Positions 1 to 64,000 of a stretch of DNA of 64,000 bases are shown here, piece after piece. The position numbers were made by a program, and so were the translations under genes. The first letter of the stretch is position 1; each line of letters starts with the position of its first letter. Source of the DNA: Meghimatium bilineatum (Eukaryota; Mollusca; Gastropoda; Stylommatophora; Philomycidae); NCBI GenBank assembly GCA_034231615.1, contig CM067298.1, forward strand, positions 9,662,140 to 9,726,139, written 5' to 3'. The notes under the pieces are model-generated. The model was not told the DNA's origin. It saw only the letters and a program-made list of their open reading frames with translations, and searched no databases.

Positions 1-35
1 GAGAGCGAACGCTGAAGAAGAAGAAGAAGAAGAAG
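1..35 (+). mobile_element. SINE 3' tail fragment
   Basis: The window opens with a GCGAACGC motif followed by a (GAA)n run. This is how the plus-strand SINE copies elsewhere in the window end. Only the last few bases of the element are inside the window, and it abuts the 3' end of a LINE fragment. Confidence 0.4.
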
Positions 36-114
36 ATACATAATACTGGAAACAGAGAGCTGTGGAGAGGCATGATCGCCTACGCCAGCCTGCATGGCAC
101 CTGATGATGATGAA
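36..114 (+). mobile_element. LINE family P, 3' terminal fragment
   Basis: About 80 bp match the 3' end of the LINE fragment at 48.4-48.96 kb. The shared text encodes the last residues of the reverse transcriptase ORF around the motif YASRHGT, then a short GATGAT-type tail. No catalytic domain remains. It is a strongly 5'-truncated dead copy. Confidence 0.6.
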
Positions 115-263
115 AGTACAGTGTTACTTCACATAATAGCGTATACAAGCAAATTCAAGTAGGAAGCAAGAGGATAAATTATAAATTCTAGAAATAACTA
201 AAATTGATTCGGTGCCACTAGAACGGACTTGGTTCAATTCCCGTTAGTTTCTAGAATGAGATT

Positions 264-374
264 TTTCTTCTTCTTCTTTCGTTCACTTGAAACATGTCTA
301 TATATCTGTAATTCTGTCTCCTTAATAAAACTCACTGTCTTTTGTAGTTCATACAGTGTCCCATAGAGCTTTGA
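264..374 (-). mobile_element. LINE family N, 5'-truncated 3' end
   Basis: The sequence matches the last about 110 bp of the complete LINE at 58.8-62.9 kb almost base for base, including the (GAA)n tail, which reads as TTCTTC on the plus strand. It contains the end of the RNase H-bearing ORF and the short 3' UTR. The low divergence points to recent activity of family N. No clean target-site duplication was found. Confidence 0.8.
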
Positions 375-984
375 CATTGATCTTCTTTGCCACTGTTTTA
401 CTTAGGGTTCAACCTTTTGCTTTACTTAATATTATTTACGTAGATATATCGACTTAATTCTGCTCTACTACACATCTTAATGCACGCATCCGTAACAGAT
501 GACTTCGTAACAGATGTATTCGTAACAGATGCCTTCATAACAGATAGTATTATTGTCCTTTTACTAAGTCAATCCTACGTTAATCCGTTCGTCTCACAAT
601 CATAAAGGTTCGGGTTTAAGGTTAGGGTTTCAAATCACAGTAAAAACGACACAGGAAGATCTATGTTCACATTGTTGTGACCGTTATTACAGGATCCCCT
701 GACAATCATACAATCTTGTTCAGGGATCGTGGTTATCATTCAATTGTGACGCTATCTGATTTGCTCCGTAATTTTCATTGGCTATCTACACAAATATACA
801 CGAAATGACGAATGAAAATCAACGAAAAAGTCAAATAGAGACACTTTTGAAGGATGACGAAATACAGCCGACGACATCTTTCCTTATCTTTTATATAGTA
901 GAACCAAAAAAAACGGCGAATGTCTGAGATAATTATCTACAAGTGAATCATTGTTGAATTGAAAAAAAAATATTTTGGAAATAT

Positions 985-1320
985 AAATGACAGAACACTA
1001 CTAGAAAGACAACACTGTAATAGAATGACTTTTCTAGAAACACAAGGCACTACGTTAAATACTCTCGTAGAAAGACAACACAGGGCAACAAATACTCTCT
1101 ACAACGACAACACACTTCTAGAACGACAGCACACTTTTAGAACGACAGCAAACGTTTAGTACGACAGCAAACTTTTAGAACGACAGCAAACTTTTAGAAA
1201 GATTATCTGAAAACAGCATACTTCAAGAACGACATCCCACTTCTAGAACGACAACACACTTCTAGAAAGGCATCACAATTCTAGAACGACAGCACACTTC
1301 TAGAAAGACATCACACAGAA
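985..1320. repeat. Minisatellite, about 19-bp unit
   Basis: Degenerate tandem repeats of a unit like CTAGAACGACAGCACACTT run through this stretch. Copies vary between AACGACAGCA and AAAGACATCA forms. An apparent 66-residue open frame here is a by-product of the repeat. Confidence 0.8.
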
Positions 1321-1539
1321 ATCGAGAATGAAAATAGAAGAGGACGTAAAAGACAGCGATATAATTAAGAGGGTAAATAAAAATAATGATTGTCTGAACC
1401 AGAAGAGAACCTATACTTGCCGATGGAGATAGTTGCCCAGGTTTGGGAGCGTCAAAAACAATTCACAGGTGCACCACAATGAATGTACTTTACGAAAAGA
1501 AGTAAAAATCCTGCTGCAAGCTTATATAAAGAGGGAAGC

Positions 1540-1640
1540 CGCGGTAGCTCAGTCGTTAATGAGTTACTTCCCAGCCGGGTGATCCTGGTTCAATTTCTAG
1601 TTGAAGCAGAAACAGTTTTAAATAATCAACGGGTCCTAGG
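1540..1640 (+). other. tRNA-related sequence, possible SINE head
   Basis: The segment has an A-box-like GGTAGCTCAGT and, about 45 bp downstream, a B-box-like GGTTCAATTTC, spaced as in a tRNA gene. No acceptor stem can be paired, and the B box departs from the consensus at its end. It is more likely the pol III promoter head of a tRNA-derived SINE, or a tRNA pseudogene, than a functional tRNA. Confidence 0.4.
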
Positions 1641-2149
1641 TCGACACAAACTAAGGAAATGGGTACCATATATTCTAGAAAAGTAATGAATGTGGGCGTT
1701 ATGCTGACCACATCATCCCTAGATATGTATTTGGTCAATGAAAAATACGACCATAACACCTAATTTTCCAATGGTGTTGAAGATATAAACTTTACATTAA
1801 ATTATTTAAAGGGAGAGCAACGCCGACACTTGAATCAATTTAGCTAATCAAAATACCTAGTTTCTGGGCTGGTCTGGGTGAACCCTTTCAGTGAAGGCAT
1901 TGCAATATTTGAGATCTGCTGTAATCATCGTAGATGCCAGACTAAATAATACAATAAAAAACAGCAGTAAATGCAGAGCAGCTAAACGATTGGTCACTCT
2001 GAGATGGAACTGGAATGTTTGCGTCATTCTTTGCCATTGAAGTAATCGGCTTATATAAATTGTGCGGTCAAAATTGACCAATACTGATATTGCCAAATAG
2101 TTGCATTATGTCATGTGATTGGGTGTCTGTTTTAAAAAAATAGTGTAAA

Positions 2150-2660
2150 TACAGTGGAATCCTTCTATAGTACATTATTTTATACCAAATTTCCCTCTAT
2201 AACAATATATCAAGGGACATATTCTTTTCAGAACGTTGTCTTCGTCGTGGATACTCTGAACGCCTCTCTGTTCCGGGCAAGCAGGCCTGCATTGGCCAGA
2301 GACATGTGCTTTGATGTCGCTGGTCCATCGTCGTCTTGGTCTTCCCAAATTGATAAGATTGATGTCTACTTGTAACATACACACTGCTGCAACTGAAACC
2401 TCTTCTATCTTTTTGAATACACAACTTTCACCGTTATTATTATTTTCACCACTGTTCACTGTATCCATTCTAAATATTTAGGCACTTTACTCCCCTAGGT
2501 TCCCGTTTCGGGTGGGGGGGGGGGAATCGTTTAAACTCGAATCGTTTAAACTTTCAAAATACCCAATAATTTTTATTATATATTGTATATAGCGAATTTC
2601 TGTTATTACAAACATATTATGTCGGTCCAGACCACGTTGTTATAACGGGATTTCACTGTA
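2150..2660. mobile_element. Nonautonomous DNA transposon (TA-flanked MITE)
   Basis: The element is bounded by 13-bp terminal inverted repeats, TACAGTGGAATCC at the left and the complement of TACAGTGAAATCC at the right, with one mismatch. The outer TA on each side is the expected target duplication of Tc1/mariner or pogo-type elements. The interior (2175-2468, minus) holds a 97-residue open frame with a GRPRRRWTSDIK motif, recalling LINE C-termini. No DDE transposase is visible. Confidence 0.65.
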
Positions 2661-3443
2661 TACACAAAGATACCTTCTGAGAAGGATGTTAAAGCATTGC
2701 ATATCTCTGCGATATGAAGTCTTCTGGGTGTGAAAGAAAGTTTTGGAGTGGAAAGGAACCCCCCCCCCCCATGCATATAGGAAACAAATAAATCTTAGAA
2801 CAGAATAATGCAGTTTTGATAATCACTGGAAACACACATAATAGCACACAGAAATCGAAGTTTCGACCAAAAGACCTACACAACACAAAAAAAAACGACA
2901 AGCAAGAGCGACACTTTTGACGTTCACAGACATTGGAAACAAGAACCGTAGGTAGGTAGGTAGTTAATGAGTTTGTCTCTCTTTTGGAGAGGCGTGCTCC
3001 TTTCAACCAGCAGACAACAAAGTCCAATTAGGTTATATCAGGACACACTACATTAAAATATTAGAGGTAACGAAGACCCCAATAAGACCCAAAACAAGCT
3101 CGTAATATTTAGGGATTACAGCAGCAAACAAATAAACAAACAGGCCACTCCCCTTTAGCTGATTTGAGATTTGCATTCTGGAATCAACGCGAGTCATCAC
3201 TGAATTTCGCGAAGAATGGTTGAGTGATGGACAATTGCACGTTGGCTGTACACAGTACAAGGCGTATAACAAAGGCCAGGGGTCTCAGCTTCTACAAATG
3301 CAATTACATTAAAACCATAATGGGCACAACGAGGCTTGAGATCTACAGATACGAGTGTGCGGCCAGTGTATGATATATGTATGCGTGTTTATCATGAATG
3401 CGTATATAGTTTGATTCGAGTCCCTCGTATTATTATTATTATA

Positions 3444-3560
3444 CAGTCCCGAGGACACATCGTTATCATCTTGCAAAAGTGACGTTTGACTTTTTCAGTT
3501 ATTTTCATTCGTCACTTTGTGTGTATTTTGCGCCGACAGCCAATAGAAATCACGGTAAAA
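3444..3560 (-). repeat. Dispersed repeat, MITE-like
   Basis: This stretch starts with TA-CAGTCC and carries an about 90-bp core (GTGACGTTTGACTTTTTCAG and the following AT-rich part) related to segments near 770-850 (inverted) and 11.04-11.11 kb. The copy at 11.0 kb has both ends. The right end of this copy is not clear. Confidence 0.4.
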
Positions 3561-3639
3561 TCGAATGATGTCATTTTTTGCAGAATGTATCGATGTATCT
3601 AAAGAAGTGTATATTTGACGACTGACTCGTATGATCTGT

Positions 3640-5130
3640 GTAGGGTGATTCATCACGAATATTTCACAACTTAAATATCCCGACGATTCAAACTCACAGA
3701 AGTGGACTTAATTCTCGTTTTGTAAAGAGCAACCAGGCAGAGACAGGAATAACGTCCTCTTGAGGTTTCAATATGGTATAGATCTTAGACTAGAATACTA
3801 GACCATAGGTTCCCAGACTTCGTCGGGCCGGCCACCGCCTTCTTTGCAAGACATGAATGTTGCAATTTCCCCCCCCCCCGTTATAACAGTTTTTGGCAGG
3901 CGTTGGATATTTTCAAAGTAAATAGCAACTAATGATACATTTCTGATTATGTCGTTAAATCATTGAAATAGTAGTATATGCACTTCATCTTGGACACAGT
4001 TATCGATGTACCGAATTTGATGAAACATAAGCCCATATGTCCAGATTGTAAAGTGTATGCTCGAATAACATTATGTACAGTTTCATACAACGGTTTAAAT
4101 ATGAACATTCGAGATACATATTCAGATATTACATTATATTATTAAGAATCCCCATTGTAGTAATTAAAACACAATCAAATATACACTAAAATTGTTTATT
4201 TCAAACTTATAAAGTAAAAATACGAAGTAAAAATAACAAATTAATGTGACAAAGAGGAAGATGGAAATGCAATTAATAATTGCTGCACTATTTCCGCATA
4301 ATCCCGAGCAGAGAGTTGGAATTGATTTCTGAAGCCAGAACTTTCGGTATCAACTACATAATTTTAATTTTGGTTCTAAATTTGTTGCGAGTTCTATGAG
4401 TTTCTCTTCTAAATTTGATGATTCTGCTGTGTGTACATATGAGAAAGGATCTAAAATCCAATTTGGTATATTCATTTTTAGAAAATCCTTTATTTTCTCA
4501 ATGAAATCCGTATGGAGAACCTCCAAGTGTTGGCACTATGTAAGTAAATCTTCCTGTATGAGAGACACTGCTGATAAAATTGAAAAATATATTCTATACT
4601 TTAGTGGCGATATTCCCCTTGTCCTAGATTCTGCTTAAACAGAAGACATTTACCCACAAAAGCGGCAATAACATTTTTTGTTTTAATTAAATTCATTTTT
4701 GGATGTAATCAGGTTGGCCGTCAATCCATCGTCTCTGTTTTCAAGAAATCTAGTACTGAATCAAACAAACTGTAAAATTGATTCCACAAATACCTTTTGA
4801 AATCCTCATCGTTTTCGCTACAAAGTTCACTAAAAAATCGGTCACTCAATGAATTGCTTCTGATCTTGGTGACTTCTATAATAACGCAATGAAGCGACGT
4901 ATGCAGGCGTTCACTTAAATTCTTCGCAATCAAATATTGACGATGAAAAGACAATGTATAGCGAGTACATATGGTACTGCTTGTTTCCTAAGCGCTATGA
5001 AATCCTAGTGACCCTTTGTCATTGCTGGAGCAATATTAGAAGCAGCAGCCAAATTATTACGAATAAGAATGTCTTTCTCTTGAAAAACGTATGGTATTAA
5101 ATGTAGATTCTCCCTATGTGTCCATCATCA
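3640..5130. other. No gene recognised
   Basis: About 1.5 kb of AT-rich DNA with a C11 tract at 3869-3879. The open frames on either strand are short and show no recognisable domain. I see nothing else here. Confidence 0.5.
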
Positions 5131-5204
5131 GTCGAAAGCGCGATAAAGACCTATACGTGGAGACATACAAAGTATAAATTAAATCTATGGGGAGAAATGT
5201 ATGA

Positions 5205-5570
5205 TAAAGACACTCACAATCTATCATAGGAAAGCCTCACGCCTATAAGACACAGGCTTTCATATGATAGCCTCCTCCACTATAAGACACTCAGTATATC
5301 ACAGGACAGACTCCCCCTATAAGACACGGTATCATAGGAACCCCCCCTCCCAATAAGACACTCACAGTCTATTATAGGAAAGTCCTCCCTTCCTATAAGA
5401 CACCCACAATCTGTTCTACGAAAGCCTCCCCCCTATAAGACACTCACAGTATATAGTAGAAAGTCTCTCCCCTCCAATAAGACACTCGCAGTCTGTCATA
5501 GGAGAGCCTCTAACATTAAGACCCTTAGTCTTAAGTCTGTCGGAGGATAACCCCTACTCACAGTCTATGA
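5205..5570. repeat. Minisatellite, irregular unit of about 40 bp
   Basis: Imperfect tandem copies of a unit containing CCTATAAGACACTCACAGTC and CATAGGAAAGCCTCCCC run across this stretch. Indels make the period irregular. No coding meaning is apparent. Confidence 0.75.
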
Positions 5571-6250
5571 GAGAGAGAAAATATGTCCCTGATATTTCCG
5601 TACAAATCCTCATACGTTTCTATATCGCATTTTCCAACTGTTGCATAATTATAAATGATAACGTGTCTTCAGGTAGTATATCCTGGACAAGAACTAGCAC
5701 ACCCTCTAAAGATCTGAGCTAATCTTCTTGATAGTTTGTTAGTTTGATATTAACCATATGTTTTTCAGTTGTATCAGTTTATTTGATATGTTCAACCTGC
5801 GTCCGACTTCTTAATAACAATTGCAGATATTTCGACTGAGAACGGTAAATTTCAAGCAAAATTTCAGTAAATCAGTATCAGCAACACTGCGGCTTTCATC
5901 TGTGGAGCAGCAGAACATACACCAGAACAAATTCCATTGGATTTTCTCAGTTTTGCTGGTCATAGAACGTCAATCTGGCCCACAAGAGCTTCTCTTCAAA
6001 ACAAATTACGGTGAACCCAAGATAACCTAAAACAAGCCCTCTCTATACATGACTAATATTGGACTGTATGTTTAACAATTGATTACAGAGGTTGTGTAGT
6101 AGCATAGACACGTCATCAGTTGTTGTGTAGTATCAGGAACCCACAATGACTTGAAACAAATTGCTCTAGACATGACTAATAGTGGACTGGATGTTGAACA
6201 AATGATTTCAGAAGAAGTAGCTGCTTATAAGATTAAGTATTATATATGTT

Positions 6251-6545
6251 GATTATCCTCTTCTCACACCGGATATGTCCATAGGTGCTCAGATCTTCGC
6301 TTCAGTAAATCTCTCAGGGTATAACGGCTGATGATTCTGGTTATATGTTGGTTCACTGCTCTTTTTGTATCTGTGCTAGATGTTCTCTGCGGACCACGCC
6401 TGTCATCACTCCCAATGTGCGTATTCTGTGTATTGTCTCGTGCTCAATATCTCAAAAAGACCAATGAGTATGTCCATAGGCTGACCATCTTTTATGGTGG
6501 CGAGGCTAGCTAATTTGTCGGCCCGTTCGTTTCCATCCACACCCG
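6251..6545 (-). pseudogene. LINE family D, RNase H C-terminal remnant
   Basis: On the minus strand the segment reads through a broken RNase H C-terminus (GVDGNERADKLA-like) into a tail domain ending near the residues for HRWTYPV. It aligns with the fragment at 9.69-10.02 kb in order and spacing. Frameshifts and stops make it non-coding. Confidence 0.6.
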
Positions 6546-6734
6546 CGTGTCCAGCAGCTTCTAAAAGAACCAAGGTATTCAAAACTGGTAACTGATTCTA
6601 GTTCTCTATTATTGATCAAAATTGACAACTTGTTAGTGGTTTGTCTCTTGTCATAATCTATATCTTACTTTCGTTTAGAAATTTGTGTTGTTTTCCCCTG
6701 TTGTCTTTGATGATTATTTGAGAACACACAGGAA

Positions 6735-7010
6735 TTGCGAACGATTAGCTCTTACCTCCTATGTGCAGTTGGGTGGTTTTTCTGAGCTTTCTTACATACT
6801 CAGGAGACTTCAGCTTTCGGACTTGTTGAATGCCTATTGAAGGACCATTCTATTCAGAGGGGGTCTTTGATTATAGAGATATGCTAGACAGCTTCCATAA
6901 GAGAACCTCAATATAACGGCATGTCATCTACTAAAGTTTTCTTTTGCATGAGTGGTTTGTCTAGTGTGTTATTGGTGAGACCCACAGACGCAACCGCATG
7001 CTTATGGTCT
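6735..7010 (+). repeat. Dispersed repeat family X, copy 1
   Basis: About 280 bp align with the reverse complement of 45.62-45.91 kb and partly with 53.60-53.76 kb. Shared landmarks are CGATTAGCTCTTAC, GGGTGGTTTTTCTGAG and AACGGCATGTCATCTAC. There is no ORF. It could be a SINE or a LINE untranslated region. I cannot assign it. Confidence 0.6.
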
Positions 7011-7364
7011 TTGATGAGATGTTCGATGTCTTTTTTTTTTAAACTGTGGGACAGCAATGTTGTATTATCGGCTTATCTTAGTTGTGATATCGCATGGCCT
7101 CCGATACTGAGTTGGTAGAATTTGCTTCACTGCTAGTCATTTCTTACAGTCCTCGTGATGTTCTCTGCATAAACATTGAAGAGATATGGTGATTTAGCAC
7201 AACCGTGTCTGACTCCTTTTTAAACATTGAACCAATAAGATGTTTCACCATCTACTCCCGTCTACTGGCTTCTGAAAACTCGATGCTTGATATTTATTTT
7301 ATTAACTTGCCTATGTTACATCTGAAACAACATTGTCTCTGTTCCTGTGTTATTTATATTTTGC

Positions 7365-7710
7365 AAGAATGTCCCATAGAGAACATAAGAACAATTTATA
7401 CGTTAGAAATAAAATAGAGATACATGCAAATTTACAAGAACCATTAAATAGTGAAACGACCAAAACTATCATGGATTGGACATGTATGTAGACATGATCT
7501 CTTGTCAAAAACAATACCGCAGGGAACCGGCGAAGAAGGAGAGGCAGAGGAGGGCAAATAAAGATATGGACAGACAACATCAAGGAATAGACAGGACAAC
7601 ATTTTCCTCACTCATTCGCATCTTTGAAAATAGAAATCGCTGGAGGACTCTGTATGCTGAAGCATCCACTGTGGTACCTCTACGACCCTGACGGGTTATG
7701 GGTTTATAGT
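7365..7710 (+). pseudogene. LINE family R, reverse transcriptase C-terminal fragment
   Basis: The segment aligns with the last about 350 bp of the reverse transcriptase copy at 31.4-33.1 kb. It covers the YREHKTN-like region, the GHxCRHDSLSKT motif and the basic C-terminus ending VVPLRP. It is truncated at the 5' side and frameshifted. Confidence 0.75.
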
Positions 7711-8577
7711 TACATATATATTTTCAAGTAGGTCTACTGGTCTTTGTACTACTGAGGCAGAATGACACATACTAGTATTAAATGTTTGTGATTTCTCAAG
7801 AAATTTACATACATGTGCAGTGTGTGTGTATTGTATTTGTTGTCTGTGTTTCGATTGGCAGGACAATATTCATTGTAGCTTGAGAATATACACGTGTGAA
7901 GTCTTGACTAAAATCGAAACGTTTTAGAGATGCTGTGTGATAATATTTGGGAAACGTTTTGACTCAAGTTGTGAGGCGAATATGTGTCATCTGATCGAAC
8001 TTGGTTCAAGTCTCGTCTTTTGCCTTGTTATTTTTTCTAGATATCCTTGATGCATCTTATTTATAATATCCATGGGCACAAACGATGGCCGTAATATAAT
8101 CAACGACACATGTGTAGATGTAAGCTCTACATTTCGCAATAATATTTCACATTGCTGTAGTCTTGAACAAAGGGCAATAATCAAGGCCAACACATACTTC
8201 AGAGGCCCACTTCGATATTCTTACCATACTACACGACTGTCACTACCATCTGGTGCAGTACGTCGCATGCCCCATTCTATGCGCGCGTTAATAAATATGT
8301 ATAGATATCAAAATCTAATACAAGATGTGAGAATATATTGGACATGTTCCATCGTTCTAAATGTGAATGTGTGTGTATGTATTGGACATGTTCCATCGTT
8401 CTAAATGTGAATGTGTGTGTATGTAATCGACATGTTCTTATATCCAATGACATAAAATCTACGCAACAAATTTGACGATATCAATGGTGACCACATTTTA
8501 CCACATGTACCCATAGAAATACCTGACTGATACGACAAGCATGTTTACATAACAGTGCATAGTCTAGGCATATGTGG

Positions 8578-9176
8578 TGATTAGTATGATTGGTGATTGG
8601 CATGATTGGTATGATTGGTGATTGGTATGATTGGTGATTGGTATGATTGGTGATTAGTATGATTGGTGATTAGTATGATTGGTGATTGGTATGATTGGTG
8701 ATTAGTATGATTGGTGATTAGTATGATTGGTGATTGGCATGATTGGTGATTGGTATGATTGGTGATTAGTATGATTGGTGATTGGTATCATTGGTGATTA
8801 GTATGATTGGTGATTAGTATGATTGGTGATTGGCATGATTGGTGATTGGTATGATTGGTGATTAGTATGATTGGTGATTAGTATAATTGGTGATTGGTAT
8901 GATTGGTGATTAGTATGATTTGTGATTGGTATGATTGGTGATTAGTATGATTGGTGATTGGTATGATTGGTGATTGGCATGATTGGTGATTGGTATGATT
9001 GGTGATTAGTATGATTGGTGATTGGCATGATTGGTGATTGGTATGATTGGTGATTAGTATGATTGGTGATTGGCATGATTGGTGATTGGTATGATTGGTG
9101 ATTAGTATGATTGGTGATTGGCATGATTGGTGATTGGTATGATTGGTGATTGGTATGATTGGTGATTAGTATGATT
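8578..9176. repeat. Minisatellite, 16-bp unit
   Basis: About 37 tandem copies of GATTGGTGATTAGTAT, with a G/A variant at one site (ATTGG or ATTAG) and a C/T variant (GCAT or GTAT). The variants recur in blocks, which suggests expansion of multi-unit segments. The minus-strand frame of repeated PITNHTNHQSYQS residues is a by-product. Confidence 0.95.
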
Positions 9177-9261
9177 GGTAGTATAGTGGTAAATATCTCC
9201 TTCTATCAAAATCATAAATTCAATCTTTATATCAACATTGTATTATCAAAGCTGTACACTG

Positions 9262-9545
9262 ACACTGATCAAAGACCATGACATAAAGCTTACTGCGTGT
9301 GAAATGAGATGTTTAAGAAAAGCAGCAAACAGAACAAGAAGAGATCATGTGAGGAATAAAGAGATTACAAGAACTGTTGGAAAACGATCTGTGGTTAAAT
9401 ATATGGACACAGGATGAAATGGTTCGGCATCTTATTGAAAATAAATCCATATTCGCCAGTGGCAAGAGAATATAATACAAGAATGGAACTAACAGGAGAT
9501 AGAGGAAGGAAAAGAAGAAGATTGGATGAAGGAGATACCAAAATT
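9262..9545 (+). pseudogene. LINE family Q, reverse transcriptase C-terminal fragment
   Basis: Conceptual translation shows the motif order WTLT, CEMRCLRKA, RNKEI, KWFGHL and GRKRRR. It parallels the Q copy at 24.8-27.1 kb (SEMKCLRKA, RNEEIRKRV, KWFGHL, GRPRKRW). In-frame stops interrupt it. Confidence 0.65.
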
Positions 9546-9684
9546 CTGAGGCGTCACAACATTACTGCATATCAACCAACCAAACTTGCCATAGCCCAAA
9601 AATCGATCGTTATTCAATCTTGCAACACCTGACAGAAAAAGCAGAGAAAAGACGATAGATAGAGATATATTAGGTATTAGTTTA

Positions 9685-10030
9685 TTAATTATCCTCCTCG
9701 CGCACAGGACATTTCCATTGGTGCTCAGATCTCGGTTTCAGTAAATCTCTCAGGGTATAACGGCTGATGGTTCCTGTTCTATGTTGGTTCACTGTTCTTT
9801 TTGTCAGATGTTCTCTAAGGGCCACGCCCGTCTTCCCTCCCGATTCGCTCATTCTCGCTGGATATTGAGTCATGTTGATTCATCTCAAAATCCTCAGATT
9901 GTGCGGACTCACGAAGAGCAATTAATATGTCTTCTCGGTCCATAGTCTGATCATCTGTTATGCTAATTGGTCGGCCCGTTCGTTTCCCTCCACGCCCGAG
10001 TGTCCAGGAACAAAGATAAGGGTTAGTTTC
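9685..10030 (-). pseudogene. LINE family D, RNase H C-terminal remnant
   Basis: The minus strand encodes PGHSGVEGNERADQLA, the last conserved block of a LINE RNase H, followed by a frameshift and a 62-residue open segment with RYTLRDLLKPRSEH. The same tail occurs at 6.25-6.54 kb and 43.2-43.5 kb. Only the 3' portion of the element is present. Confidence 0.7.
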
Positions 10031-10419
10031 CGTAGTTATGCCCACAATTTAGCTCTCTTTAATCTCTTTTAGTTTACACCGATCCCCTACGTACATAACC
10101 TTTTGTGCCTTTCTAAATCATATTCATCGAGTCACTTAGTATGTACGCATGGGAATATGCTTGAGATGGATTGATAGGTAGATGTTCTTGTGTGAAATAA
10201 TCACCGAGATAAGGAGTTATCAGCAGGAAAACGTTTTGATATCTGCTATTAATACTTTCATATTGCAGATGTGTAGTTAACTCCGTTATGTTAACAAAGT
10301 AATGTTGAAATTATGAATAATTCTATTATCAAATACCTAACCTCATGGCGCAGAAGAATGTGGCGAATGGAATCTATCTCCAACACAGAAAACAGTGAGT
10401 TGGTGAGATCAATGATTAT

Positions 10420-10887
10420 ATCATACACAGCGTATTTAGACTTCTTCTTCTTCTTCTGCGTTCGTTCTCAAATTCCTGCAGATTAGCAGGATGTAGTCCG
10501 GAGAACGGAATGCGTTGTGTCACGGTTTACAGCATTGCTGCGATATCTGTGCCTTTCGGCCTGACACATCCGACTTCAGCATGACTTTGGTTCACTAATC
10601 CTATATGGGATGGGGCAGCAAACTCCATCCAATAACCTCATTACTCGCCTCTTACGACATGCATGGAAGGTAAACAGTGTTGATATTCTTTGCTCCCCTT
10701 TCGGGCCCCGGCAACACACGGGCGTATTTAGACTTTATTAGGCCCCAAGCTATTTGAGATATGGGGGCCCTTTATGTCCAGATATTATATGTCAGTGCCA
10801 AATATAATTTTTTTGGGGCCCCCAAAACAGTGGGGGCTATAGCTATAGCTTGTTTAGCTTATGCGTAAATCCGGTCCTGATCATACA
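10420..10887. mobile_element. hAT-like MITE, interrupted by a SINE
   Basis: A perfect 8-bp direct repeat, ATCATACA, at 10420-10427 and 10880-10887 brackets an element that begins CAGCGTATTTAGAC and ends AAATCCGGTCCTG. The 5' CAG and 3' CTG ends, TTTA-containing inverted termini and an 8-bp duplication are hallmarks of the hAT superfamily. Removing the internal SINE and its duplication leaves about 160 bp, so the element is nonautonomous. GGCCCC/GGGGGC blocks inside can form a subterminal inverted repeat. Confidence 0.75.
10444..10721 (-). mobile_element. SINE type 1, full-length copy
   Basis: A 278-bp element is flanked by a perfect 14-bp duplication, GCGTATTTAGACTT, at 10430-10443 and 10722-10735. 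On the minus strand it starts near CCGTGTGTTGCCGGGGCC and ends GAACGAACGC(AGA)n with a GAA-type tail. Related copies lie at 11.5, 17.6, 35.6, 37.4 and 53.2 kb. No clear pol III A/B boxes were recognised, so its parent RNA is unknown. The tail resembles that of LINE family N. Confidence 0.85.
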
Positions 10888-11013
10888 GCATGCACCTGGT
10901 TGATATTATACTAAACAAGCCCTTATGTTCACACTCCCCCTTCATACACGTGAATAATTTTCTCCTGCATACGTCTATAACATGTGCGTACTCGTCTAGG
11001 CTCGCCAATTATA

Positions 11014-11169
11014 CAGTCCTGTTAATTTATCAGAATAATGCTTCAAAAGTGACGATATTTGACATTTTCCATCGTTTATTGGTCCATTTGTGTCGACAAC
11101 CAATGTAAATCGCAGAAAAAGGAAACTAGCATTGCTTTTGAAGAAAATTTGGTTGGTTCCACATGGCTG
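11014..11169. mobile_element. Small TA-flanked MITE candidate
   Basis: A 156-bp stretch begins CAGTCCTG and ends CATGGCTG (imperfect inverted ends, 6 of 8 positions) with TA on both sides. Its core is shared with 3.44-3.56 kb. It has no coding capacity. The short, imperfect ends keep confidence low. Confidence 0.45.
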
Positions 11170-11484
11170 TATAATTGATTATCTGACGATGGACGCGCGT
11201 AATACAGGGAGAAAACTCTCATTATGGCGGTCTATTTTATAGCGATAAAAATGGACACATGACAGAAATATGAACAGAATGTAGTATCGTGGGCATTAAA
11301 GAGAATGTCATATATTGATGAATAACGTACGTGGAACGGTGGACGGGAAAAGAGCATTGATAGATGATGGTTTATGAAAACAAGAGAGATATCAATAGTG
11401 GAAAACATTTACTCGAGATCAGATTTCATGCAAAATAACAAGAGATATTGTTTCTGTGTGTTTATTCTCAATCTTATGTTGATT

Positions 11485-11730
11485 AGCAGGATGTTGTCAA
11501 AAAAATAGAATGTATTGCGTTATTGTTACAACTCACCTGCGATATCTGCGTCTTTCGGCCTGATATTCGATTCCAACATGGGTTTTAGTGTACTTTGTTC
11601 TATGGGATTTGTTCTATGGGATAGTACAGATAACTCCATCTCCGAACCTTCGTCGCTTCCTACGGCATGCTTGCTATATCACAGCATTGTTATCCATTGA
11701 TCCAATTTCGGGCTTCACACCACATGGGCA
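11485..11730 (-). mobile_element. SINE type 1, degenerate copy
   Basis: The sequence aligns with the SINE at 10444-10721 throughout (AGCAGGATGTxGT, GCGATATCTGCG, CTTTCGGCCTGA, CTATGGGAT) but with many substitutions and small indels. It is an old copy. Confidence 0.75.
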
Positions 11731-12043
11731 AGAGATCACTTGTGTTGCACACTAACTGTACGTAGCATTCGATTCTGAAATCGCAACTGGTCTAATGTTT
11801 TATCAGGTTTTTTAAAAAAATTAAATGATAATGAAATCGTTTCTGTATCTGTGAACAGGTAGCTCTAACACCTCATAGGATTTTTGACAAAAGTACAGGT
11901 TTTTCTTAGCTGTGCAACCGGGGCGACAGCGAGACATATATATGGTTGTCTCAATATCATAGATGTGTAAGGGGTTGGGGGTTATGGATGCATGTTTAGA
12001 CACCGAAGGGAGGCATTTCAGTGCTCCAGTGCCCCAGCAATAT

Positions 12044-12177
12044 CACGGCCTGCTAGAGACACAGCACATATATCTAGACCTGCTAGAGGTACACCACACA
12101 TATATGGGCCTGCTAGAGGCACAACACATATATATGGGCCTGCTAGAGGCACATCACACATATATGGGCCTTGTTTG
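12044..12177. repeat. 30-bp minisatellite, left block
   Basis: Tandem copies of a 30-bp unit with the core CCTGCTAGAGGCACAACACA. The same unit resumes at 13688, so this is probably one array split by the LINE insertion at 12178-13687. The unit length is a multiple of three, so it reads as a repeating decapeptide in some frames. That is a by-product. Confidence 0.85.
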
Positions 12178-13687
12178 TTTGTTGTTTGTTAAATGGGGGA
12201 TTAAAGCCTCTTAGCTGAGGCATGATCCTTTCAACCTAAGACAGAAGTCTATTTTGGTTATATCAGGCCGTATTAGCTTTTATCTAAATGTGACCTAATT
12301 GGTCTGGGTGTTTGGAAAGCCGTGCGTGCTATTGCTATGTATTATCTATATTGCTAGGTGGAGTTGATGTTTATTTGTGGCCAAGATGCCTTTTATCTAA
12401 GTGTGACCTATGGTCTGGGCGAATTGAGAACCGTGCGCGCTATTATTGCAAAAGAATGTTATGTTGCTAGTTGTATTAAACTGTTTATTTCCGATGGTAT
12501 TGCTTTTTTATTTAAGAGTGACACTAATGCCTGGGGTAGTTTGAAAAACCCTGCGTGCGATTATGCCAAAAATTGTTCATATTGCTAGTCGTATCCTGTG
12601 GTGAGCGTTCCTCGGTTGTTATTTGTTGAAAGCTGTGGAGAGAGACATGTAGAAAGACTGATGACAAACAATGACTTATTTTGTTTTTGACTTGCTTAGA
12701 TTTTTAAATTAGGGCTTTAGTCTTGGTTATAAATTGTTTAATTAGTTTTAGCCTATCTGGTGGTACATCATGGCCCAGAACCTTTTCTAATTTATGTGGT
12801 ATTTTATTGTTTTGGTAGTAATCTTTTAGGTCTTGCCTATGATGGTTGTATTTATGACAATGGAGTAGGAAATGATCTATTGTATTGTCCTCTTCACAGT
12901 CTTCACATATTGGTTCAAGTATATAATGTAATGATTTTCCCAGTCTAAGTCGTAGTAGTTTCCTATTGGCAGGGATTTTCAGCTCTTCCTTGATTTGAGT
13001 GGTCCTAGTGGGTCCTTTTAGCATTGCATGTGCATGTCTTCCTTTTGCACTGTTGTTCCATTTTTCTGTCCATTCCTTAAGTATTGTGTCCTTTATTATT
13101 CTTCTGGTTTCCGATCTGCCAAGTCCTACCTGGATTTCTGTTCCTTGTGTTCGTCCTTTCTTAGCTTCCTTGTCCGCTGCTTCATTACCTGGTATTCCGA
13201 CATGGGCTGGAATCCACATTACATTAACCCTCGTACCAACGTGAACTAGGTTTGTTGTTATGCGTTGTATATCTTCTACTATATCTGGCCTTTGGCTGTC
13301 ATGTTTATTTTGAATAGCCTGGACTGATGATAATGAGTCAGTCAGGATTGTAAAATTTTTAGGTGGGTTATCATTTATTATTTCTAGTGCTTTTAGAATT
13401 GCAACTAGTTCAGCCGTGAATATTGATGTATGTTCTGATAATTTAAAGCTCTTATTGATGTTTCTGTCAGGTATTACTATTCCTGCACCAGTTGGGCCTT
13501 CCTCTCCTTTGGACCCATCTGTGAATACTTTTAGACTATTTATTGTTCTATCATTTATGTGGTTTATTGCTCTATTTTTAGTTGAATCTCTATTTTGGTC
13601 TTTTTTCCCTATATAAGATAGGGAAATGTCAGTTTCTGGTGATATTAATTCCCAAGAGGGTATTATTGCTTTATATTGGTTTTGATT
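12178..13687 (-). mobile_element. LINE family H, 5'-truncated copy inside a minisatellite
   Basis: The element lies on the minus strand. It begins inside the coding region at about 13687 and ends at about 12178 with a tail of ACAAAC-like repeats. Its 3' UTR (12240-12600) contains three imperfect tandem copies of an about 115-bp unit. The flanks on both sides are 30-bp minisatellite. No unambiguous target duplication can be read because the target is repetitive. Confidence 0.7.
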
Positions 13688-13708
13688 ACATCTAGAGGTA
13701 CACCACAT
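12704..13708 (-). CDS. LINE family H RNase H domain, partial ORF
   Basis: A 334-residue open frame encodes an apparently intact type I RNase H domain, which in LINEs degrades RNA in the RNA:DNA hybrid made by reverse transcription. Catalytic acidic residues are visible in order: D64 (FTDGS), E100 (TAEL), D124 (LTDS) and D179 (GNEAADK), with WIPAHVGIPGNE before the last. A C-terminal Cys/His cluster (C268, C271, H279, C284) follows, as in many LINE polyproteins. The first few codons, including the ATG, come from flanking satellite DNA. The true protein would be longer, with reverse transcriptase upstream. It has no internal stops, so the insertion is fairly young. Confidence 0.8.
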   Translation of the reverse strand: MWCTSRCNQNQYKAIIPSWELISPETDISLSYIGKKDQNRDSTKNRAINHINDRTINSLKVFTDGSKGEEGPTGAGIVIPDRNINKSFKLSEHTSIFTAELVAILKALEIINDNPPKNFTILTDSLSSVQAIQNKHDSQRPDIVEDIQRITTNLVHVGTRVNVMWIPAHVGIPGNEAADKEAKKGRTQGTEIQVGLGRSETRRIIKDTILKEWTEKWNNSAKGRHAHAMLKGPTRTTQIKEELKIPANRKLLRLRLGKSLHYILEPICEDCEEDNTIDHFLLHCHKYNHHRQDLKDYYQNNKIPHKLEKVLGHDVPPDRLKLIKQFITKTKALI

Positions 13709-13905
13709 ATATCTGGACCTGCTAGAGGTACATCACACATATCTGGACCTGCTAGAGGCACAACACACATATATGGGCCTGCTAGAGGTACACCACACAT
13801 ATCTGGACCTGCTAGAGGCACAACACACATATATGGGCCTGCTAGAGGCACATAACAGATATATCTGGACCTGTTAGAAGCACAACACACATATCTGGAC
13901 CAAAT
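13688..13905. repeat. 30-bp minisatellite, right block
   Basis: About seven copies of the 30-bp unit CCTGCTAGAGGTACATCACA plus an ACATATCTGGA-type end. It continues the array at 12044-12177 beyond the LINE insertion. Units alternate between ATATGGG and ATCTGGA endings. Confidence 0.85.
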
Positions 13906-13981
13906 ATTCCATAATTTTTCTGCCATATTTGTTTACTTACCTATAGTGATAGCACATCTATAATTTCCAGTCACCAAGGTC

Positions 13982-14190
13982 TATCTATCTGTCTATAAGC
14001 TGTGGCCCTTTTTGCCTTGCGGCGTCAGGGGAGGAAGAGTTCTCTGGAGATGGCCTTCTTGTCTTTGTAAGCTTGTTCCTGTGACTTCTTTGATTTCTGT
14101 GATCCATCTTTTACATGGTCTGCTTCTGGCTTTATAGCCGTTATGTCTATGCGTCATGGCCATTTGTGGCATGTTACCAAGGTGTCTGTA
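13982..14190 (-). pseudogene. LINE family G, reverse transcriptase C-terminus with GATA tail
   Basis: The minus strand encodes a short C-terminal piece with RPCKRWITEIKEVTG, a form of the GRPRKRW-type basic block near the end of many LINE proteins. It ends in a (GATA)n tail, read as CTATCTATCTGT on the plus strand. The last 80 bp recur as a separate insertion at 51.36-51.43 kb. Confidence 0.6.
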
Positions 14191-14209
14191 ACAAAAAGAC
14201 AAAAAGATC

Positions 14210-15330
14210 AAGGTCTGCTGGCCTGTATTTTTTCGCCATTCATAGGGATTATTTGATAGAAAAGAAAAGTAACAAATGGAGACGAAATGTAACGATTATT
14301 TTTCTCATACGTAACATGTTGCCAGTATACCACCCCCCCCCCCTTTTCTAACTTTCCGTAGTCGCTTCGTGCAATATGTATGGAGAGAATACATTTACCT
14401 TATTCTTTGTTACCTGAACAGAAGTCCAAGCCACGGTTGCCAGATGGGCACAAAATTGAATTACAGAGACTAGTGGAGAATTCTAGTCTTGAGTGAAAAT
14501 ATTATGTAGAAAAATAGTAATACTTTACTGATAAAACAAAAAAGAATCCTATAGGACTCATAAAAAAAATTAGAACATGTTTTGGCGAAGTATTACTAAA
14601 ACACACAAAATCGACGTTTCGGCTAAAATATTCTTTATGAACCAAGTCATATAACAGGTCAAGCCGACAAATTTAGAAGTGGAGGTTTGGGGAATGAATC
14701 TCCCACCCCTTTAGGGAGTTAGAAGCTTGCATTTAGTACTAGGAGAAAGCCAAATAGTGGGTAAACTCTTTTGATGGTTTTCGACCCCAAAATGATCTCC
14801 AAAATCTCACCAAAGAGAATTACCCACAAAAAAGAAGGAAATTTCCCTCAGCTCTCTTTACCGGAGACTTATCTTCGGCCCTGGAACAGGCAAAGAACTG
14901 CACTGTTTATAAACAGAACACTAGAAGACCTAATTATGAAATAAATGCACTCAGGTATTTGTGATCTTTCTCCTCTTACCATTGCACCTTGTCAATAGAT
15001 TTATCTCACTAATTCCCCCGCTTATTTTCAGGGTCAGAAAAAGAAGCAATGATAACATAGTCAGCTGTCGTCCATGTCGTAATTGGAGATTAAGAATAGT
15101 TAAGAATGAGGTTGGCTATCCCACTACTATCAAGTACATGTTCACATTGATAACCTGCTGAGTTAAGTCAAAAGAACGAAGATACTTCATCCACATTGGT
15201 AGAAATATTTCTCTATTTCCTGTGTAATTGTCCAACTGTTACACCCGTACACAAGAACAGATATGATTAAAGATATATAAGAACTATGTCAATAAGAAGA
15301 GTAGTAAGCTATGTGAATAAGAACTCATAA
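14210..15330. other. No gene recognised; possible Penelope-like 3' UTR remnant
   Basis: Mostly AT-rich sequence. A C11 run lies at 14333-14343. Near 14600-14650 the minus strand reads GCCGAAACGTCGATTTTGTG, similar to the 3' UTR of the Penelope-like element at 27.9-28.5 kb. No convincing ORF is present. Confidence 0.4.
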
Positions 15331-15336
15331 TAACAA

Positions 15337-15344
15337 TACTAATG

Positions 15345-15376
<32 letters not shown>

Positions 15377-15584
15377 GCTACTACTACTGCTGCTACTATT
15401 ACTACTACTACTACTACTGTTGCTGCTACTACTACTACAACTATTACTGCTACTACTACTACTACTACTGCTACTACTACTGCTGCTACTACTACTGCTA
15501 CTACTACTACTACTACTACTACTGTTGCTGCTACTACTACTACAACTATTACTGCTACTACTACAACAACCACTACTACTACTC

Positions 15585-15616
<32 letters not shown>

Positions 15617-15722
15617 TTGCTTGTTATACTACTAATACTAATACTACTACTACTACTTCTACTACTACTACTACTACTACTAATACTACTACTACTAATA
15701 CTACTACTACTACTACTAATAA
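15337..15722. repeat. Trinucleotide microsatellite (CTA)n with (AAT)n
   Basis: A long compound array of CTA/ACT triplets with scattered CTG and CAA variants. It contains an (AAT)n block near 15586-15616. Apparent poly-Leu and poly-Val frames on the two strands come from the repeat. Confidence 0.95.
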
Positions 15723-15875
15723 CTTAATTTAATTCCCGGAGATCGTGGTAACCGAATTAATCCTGCCTCCACTATTTTTGATAGCAAAATGCACAGATGT
15801 AGCTAATGTGGACAAACGTCCGTGGTTGAAAACAGCGTACCTCGCATTGAGAGATACATTTTACTAAACCACAAC

Positions 15876-15876
<1 letters not shown>

Positions 15877-15937
<61 letters not shown>

Positions 15938-15950
15938 GTAATAATATTAA
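15877..15950. repeat. (AAT)n microsatellite
   Basis: About 24 tandem AAT triplets with a few substitutions at the right end. Confidence 0.95.
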
Positions 15951-16089
15951 TAAACATTGTCATGTTTTACGAACATAAGTCAAGGTCGTAGGAGTAGCAC
16001 ATTGGAGACATCAGCACAAAACATCTCTTCAAACACTTCTGTCTTCATCCATTCTGACGAGAGTGAATCGTCAAGCCCGGACCATTTCT

Positions 16090-16240
16090 AGATATTGCTT
16101 ATCTCGGATTTCCTCCTTCTGCCTTTTTTCTCTTTACCTCCACCTGTTTCTTGCAAATTGTTTTATAGAGTGAGTCGTGTCTCATGACATGGCCAAACCA
16201 TTCACGTGTATTCGTTTCACAACGACCAAAAGTGGTTCTT
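16090..16240 (-). pseudogene. LINE reverse transcriptase C-terminal fragment (R-like)
   Basis: The minus strand encodes EWFGHVMRHDSLYKT followed by a basic stretch, matching the WFGHLCRHDSLSKT block of family R. Only about 50 codons remain. They run into a 36-bp satellite on the right. Confidence 0.6.
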
Positions 16241-16249
16241 GATAGCAGT

Positions 16250-16690
16250 TTTTTTTGGAGAGAAGAATACAGGCTCTTGATAAGAAGTATATTGAAATAA
16301 GTATTCCGCCGAAGACGGATGTGTCGGACCACTGGCGCAAATAAAACGGAGACACAACGCATTTCCATTCTCTGGACTTCATCCTGCTGGAAATCTATTA
16401 GGACCATGGTCCTGCTGTAAGGGAGATCCAGCGGGAGTTTGAGAATGAACGAAGAAGAAGAAGAAGAAATAAGTATACGGGCTCTTGATAAGAAGTATAT
16501 TTAAATAAGTATACGGGCTCTTGATTAGAAGTATATTGAAATAAGTATACGGGCTCTTGATAAGAAGTATATTGAAATAAGTATACGGGCTCTTGATAAG
16601 ATACTTATATTGAGAGAAGAATGCGGGCTCTTGATAACACATATATTGAGAGAATAATACAGGCTCTTGAAAAGAAATTGTACAGACGAA
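16250..16690. repeat. 36-bp minisatellite split by a SINE
   Basis: Tandem copies of a 36-bp unit with the core TACGGGCTCTTGATAAGAAG occupy 16255-16304 and 16470-16690. The SINE at 16305-16465 sits between them. The rightmost units are diverged. Confidence 0.85.
16305..16465 (+). mobile_element. SINE type 2 copy inside a minisatellite
   Basis: The plus strand runs from GCCGAAGACGGATGTGTCGG to GAATGAAC(GAA)n. The direct repeat GAAATAAGTAT at 16294-16304 and 16466-16476 is the target duplication, its first bases merging with the tail. Type 2 copies carry a GATCCAGCGGGAGTTTGAG end and a duplicated CCAGCAGGAT motif absent from type 1. Confidence 0.75.
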
Positions 16691-16699
16691 TATTGCTCA

Positions 16700-17180
16700 T
16701 GAATTATATAGAACAATGTATATTTAAGAAAAGAAATAAATGCTTTTGCAGGTCAATCTGCCATGGTGTATCCTCGCACAACTGTGTGATTTGAGCACGT
16801 TTAATCTATAATTTCCTATCCAAGGCTTCAATGAAGATTAAGGATGACAGAGAAAAAAGAGAATAAATTAACGTAAAGAATGATAATGTTGAAAACTGGA
16901 CAAGATTACAATTCTTTTTCATTCTTTCATCTTCTTTTTTAAAATTATCTTCTTTTGTTCCCTCTTTTACAATATGATTCTCTTTTCGTAATATTCATGT
17001 TTGGTTGTTTGTTTTTGTCTTGATTAATTATATTAGTCGAAACGTCGTCTGGTTTTGTTGATTGTGTTAATGTGTTATGTACTTTTTACTATGCATTCAC
17101 CCCCCCCCCCATACATTTCTCATACTCAGCCTATGAAATGAGAACAGAGGCATGGCGGAATTTATGTGTTGAAATTTCTG
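16700..17180. other. No gene recognised
   Basis: AT-rich sequence with a C11 tract at 17100-17110 and a segment near 17035-17060 (CGAAACGTCG) reminiscent of Penelope-like 3' UTRs. No other feature is visible. Confidence 0.4.
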
Positions 17181-17184
17181 GAGA

Positions 17185-18190
17185 TAAGTGATACTTCTAC
17201 TAAAGTGATACTTCTACCAAAGTAATGCTTTTACTAAAGTGATACATCTACTAAATTGATACATCTACTAAAGTGATACTTCTACTAAAGTGATAATTCT
17301 ACTAAATTGATACTTCTACTAAAGTGATACTTCTACTAAATCGATACTTCTACTAAATTGATACTTCTACTAAAATGATACTTCTACTAAATTGATACTT
17401 CTACTACAGTAATTCTTCTACTAAAGTGATAATTCTACTACTGAAGTGATGCCTATACTAAATTTATACTTCAACTAAAGTGACACTGCTACTAAAGTAA
17501 TACTTCTACTAAAGTGATACTTCTAATGAAGTGCTAAAGTGATATTTAAACATTTTTTTAATGCGTTCGTTCTCAAACTCTTGCAGATTATGAGGATGTA
17601 GTCCAGAGAACGAAATGCGCTTTGTCATAGTTTACAGTATTGCTGCGATATCTACGCCTTTCGATTTGACACATCCGACTTGAGCATGGCTGTGGATCAC
17701 TGAACCTATATGGGATGGGACAGCCAACCCCATCCCATAGCCTCCTTAGTAACCTCTAACGACATGCATGGAAGGTAAACAGTATTGATATTCTTTGCTC
17801 CCCTCACGGGCCATGACAACACACTGACAATATTTATACTAAAGTGATAATTTAACTAAAGTGAAACTTTCACTAAAGTGGTACTTTTACTAAAGGGATA
17901 CATCTACTAAAGTGATGCATCTACTAAAGTGATACTTCTACTAAAGTGATACTTCTATTAAAGTGATACTTCTACTAAAGTGATACTTCTACTAAAGTGG
18001 TACATCTACTAAAATGATACATCTACTAAAGTGATGTATCTACTAAAGTGATAATTCTACTCAAGTACGAAAGAGCTATTTCTACCAAAGTGACTATTCT
18101 ACTAAAGTGATACTTCTAATAAAGTGATACCTATACTAAAGTGATACGTCTACTAAAGTGATACTTCTACTAAAGTGATACATTTACTAA
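17185..18190. repeat. 17-bp minisatellite split by a SINE
   Basis: Tandem ACTAAAGTGATACTTCT units with many single-base variants occupy 17185-17540 and 17840-18190. The SINE at 17552-17829 interrupts the array. Confidence 0.9.
17552..17829 (-). mobile_element. SINE type 1 copy inside a minisatellite
   Basis: The sequence aligns with the SINE at 10444-10721 over its full length. Near-identical direct repeats ATATTTAAAC (17542-17551) and ATATTTATAC (17830-17839) flank it. Its tail is a poly-T stretch on the plus strand instead of the usual TTCTTC run. Confidence 0.8.
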
Positions 18191-18194
18191 AGAC

Positions 18195-19490
18195 CTCTAC
18201 CAGTCTAATGAGTAATGGTTGTGATAATGACTACAAGAGTGCAGACACCACGACTCCATTCAATACTTATACCATGTTACACATAATTTTGTACGGAAAT
18301 GGAGATATATTCCCTAAATGTAATTCACAGTTAACGAGATCCTTCAGTATTCTCCAATCTTCTATTCTTCCAGTGTGTTAGAATCATTTCAGTCACTCTT
18401 AATATGATTTATTAAAGGATCTAAAATTCTCTCTCTCTCTAAAAATAAAGTTAATTTCTAGAATTATGATTAATGATAAGAAGTGATGTGTTTCGAGAAA
18501 AGAAGTATCATGAAAATGAAATTAAAAAACCAATCAAATGTAATATAAACAACTTACATTGGGACAACCTCTACGTTGCAATAATTGGGGCCATCAACAA
18601 AAAATATAGACACGATTCCACATATTCTTGTACGGAAGTAGAAATAAACCTAAATTTCTATATAATTCTAGATATATAGGCACATGTATAATAAACTAAC
18701 TAGAAATAAGTAAAATATTATAAACAAATTAGAAATAAATAAAATATAATTAACAAACTAGAAATAAATAAAATATAATTAACAAACTAGAACGCCCTTA
18801 AGCATTATAGGCACACGGTGAAGGCGTCCTGGTTTGTTTGTTATATCTTTTTTATTAAATTAAATATTTCTGTTTGTGTTGTGTCTATGTTTCTTGATCA
18901 AGACTCCATTTGTAGTAACGTACAAATTGTCCATCTTCATTTTATGTTTTATTTGTTTTACAATCACTTTTATTACACTTTTCTCATAACATTTTACGAT
19001 TTACTTTTAATTATATTACTGTCAATTTTTGTTACTGTGTCTGTGACTTTTTACTCAGACACTCTCTGGCTTTTAGTTGTTAGATTTATATGGGGGAGGT
19101 GGCATAAGTTACGTTAACAATTTTTAGTTTTATTTTGATCCCCCCCCTCCACACCCTCTTATCAAAAACTGTCCAATTGGTTCAGATGTCTTTCCCTCGA
19201 AATATTGACGTAATATATTGAACTAGAGAAAAAGATATTTAAGTTTTCAGAGAACAACTCGCCAATCTTCACATGATATTGATACTTTAGTTGTTATATT
19301 ATTTTCTCACAGTGTCTGAGTCACAAAGTCCGAGTCCCGTTATAATGTACATGTACTTGTATTTGATTGAAGATAATATATGTTATAGTGGTAGTTGCAT
19401 GTCCTACTTGATTTCAGAAGTTAGAAATACCCCTCTTCCCCTTTCTTTTGGGTTTCCGTATATTACATCAACAATTGGGGGAGGGGCAAG
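18195..19490. other. No gene recognised
   Basis: AT-rich DNA with short unassigned frames, such as 18818-19117 (+), a hydrophobic 99-residue frame with no homology I can name. A C8 run lies at 19140-19147. A triplicated ACTAGAAATAAATAAAATAT-type repeat sits at 18700-18790. Confidence 0.4.
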
Positions 19491-19494
19491 TTTG

Positions 19495-20372
19495 ACAGTT
19501 GTTGACAAATTGGAGGAGGGTGGTTGACAAATTGGAGGAGGGTGGTTGACAAATTGGAGGAGGGTGGTTGACAAATTGGAGGAAGATGGTTGACAAATTG
19601 GAGGAAGATGGTTGACAAATTGGAGGAGGTGTGGTTGACAAATTGGAGGAAGATGGTTGACAAATTGGAGGAAGATGGTTGACAAATTGGAGGAGGTGTG
19701 GTTGACAAATTGGAGGAAGATGGTTGACAAATTGGAGGAGGTGTGGTTGACAAATTGGAGGAAGATGGTTGACAAATTGGAGGAAGATGTTTGACAAATT
19801 GGAGGAGGTGTGGTTGACAAATTGGAGGAAGATGGTTGACAAATTGGAGGAGGGTGGTTGACAAATTGGAGGAAGATGGTTGACAAATTGGAGGAGGTGT
19901 GGTTGACAAATTGGAGGAGGGTGGTTGACAAATTGGAGGAGGGTGGTTGACAAATTGGAGGAAGATGGTTGACAAATTGGAGGAGGGTGGTTGACAAATT
20001 GGAGGAGGTGGTTGACAAATTAGGGGAGGGTGGTTGACAAATTGTAGGAGGGTGGTTGACAAATTGTAGGAGGGTGGTTGACAAATTGGAGGAGGGTGGT
20101 TGAAAAATTGGATGAAGATGGTTGACAAATTGGAGGAGGGTGGTTGACAAATTGGAGGAGGTGGTTGACAAATTAGGGGAGGGTGGTTGACAAATTGGAG
20201 GAGGGTGGTTGACAAATTGGAGGAGGGTGGTTGACAAATTGGAGGAAGATGGTTGACAAATTGGAGGACGTGTGGTTGACAAATTGGAGAAAAGTGGTTG
20301 ACAAATTAGGGGAGGGTGGTTGACAGATTGGAGGTGGGTGGTTGACATATTGGAGGAGGCGGTTGACAAAAG
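19495..20372. repeat. 22/23-bp minisatellite
   Basis: About 40 tandem copies of GACAAATTGGAGGAGGGTGG plus TT, with GGAAGATGG and GGAGGTGTGG variants; the last type is 23 bp. Because 22 is one more than a multiple of three, the minus strand stays open in all three frames for 161-321 codons with proline-rich 22-residue repeats. There is no other coding evidence. Confidence 0.95.
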
Positions 20373-20379
20373 TTGACAT

Positions 20380-21330
20380 CAACATCATCTGTTTTTTTAT
20401 GTAAGAATTAAATTGTTTGAATTTGAAACATTTTTCGCAAAATTGGAAACATATCATTGCAGTTTTTTTTCGAAATTTGAATGTTAAAAGGTTTTTAATG
20501 GGACCGGGGGGAGGAGGAATGGTACATTTTGTTTTATACATAATTAACCAAAGAGGGTATGGCGGTGTTCCCAGAAATCTTGACAGCTGTTGACACGGAG
20601 GTTGGAGGGTAAAAATTGACACAACGTTGCTGTCATAATGTATGGACACTACCTTTGGAATGTAATTGTAGTTTGAAAAGAGGGCATATAGAAACTGGGA
20701 AAAACACATGATCTTAAACAACATCCCAGGCTAAACTCGCTATAGATGCTATCTATGCGCTTACCACCATCTATAAAGATGTAAAGACTAACCCTTAAAT
20801 AAGGGATAAGCTTAGATTTTATAGAATATTTCTTGGGGGATAATTTGAATATTAAAAATATTTTAGTTAGAAAAAGATTAAAATTTATTAGTCAGCATTA
20901 GTGGGAAAATCGTTTAAAATCTGGTCATGAGGAGTGTATTTATTATGGTAATACAGGGTGAAAGCAAAAAAAAAGACACTAAGACAATGTATAGACACAC
21001 AACAGCTGTATTGCCAGAGGGAAGTAAGCAGTAGTGATATCTGTCTATGATCTGATTCGGAACTTAAACCGAATGTTATAGTTTAAAGTGGATTTAGGTT
21101 ATAAATATGTTAGAATTGGAGACAGTTGAATATATTTTCAGAAATATGCAGAATTATTGGTGTTCTCGTGAAATATATATTTTAAACCAATAATAAATAC
21201 GATGATAAACATGATGTAATGGTTAAGAATAACAATGGAATAATACAAGAATACATTTCTATAGTTCGCTCCATATTTCATGTACTCACTTGAGTTCAAT
21301 TTCACGAAAATTACCTGATGCATAGCAACT
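20380..21330. other. No gene recognised
   Basis: AT-rich sequence with no domain-bearing ORF. The minus-strand frame at 20173-20724 is mostly a run-on from the neighbouring minisatellite. Confidence 0.4.
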
Positions 21331-21339
21331 ATCAATCAA

Positions 21340-21425
21340 TCAAATGTCATACCGAATGGCGTAGGCGATCATGTTTCTCCACGACTCTCTGTCTCTGGTG
21401 TTGTCAATAAACTCGGTTGGGGGGT
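21340..21425 (-). mobile_element. LINE 3' terminal fragment (P-like)
   Basis: On the minus strand the segment carries GAGTCGTGGAGAAACATGATCGCCTACGCC-like text, shared in order with the 3' ends at 36-114, 48.9 kb and 51.45 kb. It ends in an ATTGATT-type tail. Only the extreme 3' end is present. Confidence 0.5.
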
Positions 21426-21714
21426 GAGCTTCTACCTTTACACAATACAAGTACATCTATAGTCCGTTCAGAATCGTTTGCCGAGATGTTATGATTTATA
21501 ATTCAAAAAGTTCTTGATGATTTCACATGAATTTTGGCATACGTTGTTAAAATGTCCATGTCGCGAAAACATATGTGTTACTTGATGTCTAGCTGTAACG
21601 GTTATTTGAAAGCGGCGAATTCTTTTGATGTTTGCCCATGTAAATATTATTTCGACCATAAACAAAATATTTTACAGTAATCTAGTGCAATGATGACCCA
21701 TAGGGGTGTCCACA

Positions 21715-21950
21715 AAATTTTACATGGTGGCAGGTGTAAAAAAAATTTAAAATATATCTTTTGTTCGTAGAGTCAATTTGATATTGTTCCATGCTCTTGG
21801 TGTGAGTTTCACAAATGTTGTCGCTGCCTTTGAAATAAGTACATATACTTCTTCATGTAAGGAAATTTTGTCTGTAATAGTTGATCCAAGATATCTGAAC
21901 TTCTGTATTGAATCAAGCGGGCTAATTTTTATAAGTAATGGTTGATGGTT
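21715..21950 (-). pseudogene. LINE reverse transcriptase fragment
   Basis: Minus-strand translation gives FRYLGSTIT followed by a region like ISKAATTFVKLTPRAWNN, the conserved FKYLGS block after the reverse transcriptase thumb in many LINEs. Frameshifts occur on both sides. Confidence 0.55.
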
Positions 21951-22068
21951 TGCTTATAACATTTTTTTGAATTGCTTGGGTGGTATTGAGCAATGAAATG
22001 TTTTACAAATCAACTTGTAAATTTTGCAAATCAAACTTTTTTTAGTGTAGACTTAATCAGAGTAATGA

Positions 22069-23346
22069 TCATTCATAATCAGACGAGTCAAATAGGTCGA
22101 TTACTGTTTTCGGCTGAACAAACAACAAACCTTCCTTTTTCCAATATTCCTCTTCTTGGCGTAACACATGATCCTCACATTTCACCCAGTAGTCTTTATG
22201 TATATTTGATAGAGCCTGATTTGTAAGTGTCTCAATATCACATAATTTGAAAGTTGTATTTGTAGATGCTACGTGTCCTTTAACTTTTGCCCAAATTAGC
22301 TCTATAGGATTTAAGTGTGCATGATATGGAGGTAGTCTCAAACATCTATGACCATGTTCTTCAATTAACTTGTCTATTTTAAATATCTTTGTTCGTTGTG
22401 TCTGTTTTACAAGGTTAAGCAATTCGGGTTTCAAGTACCTGTCGGTAACTGGTATGTGTTCTTTTATGAGCCACGTTTTGATTGCATCTTTTGTACTTGA
22501 TGATGTTGGGATTCTATCTTCTACGTTCACTACGTTATGGTATGAAGCATTGTCCATTATCAGACAAGAAGGTCTATCTAATATTGGAAGAATACTTTTT
22601 TCGATCCAGTCTTCGAATATGTGCCCATACATTTCGGAGTGGTAGTCTCTATTGTCAATGGATTTTGAAATGAAAATTAGATGAGCATTCTGCAACAACC
22701 CATTATGTCTGCTACCTGCATGTGCAACTATCAAACGTTGCCCTTTACTACTTGGTACTGATCTTTTAATACTTCCATCTGCTAACTGCCATTCCTTTTC
22801 ATTTGTATGATGAGCGTTGATCCAAGTTTCATCTAAATACACAATATCATAACCATTCTCGCGCATTCCCTTCACTTCACGTAAATACTTGCTTCTAAGA
22901 GCTACCAGATGTGGCTTTTCACAAATAATGTTTTTTCCACCAGCATACTTTCTAAAGGTGAAGCCTGCATTTCTTACAGTTTTCCATAATAAAGTTTTTG
23001 ATATTTCAATGTCGTTATTAGTTTTCAGCCAAATCTTCAACTTTCTAAGTGTCACTTCTTCGTTTTTATCAAACATTCTACATATTTCTCTTTTTACTAG
23101 GTCCTTATCGAAACTGTCTATCTTTTCTTTCCTTCCTTGCTTTCGTGAATTTGTTGGCAATAAATATCCGCTTGCTTCCACTATTCGATCAAATGAACGT
23201 TTACACAAACCTAAAATATGCATTGTTCTCTTCTCAGGATTTGATAAAGAACAATAAAGATGTCCCTTTTTACGCTCTCTGCAGAAGTATTGATAAATCT
23301 TTATAGCAATGTTATGCTCAGTAAAATATTTCGCTTTCAGATTCAT
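22069..23346 (-). CDS. IS630/Tc1/mariner transposase, Sailor-like
   Basis: An uninterrupted 425-codon frame encodes a DDE transposase that would cut and rejoin transposon ends in the nucleus. The first in-frame ATG is at 23346, preceded by an upstream stop. Residues 35-130 look like helix-turn-helix DNA binding. The catalytic triad is D172 (YLDETW), D265 (IMDNASYH) and E349 (PPYHAHLNPIELIW). The last two are separated by 83 residues, far more than the 34 of Tc1 or mariner and close to the DD82E spacing known for the Sailor group. The C-terminus is acidic (FDSSDYE). Terminal inverted repeats could not be recognised, so element borders are unknown. All catalytic residues are present, so activity is possible. 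Two dead relatives lie at 24.7-27.9 and 50.5 kb. Confidence 0.85.
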   Translation of the reverse strand: MNLKAKYFTEHNIAIKIYQYFCRERKKGHLYCSLSNPEKRTMHILGLCKRSFDRIVEASGYLLPTNSRKQGRKEKIDSFDKDLVKREICRMFDKNEEVTLRKLKIWLKTNNDIEISKTLLWKTVRNAGFTFRKYAGGKNIICEKPHLVALRSKYLREVKGMRENGYDIVYLDETWINAHHTNEKEWQLADGSIKRSVPSSKGQRLIVAHAGSRHNGLLQNAHLIFISKSIDNRDYHSEMYGHIFEDWIEKSILPILDRPSCLIMDNASYHNVVNVEDRIPTSSSTKDAIKTWLIKEHIPVTDRYLKPELLNLVKQTQRTKIFKIDKLIEEHGHRCLRLPPYHAHLNPIELIWAKVKGHVASTNTTFKLCDIETLTNQALSNIHKDYWVKCEDHVLRQEEEYWKKEGLLFVQPKTVIDLFDSSDYE

Positions 23347-23819
23347 TCTCACATAGACTTGCAGAAGGTAATATGCTTAGTGCCGCCTACTTTCTGTAAA
23401 TATTGAGACGTGCCTCTGACTTGTGACTTGAAATCGAGTAAATAGCCGTTTTTGATTTCACATAATTCTAAGTTCAGGAAAAATAATATTTGGTGCTAAA
23501 CGGGAATTTCCATATGTAACATTGCTTTATACAAATGTACAGTGGAAACAACTACTTTTAGAACGGTGCACATTCTACCGTGAGGGTCATGCCTTTATAT
23601 TTAATAATCAGCTGTGAGATGTAAGCATCTACATAATCCAGCGGTTGTTTATAATTTAGATTAACTTTTTTTTAATATAGGTTAAATAAGATATCTTTGA
23701 TACTGGATCACATTTCTTTGATAAAAAAATATTTCTATAGCGACATTATTATTCTAAACCTAACTTCAAATGATCAATCCAAATGAACAATACGTTTTTG
23801 ATAAAAATAATTTAACATC

Positions 23820-24190
23820 TCGGCAGACGAATCTGAACGGACTAACTTTTCTCTTTGTCGTCACCTATCTTTTCTCCCCTTGATCTTTCCAGTGGTTATT
23901 AAGTGTTCAAGCTATGTTTTTCTCAGCACATGCCCTACAAACGTTGCTGTCTGCCCCTAATGTTTGATATGATTGATCTTTTTACGCCAGCATCAATGAG
24001 AACCTTTGCATTAGTTTACTTAACTGTCCATGGTATTTTCATCTTCTCAGAAACCACATTTCTATAGCCTCTAATTCGCTGTGAATTGTTCTGTTTAGAG
24101 TCCATGCTTCACATCCATAAAAAAGAATTGGTTCGATATAACATCTCAGCACTCGAATTCGTGTCTGCATTGATAACCATTGATAGCGAC
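23820..24190 (-). pseudogene. LINE reverse transcriptase C-terminal fragment (P-like)
   Basis: Minus-strand frames contain IPWTVK, NAKVLIDAGVKRSI, IRGRQQRL and PLERSRGEK in the order seen in the P fragment at 48.4-48.8 kb. Several stops and shifts break it. It lies just upstream of the Sailor-like gene and is unrelated to it. Confidence 0.6.
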
Positions 24191-24678
24191 CATATTCGCA
24201 GTCAGTCTTATACAGAGCACGACCTTAGGAATTCATATTTTACAAACTGAAAGGTAGATTAGAAAATGCACAAAACGTTTTTTTTTTTTTTGCATAAGCT
24301 GAAAAAAATGGCACTCACATTTTACATTTTTTCGTAATAAAACACAATTGTGGATGCAAAGGCGTATCCCAATTTTATATAATACCAGGGAATGTGATAT
24401 AGTTATCATTACTTCCAGGGTGATTTTTATCACTAAAGCAATTTTTATCTTTGATGATCAAATAGTCTTATGTTTTTCTTGTGGCAGCGGTGTTGAAGAG
24501 GAATATGTATATTTGATCATTCCATACATAAAGGTGACTGCAAATAAATCTTTGTTAGAAGCAAAATAATGAAATGTCAGTTGATTTTGTTTATAAGTAC
24601 GTGATATTGTTAGATATTTGGTCGATGTGAGAACAACATATATTTTCAATAATGGATATCAACAGCACATCAAATATT

Positions 24679-24811
24679 TTATTCGGAATCCGAAGACTCG
24701 AAAAGATCGACTACTGCTAAAGGCTGGATACAATGCAAACCATCTCGTTGCCAATATGCCTCTTCCTCTTGAAGCACATGCTCTTCACATTTTCTCCAGT
24801 ACCCAATATCT
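24679..24811 (-). pseudogene. Sailor-like transposase 2, C-terminal part
   Basis: The minus strand encodes GYWRKCEEHVLQEEEAYW and ends ...DLFESSDSE. It aligns residue for residue with the C-terminus of the intact transposase at 22069-23346. Its frame continues at 27119 on the far side of a LINE insertion. Removing the insertion and one copy of the 8-bp duplication restores an aligned join (LAQI-DIGYW against LSNI-HKDYW). Confidence 0.8.
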
Positions 24812-25803
24812 GGATGAGCCCCTCTCAGTTTGGCTTCAGAAGGGGAGCAAGCTGTACAGACGCACTTTTCACACTGAGACACCTGAGTGAAAAAGCAATC
24901 GAATACAATCAAGATTTAAACACAGTATTTGTAGACCAGGAAAAGGCATTCGACAGAGTAGTAGAAACATTCTATGGGAAACCTTAGAAATGTATAACAT
25001 CAGAGGACAACTGTTAGATAACATAAAAGCGATATATCAAAAATGCCAAAGCTCAGCAAGAACAAGAGATTGAACCTTATGAAACAAGATCTGGAGTAAG
25101 ACAAGGATGCGTACTTTCACCCCTACTTTTCAACATATACATGGACAGAATAATAAAAGAAGCTCATATCAACAAAGAGGAAAACATTGCAAATAAACCT
25201 GATGAGGAACTTAATAATTAAATCAATGAACTATTATTTGCTGATGATCAAAGTTTAATATACAAAGATGAGGAAAATTTGCAAAAGCACATCAATGCAT
25301 TGTTGTTAGCATGTCAGAAGTACAACATGAAAATTAATGTACAAAAAACAGAAGTTATGAAAATTAGCAAGTCTTCAACGCCAATGAATATAACAATAGA
25401 TAACACTAAAGTAAAATAAGCCAAAGAATTTAAGTATCTAGGCAGCATTTTTTCCGAAGATGGAAGACTAGACAGAGAAATAGAAACAATGTGCCAGAAA
25501 GCAAACACAGTGACTTACCAACTTTCACCATTACTTCTTCATCCAAAGATCAAGATGGAAATTAAAAAAACAAATAATATCTACAATTTTTATACCAACA
25601 CTGTGCTACCAATGTCAAACATGGTCTTTAACAGCTTCGCAACAAAGAAAAATCGTCACATCTGAAATGAAGTGTCTAAGGAAAGCTACAATGGTTACCA
25701 AACTAGATAAAATAAGAAATGAAGAAATTAGGAAAAGAGTTGGTATAATATCATATATTGAACATATTGAGAGACAGCAAGTAAAATGGTTCGGTCACCT
25801 TAT

Positions 25804-26861
25804 CTCTTCTTCTTCTTCTTTCGTTCACTTGAAACATGTCTATATCTGTAATTCTGTCTCCTTAATAAAACTCACTGTCTTTTGTAGTTCATACAGTGTC
25901 CCATAGAGCTTTGATTCCAGTGTTGTTTCCTCTAGCCAATATGTCTGCCTCAGCGTTTCATGCTCAGAACACTCTTGAAGTATATGTTTGGCACTCTGTG
26001 CTGCCTGTCCACATGTACACATGGCCATGTTGCCAATCTTGAACTTTGTATACATGTGACTGCGGAGTCGGTTGTGTCCTGTTCTGAGACGTAGAATTAT
26101 AACTTGTTCTGATCTGTTCATAATGTGATAGTCATCTTGTGTTGGTGTTTGTGGCTTTCTTATTGACTTTATCATCTGCTTTTTTCTGATGGTAGGTGAT
26201 TGGTATATCTGGTTGGTCTTCGGCAGCACCTTCCTTAGCCAGTTGGTCTGCTTTTTCATTTCCTGGTATTCCACAGTGAGAGGGTATCCACTGCATGGTT
26301 ACCCTATACTGGTAAGACAATTCGCTAAGTAGTTTTTTTTTAAGTCTATTAGTTTTCCAGACTGGAGAGCTTGAAGCACTGACATTTCATCTGTCAGGAA
26401 TACCACAGGCTGTAGGCCAGAGTTGGAGTTCAGCAGTTTTTTAGCTGCCACACTAATTGCCTGGAAATAAACACTAACTGACCCATCTGTGTACACTCTG
26501 ACCCATATATCTTGTGGATATTCCTCATCCAGGAAACTGAGGGTGACTGTCATTCGCTGCACACTGTTCTTTTCGTCCTCGCTTAGTATTCCTTTCACGT
26601 GGGTCTGAATGTATATTGGCATTCCATGGCTTTCACTCCACTGGGATTGTTCTGGTACAGACCTTAAGGGGCTGTCAACTTCAGGTAGGTCTGTAAGTTG
26701 TCTACGGAGTCGTTTAGCTTGATGGATAAAGCTGCTCCTTATCAGTCGCCCCATTGCTAGATTTTGGAATCTTTCCTTCATTGGATGACGTGGCATACAC
26801 TGAAACTTTTCTGCTTGAATTAGTACTTTAGTGTCTCTGCGTTCGCCAAGTGTTTGCATTC
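25804..26861 (-). mobile_element. LINE family N, 5'-truncated copy nested in LINE Q
   Basis: A perfect 14-bp duplication TTCGGTCACCTTAT lies at 25790-25803 and 26862-26875. The insert matches the 3' quarter of the complete N element (RNase H and C-terminus) and carries its (GAA)n tail. One internal deletion removes the RNase H region between YTDGSV and ITVAAKK, including catalytic E1076 of the full copy. Elsewhere the two are nearly identical, indicating recent insertion. Confidence 0.9.
25840..26320 (-). pseudogene. RNase H C-terminal region of LINE N copy
   Basis: Two overlapping minus-strand frames carry SYQYRVTMQWIPSHCGIPGN and then a tail with MCTCGQAAQSAKHILQEC. They are offset by a one-base change near 26180. 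The Cys/His motif matches the complete element. No function is expected. Confidence 0.75.
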
Positions 26862-27118
26862 TTCGGTCACCTTATGAGAATGAAGCCACTACTAAATACC
26901 AATAAGAGCATATAATACAAGAATATTCGGGCGTAAAGCCAAAGGTAGACCAAGAAAACGGTGGATAGAAAACATTAAGATAACCTTGAACAAACATGGA
27001 CTAAATGCAACCTAGGCGACACATCTGGCCTTGAAACGACAGTTTAAGATACCACCCCTACGCTTAACGGCAAGTGTGAATGCGATCAACAATAATTCAC
27101 CTGGGGATAGACACTAGA

Positions 27119-27880
27119 CTCAATATCTATTTGTGCGAGCGTATCGCGTGTTATGTTTGTTACATCACAAAGTTTGAAAGTCTTGTTTTGTGTGACATGT
27201 TGAACTTTGCAGCCCACAAAATTTCAATGGGAATGAGATGTAAATGGTAAGTTGGTAGCAGAAGAGAAGTACGACTGAGCTCAGGGATGGTTTTGTCAAT
27301 TACAAAAGTCATCGTCTTCTTTGCCCGTCTTCCAAGTTCTAGCAACTCTGGTTTGAATTTATTGCTGCAAAAAGATAATATTTTTTTTTGCAAGCCGTGC
27401 ATGATTTCCTGATTTGTGCTTGATGAAGTGGGAATTTTGTCTTCATGCGCTACTATGTTATGATAGGCATTATTCCTAACAATACTTGATAGCCTATCCA
27501 GGGGTGGTAGAAGTGAGTTCACTAACCAATTCCTTAAAATTCCATTCATTTCGGTGTGGTAGTTTCTACCATATGCAAATTATACTTGGAAAATAAGTTC
27601 TGCTTCATTGACAAGACCACTGCCTGCATGCGTTACTGCCTGCATGACCTATTGCAATGCGTTTACCTTTGATGCTTGAAATTTCCCTACCAATTTACGT
27701 AGTGTTCCCACATCATTTATCATTTCCACAAGCATCTTACGTGCAATAACATCTTTGTTGAAATCGCCAGTTTTCCTTTTAGGACCTTGCTATGATTCAT
27801 GATTTACATATCCTGTTTTATCCAATGATTAAATGACATTTTGTTTAAACCGAGAACATACTGTGTTTTTTTCTTGTTAA
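27119..27880 (-). pseudogene. Sailor-like transposase 2, N-terminal and central part
   Basis: Minus-strand translation aligns with the intact transposase from its N-terminal domain (GPKRKTGDFNKD, TLRKL) to the last catalytic region (PIEILWA) and TFKLCD. About 95 residues between TLRKL and SSIKGKR are deleted, which removes the first catalytic Asp. The second catalytic Asp is replaced by Asn (VRNNAYHN). Frameshifts add to this. The copy is dead. Confidence 0.8.
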
Positions 27881-27911
27881 TCAATAGAAGGTGGTACTGC
27901 AAGTAGAACAT

Positions 27912-28540
27912 AATGGAAAATAATACTCACGTGAAAGACAGGTAATGAAGTCCTACTGAATGACGACTAAAACACTACACACTATCCCTAACGGATGCAA
28001 ATATGGTACATACAACAAAACAAAACACAGAATATAATTTACAAATGACAATACACAGGACAAAGTCGACGTTTCGGTCCAATATGCCTTTTTCAAGATA
28101 CGGACATAACATACAAACATAAAAAACCACAAGTAGAAATGAATGCGTATCCGAGTGAAATGTGGTAGTTAGATAGATACCGGAAGTATGCGAACAGGAA
28201 GTACACAAAGACGATAATACAGGTGGAACGAGAGGAACAAAACGATAACGTAACAAAGACAAATACGACCGAGAACTAAGCGAAAGAGTGGTCGGAATTG
28301 AGTCCAAATGGCTTGATGGTACCCAACTCGAAAATGAGACGATTTTCTAGGGCGTACCTAGATCTATCATCGGAGGTGCAGGATCTGATGGCAGTGACCT
28401 GAATGTCAAGGACACCACGGTGGCCATCGCCGTTGAAGTGCTTAGCCACAGGAGTGGGTGTGCTGTGTTTGATAGCATGCAAGTGGTTACAGAAGCGGTC
28501 GCTCAGTCTAAGTTCAGTCTCACCAACATATTGTTGGTGA
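27912..28540 (-). mobile_element. Penelope-like element, 5'-truncated 3' end
   Basis: The minus strand encodes the C-terminal GIY-YIG endonuclease, then an about 360-bp 3' UTR containing CCGAAACGTCGACTTTGT. The truncation point is near YVGETELRL. The last about 75 bp recur as a separate insertion at 50.89-50.97 kb, which fixes the 3' end near 27912. Confidence 0.75.
28276..28537 (-). pseudogene. GIY-YIG endonuclease domain of a Penelope-like element
   Basis: Visible motifs are YVGETELRLSDRFCNHL, VAKHFN, GH and ENRLIFELGT followed by GLN. This is the arrangement of the C-terminal GIY-YIG nuclease of Penelope-like retroelements, which nicks target DNA for priming. The GIY half of the motif and everything upstream are missing. 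Confidence 0.75.
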
Positions 28541-28559
28541 GGTCAGACTAAGGCCAGTC

Positions 28560-29405
28560 TGTTTTCTTGTTAGGATTTTGTATGCCATAATACTCGTATA
28601 AGCAGCCCCATCTAGCTTCTCTGCTAAAGTAACTGTACAACTGTGTAGTCAAGAATTGCGTAGTAGGGAATTTACACTTCAAATTTATAGAGTAATAAAA
28701 CTTCTAACTACAACAAGACATCACAATAAAAGCACATCGAATATTGGATACGCCTTTTAGTAAACAGAAATTTAGCTACTATTTTAAGATTAAACAATTA
28801 GGTCATCCGACAAAACAGAACAGCACCACTGACATTGAATGCTCTGATATTGTTTCTTCAATATGTATACCAAAATATTTCTATGATTTTCATTGGTGAC
28901 AATCTTGACAACACATCACAATGAACAATGAAAATCACGAAGATATTCATGCGAAACAAATTCACGAAATCTCTCAATAACAATGAAATATCTAAATAAA
29001 AATAATGACACATTTCGCACTCATGAAAATCGTGATTTCCTTATTACAGCGGTTCGACTGGTGCGCATGCAAAGAAAAAAACAGTTTCATTTCACAACAG
29101 TATAATGAAATCATTGATGACGTCTTATTTTATAGTGAGTTTAATTACAGTTCTTGGTTGTGACGTTACTTTGCGTCACAACCAACGAATAGTTGGAGAG
29201 GAAACAAACAAAAAACATTAAAAAAAAACAAAAAACAAAAACAAATAAGGCTTATATATGTGAATGTACTTCCCAGCAATATGCCATTTTAATGGCATTG
29301 TGCCAAAGGGCATGAGCCCATGGACTGCTGGATCATCAACCAACCAACCAACCAAACAACCAGCCAACCATATGTGAATGCATGTTTTAGAGCGATGCAT
29401 GTTAA
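28560..29405. other. No gene recognised
   Basis: AT-rich sequence. The segment at 28880-28990 (TTTTCATTGGTGACAA, CAATGAAAATCACGAA) resembles the dispersed repeat at 770-850. Nothing else stands out. Confidence 0.35.
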
Positions 29406-29410
29406 TATCT

Positions 29411-29600
29411 TTATGTGGGCGAATGTTTATGTTAATGCATGTATTTATATTTATGCTAGCAAATGTTTATGAGAATGCACGTATATATCATTATGTGGGC
29501 GCTTGTTTATGTTAATGCATGTATTTATATTTATGCTAGCAAATGTTTATGAGAATGCACGTATATATCATTATGTGGGCGCTTGTTTATGTTAATGTAT
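29411..29600. repeat. 80-bp tandem duplication
   Basis: About 2.3 copies of an 80-bp unit beginning TGTGGGCG at 29414, 29494 and 29574, almost identical to each other. The whole stretch is rich in TTTATG and ATGCAC. Confidence 0.9.
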
Positions 29601-29619
29601 GTACCTGCTTTTTGCGTGA

Positions 29620-30070
29620 TTATATGCACTTGTTCTTATGCACTTGTTATGGAGCGCATGACCGTGTGTTTAGAACTCCATTCTCATACCCTGAAGGTCC
29701 CGGGTTCTTCTGCGGTTTGGACAGGATTCCCCCTTTTGGAGGTACAATCAAAAACTTTCTTGTGCATGTCGTGGCGTCTGATATGGCGAAGAGACCTTTA
29801 TTTCCGCAGGGCATAGAAAGCATCCCCGCCCTCATTCACAGGAAAATATGCAGTAACGAAAGTTTTCGTTTTAGTTCTTATGTAAGGTCATGCTTGTGTA
29901 TGGATGCATTAACGCGCATGTGCATATTTGATTGGTTATCTTTCATACATCTGTGTATTTACTGGCGAAAAGACATATTTGTATGTGTATTTTTTGTTTA
30001 TATATGTATGTCTTTATGTATGTGTATATTTGCGAGTGTGTGTGTGCTGTGTGTTTGTATATGTGCGAAC

Positions 30071-30124
<54 letters not shown>

Positions 30125-31400
30125 TGTGTGTGTGTGTGTTCGTAATGAAACATACCAATTTCTATGTTTATAACCTGGTGTTCTTGTTTTTCGTTTGTAT
30201 TTGTTTCTTGGAAAAAAAAGTATTTATTTGAGTGTAACGTGGAAAAAGTTCTTGTTCCTTTGTTTATTTTTGTTACATTAGTTGTTCTAGTTGATAGTTA
30301 GTATGTGCTATAACTGTAGCAGTATTACTTAATGTAGTATGTATCACTTCTTTCTGGTCATGTTTATTTTCCGTACACAGTTCTTTACTGGAGTCAGGTC
30401 ATGGAGAGTCACTGTCGGCAGTATAGAAGACATAACTGGGGCCCGGTCGTGGCGCACGCATCACAAACATTAACTTCTAACATAATAGAGATTGCATATT
30501 GTCGTCAACGTTAGTTTTTGACAGGTAAAAAAACCACATACACAAAATCCTAAGCATTCAAAATAATAATAATTAAAAAACAGCAGACAATACAACAGTT
30601 TGTATAACGAGCAGACTTATAAAAACGGGCTCATGTGTTGAATATGAACACGTAAAAAGATGACACGTCGAAAATGATGCGTACACAGTTGAAACTTGCA
30701 TGTGTTTGCTTAACCGTGACAAGTGTCATAAATTCAAAATGGGGGATGATGGCTTCACCACTTTGTATTCCAATCCAGGTTATTTTGAAAGATTGAAAGA
30801 CAAGGAAAGACCCTGGCGCGAAAGCATACAAATGTCTCATTGAAACCAATAGAAGTACTGAGGTGAGTCGCAAACAGTGAAGTTAGATTTGTTCGAAATT
30901 AATGGAAGATGTCGCAGAATTTGGCTCAGACATTTATTTTTGATTCAGTGAAAATAATTCAGATAACCCAAAGCTAGGCACGATATTACTGATAAAGAAC
31001 CCACCAAAGGATTCATACTTTCAACGATTGTCTTTATAAAGAATTGATAACACTATAAAAATACTATAAAGAAGGGACTTTATTGTAGTCGTATTGTCCT
31101 GTATGTATTCCATCTTTTTGAACAGAGCAGCGTACTATGTGGAGTGAAAATATAGTGAACCTATAAGCAGTGGAGGATGTGCAAATGGCGGATGTGGCAA
31201 GTGCTACATCGGGGCTGCCTCCAGCAACACAAATCAAGTTCCTCTCAAGAATAAGCCTGCCATCCCATTACGAAATATGCAACTTTTTCTATATAACGAA
31301 ATATGCAACATTTGTTCTGTATTACGAAATATGCAACATTTCTTCTGTATAACGAAACATGCAACATTTGTTCTGTAACACATATTCGACGGTCTGTTTT
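29620..31400. other. No gene recognised; simple repeats and decayed sequence
   Basis: Contains a (TA)n stretch at 30071-30114 and short TG-rich runs. At 29680-29720 a GGTCCCGGGTTC motif resembles a tRNA B box without a matching A box. At 31265-31375 there is an ACGAAATATGCAACAT tandem repeat of about 29 bp in four copies. The 200-residue frame at 29543-30145 runs across these repeats and shows no domain. Confidence 0.4.
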
Positions 31401-31454
31401 TTTTTCTCTGTGTCTGTAATGAATGTCCATCTTTCACAGTCGAATGTCTATATA

Positions 31455-31733
31455 TGTCTGTATGACTACACGATATTACAGAATTCTGAACTAATCAACA
31501 GAGAAATAGGAAATGCAGAAATTCTAGTAGATGAAATAAAAGAGGCCATACGAACATTGAAAGGAGGGAAGTCACCTGGTGTAGACAACATTCCAGCAGA
31601 ATTGTTGAAATACGGGGGCATTAATGTGGTAAATATTATGACCAAAATATGCCAAAATATATGGAACACAAAACAATGGCGCACTGAGTGGACACAAACA
31701 CTAATATACCAATTCCCAAGAAAGGAAATTTGA
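31455..31733 (+). pseudogene. LINE R reverse transcriptase, N-terminal part before the frameshift
   Basis: The frame contains LKGGKSPGVDNIPAELLKYGG, the conserved block at the start of LINE reverse transcriptases, then WRTEWTQTLI. The expected next motif, PIPKKGNLKVC, is found one base out of frame. A single small indel therefore disables the ORF. Confidence 0.75.
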
Positions 31734-33034
31734 AAGTGTGTACAAATTACAGAACAATTAGCCTTATAACACACCCCAGTAAAGTGATGCTCAAAATACT
31801 ACTTAGAATAAAACACAAGTCGGAAGAAATAATTGCAGAAGAACAAGCTGGCTTCAGAGCAAACAGAAGCACTATTGAACAAATATTTAACATCCGAACA
31901 CTGATTGAAAAACATATTCAGCACCAACGTGATCTATACCACAACTTCATTGACTTTATAAAGGCCTTTGATCGTGTTTGGCATGATGGTCTTTGGCACA
32001 TACTGAGGAAATTTAATTTTGACACCACAGTTATAGACATTATTGAAGCTCTATACGAAAATGCAAATAATGCTGTCTTGTCACACAATACAATTGGAGA
32101 GTTCTTCAAAACAACTGTGGGAGTTCGACAGGGATGCATAATGTCCCCAGTACTTTTTAACATATACTTAGAGCACATCATACAAGAGACATTGCATGAC
32201 TACAACACGTCTATATCGATCGGAGGTCGCCCTATTTGCAACTTGCGTTTCGCTGATGATATTGATCTTATAGCTGGGTCAGAACAATCATTGCAAGAAT
32301 TAACATCAAAGTTAGAAAAAGTTACCAGCAAGTACGGAATGGAAATCAATTCAGATAAGAGCAAAATCTTGGTAAACAGCAGAGACACAGAAAACCAGAC
32401 TAATATCATGATGAATGGACATAAGCTTGAAGAGGTGAATACCTTCAAATACCTCGGATCCAGTATATGCAGCGATGGTAAATGCAAAGCAGAACTAAAA
32501 ATAAGGCTGGAGATGGCTTTAGCGTCCTTGTCAAAGCTAACTGTGATTTGGAAAAGCAACATCAGTGTTGGAGTGAAAATCAAACTGTATAGGTCGCTGG
32601 TGCTTTCCGTTGTGTTGTATGGTTGTGAGAGTTGGACACTCACTGCGGACATGGAGAGAAGATTACAGGCTTTCGAGTATAAATGCTACAGAAGAATTCT
32701 ACGAATTTCCTATAGGGAACATAAGACCAATGTGTACGTAAGAAATAAAGTAGAGATGTGTGCAGGTGTCCAAGAGCCATTGCTTTCAATAGTGAAACGA
32801 CGAAAACTAGCATGGTTCGGACATTTATGCAGGCACGATTCCTTGTCAAAAACAATACTGCAGGGAACTGTCGAGGGTGGAAGAAGCAAAGGAGGACAAA
32901 TACAGACATGGACAGACAACATCAAGGAATGGACAGGGCTAGATATTTCCACACTCATCCGCATCTCTGAGGATAGAATTCGCTGGAGGACTCTGTGTGC
33001 TGAAGCTTCCAATGTGGTACCCCTACGACCCTGA
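31688..33034 (+). CDS. LINE R reverse transcriptase, main open part
   Basis: A 448-codon open frame covers most of a non-LTR reverse transcriptase, which primes cDNA synthesis from nicked target DNA. Motifs in order are PIPKKGN (about residue 7), NYRTISL, AGFRANRST, FIDFIKAFDRVWH with the first catalytic Asp, GVRQGCIMSPVLFN, FADDIDL with the catalytic Asp pair, and FKYLGS. Then come a YGCESWT block, WFGHLCRHDS and a C-terminal VVPLRP. The fingers start in another frame upstream and the endonuclease is absent. The listed start is only the first codon after the shift, not a real initiation site. Such sequences are widespread in corals, molluscs and fish. Confidence 0.8.
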   Translation: MDTNTNIPIPKKGNLKVCTNYRTISLITHPSKVMLKILLRIKHKSEEIIAEEQAGFRANRSTIEQIFNIRTLIEKHIQHQRDLYHNFIDFIKAFDRVWHDGLWHILRKFNFDTTVIDIIEALYENANNAVLSHNTIGEFFKTTVGVRQGCIMSPVLFNIYLEHIIQETLHDYNTSISIGGRPICNLRFADDIDLIAGSEQSLQELTSKLEKVTSKYGMEINSDKSKILVNSRDTENQTNIMMNGHKLEEVNTFKYLGSSICSDGKCKAELKIRLEMALASLSKLTVIWKSNISVGVKIKLYRSLVLSVVLYGCESWTLTADMERRLQAFEYKCYRRILRISYREHKTNVYVRNKVEMCAGVQEPLLSIVKRRKLAWFGHLCRHDSLSKTILQGTVEGGRSKGGQIQTWTDNIKEWTGLDISTLIRISEDRIRWRTLCAEASNVVPLRP

Positions 33035-33067
33035 AGGGTTATGGGTTTTATAGATATAGATAGATAT

Positions 33068-33220
33068 GTCTGTATCTACAACGGATGTCCATCTTTCACA
33101 GCCATACAGCATAATGGAAAGAACAAGTGAATTTAAAATTGTAACCTTGACTCTAAAACTGATGTTACTTTTCCATAATAACTTTAGCTTTGACATAGCA
33201 GCGATGGCTATAACACTTAT
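33068..33220 (-). pseudogene. LINE R fragment in inverted orientation
   Basis: The minus strand reads AMSKLKLLWKSNISFRVKV and SLVLSIMLYGCERWT, matching SLSKLTVIWKSNISVGVKI and SLVLSVVLYGCESWT of the adjoining plus-strand copy. The two copies lie tail to tail. Confidence 0.7.
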
Positions 33221-33224
33221 TACT

Positions 33225-35620
<2,396 letters not shown>

Positions 35621-35624
35621 GATC

Positions 35625-35774
35625 AAAGAGACACAGAAGCCAAGCTAATATCGGATGTGTCAGGCCGAAATGGGCAGACACCACAGCGAAGTTGTAAGTT
35701 ATGAGATAACGCATTCCGTTCTCCGGACTACAACCTGCTAATCTGCGGTAGCGTGAGAGTGTACGCAGGAGAAA
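35625..35774 (+). mobile_element. SINE type 1 segment, left flank of a LINE N copy
   Basis: The segment contains CGGATGTGTCAGGCCGAAA and CGCATTCCGTTCTCCGGACT, the SINE 3' half in plus orientation. It is about 86 percent identical by eye to 37393-37542, from AGAGACACAGAAG to GTACGCAGGAGAAA. The LINE N copy begins directly after it. Confidence 0.75.
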
Positions 35775-37392
35775 TAGGATCGATGCCTTAACCCTACGGG
35801 AAATAGATGTGCCCCAGCGTTAACACAGGTAAGTGCAGCACTACACTCTTTACCTTCTTACCACAACACAAGGCGGCTGTTATCAAGATAGATGGAGAAC
35901 TTTTGAAAGAAGACAAACAACCCATATACCTCGGAGTTACTTTTGATGATAAGCTGACATGGAAGCAACACGTAAACAAAACAACAATAAAAGTCAGGAG
36001 GAAGTTAGCTATCATGAGACAACTAAGTGGAGCCACATGGGGAGGCAGTGGGATTATACTCCATAAAGTTTACCAGCAAGGCATAAGAGCACACCTGGAA
36101 TATGGTTCAGCTGCGTGGTGTCCTGCATCAAACACCACACTACAAGATCTAGATAAAGTGCAAAACCAGACACTTAGGATAATGTTGGAATAAATGAAAT
36201 CAACACCCATAGCAGAGATGTAGAAAATGGGAAGAACAGAAATAATTGACGAAAGAAGAGACACAAAAGTACTAATACAAGCAGCAAGTTTCACTGTAGT
36301 ATGCCAATTCATCCTATGAAGGAAAAATTTCAACATCTAGCAATGCGGCGACTGATATAATGCAGCTTTATCCCCACCAAGCTAAAGGAGCCCGTAGACA
36401 ACCTACAGATCTACTTGAAGTTGACAGCCCCTTAAGGTCTGTGCCAGAAATAACCCCTTGGAGCGAAAGGCATGGAATACCAATATACATTCAGACCCTC
36501 GTGAAAGGAATACTAAGCGAGGACGAAAAAAATAATGTACAGCGAATGACAGTCACCCTTAGTTTCCTGGACGAAGAATATCCACAAGACACATGGGTCA
36601 GAGTATACACAGATGGGTCAGCACAGAATGCAGTGAGGAATGGAGGTGCAAGTGTATATATAGAATATCCACACAAGCCTAGAGATACAATCAGAACACA
36701 AACACGAAAATTCTGAAATACTTATGATGCAAAAATCCAGGCAATTAGGGTAGCAACTGAAACACTGTTGTATTCCAACCCTGGTCCATAGCATGTTGTA
36801 TTCCTGACAGATACAAGGTCAGTGCTTCAAGCTCTCCAGTCTGGAAAACTAACAGACTTACAAAAACCACGTAATGAATTGTCTTACCAGTATAGGGTAA
36901 CCATGCAGTGGATACCCTCTCATTGTGGAATACCAGGAAATGAAAAAGCAGACCAACTGGCTAAGGAAGGTGGTGCCGTAGACCAACTAGATGTACCAAT
37001 CACCTACCATCAGAAAAAACAGATGATCAAGTCTATAAGAAAGCCACAACCACCAACACAAGATGACTATCACATTATAAAGAGATCAGAGCAAGTTGTA
37101 ATTCTATGCCTCAGAACAGGACACAACCGACTCCACAGTCGCATGTACAGAAAGTTCAAGATTGGCGACACATCCATGTTTAATTGTGGACATGCAGCAC
37201 AGAATGCCAAACATATACTTCAAGAGTGCTCTGAGTAGGAAACGCTGAGACAGACATATTAGCCAGAGGAAACAACACTGGAATCAAAGCTCTATGGCCA
37301 CAGTATGAACTACAAAATAGAGTGAGTTTTATCCAGGTGGCAGAATTACAGGTATAGACATATTTCAAATGAACGAAAAAAGAAGAAGAAGA
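35775..37392 (+). mobile_element. LINE family N, old 5'-truncated copy
   Basis: This copy matches the complete N element from the reverse transcriptase thumb to the (GAA)n tail. Several in-frame stops (near 36192, 36714 and 37237) and substitutions show it is old. It is bracketed by the two SINE segments as if they were a very long target duplication. Confidence 0.85.
35807..37350 (+). pseudogene. LINE N polyprotein remnant (RT thumb to RNase H)
   Basis: Conceptual frames show LGVTFDDKLTWKQHVNK, YGSAAWCPASNTTLQDL, VRVYTDGSAQNAVRNGGA, VVFLTDTRSVLQAL, MQWIPSHCGIPGNEKADQLA and a CGHAAQNAKHILQEC tail. RNase H Asp residues are kept, but stop codons cut the frame into at least four pieces. It has no coding function. 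Confidence 0.8.
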
Positions 37393-37542
37393 AAAAAGAG
37401 ACACAGAAGTCATGCAATAGTCAGATGTGTCAGGCCGAAAGAAGCAGATATCACAGCTAAGCTGTAAGTCATGGAACACCGCATTCCGTTCTCCGGACTA
37501 CAACCTACCAATGTGCAGTAGCGTGACAGTGTACGCAGGAGA
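37393..37542 (+). mobile_element. SINE type 1 segment, right flank of a LINE N copy
   Basis: This is the counterpart of 35625-35774, starting at AGAGACACAGAAG immediately after the LINE N tail. It ends at the same internal point, GTACGCAGGAGAAA, as the left copy. Confidence 0.75.
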
Positions 37543-37544
37543 AA

Positions 37545-38025
37545 AAGCATTACGTGCGTCGGTCAACGTCAAAAAACATTTCCTGGTTCCTAAAGCTTTT
37601 ATTATGACGCAAGGAAGGGTTGGGGGGGAGGGTGGGGTGTTGGTCCTAAATATAGCCAATGTCACAAAAGTTGAGAACCACTGCGTCAGGGAATATCTCG
37701 TACAAAGTAAGAAGATTCCTGTGGGATTCTTTCATCGATTTGTCATCGTCATCTTTCTCTCCCTTCTCTTTTAGACTTAGGGCATATACGCATTAACTTT
37801 AGGTACATATTCACAATCCTCCCGGTCTATTCTCACATCCTGCTTGTGTTGCTAACATTCTACAGTACGTTCTCGTGCAACAGTGTAGACTTTTGTACTG
37901 TAAAAACTACTTTATTTTTACAAAAAATAAAACAAGCAACTTAAGGTTCACAGAATAGTTTAAACAAGACAGAGCAATTAGGTCGAATCTTTAAAAGAAA
38001 TGCCAGTTCAATAATAGAACAGTCA
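37545..38025. other. No gene recognised
   Basis: AT-rich unique-looking DNA between LINE debris and the large minisatellite. No domain-bearing ORF is present. Confidence 0.4.
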
Positions 38026-38029
38026 TTTC

Positions 38030-41000
38030 TTCATGCAGGTGTCAATTTCTAATACTACTACACTTCATGCAGGTGTCAATTTCTAATACTACTACACTTC
38101 ATGCAGGTGCACAGTTCTAATACTACTACACTTCATGCAGGTGCCCAGTTCTAATACTACACTTCATGCAGGTGCCCAGTTCTAATACAACACTTCATGC
38201 AGCTGCACAGTTCTAATACTTCTACACTTCATGCAGGTGCCCAGTTCTAATACTACACTTCATGCAGGTGCACAGTTCTAATACTACTACACTTCATGTA
38301 GGTGCCCAGTTCTAATACTACACTTCATGCAGGTGCACAGTTCTAATACTACTACACTTCATGCAGGTGCCCAGTTCTAATACTACTACACTTCATGCAG
38401 GTGCACAGTTCTAATACTACTACACTTCATGCAGGTGCCCAGTTCTAATACTACTACACTTCATGCAGGTGCACAGTTCTAATACTACACTTCATGCAGG
38501 TGCACAGTTCTGATACTACTACAATTCATGCAGGTGCACAGTTCTAATACTACACTTCATGCAGGTGCCCAGTTCTAATACTACTACACTTTATGCAGGT
38601 GCCCAGTTCTAATACTACTACACTTCATGCAGGTGCACAGTTCTAATACTACACTTCATGCAGGTGCCCAGTTCTAATACTACTACACTTCATGCAGGTG
38701 CACAGTTCTAATACTACTACACTTCATGCAGGTGCCCAATTCTAATACTACACTTCATGCAGGTGCACAGTTCTAATACTACACTTCATGCAGGTGCACA
38801 GTTCTAATACTACACTTCATGCAGGTGCACAGTTCTAATACTACTACACTTCATGCAGGTGACCAGTTCTAATACTACTACACTTCATGCAGGTGCACAG
38901 TTCTAATACTACACTTCATGCAGGTGCACAGTTCTAATACTACACTTCATGCAGGTGCACAGTTTTAATACTACTACACTTCATGCAGGTGCACAGTTCT
39001 AATACTACTACACTTCATGCAGGTGCCCAGTTCTAATACTACACTTCATGCAGGTGCACAGTTCTAATACTACTACACTTCATGCAGGTGCACAGTTCTA
39101 ATACTACTACATTTCATGCAGGTACACAGTTCTAATACTACACTTCATGCAGGTGCACAGTTCTAATACTACTACACTTCATGCACGTGCACAGTTCTAA
39201 TACTACTAAACTTCATGCAGGTGCCCAGTTCTAATACTACTACACTTCATGCAGGTGCACAGTTCTAATATTACTACACTTCATGCAGGTGCACAGTTCT
39301 AATACTACTACACTTGATGCAGGTGCACAGTTCTAATATTACTACACTTCATGCACGTGCACAGTTCTAATACTACACTTCATGAAGGTGCACAGTTCTA
39401 ATACTACAATTCATGCAGGTGCACAGTTCTAATATTACTACACTTCATGCACGTGCACAGTTCTAATACTACACTTCATGCAGGTGCACAGTTCTAATAC
39501 TACACTTCATGCAGGTGCACAGTTCTAATACTACTACACTTCATGCAGGTGACCAGTTCTAATACTACTACACTTCATGCAGGTGACCAGTTCTAATACT
39601 ACTACACTTCATGCAGGTGCACAGTTCTAATACTACACTTCATGCAGGTGCACAGTTCTAATACTACACTTCATGCAGGTGCACAGTTCTAACACTACTA
39701 CACTTCATGCAGGTGCACAGTTCTAATACTACTACACTTCATGCAGGTGCACAGTTCTAACACTACTACACTTCATGAAGGTGCCCAGTTCTAATACTAC
39801 TACACTTCATGCAGTTGACCAGTTCTAATACTACTACACTTCATGCAGGTGTCCAGTTCTAATACTACTACACTTCATGCAGGTGCACAGTTCTAATACT
39901 ACTACACTTCATGCAGGTGTCCAGTTCTAATACTACACGTCCTGCAGGTGCACAGTTCTAATACTACACTTCATGAAGGTTCACAGTTCTAATACTGCAA
40001 TTCATGCAGGTGCACAGTTCTAATACTACACTTCATGAAGGTTCACAGTTCTAATACTACACTTCATGCAGGTGCACAGTTCTAATACTACACTTCATGA
40101 AGGTTCACAGTTCTAATACTACACTTCATGCAGGTGCCCAGTTCTAATACTACTACCACTTCATGCATGTGCACAATTCTAATACTACACTTCATGCAGG
40201 TGCACAGTTCTAATACTACGCTTCATGCAGGTGCCCAGTTCTAATATTACTACACTTCATGCAGGTGCCCAATTCTAATACTACACTTCATGCAGGTGCA
40301 CAGTTCTAATACTACTACACTTCATGCAGGTGCACAGTTCTAATACTATTACACTTCATGCAGATGACCAGTTCTAATACTACTACACTTCATGCAGGTG
40401 ACCAGTTCTAATACTACTACACTTCATGCAGGTGCACAGTTCTAATACTACTACACTTCATGCAGGTGCACATTTCTAATACTACACTTCATGCAGGTGT
40501 CAAGTTCTAATACTACTACACTTCATGCAGGTGCACAGTTCTAATACTACTACACTTCATGCAGGTGCACATTTCGAATACTACACTTCATGCAGGTGTC
40601 CAGTTCTAATACTACTACACTTCATGCAGGTGTCCAGTTCTAATACTACACGTCCTGCAGGTGCACAGTTCTAATACTACACTTCATGAAGGTTCACAGT
40701 TCTAATACTACACTTCATGCAGGTGCACAGTTCTAATACTACACTTCATGCAGGTGCACAGTTCTAATACTACTACACTTCATGCAGGTGCACAGTTCTA
40801 ATACTACTACACTTCATGTAGGTGCACAGTTCTAATACTACTACACTTCATGCAGGTGCACAGTTCTAATACTACTACACTTCATGCAGGTGCACAGTTC
40901 TAATACTACTACACTTCACGCAGGTGCACAGTTCTAATACTACTACACTTCATGCAGGTGCACAGTTCTAATACTACACTTCATGAAGGTGCCCAGTTCT

Positions 41001-43030
41001 AATACTACACTTCATGCAGGTGCACAGTTCTAATACTACACTTCATGAAGGTGCCCAGTTCTAATACTACACTTCATGCAGGTTCACAGTTCTAATACTA
41101 CTACACTTCATGCAGGTTCACAGTTCTAATACTACACGTCCTGCAGGTGCACAGTTCTAATACTACTACACTTCATGCAGGTGCACAGTTCTAATACTAC
41201 ACTTCATGCAGGTTCACAGTTCTAATACTACACTTCATGCAGGTGCACAGTTCTAATACTACATTTCATGCAGGTGCACAGTTCTAATACTACTACACTT
41301 GATGCAGGTGCCCGGTTCTAATACTACATTTCATGCAGGTACACAGTTCTAATACTACACTTCATGCAGGTGCACAGTTCTAATACTACTACACTTCATG
41401 CACGTGCACAGTTCTAATACTACTACACTTCATGCACGTGCACAGTTCTAATACTACTACACTTCATGCAGGTGCACAGTTCTAATACTACTACACTTCA
41501 TGCAGGTGCCCAGTTCTAATACTACTACACTTCATGCAGGTGACCAGTTCTAATACTACAAGACTTCATGCAGGTGCACAGTTCTAATACTACTACACTT
41601 CATGCAGGTGACCAGTTCTAATACTACTACACTTCATGCACGTGCACAGTTCTAATACTACTACACTTCATGCAGGTGACCAGTTCTAATACTACTACAC
41701 TTCATGCAGGTGCACAGTTCTAATACTACTACACTTCATGCAGGTGCCCAGTTCTAATACTACTACACTTCATGCAGGTGCACAGTTTTAATACTACACT
41801 TCATGAAGGTGCACAGTTCTAATACTTCACTTCCTGCAGGTGCACAGTTCTAATACTACACTTCATGAAGGTGCCCAGTTCTAATACTACTACACTTCAT
41901 GCAGGTGCCCAGTTCTAATACTACTACACTTCATGCAGGTGCCCAGTTCTAATACTACACTTCATGAAGGTGCCCAGTTCTAATACTACTACACTTCATG
42001 CAGGTACACAGTTCTAATACTACTACACTTCATGCAGGTGACCAGTTCTAATACTACTGCACTTGATGCAGGTGCACAGTTCTAATATTACTACACTTCA
42101 TGCAGGTGCACAGTTCTAATACTACTACACTTCATGCAGGTGACCAGTTCTAATACTACTGCACTTGATGCAGGTGCACAGTTCTAATATTACTACACTT
42201 CATGCAGGTGCACAGTTCTAATACTACTACACTTGATGCAGGTGCACAGTTCTAATATTACTACACTTCATGCACGTGCACAGTTCTAATACTACACTTG
42301 ATGCAGGTGCACAGTTCTAATACTACACTTCATGAAGGTGCACAGTTCTACTACTACACTTCATGAAGGTGCACAGTTCTAATACTACACTTGATGCAGG
42401 TGCACAGTTCTAATACTACTACACTTCATGCAGGTGCACAGTTCTAATACTACACTTCATGAAGGTTCACAGTTCTAATACTACACTTCATGAAGGTGCA
42501 CAGTTCTAATACTTCACTTCCTGCAGGTGCACAGTTCTAATACTACACTTCATGAAGGTGCACAGTTCTAATACTACACTTCATGAAGGTTTCAGTTCTA
42601 ATACTACACTTGATGCAGGTGCACAGTTCTAATATTACTACACTTCATGCACGTGCACAGTTCTAATACTACTACACTTCATGCAGGTGCACAGTTCTAA
42701 TACTACACTTCATGAAGGTGCACAGTTCTAATACTTCACTTCCTGCAGGTGCACAGTTCTAATACTACACTTCATGAAGGTGCACAGTTCTAATACTACA
42801 CTTGATGCACGCGCACAGTTCTAATACTACACTTCATGAAGGTGCACAGTTCTAATACTACATTTCATGCAGCTACACTGTTCTAATACTACACTTCATG
42901 CAGGTGCACAGTTCTAATACTACTACACTTTATGCAGGTGCACAGTTCTAATACTACTACACTTCATGCAGGTGCACAGTTCTAATACTACACTTCATGC
43001 AGGTGCACAGTTCTAATACATCTACACTTA
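38030..43030. repeat. 5-kb minisatellite with 31/34-bp units
   Basis: Roughly 150 tandem copies of CTTCATGCAGGTGCACAGTT followed by CTAATACTACTACA, in a 34-bp form or a 31-bp form that lacks one ACT triplet. Most units are over 90 percent alike. Recurrent variants (GTGCCCAG, GTGACCAG, GAAGGTGCAC, TTGATGCAG, CGTCCTGCAG) appear in neighbouring groups, suggesting higher-order duplication. There are no long ORFs. Confidence 0.97.
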
Positions 43031-43224
43031 ATATAGATTTTTTTTAAAAATCAATCTCGATGTGTCATCAAAAGGCGTGTCCACATCAAACACGCGCGCA
43101 TAAAGCTGTTTCAGCATGTCGTACATCCATTTGGTAACAGTTGGTATGGGTAAAATATGACTCTCTTCCAAATCGCGAACACGGATTCATGTGACCTTCT
43201 TCTCGATGATCTTGCCTGTTCTAC

Positions 43225-43475
43225 GAGAGTGCACAATCGGAGGATTGTGAGGTCAATGAGGTCAGTAATGAGAATACGTAAATGGGAGCGAGGATCGATC
43301 TAGCACCAAGAGAACACATCAGGAAAATTTCCACCCCAAAAAAAACACAAAAAAACAACATACACACACAACTAAGAGTAGGAACCATCAGTCGTTACAC
43401 CCTGAGAGATTTCTTGAGTCAAGATCTGAACATTATGAACATGTCCAGCTGTGAATACGATAATCAACATACTTA
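43225..43475 (+). pseudogene. LINE family D, C-terminal fragment
   Basis: A short plus-strand frame reads LAPREHIRK and, after an insertion of A-rich sequence, VGTISRYTLRDFLSQDLN. It matches ALREHLTK and TGTISRYTLRDLLKPRSE of the fragment at 9.7-10.0 kb. The A-rich interruption (43338-43372) is absent there. Confidence 0.65.
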
Positions 43476-43479
43476 AATC

Positions 43480-43775
43480 TAAATTAAACCTAAACCAAAT
43501 CTAAACTAAACCTAAATTTGCTGATAGTTACGACGTACATATCAGGAACAAAAATATGAAGTCAATCTCCCTGACTTCTTGTTCGACCATCACAAGTAAT
43601 GATGACCATTTCTTACATCCACTTTTGAAAATTCAATTTTAGTTATGTCCTTGATTATGAGTTCGTAGATGGCTAATGAGCCCTGACTTAGTGAACTCTT
43701 TTTTGCCCATCTGCGTCTGTTACTTTTGTTATATGTTTGTTTGTTTGCTATCCCCAGACATTTCAAACAGCTTGC
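43480..43775. other. No gene recognised
   Basis: Short AT-rich spacer starting with a CTAAATCTAAATTAAACC-type repeat. No ORF of note. Confidence 0.4.
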
Positions 43776-43780
43776 TCCTT

Positions 43781-43946
43781 GCGCAGCATACGCGTCTGTG
43801 CCAACCAGTACTATAGTAACCCAGGATTATCAGGTTTTGCCAGTAGCGCAGCATACGCGTCTGGGCCAACCAGTTCTATAGTAACCCAGGATCATCAGGT
43901 TTTGCCAGTAGCGCAGCATACGCGTCTGGGCCAACCAGTTCTATAA
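43781..43946. repeat. 65-bp tandem repeat
   Basis: About 2.6 copies of a 65-bp unit beginning GCGCAGCATACGCGTCTG at 43781, 43846 and 43911. The copies differ by only a few bases. Confidence 0.92.
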
Positions 43947-44156
43947 ATTTCGAACCTACTAGTTCGTCATTCCTCCACCAGATTTGTTGACCCATCTGCA
44001 GTGATGACACACCTTTCATTTCCAGCTGCCGAAGATTCTGCCACAAGAGGACAAAAATGCAATGTTCCCTGGGCTGCATCTATTCGTCCTCTATGGTGCC
44101 CATTTTACAGAAGACAAAAGTAAGTCAAGGAGACAAGACATGCAGTGACAATGACG

Positions 44157-44765
44157 ATTTCTCACAGGCGACAGGTTGTCAGCAAACTTTCCTTAGTCGC
44201 CCCAGGTGCCAGGTTGTCAGTCAAATTCCTTAGTCGCCACAGGTGACAGGTTATCAGCCAACTTTGTTTAGTCGTCACAGGTGACAGGTTGTCAGTCAAC
44301 TTTCCTTAGTCGCCACAGGTGACAGGTTGTTAGCCAACTTTCCTTAGGCCCCCCGGTGCCCGGTTGTCAGCCAAATTCCTTAGTCGTCACAGGTGTCAGG
44401 TTGTCAGCCAAATTCCTTAGCCGTCACAGGGATAGGCTATTAGCCAACTTTGTTTAGTCGCCACAGGTGACAGGTTTTCAGTCAACTTTCCTTAGTCGCC
44501 ACAGGTGACAGGTTGTTAGCCAACTTTCCTTAGTCCCCCAGGTGCCAGGTTGTCAGCCAAATTCCTTAGTCGTCACAGGTGTCAGGTTGTCAGTCAAATT
44601 CCTTAGTCGTCACAGGTGTCAGGTTGTCAGTCAAATTCCTTAGTCGTCACAGGTGACAGGTTATCAGTCAACTTTCCTTAGTCGCCACAGGTGACAGGTT
44701 GTTAGCCAACTTTGTTTAGTCGCCACAGGTGACAGGTTATCAGCCAACTTTGTTTAGTCGCCGTC
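44157..44765. repeat. 37/38-bp minisatellite
   Basis: About 16 copies of a unit with TTAGTCGCCACAGGTGACAG followed by GTTGTCAGCCAACTTTCC. Units alternate between AACTTTCC, AACTTTGT and AAATTCC forms. Confidence 0.92.
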
Positions 44766-44769
44766 TAAG

Positions 44770-45600
44770 ACATGCATAAAAAGAAGACAGTTGCTATCTT
44801 ATTTTCACCCTGAGCTAGACATCCAGGCCCCGGTCGCCACAAGAGCGACTAAAGATGAAGTAAATGTCTTCATCAGTTTGAATATTTGCCTAACCTCATT
44901 GCATTCATAAAACTGCAATAATAGATAACAGAACGGAAAATAAAGTAGATAACTTCCAAACTGAATTAATATATAAAGTGCATTAAAACAGAAACTCCGG
45001 AGCAATTCTCAAACAACAAGACGGCTTGGTTATGTAGATTAATGTCTATTCCCCAATGTGTGGTGACAGAATAGACATAACATACTTTGCAGCTTCATGT
45101 CTAATAATGATAATTTATCAAATTATTTTGTTGTGGCGTAGCTATATAGCTACCGATATTATTGTCTGCGACATTGTCAATTCAAAAATCTGGCTATATA
45201 AATGTATGCCTAATGTGAATTTTGGAAAAAAATATGTCGTAACATTTTGTTTTGTTGGTTAGAGTACGGATAAACATGTTGTGTTGGGCAGAGGAAGAAT
45301 AAACATACGATTCATTAAAAATTTTAAGTAAGCATTTACTAAAAAATACCGTTTCAATGTGGATGAAGACGGGTTGGAGTTTGGGGGAGGGGGAGAAACA
45401 GAAGCATGTGTAGATGTATAGTTGGCTGTTCCATATTTATTTGTGTTTTAATAATCTTACCTCAAAACTGTAGATAACAAACCACGTGATAATAATGAAT
45501 ATGTAAATAGCTGTTACAATACTTACCACCACTAATACAAATATGATAAAAACACTCATAATTTAAAAAAAAACGATAAGGATGAACACAGTTGACGTTT
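44770..45600. other. No gene recognised
   Basis: AT-rich sequence. Near 45585-45605 GTTGACGTTTCGATC resembles the Penelope-like 3' UTR motif in inverted orientation. Confidence 0.4.
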
Positions 45601-45619
45601 CGATCAAAAGATTTTAGTC

Positions 45620-45915
45620 TTAGCAAATATATAATAGTAAGAGCATCCGGTTACGTCTGTAAGTCTCACCAATGGCCCACTAGATAAAACCTCCATGCAA
45701 CATAAAACCTTAGCAGATGACATGCCGTTATAATGAGGCTCTCTTGTGGAAGTTTTGTAGCATGTCATCAATACAATTATATACCCCCTAAGAGTAGAAG
45801 GCTCATTCAATAGGCATTACACTAAGCCGAAAACGGAAATCTCCTTGGTATGAAAGAAATCTCAGAAAAACCACCCCACTGTACATATGAAGTAAGAGCT
45901 AATCGCCTGCAACTT
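45620..45915 (-). repeat. Dispersed repeat family X, copy 2
   Basis: The reverse complement aligns over nearly 300 bp with 6735-7010, including CGATTAGCTCTTAC, GTGGTTTTTCTGAGA and CGGCATGTCATCTGCTAA. No ORF is present. Confidence 0.65.
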
Positions 45916-46014
45916 CTGCGGTTATCAATCAATCAAGTAAATAGATTATATATATATTTCGCCATAGGGCTTATTTAATATGTAGATATATTATATATAA
46001 TTCATCATTAACTA

Positions 46015-46612
46015 TTGACCTGCAATGAAATAAATCTACAGAAATAAATTTGCAATGAAATAAATCTACAGAAATAAATTTGCAATGAAATAAATCTACA
46101 GAAATAAATTTGCAATGAAATAAATCTACAGAAATAAATTTGCAATGAAATAAATTTACAGAAATAAATTTGCAATGAAATAAATCTACAGAAATAAATC
46201 TAAAGTTAAATAAATCTACAGTGAAATAAATCTACAGTGAAATAAATCTACAGTGAAATAAATCTACAGTGAAATAAATCTACAGAAATAAATCTACAGA
46301 AATAAATCTACAATGAAATAAATATACAGAAATAAATTTACAATGAAATAAATCTACAGAAATAAATCTACAGAAATAAATATACAGTGAAATAAATCGA
46401 AAGTTAAACAAATCTACAGTGAAATAAATCTACAGTGAAATAAATCTACAGAAATAAATTTACAGTGAAATAAATCTACAGAAATAAATCTGAAGTTAAA
46501 TAAATCTACAGAAATAAATTTACAGTGAAATAAATCTACAGAAATAAATCTGAAGTTAAATAAATCTACAGTGAAATAAATCTACAGTGAAATAATTCTA
46601 CAGTGAAGTTTT
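46015..46612. repeat. Minisatellite of AAATAAATCTACA units (14-18 bp)
   Basis: Tandem copies of GAAATAAATCTACA with optional GTGA insertions and a TTTGCAATG variant. The left 200 bp repeat a 28-bp dimer almost perfectly. Confidence 0.93.
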
Positions 46613-46614
46613 TA

Positions 46615-47590
46615 ATATGACTAAATATTGTCTATACAATTCATATTTACTGATTCCTTATTATAACGTTGGTATTTGTGCAACAACCCATACCAGAATG
46701 TTAGACATTCTCTGGCTTTTTGTGTGTCCTATATATAAATAGGAGGTCATATGAAAGACGTAATCTCGTTATCTCTTCGTGTGTCTTTACTTCTCCGTCA
46801 GAAATCTTTTATTCATGCATCCTCTACAAGAACCCGCGACATATCTGGTCCAATAACTTTCTATGGCTTCCTCTAAAATATATTTTGGCTGCTCTGAATC
46901 ATTCACCGATGAATTTCTAAATGTAGAAAACCGCCATAACAAATTGTTATGACTCTACAAGGGAAGTAATATAATGGCAGGAATTGTAGCTAGACTCGCA
47001 GTAACGTTGTTGACCTTATTATCACCCAATCTGTATCGGAATGAAAAGAAGTTAGATAATTAACTTTTACAAGTATATGACCTTTTTGTGCGGAATGTTC
47101 TCATAGTGCGTGATGGTACACGGTACCTTGGACATCTAGATATAGGCTCTCTTGCAAGGACTAACTGCGAAGTCATAGTAAGGGGCGGTGGTCAATAAAC
47201 ATTATCGCATTTTCTTCGGGGGTTCCGACTTGAACCAATTCTCACTAGTATAGATAGAACCCCCCCCCCCCCCCAATATTTTTAAAAAAAATAAAGAGAT
47301 GTTCTAGCCCAAATATCACTCGTTATAGCGTTATTACCAAATAGCGTTATTTTTCTTGCATATATGACCCTTTTCACGCGTGCCATTGGCTAGAGACACA
47401 CACAGTGTACGCAGAGCGGCCATTGATCAGTTACTTCAACCAATATATGTGACTAGATGAGATCAGCTTGCAAACAATAGACTAGACTATACTGACGTCA
47501 TACTAGGTAAATATTTTTCGCGAAATCCAGCGATTTTTTGCCGACAACCGCCCCACCCCCTAATTGTGCGTCCGTATTTATTCCTTTCTT
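46615..47590. other. No gene recognised
   Basis: AT-rich spacer containing a C15 tract at 47260-47274. No supported gene. Confidence 0.4.
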
Positions 47591-47596
47591 GTACAG

Positions 47597-47732
47597 GTTT
47601 ACAGATGTCTGCGATGGTGCCGAAACTTTTGGTAGCATTCATCTAATCTTCACCAATAGTGAACATTTGATGCTTTTTGCAGAAAGTGTTGGTCACGTTC
47701 CAGTAAAAAAAGATTTTCATTTACTATTGTAG
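47597..47732 (+). CDS. Possible terminal exon of an unknown gene
   Basis: A pyrimidine-rich tract ending TTCTTGTACAG precedes an open segment of about 45 codons (FTDVCDGAETFGSIHLIFTN and onward) that ends in a TAG. The amino-acid mix looks more protein-like than the surrounding frames. No upstream exon was identified and no family is recognised, so this is a weak call that may be chance. Confidence 0.2.
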
Positions 47733-47747
47733 ATAGTTGTGGGTTCA

Positions 47748-47815
47748 GTGGTAGATTGGTTAGTGGTACCACATCACAAACACAAATTGGTTCAAGTTGC
47801 TCATGGCTCTAAAGC
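47748..47815 (+). other. tRNA-related sequence
   Basis: A-box-like GGTAGATTGGTTAGTGGTA is followed about 35 bp later by B-box-like GGTTCAAGTTGC. No cloverleaf can be closed. Probably a tRNA-derived SINE head or a tRNA pseudogene. Confidence 0.3.
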
Positions 47816-47904
47816 CGAATGTCCACATTGTACTAGCAATTCGACTGAATTTATTAGTGGTACGTAACAATTCAATAATAAATGGATGTCTTAAACAGGA
47901 AATC

Positions 47905-48240
47905 TATAGTAGAAACTCAATTATCCGAATTAATTGGAAATCGGGTCGATTCGGATAAAATTAAATTCGGATAACTGGGTATAGGTCTGGAATGAAACAA
48001 AACAGTGTGCATACATACAATCGTACATTGAAATGAACTGAATGTTATTGATAAAAGTGCAGTAATATGTTAGTAACTATGCATTGCAAATAAACTACAT
48101 AGTAAAGGCTCGTACGCACTGCCCCGGGACCTCTCTACCGTGTCCGCTAACGCTCTAGCTCTAAAATTATTCCACCCAAATTCGATTCGGATAATTTGGG
48201 ATTCGGTTAACTGGGATCGGATAATCAGATTTCTACTATA
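47905..48240. mobile_element. Pogo/Tigger-like MITE with long inverted repeats
   Basis: The left end TATAGTAGAAACTCAATTAT and the complement of the right end TATAGTAGAAATCTGATTAT pair over about 50 bp with indels, including CGATTCGGATAA blocks. Each end is bordered by TA. TA targets and ends of the form AGTAGAAACTC...ATTATCCG are typical of pogo/Tigger elements. At 332 bp it encodes no transposase. Confidence 0.85.
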
Positions 48241-48364
48241 TCTATTATCCTTCAGTGCCAAAGACAGTGCATATGGCAGAAAGAAGAGTTCCTCAGTTCG
48301 AGTCATGTGATGTTACTTTGTTTAATTCTTGTATGTTATTCGATAATAAATAATGAATATCGAT

Positions 48365-48960
48365 ATAGTATTAAAAAGGTCCACCAATTCAAATATCTAG
48401 GTACAACAATTACAGCAGATGGAAGAAGTTCAACAGAAATAAGATGCAGAATAGGACAGACAAAAACAACATTCAGAAAAATGAAAAATATAATGTCTAG
48501 TATGACCTTGTCATTAGAGTTGAGAAAGAGAGTTCTGCAGTGCTATATAACCCCTATACTAACATATGGATGCGAGTCTTGGACAATAAACAAACTGGAA
48601 AGTGGGAGATTGGAGGCAACAGAGATGTGGTTCTACAGAAGAATGCTGAGAATACCATGGACTGTCAGAAAAACTAATGTATCGGTGTTGAAAGAGTTAA
48701 ATGCGAAACGGACCTTCATAAACAATATAAGAAAAAGGCAATCTTCTTTTTTTGGCCACTTCATGAGACAGGCAAGTTTAGAGAACAGAGTCATAACAGG
48801 TAAGTTGAAGGCACCAGAGACAGAGGGCGACAACGTGAGAAAATATTAGACAGTTTGACAACCTGGCACAGAAAGGAAACAACAACGACTTTGATACACA
48901 ATACTGTGGATGGAGAGCCATGACCGCCTACGCCAGCCGGCATGGCACCTGATGATGACG
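48365..48960 (+). pseudogene. LINE family P, reverse transcriptase C-terminal fragment
   Basis: The plus strand contains HQFKYLGTTITADGR, SMTLSLELRKRVLQCYITPI, YGCESWT, EMWFYRRMLRIPW, FFGHFMRQ and, after one frameshift near 48830, a RQREKILDSL tail and the 3' end CACCTGATGATGACGATGAT. The catalytic palm is missing. The 5' break lies just right of the MITE at 47905-48240. Confidence 0.75.
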
Positions 48961-49139
48961 ATGATGTATGTTATTGAGAGCCATAATTGTACCCTCTTTA
49001 ATGTTTTTTCTCTGTGCGGGTAGTTACCAATAGGATATTTACAACATGGTATGCATTGGTTATTTATTCATCATTGCAATTATTGCAAAGTTTATATTAA
49101 ATATATAATTTCTTCTTGTTTTACATACAATTTAACCAT

Positions 49140-49200
49140 GCCAACGCATTCAATTCTCCTGACTACATCCTGCTAATATGCAGGAGTTTGAGAAAGAACG
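49140..49200 (+). mobile_element. SINE type 1, 3' end fragment
   Basis: CGCATTCAATTCTCCTGACTACATCCTGCTAAT-type text and GGAGTTTGAGAAAGAACG match the last 60 bp of the SINE. The tail is ATAAATAAAA instead of GAA repeats. Confidence 0.65.
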
Positions 49201-49214
49201 TAGATAAATAAAAC

Positions 49215-49680
49215 AATCAATTAAGTGTCATGCCAAGTGACATAAGCGATCATATACCCGTTGTCTCTTGCGTTGTTAATAAGTTCAGTTGGCGGATTTC
49301 TCGTGCGACAGTGACAACCATCCAGCAATTTCTCTCTCTGTCTTATCTGTCTCTTCTCCCCTTGATCTTTCCAGTGGTTACTAAATGTTCAAGTTTTGCT
49401 TTTCCCGTGACATGCTCTAAACATCTTGACTGTCTGCTTCTAACTTTTGCTACATTTTTTTACTCCAGCATCAATGATGACTTTTTCAGTAGTTTCTTCA
49501 GAAACCACATCTCAATTGCCCCCAGCTTACCATGTGCTGTTACGTTTCCCGCATTTTCTTCACATTCATAAAGAATAATTGCCTCGATATATATTTCTAT
49601 AGCACGTTTCACTAGCTTTTCCCTCAAACAAATGTCATTATCTGAGTAACCGTCTAACGTATTAATGCCTTTTTTTTGCA
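49215..49680 (-). pseudogene. LINE reverse transcriptase C-terminal fragment (P-like)
   Basis: Minus-strand frames show GAIEMWFLKKLLKKSSLM, RSRQSRCLEHV, GKAKLEHLVTTGKIKG and a 3' end with ATGATCGCTTATGTCACTTGGC. The order is as in family P. It is much diverged, with several stops. Confidence 0.6.
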
Positions 49681-49754
49681 TACGATGTTATTTTTGGTTA
49701 GATCTTTATATTTATGCATCATGTCCAAGTTTTATGAACGAATGAAATCCATTG

Positions 49755-49935
49755 ACCTTCTTCTTTTTCAGCGTTCATTCTCAAATTCCGACTGGATCTC
49801 TCTTGTAACAGGACAATGGTCCTACTAGATTTCTAGCAGGTTGAAGTCCAGACAGTGGAAATGTCGTGTCACCGTTTTATGTGCCAATGGCCTGACACAT
49901 CCGTCTTCGGTGGGAATATCCGTTGATCTTTATCG
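49755..49935 (-). mobile_element. SINE type 2 copy
   Basis: In minus orientation this is the same arrangement as 16305-16465. On the plus strand it reads TTCTTCTTTTTCAGCGTTCATTCTCAAATTC, then GGATCTC, GGACAATGGTCCT, CAGCAGGTTGAAGTCC and CTGACACATCCGTCTTCGG. The tail is interrupted. Confidence 0.7.
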
Positions 49936-50499
49936 GCACATTAATCAATGTGTTTCCTAGAAAAGAAATGTTACCACTTCATATTTTACACCAATCAGTG
50001 TTGCCACGTAGTTCTAGCAAAACCCGAGACACGGCCTTCCAAAAGTAACCCAAACCCACGGGCCGACCTTTAAATATTGTTCAGCTATTGTTCGATGAAT
50101 ACTCGTAATCTTCTTTTTAGAATTATGTTAAATATTTTTCCAGTATGCCTGACAAATGATATACCTCTATATTTTTATACCTCTTTTGCTGCTTTCCCCC
50201 TTCCAAATAGATATTATTACATCATTTTCCAATGTTCTGATGTTTCTTGTGTATTCCATATTTATATTAAACAGCACCTGTAACCATTTTACTCCCATAT
50301 CTTCCGCTGCATTGGTTAATTCGACTTGTATGTTATCAGGTCCTGGAGATGCATTTTATGGAGCTGTTTGTATGACGTTTTCTATTTCTGCTAACAATAT
50401 GTTTGGTTATATTTCTTTTGCAAATAAGGTCGTTCCATAATTGTCAACAACTGTACGGTTACACTTATAGAAGACATACTAGGTCATCCGAATAATAGA

Positions 50500-50679
50500 T
50501 GTTTCTGATAAATTAACAACCAATCTCGGCAGAATGAAGGACAAACCATCAGTCTTCCAATATTTCTCTTTCCCTTGAAACATATGATTCTCACATTTCT
50601 TCCAATAATCCATGGCCATATTAACAATGGCGACATTTGTAAGTATTTCAAGCATCGTTTAATTTTATTCTAACTGCAG
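50500..50679 (-). pseudogene. Sailor-like transposase 3, C-terminal fragment
   Basis: Minus-strand translation gives LEILTNVAIVNMAMDYWKKC, ENHMFQGKEKYWKTDGL and a degenerate end, aligned with LTNQALSNIHKDYWVKC and EDHVLRQEEEYWKKEGL of the intact gene. One frameshift is present. A LINE R fragment abuts it at about 50679. Confidence 0.75.
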
Positions 50680-51160
50680 ACTTAGAGAGAAGTATCCATG
50701 CTTACGAAAACATGATAATGACGTGTGTTGGGTATCTGTTACCGTGAACATAAGACTAATGTGTTTGTGCGTTACATAATTAATGTAACAGGGGGTCAAC
50801 AAGAACCACTGCTAACAATTGTGAAACTTCGTTAACACTGGTGGTGCGGGAACATGATGATACATTCCTCAAATGACAAGAGATATTCTTCAAGTTGCGG
50901 TGAAAATAAAACTCACGTGGAAGATAGGTAATGACGTTCCGTTGGTTCTACTGGATAACGACTGACACACTATCACTGTCAAGGTACGGTGGAGGGTAGA
51001 AGAAGACGAGGTGATGGTCAGAAAAGACATGGCTAGGTAATATATCGACTTGACAGAGTGTGAAGTTTCCAAATTCATCAGGATGGCAAAGGATAGAGAT
51101 GAGTGAAGATCTTTCTGCACCAAATATCCACACGACTTGACAGGTTATGGGTTTTATTAT
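50680..51160 (+). pseudogene. LINE family R, decayed C-terminal fragment with an insertion
   Basis: The copy starts at the TLTADLERSIHAYE region and continues through REHKTNVFV-like text to GTVEGGRRRG and an HDLTG end with an ATT-rich tail (51157-51170). A 76-bp Penelope-like 3' end interrupts it at 50893-50968. Multiple frameshifts are present. Confidence 0.65.
50893..50968 (-). mobile_element. Penelope-like element, 76-bp 3' end insertion
   Basis: The segment matches the last about 75 bp of the Penelope-like element at 27912-28540 (ACTCACGTGGAAGATAGGTA against ACTCACGTGAAAGACAGGTA). It sits inside LINE R between imperfect 13-bp repeats TCAAGTTGCGGTG and TCAAGGTACGGTG (two mismatches), the expected duplication from target-primed insertion. 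It is an extreme 5' truncation. Confidence 0.7.
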
Positions 51161-51189
51161 TATTATTATTCGGAGCTAAATGAACTGAA

Positions 51190-51490
51190 TAATTGACAGG
51201 CAGGTTTACAGAACATAGTCACAACAGGCAAAATTGAAGGCAACAGAGACAGAGGGCGACAACGTGAGAAAATATTAGACAGTTTGAAAGCCTGGCACGG
51301 AAAGGAAACAACAACGACCTTGATACATAATACTATGGACAGAGAGCTGACGTAACACGAGGCCATCTCCAGACAACTCTTTCACCCCTGACGCAAGGCA
51401 AACAAGGGACACAGCGTATAGATAGATAGATAGAAAGCTGCGGAGAGCCATGACTGCCTACGCTAGTCGGCATGGCACCTGATGATAATG
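51190..51490 (+). pseudogene. LINE family P, 3' end with a nested LINE G tail
   Basis: The segment aligns with 48.77-48.96 kb: GACAGAGGGCGACAACGTGA, ATTAGACAGTTTG and GATACATAATACTATGG, then the terminal GCCATGACTGCCTACGC and GATGAT tail. An 83-bp foreign piece splits it at about 51355-51435. Confidence 0.75.
51355..51435 (+). mobile_element. LINE family G, about 80-bp 3' end insertion
   Basis: The insert GGCCATCTCCAGACAACTCT ... AGGGACACAGCGTATA ends in (GATA)n and matches the reverse complement of 13982-14060. The repeats AGAGAGCTG and AGAAAGCTG (one mismatch) flank it as a target duplication in LINE P. Confidence 0.75.
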
Positions 51491-51544
51491 ATGAAATGAA
51501 CCAATAGATCTGAGTAAGGGAAGCTACTCTTAAAACAGAAAGAA

Positions 51545-51614
51545 ATGGCTTCCATATTACGGCGGCAGTCTTGTAACATTGTACAAAATTATAATAAGTT
51601 TTTACGTCATGTTG
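51545..51614 (+). CDS. Putative host gene, exon 1 (mitochondrial presequence-like)
   Basis: An ATG in good context (AAAGAAATGG) opens 23 codons ending in phase 1 at a donor GTAATT. The peptide begins MASILRRQSC and continues to FLRHV. It is basic (R6, R7, K18, R21), has no acidic residue and could form an amphipathic helix, as mitochondrial targeting peptides do. Its phase fits the exon at 54407. The protein family is not recognised. The model rests on splice signals and phase only. Confidence 0.4.
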
Positions 51615-51848
51615 GTAATTCAATTTATTTTAAAGTAATTACGTATAAGATATATAGGCTATATATAACTTACGGTCGCCCAATTTACATGTGTTCATGC
51701 CTATCCAAGCCTATTGACTCGATGCTATTTATTAGTATGTAGTGAAGTGTAGTATGTTTGTCTTGTGTTCAGTTCAGTCACTCAGTTATTATAAAATAAA
51801 TTGTTATTTATAATAAATTTGTAATTAATGGCAGTAATGCCACTAAAG

Positions 51849-51960
51849 TAGTAAATGCAACCACTGCGACATATCTGGCATTGAAACGACAGCTTAAGCT
51901 ACCACCCCTACGCTTAACGGCAAGTGTGAATGCGACCAACAATCATTCACCTGGGGAAAG
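51849..51960. mobile_element. LINE family Q, 3' UTR fragment
   Basis: The fragment matches the last about 110 bp of the Q element at 24812-27118 (GCGACATATCTGGCATTGAA, CCACCCCTACGCTTAACGGC, TTCACCTGGGGA). It is 5'-truncated, on the plus strand, and lies in the putative first intron of the host gene model. Confidence 0.75.
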
Positions 51961-51964
51961 ATGA

Positions 51965-53150
51965 CATTTTCATTGGATTTGGGCTTCAAGCACAATCTTT
52001 TATTTTTATCACAGCAGATGTTTTGGCATGCATGGACTAATTTACTAAATTAACAATTGCATGATGCAAACTGGGTCTTCAAGTGAGGAAATCTCACCAT
52101 TTTTGCCTTTAACTTTAAGCAGGCCATAGAAAGATATTTTTCACGCCAAGAAGCAAAGCAAACTTTGTGAGAGTTTTGTGTCTATATTTTATAATTTTAT
52201 AGGGTGTTTCATTTATTTGACCTTGGAGGAAAAAGCATGTATCTGACATCTGTCCAAAGCTACATTATTTTATTATTAAACTACATAAAACAAAGCCTAT
52301 ATTTAGGTCTTGGATACAATTTTCAAAATAGTGCCACATCATTATAAATACTATACTATACTATAGTTAGTCCTTGAAAATTGCAATTCAACGATACCTC
52401 AACCAAGTCTGTACATCCAACCACAAAATGTTATGAATTGTTTTGGAATTCTTTTGGCATCAAAATAATTTACATGGAACATATAGGAAAATATAAATAT
52501 AAAACTTGTGACCACAAAATGTAACAGCAGATAATTTCAGAATTATCTTTGTTATTCTCAATAATACAACACATAGGGCCTACTATACATTTTTTAATAA
52601 GCGGACAAATGCATCTGTTGATCTCATTTCTATAATTTACAGATGCACGAGGAACTAATTAATATTCAAAATGGCAGCTAATTAGCATATTTTAAAAAGC
52701 AAAACATAAATTATAAGCTATTAACCTTTAAGATCTGATTCGCTTATTCCACGTCCACTGTAGTTCTCTGATTACTTTATGCATTTGTTCCCAGAGGGAT
52801 CTAACCATATCTCACAATCACATGTGCGATCTTATGTCATTTCCGCCAGATTCATGTAGTAATAATGAAGCTAGGCCTTATTGTTTATATACATCGCTGG
52901 TAAACTCATTGAAACACTTGCCTTATGCATGAATATTTCCATGTGCTAATAGGTGGACAGTGCAGGTATCTTAACCAACAACTAAAATGATGAAAAATGT
53001 TTTTTTTGGGAGGCGAAATCCGTATCTATACGGAAAATCGGTACTAGTGCACAAATATGGCTGAAGTTGTATTTTCTGGATCACATTCACTCTCAGCACT
53101 ACTTACATTCTAGTGACAATTAGAATTGATTCTAATAGAGTTGCCCTTGT
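51965..53150. other. Putative intronic sequence, nothing recognised
   Basis: AT-rich DNA without tandem arrays or domain-bearing ORFs. It is notably less repetitive than the first 51 kb, in line with an intron of the model 51545-58519. Confidence 0.35.
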
Positions 53151-53154
53151 GTTG

Positions 53155-53411
53155 TTCAAAAGGGGAGCAAAGAATAATGTCACTGTTACCTGCCAGACAT
53201 ATTGTAAGAGGTGACTAAAGAAGTTGTGGGCAGGACAATTGGCTGTCCCATCTCAAGGATACTCAAATTGACCCATAGGCCATGTTGAAGTCAGATGTGT
53301 CAGGCCAAAAGGTTCAGATATTCCAGCAGAGCTGTAAATCATGACACAATGCAATCTGTTCTCTTGACTACATCTGCTGATCCGCAGGAGTTTGAGAACT
53401 AAAGCAGAAGT
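53155..53411 (+). mobile_element. SINE type 1, near full-length
   Basis: The copy runs from AAAAGGGGAGCAAAGAATA through GTAAGAGGTGACTAAAG and CAGATGTGTCAGGCC to GCAGGAGTTTGAGAACTAAAGCAGAAG. It is the best plus-strand copy of the family. The terminal (GAA)n is reduced to one or two triplets. Confidence 0.8.
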
Positions 53412-53434
53412 CAATTTGCTTGTTTGTATGTTAA

Positions 53435-53600
53435 AGTTTGTTCTCAAACTCCTGCTGGATCTCAATTGTAGTGTGACAAAAGCCATTCTAGATTTCCAGC
53501 AGGATGTAGTCCAGAGAATTGAGATGTGTTGTGCGACCGACTTGTGTGCCAATAGCCTGACACTTCAAACTTTGGTGGTGTTAAATTCATTCAAAACAAG
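53435..53600 (-). mobile_element. SINE type 2, tail to tail with the type 1 copy
   Basis: The segment starts GTTTGTTCTCAAACTCCTGC on the plus strand and continues through GGATCTCAATTG, CCAGCAGGATGTAGTCC and CCTGACACTTCAAACTTTGG. With 53155-53411 it makes an imperfect inverted repeat around a 20-bp spacer. Confidence 0.7.
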
Positions 53601-53760
53601 TATTTTGGATCACCAGGAATTACGAGTACTGAATTATTATTTTTCTAAGTACAATGGGTGGTTTCTTCAGAGCTTTCTTTTATATGCAGAAGACTCCAAC
53701 TTTCAACAGCATGCAATGCTTTGAGAACATGCCTCCTATACTTGATTGGGAACCATATTA
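53600..53760 (+). repeat. Dispersed repeat family X, partial copy 3
   Basis: GGGTGGTTTCTTCAGAGCTTTC, ACTCCAACTTTCAACAGCATG and GAGAACATGCCTCCTA follow the order of the other two X copies. Only about half of the unit is present. Confidence 0.45.
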
Positions 53761-53964
53761 TATGTGTGTTCCGATGTTGGTTCATCATTTATAAAAATTT
53801 TTTTTTATCTGATGAAGGCTTTGTAGTCAAAACATCATCTGTCTTTGTGTCTGTTAATATACCATGTTTACTATTGGTAACACCTTAAAAGGCAAATGGG
53901 TTAAGCAATTACAAAAGAGATCCTCAGTGATAATTTGGATAATAATTAAAATCACATTGTCTTA

Positions 53965-54275
53965 ATATGTCAAGAGAAGAAAACAAACAAAGAGGTTCTA
54001 AAAACACTTAATATGAAGAAAGAATTAATAAGAAAAATAAAGATAGGGCAAATAAAATATTTTCAACACATTAAAAGATATGACACCTTATTTAAGACCT
54101 TCCTTGGGGGTGCAGTCAAAGGGAAGAGAGCAAGAGGCAGGCAGAGATACAAGTGGGAGAGTAACATCACAGGATGGACATGTTACAGTTTAGCAGAGTG
54201 CACCACCAAAACAAGAGACAAGTTGGAGGTCTGTTGCAGCCAACCTTCATTGCGGAGATAGCACTTGATGATGAT
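53965..54275 (+). pseudogene. LINE reverse transcriptase C-terminal fragment
   Basis: The open stretch includes IKYFQHIKRYDTLFKT, GKRARGRQRYKWESNITGW and a TRDKLEV end, followed by GATGATGATGA. This is the GHIxRHD-GxRxRGRxRxxW end of a P- or R-type LINE. Palm and fingers are absent. It lies in the putative intron 1. Confidence 0.65.
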
Positions 54276-54406
54276 GAATAAGTCAAATGAATCCTAGCAG
54301 TGACTGAAATTGTTACAATTACTGTTATATTGCATGAATAATATATTTTTCCAGATGAAATGTGTATGTTATTATTGGTTATGTTTGAAATTGTCTTCAT
54401 TCTCAG

Positions 54407-54502
54407 TTAGCCGTACACTCCTCAGTGATTCAGTTATCAACATAGAAGGGTTCTTGAGACAAAGAATATACCTAACTGATGAACTTGGCCAAACCAAGAG
54501 AG
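54407..54502 (+). CDS. Putative host gene, exon 2
   Basis: The acceptor TTGTCTTCATTCTCAG opens 96 bp, phase 1 to phase 1, closed by a donor GTATAATT. The peptide SRTLLSDSVINIEGFLRQRI continues with YLTDELGQTKR. It is soluble and charged, with no low complexity. Joining to exon 1 gives a Val codon and joining to exon 3 gives an Asp codon, with no stop created. I do not recognise the family. Confidence 0.45.
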
Positions 54503-54819
54503 GTATAATTAGTTATTGCATCTTCAGTTTTTTTGTGTGAACTTGTTGATTTAGTGGCATAACATGTTTCTGGTGCTGTTTATCAATGTTTTTGTTGCCT
54601 TTTTTTTCAGCCATGATGTTATTATATTATGACTATTCACTAACTTCTTTTTGTGTTGTTTTCTGTAATTTTTCTGGTTATTTTGTCAAAGATGCATGTG
54701 TTTCAAAACTTCTCAAAATGGCTGGTCTATAGTGAGTTCTATCTGTCTTTTACTACTTGCTGTACACACTTAGATAAGTCTTATGGATAAACTCCATCTT
54801 GGCTGAAGCTCTTATTTGA

Positions 54820-55270
54820 TTTCATATATATTTGTTTGCAGGGTTGTTCTGTCGGGACAGTATGTCTCAATTGTTCATACTGGGGACAGTTTTTTTTTTC
54901 AAAATATATTCATAGATCTCTTCATCTGTTCAACAAGTGCACAGTGGTGTGGCACACAGCCGCATTCTTTGTATGTGTTTATTCAGTCTTGTCTCCTGTC
55001 CTCAGGTGAAGTATGTTTACCTGTGCCTATCGATTTAGATAGTGGCAGACATCTGATCATGCTATGTTCACTTCTTATGGATTGTATATCTCTCTTCTTG
55101 TCTTGATATGTGACTTCATTGTCTTCCTGCATACATTCTCCTCCTTCTTTGGCCAACTCTTAGTGAGCTAATTATGGGCAACTGACTGGCCAGCCCATAG
55201 AAGAAACATTTCAAGGATTCTCAAAATAGTTTCAACATTTAGATCATCTTTTAGGAATCATTTGTTCAAA
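54820..55270. other. Putative intronic sequence, nothing recognised
   Basis: AT-rich. The 96-residue frame at 54816-55106 (+) has an acceptor-like TTTGTTTGCAG at its start but no plausible donor and no domain, so I do not call it. Confidence 0.3.
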
Positions 55271-55271
55271 A

Positions 55272-55367
55272 TCACCTAATGTGGCACAATAACAAGAACT
55301 CGTCCAGTTGCACTCAAATATCACCTAATGTGGCACAATAACAAGAACTCGTCCAGTTGCACTCAAA
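55272..55367. repeat. 48-bp direct duplication
   Basis: Two adjacent and practically identical copies of a 48-bp unit beginning ATCACCTAATGTGGCACAAT. Confidence 0.9.
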
Positions 55368-55389
55368 ACCACAAGAAGACAATCATATA

Positions 55390-55920
55390 CAGATGGATCA
55401 GTCAACAGACAAACATATAAGTGCAGATGGGGTTTTATTTGCCTGCAAGAACACTAGAAAGGTGCTTGTAAAAACGTCTACCATCTCCACTGCAACATCA
55501 CATTGAGCATGCAAAATGGAAATAGAAGTGGCGGTGACTGCAGCACTCGGTTGGTGACTGAAATATCAACTCACATTGTGATACTTTCAGACTCCCAGAG
55601 GACGCTGCGGAAGATAAATAGAAAGGTGCATGTTAAGAAATGATTGGGTCACGTTACTGAACAACTCTGTTATCCAAAGTATTACATGGATATACTGACT
55701 TGTCCATGCAGGGGTCAGAGACAACAAAAGAGCAGACACATTGGCAGGCAATGCTGTGGTTGGTGACACAGTATTGAAAAGAGATAGAGCTGATATAATA
55801 AGGGAAGTCATTGATTTACTGCAGAGTGAAGACAGCGATGCTGAAGGTGATAACATGCACATACAAAGAATGACAGAAATGGGGTTGATCAGGGTTAAGG
55901 GAAGACAGTATGAGTAAGTA
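55390..55920 (+). pseudogene. LINE RNase H remnant
   Basis: Conceptual translation contains YTDGSVN, a later ILSDSQRTL block and GVRDNKRADTLAGNAV, the first, third and fourth conserved parts of LINE RNase H. A tail with RMTEMGLIRVKGRQYE follows. Stops and shifts occur between them. Its family differs from N and H. It lies in the putative intron 2. Confidence 0.6.
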
Positions 55921-56879
55921 ACTAGCAAGGATGCTGAACATCCCTAAAAAACATCAAATTGCATAGACACGGAGAAAATGTGCTGACTAAAGAAAGTGAA
56001 AAACACAGTCCAAACTCTTGACTATAAATGTGCCAACTATGATAGGGGATTTTATGCAAGAATTTATCATATCAGTCATCTGCGCGCACACAAGTGTGAG
56101 ACTGTTTGTCATTATTGCCTGTGATTGAGGGCTACTTAATCATCATCATCATGCCACGACCATGACCACCACCACCACCATAACTTCACAGACATGAGTA
56201 TTCCACTAACTTTAAGCAAATAGGCAGTTTTCTTCTTCTCTGTGTGGGAAGGCTCATAATTTTCATGGTTGCCATTACTGTGTGAATTGAAAAATGAACA
56301 TCATAATCATAATATAATCTAATATATATATATATATATAATATGCACCCATACATATATAAATAATACACATACAAATATACCTCTTGTCTAAAGTCAG
56401 TACTTAGATTTATGAAAGGTACCCACACAGAATACACAAGCATGTAAATGCATTCACACACAAGAATAAGTGCACATAACACAAAATGCAGATACATGCC
56501 TTGACATAGACAAGCACTCACATAAAGATATATATATTTGCATTCACATAATCATTTTCTCACATAAATACATGCAGTAACATTAAAATTCACACACATA
56601 TACATGTATTACCATAAACAATCATTCCCGTGAAGATATTCACATGCATTACTATAAAACATGCGTATGTACACATACAAATGTGTGACATAAAGTAGTT
56701 GTATGGATACATCGAACCATATAACAAAATATGCCTATACAAATATATGTGTGGGCACTCATCTGTTAGCAAAACAATAACAATAACATATTGATGAAAC
56801 ACAACAGTAGCAAAAGTAGAGATGTTAATGAAGAAAGAAATTTGTAAAATCAAGTATAGCAATGCATAATGGATAATAA

Positions 56880-57320
56880 TAATAATAATGCATCTTTTCA
56901 TATTCATCCTTCTAAGACATTCTTCATTAGTAATCTTTGCTGTCCAAGGAAAGCGTAACATTCTTTGAATGAACCACATTTCTGCTGCCTCCAATGGTTT
57001 TTGTGATGTCTTATTTATTGTCCATGCTTCACTTCCATAGAGTAGCACTGGTTCAATGTAGCATTTGATGACACATTTTCTAGTATCCATCGATATTGAC
57101 TTGTTGCATAGGATATTTTTCATTTTATGGAATGCTGCTTTTGCTTGTCCTATTCTGCTTATAATTTCGGTCTTGCATTTACCATCTGAAGTTATTAATG
57201 TTCCTAAATATTTGAAACTATTCACCTGTTTTAAGTTTATCTCATTTAATACTTTTTTACTATTTGGTGGGGTACTATTTCCTTATGTTATCATTGTCTC
57301 TTATCTTTTTATGTTTAAAC
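56880..57320 (-). pseudogene. LINE reverse transcriptase C-terminal fragment
   Basis: The minus strand carries VNSFKYLGTLITSDGKCKTE, ISRIGQAKAAFHKMKNILCN, YIEPVLLYGSEAWTIN, EMWFIQRMLRFPWTAK and NEECLRRMNMKR, then an ATT repeat tail at 56877-56890. It resembles family P and is uninterrupted over about 115 codons. The palm is missing. Confidence 0.75.
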
Positions 57321-57329
57321 TAAGACATA

Positions 57330-58370
57330 TGGTAGAGCATATTAAATGATTGGTATGTTCACTTGTGGACAAGTGAATATTTGTATATATTTGTATGTAT
57401 GTTTATATATGTGTGTGTGTGTGTACGTGCCTGCCTGCCTGCGTGCGACTCTCTCTCGTATTATTTTTTTTCTAATTAATCATCTATTTCTGATGCTATC
57501 ATCTACTAATTCCCCTGCTTATTTCCTCACCTCCCACGCCCATAATCTCAATGTCTATTGGTAGCACCATGCTACTAATTTTATACATCAAATATGTCAC
57601 ATTTTAAAATATTTCCATATTTCTTTCCCCAAATATTGTCATCATTGCAACCTCCCCCCTCCTCCCTCCATTCTCAACATTGCTTATAGGTGGCCCCCAA
57701 CTCTGCTTTTGTCCTCGTTGTTTTCCACATACACAATACTTAGTTTGTGCGTGCGGTCTGTGTTTTCTTTTTTCATTTTTATGTTGAGCTTTCATTTGAT
57801 CGGATTTATCACATTCATTCATCACTCTTGGAATCTAATTTTCTTTAAACTAAGTAAATTTCTGTCTGTCATTCGTGCATAATCATTGCGAACAAACATA
57901 ATTTAGCATCTACTAAACCTGCCTCATCATTTGGTATATCTTGCTGTAAGAAACACATCTCCAAATAATCACATTTATATTTTAATATTTCAAGTTTATA
58001 TGTTCCGTGAAAAAGGTCCCAGCTGGATTTCAACGTAGAAAAAAGTTCTTGCTCTTTTGTTTATTGCTATTTATTTATTTTTTACATTGATAGTAAGGCT
58101 TTAACAATAACCGTAGTACTTTAGGTAGTATTTATCGCTTATTTGTTTGGTTACTGCAGCACTCTCCACTTTGTCAGATATCCTCTGACATTTTGGTTAT
58201 TTATATTTATCAAACTAGGTGGTTTGAACACCGACCATTCACATTTTGCTGCCAATATGATTGATAGGATTAGTTGCACCTCAAAATTAAACAATAGTTT
58301 AATAGCACTGTCCTGTACAAGATACATTTCAATTCAAATGTTAATTTTACAATTTCGTGATTTGTGTGTC
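57330..58370. other. Putative intronic sequence, nothing recognised
   Basis: AT-rich with a short TG/TATG run near 57380-57430. No transposon domain is visible. Confidence 0.35.
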
Positions 58371-58380
58371 TATTTGCCAG

Positions 58381-58519
58381 ATTTACTAGTTTCCAAGTTA
58401 AAAGAGGTCAGAACACCATGTGATGCAAGGGTTGCTTCTATGTGTATAGCAGATTTAGTACATGTAGCAGAAACAGAAGAAGAGATAACGGAGCTGGAGA
58501 GATTGTTTCGACTGATGAG
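58381..58519 (+). CDS. Putative host gene, exon 3
   Basis: The acceptor TGTGTGTCTATTTGCCAG opens 139 bp, phase 1 to phase 2, closed by a donor GTAATTCT. The peptide reads LLVSKLKEVRTPCDARVASM, then CIADLVHVAETEEEITELER and LFRLM. It looks helical, like an alpha-solenoid repeat pair, though that is only an impression. Its first codon is completed by the last base of exon 2. The 3' boundary lies in a 48/50-bp tandem repeat (see findings). The next exon would lie beyond the LINE at 58.8-62.9 kb and was not found before the window end. Confidence 0.5.
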
Positions 58520-58660
58520 GTAATTCTTAATGATGTCAGATTTGAAGAAATTGTTTCAATTGATGAAGTAATTCTTAATGATGTCAGATTTGAAGAGAGA
58601 TTTTTTCTACTAATGGGGTAATTCTTAGTGATGTCAGATTTGCAAAGATTGTTTCACATA
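58500..58660. repeat. 48/50-bp tandem repeat spanning an exon end
   Basis: Copies start at 58500, 58548, 58598 and (partial) 58646. Each complete copy contains GATGAGGTAATTCTTAATGA or a close variant, so the splice donor of exon 3 is present three times. The first copy is the one continuous with the exon. Confidence 0.9.
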
Positions 58661-58812
58661 TTGAGAATCAAATTCTTAAATCATTTGCCTTATTTCATCT
58701 GATATGTATTTGTAAATAGAGAAAAAATAAAAACAAGTAAATAATGTTAATTATGAAATGCTAATACACTCTTTGCTTACCAGATTTGATGCAAATAAAT
58801 GAAAATAGCTAA

Positions 58813-61800
58813 AATATTACCAATTCTTCTTCTTCTTCTTTCGTTCACTTGAAACATGTCTATATCTGCAATTCTGTCTCCTTAATAAAACTCACTGTCT
58901 TTTGTAGTTCATACAGTGTCCCATAGAGCTTTGATTCCAGTGTTGTTTCCTCTGGCCAATATGTCTGCCTCAGCGTTTCATGCTCAGAACACTCTTGAAG
59001 TATATGTTTGGCACTCTGTACTGCCTGTCCACATGTACACATGGCCGTGTTGCCAATCTTGAACTTTGTATACATGTGACTGCGGAGTCGGTTGTGTCCT
59101 GTTCTGAGACGTAGAATTATAACTTGTTCTGATCTGTTCATAATGTGATAGTCATCTTGTGTTGGTGTTTGTGGCTTTCTTATTGACTTGATCATCTGTT
59201 TTTTCTGATGGTAGGTGATTGGTATATCTGGTTGATCTTCGGCAGCACCTTCCTTAGCCAGTTGATCTGCTTTTTCATTTCCTGGTATTCCACAGTGAGA
59301 GGGTATCCACTGCATGGTTACCCTATACTGGTAAGACAATTCGCTAAGTAGTTTTTTCAAGTCTGTTAGTTTTCCAGACTGGAGAGCTTGAAGCACTGAC
59401 CTTGCATCTGTCAGGAATACCACAGGCTGTAGGTCAGAGTTGGAGTTCAGCAGTTTTTTAGCTGCCACAGTAATTGCCTGGATTTCTGCATCATAATTAT
59501 TGCAGAATTTTCCTGTCGGTGTTCTGATTGTATCTCTAGGCTTGTGTGGATATTCTATATATACACCTGCACCTCCATTCCTCACAGCATTCTGTGCTGA
59601 CCCATCTGTGTATACTCTGACCCATATATCTTGTGGATATTCCTCGTCCAGGAAACTGAGGGTGACTGTCCTCCGCTGCACACTGTTCTGTTCTTCCTCG
59701 CTTAGTATTCCTTTCACATGGGTCTGAATGTATATTGGCATTCCATGCCTTTCACTCCATGGGGTTTGTTCTGGTACAGACCTTAAGGGGCTGTCAACTT
59801 CAGGTAGGTCTGTAAGTTGTCTACGGAGTCGTTTAGCTTGATGGATAAAGCTGCTTCTTTTCAGTCGCCCCAATGCTAGGTTTTGGAATCTTTCCTTCAT
59901 TGGATGACTTGGCATACACTGAAACTTTTCCGCTTGAATTAGTACTTTTGTGTCTCTGCGTTCGCCAAGTGTTTGCATTCTTCCCATTTTCTGCATCTCT
60001 GCTATGGGTGTTGATTTCATTGCTCCCAACATTATTCTAAGTGCCTGGTTTTGCACTTTATCTAGATCTTGTAATGTGGTGTTTGATGCAGGACACCACG
60101 CAGCTGAACCATATTCCAGGTGTGGTCTTATGCCTTGCTGGTAAACTTTACTGAGTATATTCCCACTGGCTCCCCATGTGGTTCCACTTAGTTTTCTCAG
60201 GATAGCTAACTTCCTCCTGGCTTTTGTTGTTCCTTTGTTTATGTGCTGCTTCCATGTCAGCTTATCATCAAAAGTAATTCCGAGGTATGTTGGTTGTTTG
60301 TCTTCTTTCAAGAGCTCACCGTCTATCTTGATATGACCGGCTTTTTGTTTTGGTGAGAGGGTAAAGAGTGTAGTGCTGCACTTATCTGTGTTAATGCTGA
60401 CACACCATCTATTTGCCCATAAGGTTAGGGCATCGATAGCTCTTTGTATTTGTTTAGTGGCCACTGTCGCATGTTCTTCCGTGCACCAGATCACCAGGTC
60501 GTCAGCATACATTGCCACTTTGATCCCGTGTGGTAGTTCAGCAACTAGGTCATTGATGTAAACCAAGAAAAGTGTGGGTGACAGGACTCCTCCCTGGGGG
60601 ACTCCATGACGCAGTAGGACTTTCTTGCTTTTGCGACCATCTAATTGTACCCTGGCTCTTCTATTATGCAGGTATGCTTTTACCCATTTGTACATTCTTG
60701 AGCTAACCCTGCAATTTCGCAATTTCTTTAGGAGCCCTTCTTTCCAGACCTTATCAAATGCTTTCCTGAGGTCTATCCATGCTGCTAGTACCAGTTTCTT
60801 ATCTTGGAAGGCATCCTCAATCTCTTGGGAGAGGTAGGTTGCCTGATCTTCAGTAGAGTAGCACTGTCTGAAACCTGCTTGCTGTGATACCAGAAGGTTT
60901 TCACTTTCAAGGTACCACTGCATCCTAAGATTGATAATGCGTTCCATTGTTTTGCATAGACAGCTTGTGAGGCTGATGGGCCTGTAGTTGGAGACTGTGT
61001 TGCCATCTTTTCCTGATTTGAGGAGAGGTATCATTATTGCTTCTCTCCATGCCTGTGGTACATTACCTGTGGACCAGCTTGTGTTAAAGATTTGCAGCAG
61101 CTTTGCTCTTGCTGCAATTCCCAGGTTTCTAATCATTTCATTGGACACTCCATCAGCTCCAGGGGACTTTTTCATTTTCAATTTGGATATTGCATGCTCC
61201 AGTTCTCTCATTGTGATTGGTGCCTCCATGACTTCAGGTATAGGTTCGTCTTGTCCAATGTTTTGCTGGTTCGCTCGAACCTCCTGTTGTTTGTCTGGGC
61301 TGACTTTGACGTTATTGTCTTCTGCAAAGGAATCTGCAAAGTAATCAGCTGCATGTTTACCTGTTAAAATGTTTTTATCTTTATAAAGTGTGATCCTGGT
61401 ATTTCTCCCTGTACCTTCATCATTTAGTTGTTTTACAAGTTTCCATAATTTCCTAGTATCTCTTTCTAGGTTCAGCGACTCTCTTTTTTCTTTCCAGCTG
61501 TTCCGTCTGGCTTGTAACTTGGCTCTTTGAAATTTAGCCTTTGTTTGCTGATATTTGTTGTGATGTTCTTGGCTAGGTCTGTTCTCAGCCTGCTTTCTAG
61601 ATGTTTCCATCTCATTTTGCAGCTTTTCCAGTTCATCATTCCAGTAGGGTTTGTAGTTTTTGCGTGCCCCCCTGGGTATGGTTTTACTAGCAGCATGTAG
61701 TATACATCTATTAAATTCACTCACTGCTCTATTGATGTCTTTGTCCAAGTTCATGTCCTTAGCTAGAACACTGGTTAAATGCTGGTACATTTTCCAGTCT

Positions 61801-62892
61801 GCCCTCTTATAGTTCCACCTAGTGAGCGTGCTGCTGTCCTTGGTATATTCATTGTGAATTTCCAGAAATACTGGTCTGTGGTCACTACCCCCAAGCTGCT
61901 TTCCAACGACACATGTGATGTTCCATTCCAGGCCTGGTGAGTGGAATGCCAGATCTGGTGTAGAGGTGGTGTGCCATGCTCTCGAGTAGAAGTTTGGTGA
62001 GTCAGCTGGCTGGTTAATAAGAATGAGATTATTTTCATCCTGCCAGCTCTCAAGTTCCTCACCTCTCTTGTCGATATGATCGTAGCCCCAGCTCTGAGAG
62101 TGGCTGTTGAAGTCACCACACACCATAAGCCTTTCTTTGTCTGGAATTGTGTCTAGTGCCAATGGTTTATCATTTGGGCAGTAGTAGTTCAGGAGATGGA
62201 ATTCTGCACTGTCTGTTTTTAGGTGGAGCATCTGGTATTCTGCCCCGTCCATGTATACTTCCAGCTGACATGCGCTGATATTGTTTTTAACTAGTGTCAG
62301 AATTCCACCCTTTCGCCTGTCTTTTCTGTCAGATCGGTAGCACTGGTAGCCTCTGATTTTGAAGGCTATGTCGCTGCTGAGGTGTGTTTCTTGGATACAG
62401 CATATATTAACTTGTTCTTCACTGAGGACATTTTCAAGTTCCAATTTTTTGCTGTATCCATCTCTTTTACTGTTGACACCCTCAGCATTCCAGTGCATTA
62501 TTTTTATTGGTCGTTTGTTTGTTTGGCCAGTAGCTCTATTCCCTTGCCTCCTGGCTCCTCGGGGCAATTGAGAAGGACTTCCAGTAACTGAGGTTGGGCC
62601 CTTTCGAGGTATAGGGCCCGGCACCGTCCCTGCCTGAACGTCCGCCACAGGGCAGGCACCATAACGTTTATTAGATGCAGACATGTTTCCATTGTGTTTT
62701 ATGCGTGGCAACCTGATTATCTGTGCGCCTTTTGGCTGGTTGCCTCCGTCTTCAGCACTCTGCTTACTTGGGCCGGACTATGGTCCTGCTCGAGTGGGAG
62801 TGCCCGACCAGTCTTAGTTTCCAGCCTCTGATGGCTGAACTAAGCCCCATCACCACTTCAAAGTTCTGGCCTCGATGGGGAATATTACCAAT
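58813..62892 (-). mobile_element. LINE family N, complete element with 12-bp target duplication
   Basis: Perfect 12-bp direct repeats AATATTACCAAT at 58813-58824 and 62881-62892 enclose a 4056-bp element on the minus strand. It has a 5' leader of about 170-200 bp, one long ORF, a 3' UTR of about 20 bp and a (GAA)n tail. There is no separate ORF1. The domain order endonuclease, reverse transcriptase, RNase H puts it in the I group of LINEs, Nimb-like being my best guess. Intactness and the perfect duplication indicate a very recent insertion. It is antisense to the putative host gene. Confidence 0.92.
58860..62684 (-). CDS. LINE N polyprotein: endonuclease, reverse transcriptase, RNase H
   Basis: The uninterrupted ORF would copy the element's RNA into nicked target DNA. 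I start at the first in-frame ATG, 62684; the frame stays open upstream to about 62780 without another ATG. Numbering from an upstream TTG at 62711, the APE-type endonuclease spans about 69-286 (N75, E108 in QETH, D200 and N202 in GDFNSHSQSWG, D253 in TPDLAF, D277-H278 in SDHRP). Reverse transcriptase spans about 500-800 (IDLRKAFDKV with D647, GVPQGGVLSP, YADD 735-738). RNase H spans about 1030-1155 (D1036 in YTDGS, E1076, D1102, H1139, D1149). A Cys/His cluster C1225, C1227, H1236, C1241 ends it. All catalytic residues are present, so it may be active. Truncated relatives are at 0.26, 25.8 and 35.8 kb. Confidence 0.93.
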   Translation of the reverse strand: MSASNKRYGACPVADVQAGTVPGPIPRKGPTSVTGSPSQLPRGARRQGNRATGQTNKRPIKIMHWNAEGVNSKRDGYSKKLELENVLSEEQVNICCIQETHLSSDIAFKIRGYQCYRSDRKDRRKGGILTLVKNNISACQLEVYMDGAEYQMLHLKTDSAEFHLLNYYCPNDKPLALDTIPDKERLMVCGDFNSHSQSWGYDHIDKRGEELESWQDENNLILINQPADSPNFYSRAWHTTSTPDLAFHSPGLEWNITCVVGKQLGGSDHRPVFLEIHNEYTKDSSTLTRWNYKRADWKMYQHLTSVLAKDMNLDKDINRAVSEFNRCILHAASKTIPRGARKNYKPYWNDELEKLQNEMETSRKQAENRPSQEHHNKYQQTKAKFQRAKLQARRNSWKEKRESLNLERDTRKLWKLVKQLNDEGTGRNTRITLYKDKNILTGKHAADYFADSFAEDNNVKVSPDKQQEVRANQQNIGQDEPIPEVMEAPITMRELEHAISKLKMKKSPGADGVSNEMIRNLGIAARAKLLQIFNTSWSTGNVPQAWREAIMIPLLKSGKDGNTVSNYRPISLTSCLCKTMERIINLRMQWYLESENLLVSQQAGFRQCYSTEDQATYLSQEIEDAFQDKKLVLAAWIDLRKAFDKVWKEGLLKKLRNCRVSSRMYKWVKAYLHNRRARVQLDGRKSKKVLLRHGVPQGGVLSPTLFLVYINDLVAELPHGIKVAMYADDLVIWCTEEHATVATKQIQRAIDALTLWANRWCVSINTDKCSTTLFTLSPKQKAGHIKIDGELLKEDKQPTYLGITFDDKLTWKQHINKGTTKARRKLAILRKLSGTTWGASGNILSKVYQQGIRPHLEYGSAAWCPASNTTLQDLDKVQNQALRIMLGAMKSTPIAEMQKMGRMQTLGERRDTKVLIQAEKFQCMPSHPMKERFQNLALGRLKRSSFIHQAKRLRRQLTDLPEVDSPLRSVPEQTPWSERHGMPIYIQTHVKGILSEEEQNSVQRRTVTLSFLDEEYPQDIWVRVYTDGSAQNAVRNGGAGVYIEYPHKPRDTIRTPTGKFCNNYDAEIQAITVAAKKLLNSNSDLQPVVFLTDARSVLQALQSGKLTDLKKLLSELSYQYRVTMQWIPSHCGIPGNEKADQLAKEGAAEDQPDIPITYHQKKQMIKSIRKPQTPTQDDYHIMNRSEQVIILRLRTGHNRLRSHMYTKFKIGNTAMCTCGQAVQSAKHILQECSEHETLRQTYWPEETTLESKLYGTLYELQKTVSFIKETELQI

Positions 62893-62894
62893 GA

Positions 62895-63620
62895 GAATCA
62901 TAGCATACGAAGAACGAGACATAGGCACATACAATATTTATTTTACACTAACCAGTAATCAAATCTCCTTTGATTACTGCGCATACTAATTATATCTTGC
63001 TTATCACTCGTGATGATTTAGTATATGAAATTTCAGCTATGTTGGTGTTGTAAACAACCTTTTATAATTTCACTGTATATTTACAACTCTCTGTTTATAT
63101 TCAACATTTTCAGTATATATTTGTACTGATCATTTAGTTTTGTAAATATTCAAGCTTGACATCCAATATTTTTATTCAGATGTGATATTGCAGCACCCCA
63201 TCGAGTCCATCTCCTTGAAGGGAAGATGTGGCTTAGTCCAGCCAACGGAGGCTAGAGACTATGATTGGTTGAACCAATCTTAACATTGAGCAGAATCTCG
63301 GTCCTGCCCAAGCAATCACTGGTACTGGTTGAAATCAGGCCAAGAGGCGCATGAGCAACCACGGTATCATGCAACACAACTAGATATATTATATGCTAGA
63401 TAACATGTCTTCGCAACAAAATACTTGCTGTGTAGACATGTTAAACTTTGAATGAGAAGAAGATATTGCAGTATATATTCACACATGATGATGGTGTAAG
63501 TGGGCTTGTCATTCCTTCCACATTCTGTGGGAGACTCTTTGTGGTTTATAACATTCTTGTGAGTCACATCCATCATCACCATGGATCATAGATAACATTT
63601 CTTATAACACATCAATAACA
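62895..63620. other. Diverged LINE N 5' leader relative and spacer
   Basis: At 63190-63365 the plus strand resembles the minus-strand 5' leader of LINE N: ATCGAGTCCATCTCC, GTGGCTTAGTCCAGCCAACGGAGGCT, GGTCCTGCCCAAG and CCAAGAGGCGCATGAG against the corresponding blocks. This suggests an inverted, older relative of which only the leader is recognisable. The rest is unassigned AT-rich DNA. Confidence 0.45.
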
Positions 63621-63624
63621 CTAT

Positions 63625-63951
63625 TATCTGGAGAGATGGAATGCTGCCTGCTATTCACACTTATTGATGTGAGACTTGGACATTGACATTGACAATTGGA
63701 AAGAGAATATAGCATAATATATAAAAATTGAAATGAAATACAATATAAAGGTCCTAAGAATATCATGGACAATAAGATGTTCCTACACATGTATTCATAA
63801 AGACCTGAACATAAAAGAAGATAGGCTCCTCAAAACTATCAAAAAACTAAAGCTGACGTATTGTGGACACATAGAAAGATGAAATGAGGTAGAAAGATTA
63901 ATCATGGAAGGAAAGATTTCAGGAAAGAGAACAAGAGGCAGACCAAGATTA

Positions 63952-63952
<1 letters not shown>
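63625..63952 (+). pseudogene. LINE reverse transcriptase C-terminal fragment
   Basis: Plus-strand frames show a degenerate YGCETWTLT block, IKVLRISWTIR, YCGHIER and GKISGKRTRGRPRLW. The sequence runs directly into a (TA)n tract at the window edge. Confidence 0.65.

Positions 63953-64000
<48 letters not shown>
63953..64000. repeat. (TA)n microsatellite at the window end
   Basis: A pure TA run that continues to the last base and probably beyond the window. Confidence 0.95.

Follow-up and report, generated by a model that had tools for sequence, protein, structure and literature searches.

A structured 5'-UTR RNA domain as the likely link between short GAA-tailed elements and the LINE N lineage

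A complete copy of a SINE with a (GAA)n tail lies at 10442-10721 of the window, by which we mean the whole analysed stretch of 64,000 nucleotides (G000:C1:9662140-9726139, from a genome of 1.61 Gb in 32 contigs). The same window carries LINE N, which also ends in (GAA)n. Does N mobilise the SINE, and which part of the sequence ties the short element to the long one? The partner of a SINE is usually identified through a 3' tail that the two have in common, and the original prediction had proposed that N acts through a shared 3' end.

The SINE copies and their families

The element predicted at 10444..10721 proved to be real, a complete minus-strand copy whose two flanking 12-bp duplicates (GTCTAAATACGC, at 10430-10441 and 10722-10733 of the plus strand) match perfectly. 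Its layout from the 5' end is (CGC)CCGTGTGTTGCC.., a D domain, a 3' hairpin (E) and GAACGC + (GAA)n, the CGC at the start of the type 1 consensus being a 3-nt overlap with the target duplication. The D domain comprises TGCTGAAGTCGGA, a 7-bp stem (TGTGTCA/TGACACA) with an inner hairpin (GCC-GAAA-GGC), and ACGCA. The 3' arm of hairpin E is GTTTGAGAACG in the consensus and ATTTGAGAACG in this copy. Both the 5' boundary and the tail recur at seven further loci (L002-L008).

All eight SINE copies claimed for the window are present, and we have added two more (49134-49204 and 53435-53577; Table 1). The tail strings quoted for them were exact at 10458 and 17563 (first form) and at 16438 (second form), but one or two letters off at 49771, 49187 and 53391; the copy at 17563 has no GAA tail. 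Similarly, the end of LINE N (TTTCAAGTGAACGAA), described as the same in every copy, was seen without change in three of the four copies found in the window and with one change in the fourth (37363).

Table 1. Coordinates of the SINE copies, LINE N copies and their domains (window positions unless a locus is named)
Feature	Positions	Strand	Remarks
Type 1 SINE, complete	10442..10721	-	95.5% to type 1 consensus; (GAA)n tail from 10442, 5' end ~10721
D domain of the 10442-10721 copy	10509..10581	-	Model R1, 91.4 bits
3' hairpin (E) of the 10442-10721 copy	10459..10512	-	Fold; model R2, 59.6 bits
Type 1 SINE, degraded	11457..11713	-	
Type 2 SINE, GAACGAAGAAGAAG tail	16305..16468	+	
Type 1 SINE, tail lost	17562..17840	-	
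Old type 1 piece	35616..35773	+	In left copy of 157-bp direct repeat around old N insertion
Old type 1 piece	37397..37547	+	In right copy of 157-bp direct repeat around old N insertion
Type 1 3' piece	49134..49204	+	R2 match
Type 2 SINE	49771..49913	-	R1 and R2 matches
Type 1 SINE, diverged	53159..53410	+	R1 match
Type 2 SINE, diverged	53435..53577	-	R2 match; R1 only 13.8 bits (E=0.67)
LINE N, full-length	58813..62892	-	Span includes 12-bp duplication ATTGGTAATATT; 5' end CCCCATCGAGG at 62880; (GAA)n ends 58824
3' end of N	58824..58862	-	Stop codon, then ACATGTTTCAAGTGAACGAAA(GAA)n; 3' UTR ~20 nt ahead of repeat
D domain in N 5' UTR	62700..62757	-	Stem GGCAACC/GGTTGCC; 15 nt upstream of first in-frame ATG (62684)
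Remaining N 5' UTR	62758..62880	-	Helices in HDV-like order
Older N copy	35779..37393	+	88.8% to young copy; flanked by 157-bp direct repeat
N copy, 5'-truncated, two pieces	25805..26864	-	
N copy, short, 5'-truncated	262..374	-	
Short element of N-related LINE N2	63194..63462	+	5' UTR plus 3' end ..GTAGACATGTTAAACTTTGAATGAGAAGAAG; model R3, 62.1 bits, E=1.4e-16
Mini-N in locus L004	2284-1908 of L004	-	Internally deleted, 5' UTR + 3' end

The tail 30-mer GGAGTTTGAGAAYGAACGHWGAAGAAGAAG has 29,176 exact matches genome-wide (14393 + 14783; reversed-pattern control, 0), and the 35-nt end of LINE N has 12,965 in the 1.61-Gb genome (6497 + 6468; control, 0). The zero counts of the controls speak against chance; both families are very large, and the original observation holds. 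In ~269 kb we have resolved 113 SINE pieces, with two bounded families. Without the tail, type 1 measures ~267 nt and type 2 ~149 nt, and the two are represented by 25 and 29 full-length copies, respectively. Of the copies whose 3' end is intact, 27/52 of type 1 and 30/42 of type 2 begin within the first 10 positions. A third, diverged type has the common ending TTTGAGAACGAACGC.

The elements are short and non-coding, reach high copy number and have a defined 5' end, target duplications and a repeated 3' tail, all of which are SINE features. The search for A and B boxes gave best scores no better than those of shuffles (reached by 146/300 for type 1 and 296/300 for type 2, with 0/300 for a tRNA-like control), no tRNA was detected in the window, and no tRNA, 5S or 7SL head was found in the SINEs. 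By strict definition, the elements are therefore SINE-like. Rfam returned no family at gathering scores and, over the 10442-10721 copy, a single weak and unrelated match (sR52, E=0.98).

Three further features were recorded. At G000:C1:7898695-7946011, the GAACGAAGAAG form of the SINE tail occurs six times in one orientation, at intervals of 9.3-9.6 kb, which suggests a large tandem repeat carrying a SINE copy. Window positions 38029-43032 hold a large tandem array with ~90% self-similarity over 5 kb, and positions 22069-23376 (-) hold a DDE_3 transposase ORF of 435 aa (E=2.8e-14).

Domain D in the SINEs and in the LINE 5' UTR

Plain alignment of the N 5' UTR with the SINEs was only suggestive of similarity (p 0.001-0.01). 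Hence, we have built a covariance model, and it was the structure model that made the case. This model, R1, was derived from an alignment (A1) of 25 SINE copies and no LINE; the 25 were taken from 28 aligned D copies, which in turn comprised 24 of the 46 blast-complete copies and four of type 3. The 16305-16468 copy was used in building both R1 and the hairpin model R2 described below, and its matches to both are by construction.

R1 found the N 5' UTR at 62700-62757 (-) with 38.5 bits, corresponding to E=1.9e-6 in the window and to E=1.3e-7 in a 4.5-kb search without filters, the next match outside the SINEs and N reaching 14.9 bits (E=0.38, window). Under R1, all 12 pairs of the N domain are standard, and the closing stem departs from the SINE consensus on both sides at five of its seven pairs. 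Near the first in-frame ATG, the domain of N reads TGCTGAAGACGGA, GGCAACC, AGCCAAAAGGCGCACAGATAATCA, GGTTGCC and ACGCA, and that of type 1 reads TGCTGAAGTCGGA, TGTGTCA, GGCCGAAAGGCGCA..., TGACACA and ACGCA. The stem is TGTGTCG/CGACACA in type 2 and TGTGCTG/CAGCACA in a type 3 copy. Outside the stem arms, identity to the D of N is 33/38 for type 1, 30/38 for type 2 and 29/39 for the related LINE N2. As to position, D is internal in type 1, at the 5' end in type 2 and at the end of the 5' UTR in the LINEs.

Other members of the LINE lineage were also recovered. An unfiltered R1 search of 24 kb matched the N derivative in L004 (38.4 bits) and, more weakly, the N2-type LINE in L011 (25.9 bits, E=5e-4), together with 5'-UTR pieces in L024 (26.0 bits) and, weakly, in L059 (17.2 bits, E=0.045). 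In 204 kb, L104 (38.4 bits), L096 (33.2 bits) and L011 (25.9 bits, E=0.004) were found, and the L059 piece was not listed at E<=0.01. The D of the N2 element at 63194-63462 is too decayed for R1 to list it.

The same stem was predicted by RNAalifold from seven LINE-side 5' UTRs with no SINE included, four of the seven rows being N or its derivatives. Both-side changes were present at 5/9 pairs of this D helix, and the 38-pair LINE-side structure was 95.5% paired, compared with 29-41% when the partners were slid. Cells paired, both-side-changed cells and the covariation score all exceeded every one of 500 LINE-side shuffles. The number of pairs with both-side changes was not exceptional (reached by 35/500 shuffles on the SINE side and 39/500 on the LINE side), and further pair types were reached by 176/500 and 477/500, respectively. 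Between N and its derivatives, the stem has undergone a compensatory change (GGCAACC/GGTTGCC vs GGCATCC/GGATGCC). Based on these data, we regard it as very likely that the SINEs share D with the 5' UTR of the N lineage.

Model R3, which represents the part of the N 5' UTR preceding D (62758-62850), matched no SINE either in the window or at five type 1 loci; a 26-nt R3 match at 49806-49831, inside a type 2 hairpin, had E=1.6. The palindrome AGGACCATRGTCCTGC occurs alike in the N 5' UTR and in the type 2 hairpin (p ~0.007-0.01) and may be chance.

A separate observation concerns the extreme 5' end of the N-clade LINEs (62758-62880 (-), L004, L011, L024, L059, L096 and L104), which has a possible HDV-like helix order. 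In HDV-like ribozymes this order is P1-P2-P3-P1'-P4-P2', starting from the first nucleotide. The predicted N-clade helices are P1 (CCCCATC/GATGGGG), P2 (GGCCAG/CTGGTC), P3 and P4, with AACTAAGA in the place of J4/2, invariant in 7/7 rows. The four helices are 92.9-100% paired over the seven rows; pairs changed on both sides are limited to one in P2 and one in P3. Rfam returned no match to this 5' end at E<=5.

LINE N, its derivatives and the 3' ends

LINE N has an APE-type endonuclease (Exo_endo_phos, 5.5e-13), a reverse transcriptase (RVT_1, 3e-39) and an RNase H (RNase_H, 3.6e-16) in a single ORF, which identifies it as an I-superfamily LINE. Its 5' UTR starts at 62880 and runs up to the first in-frame ATG (62684). 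The related N2 (L011 family) is ~53% identical to N in the APE region, and its 3' end has GAAYGA followed by GAA letters, as judged from three copies: L018, L034 (CAAATGAGATG) and 63194-63462. The latter is a complete short element flanked by a 9-bp duplication (ATATTGCAG, 63185-63193 and 63463-63471).

Short derivatives of N itself were also detected. In these mini-N copies, the first ~190-377 nt of N are joined to its last ~85-185 nt. Two (L096 and L104) were found among 19 informative N ends, out of 20 fetched, and a third (L004) came from outside that sample. Their junctions lie at three different positions, and each copy has its own target duplication of 11-12 nt. Splicing was considered as their origin and is unsupported, as GT-AG is absent at all three junctions. 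Having both a LINE 5' terminus and a LINE 3' terminus, the three mini-N copies qualify as SIDEs; the N2 piece at 63194-63462 probably does so as well. The SINEs do not, D being the only common LINE part found in them. Together, the mini-N copies and the similar N2 product indicate that the machinery of this lineage appears to accept RNAs that keep only the D-bearing 5' UTR and a short 3' end.

The original prediction looked to a common 3' end of at least 30 bp, unique to N. No such end was found: outside (GAA)n, N and the SINEs have only GTTT..GAACG in common, with no upstream extension. A one-gap alignment before (GAA)n sets GTTT-GAGAAY-GAACG of the SINEs against GTTT-CAAGT-GAACG of N. Compared with 20,000 random stretches per comparison, which were drawn from the whole window and thus include the SINEs and N, this match had p 0.01-0.04 for type 1, 0.05-0.2 for type 2 and 0.02-0.15 for type 3. 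The best case was the type 2 variant ending GAACGAA (p 0.003-0.015), with p 0.05-0.2 for the form ending GAACGCT.

In both type 1 and type 2, the last ~55-90 nt fold as a long hairpin (RTTCTCyGGAC...CCTGC / GCRGG-A-GTTT-GAGAAY), followed by GAACG + (GAA)n, and the GTTT-GAGAAY letters form its 3' arm. The hairpin alignment A2 holds 23 of 55 unique 3' domains, and the 10442-10721 copy is among the 23 in model R2. Across these copies, 94.3% of cells pair. One pair is variable (A-U 13, G-C 7, G-U 2, unpaired 1), giving both-side changes at 1/16 pairs, and in the shuffle control two measures were reached by 488 and 492 of 500 shuffles. As no other pair is changed on both sides, the evidence for the hairpin comes mainly from folding; its pairing can explain the conservation of the GTTT-GAGAAY letters in the SINEs. 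All 11 R2 matches in the window were in SINEs (ten copies and the opposite strand of one). R2 did not find the hairpin in the 3' end of N, its best match in the N region (10.1 bits, E=0.35) falling in flanking sequence.

We have then surveyed the tails. In 272 kb, consisting of the window and SINE-anchored loci and therefore mostly SINE-anchored rather than random, there were 93 runs of (GAA)3+, of which 71 had the SINE tail motif (including one duplicate entry, locus L001 being part of the window). The remaining 22, classed manually, were LINE N (8), decayed SINE tails (6) and runs that are not element tails (8), so that no LINE other than N was recognised in this sample as having a (GAA)3+ tail. 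Judged by eye, other window LINEs end differently, 31688-33034 running into ATAGATATAGATAG and 48211-48849 into GATGATGACGATGATG. Genome-wide, 46 atypical tails were inspected and no LINE with the exact SINE tail was found among them. These were 30 of the 89 tails without GG before TTTGAGAA, 29 of which had a SINE upstream and one (L045) had none, and 16 of the first 100 of 290 tails selected by excluding the SINE upstream letters, which comprised 14 SINEs and two tails (L073 and L079) with no recognised element.

SINEs and N have the same 3' terminal repeat, (GAA)n, and their target duplications are similar. In 110 SINE copies tested, 24 of 43 candidate duplications were 10-12 nt long; for N, five of the eight copies with both ends in view had duplications of 11-15 nt, and none was seen at L093, L002 and window 262-374. 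Such duplications are ordinary for endonuclease-type LINEs, and hence do not single out N.

The median divergence from consensus was 1.2% for N (13 copies), 4.7% for type 1 (10 copies) and 8.2% for type 2 (18 copies), in samples that required an exact tail match and so favour young copies. N had its main burst after those of the SINEs, and the waves overlap only partly. This comparison omits seven of the 20 N ends: L086, L093, L095, L096 and L104, which are truncated, interrupted or deleted, L101, with 105 nt only, and L092, an older copy (85.9%) whose omission makes N look slightly younger. An earlier activity of N is recorded at 35779-37393, where the truncated insertion is flanked by a 157-bp direct repeat (35625-35780 and 37395-37550) whose copies are 85% identical. 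If this repeat is a target duplication, the 15% between its copies would place the insertion at ~8% per side, within the SINE age range. The repeat already held a SINE piece, and could be either a target duplication of unusual length or a tandem duplication that includes this piece.

Probable mobilisation of the SINEs and comparison with known systems

The proposal that N mobilises the SINE thus largely loses the common 3' end on which it was based, but the partnership with N gains independent support from the common D, the GAA tail and the short derivatives, from which we infer mobilisation. In N, GAACG-A-(GAA)n forms the end, and the short 5'+3' derivatives have duplications of the SINE-like kind. 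D is near the 5' end of N and not at the start of reverse transcription, so sharing D would not by itself demonstrate mobilisation. Taking the evidence together, types 1, 2 and 3 are rather probably short non-autonomous retroposons of the LINE N lineage. That N or older relatives of N move them appears likely to a similar, moderate degree, and the data suggest that the lineage gave the SINEs part of their sequence.

A bolder, tentative reading, to which we give well under even odds, is that the partnership is anchored by the structured 5'-UTR domain D and not by a 3' tail, D being a cis signal (promoter, RNP assembly or translation) of an I-superfamily LINE clade taken over by short elements that have their own 3' ends and only GAACG-(GAA)n in common with the LINE. 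In the main reading, the SINE RNA would probably be transcribed from a LINE-type internal promoter, considering that pol III boxes were not found, and would be bound by an N-lineage protein. Its unpaired GAACG-(GAA)n end could be used for target-primed reverse transcription, presumably at sites where the duplication mostly starts with A or GA. D may serve a step common to LINE and SINE, be it promoter activity, RNP binding or translation.

Alternatively, the main motor could be another LINE of the N clade, either N2 or one that escaped detection, with the D and GAACG-(GAA)n of N explained by common descent. The N2 3' end (..GTAGACATGTTAAACTNYGAAYGA(GAA)n, few copies) has GAAYGA before its GAA letters, a short N2 derivative with its duplication is present in the window, and the bursts of the SINEs predate the main one of N. 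However, the D of the SINEs is nearer to that of N than to that of N2, the GAA-tailed LINE recognised in the 272-kb sample is N, and the atypical genome tails that we inspected yielded no LINE with the exact SINE tail. We consider this alternative possible but unlikely.

Classic stringent 3'-tail pairing with N, the SINE tail being a relic of an older N 3' end, would fit the presence of GTTT-(5-6 nt)-GAACG directly before (GAA)n in both SINEs and N, with the best p of 0.003-0.015. It is rendered improbable by the lack of any upstream extension, by the p of 0.05-0.2 for the type 2 form GAACGCT, and by the hairpin with one covarying pair to which the SINE letters belong and which can explain their conservation. 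Finally, capture in the reverse direction, the LINE clade having incorporated a domain of the SINEs into its 5' UTR, is conceivable in that sequence alone does not give the direction, but is very improbable, because D is similarly placed before the ATG in N and L011 despite endonuclease regions only ~53% identical, and is therefore probably old in the LINE clade, and because the SINE flanks were not found in the LINE, only D being common.

The tail is nearly uninformative here, but an RNA structure in the LINE 5' UTR connects tens of thousands of short elements with a single LINE lineage. Should D function in LINE and SINE alike, it would be a concrete, testable RNA signal for the transcription or packaging of I-superfamily LINEs and their parasites. 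Where the partner of a SINE has not been found, it may also be worth searching the 5' UTRs of LINEs with structure models.

The literature searched, which covers mollusc SINEs only in part, showed no equivalent of a SINE-LINE link via a 5'-UTR domain, and an earlier description is possible. The mollusc SINE superfamilies V, Meta, Deu and Nin (PMC10294476, PMC11121367) are alike in being short families with conserved internal domains. Those of PMC10294476 measure 174-404 bp, a tRNA-like head was required in their curation, and of eight bivalve SINE families only three are stated there to have a known LINE donor. In contrast, no tRNA-like head was detected in the present elements. The Persaeus/Zenon SIDE-CR1 pair of Lepidoptera is likewise a short LINE derivative spreading with its partner LINE; it belongs to the CR1 clade, however, and its replication waves coincide, whereas the overlap here is only partial (PMC6740152). 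R2 SIDEs and R2/R1 hybrid SIDEs are internally deleted 5'+3' LINE derivatives moved by LINE machinery (PMC3414825). The mini-N copies are of the same kind. The abundant SINEs differ in lacking both the 5' terminus of the LINE and any long part of its 3' end; D and a short terminus are what they have in common with it.

A further comparison is offered by the Pr77 hallmark of the trypanosomatid ingi/L1Tc LINEs and of NARTc, RIME and SIDER, for which promoter and HDV-like ribozyme functions have been reported (PMC8190864). Pr77 is 77 nt long and stands at the 5' ends of all members (PMC8190864), whereas D lies at the end of the LINE 5' UTR, internally in type 1 and at the 5' end in type 2. In both systems, autonomous and short elements carry a common conserved structured sequence, located in the 5' region of an endonuclease-RT LINE (PMC8190864).
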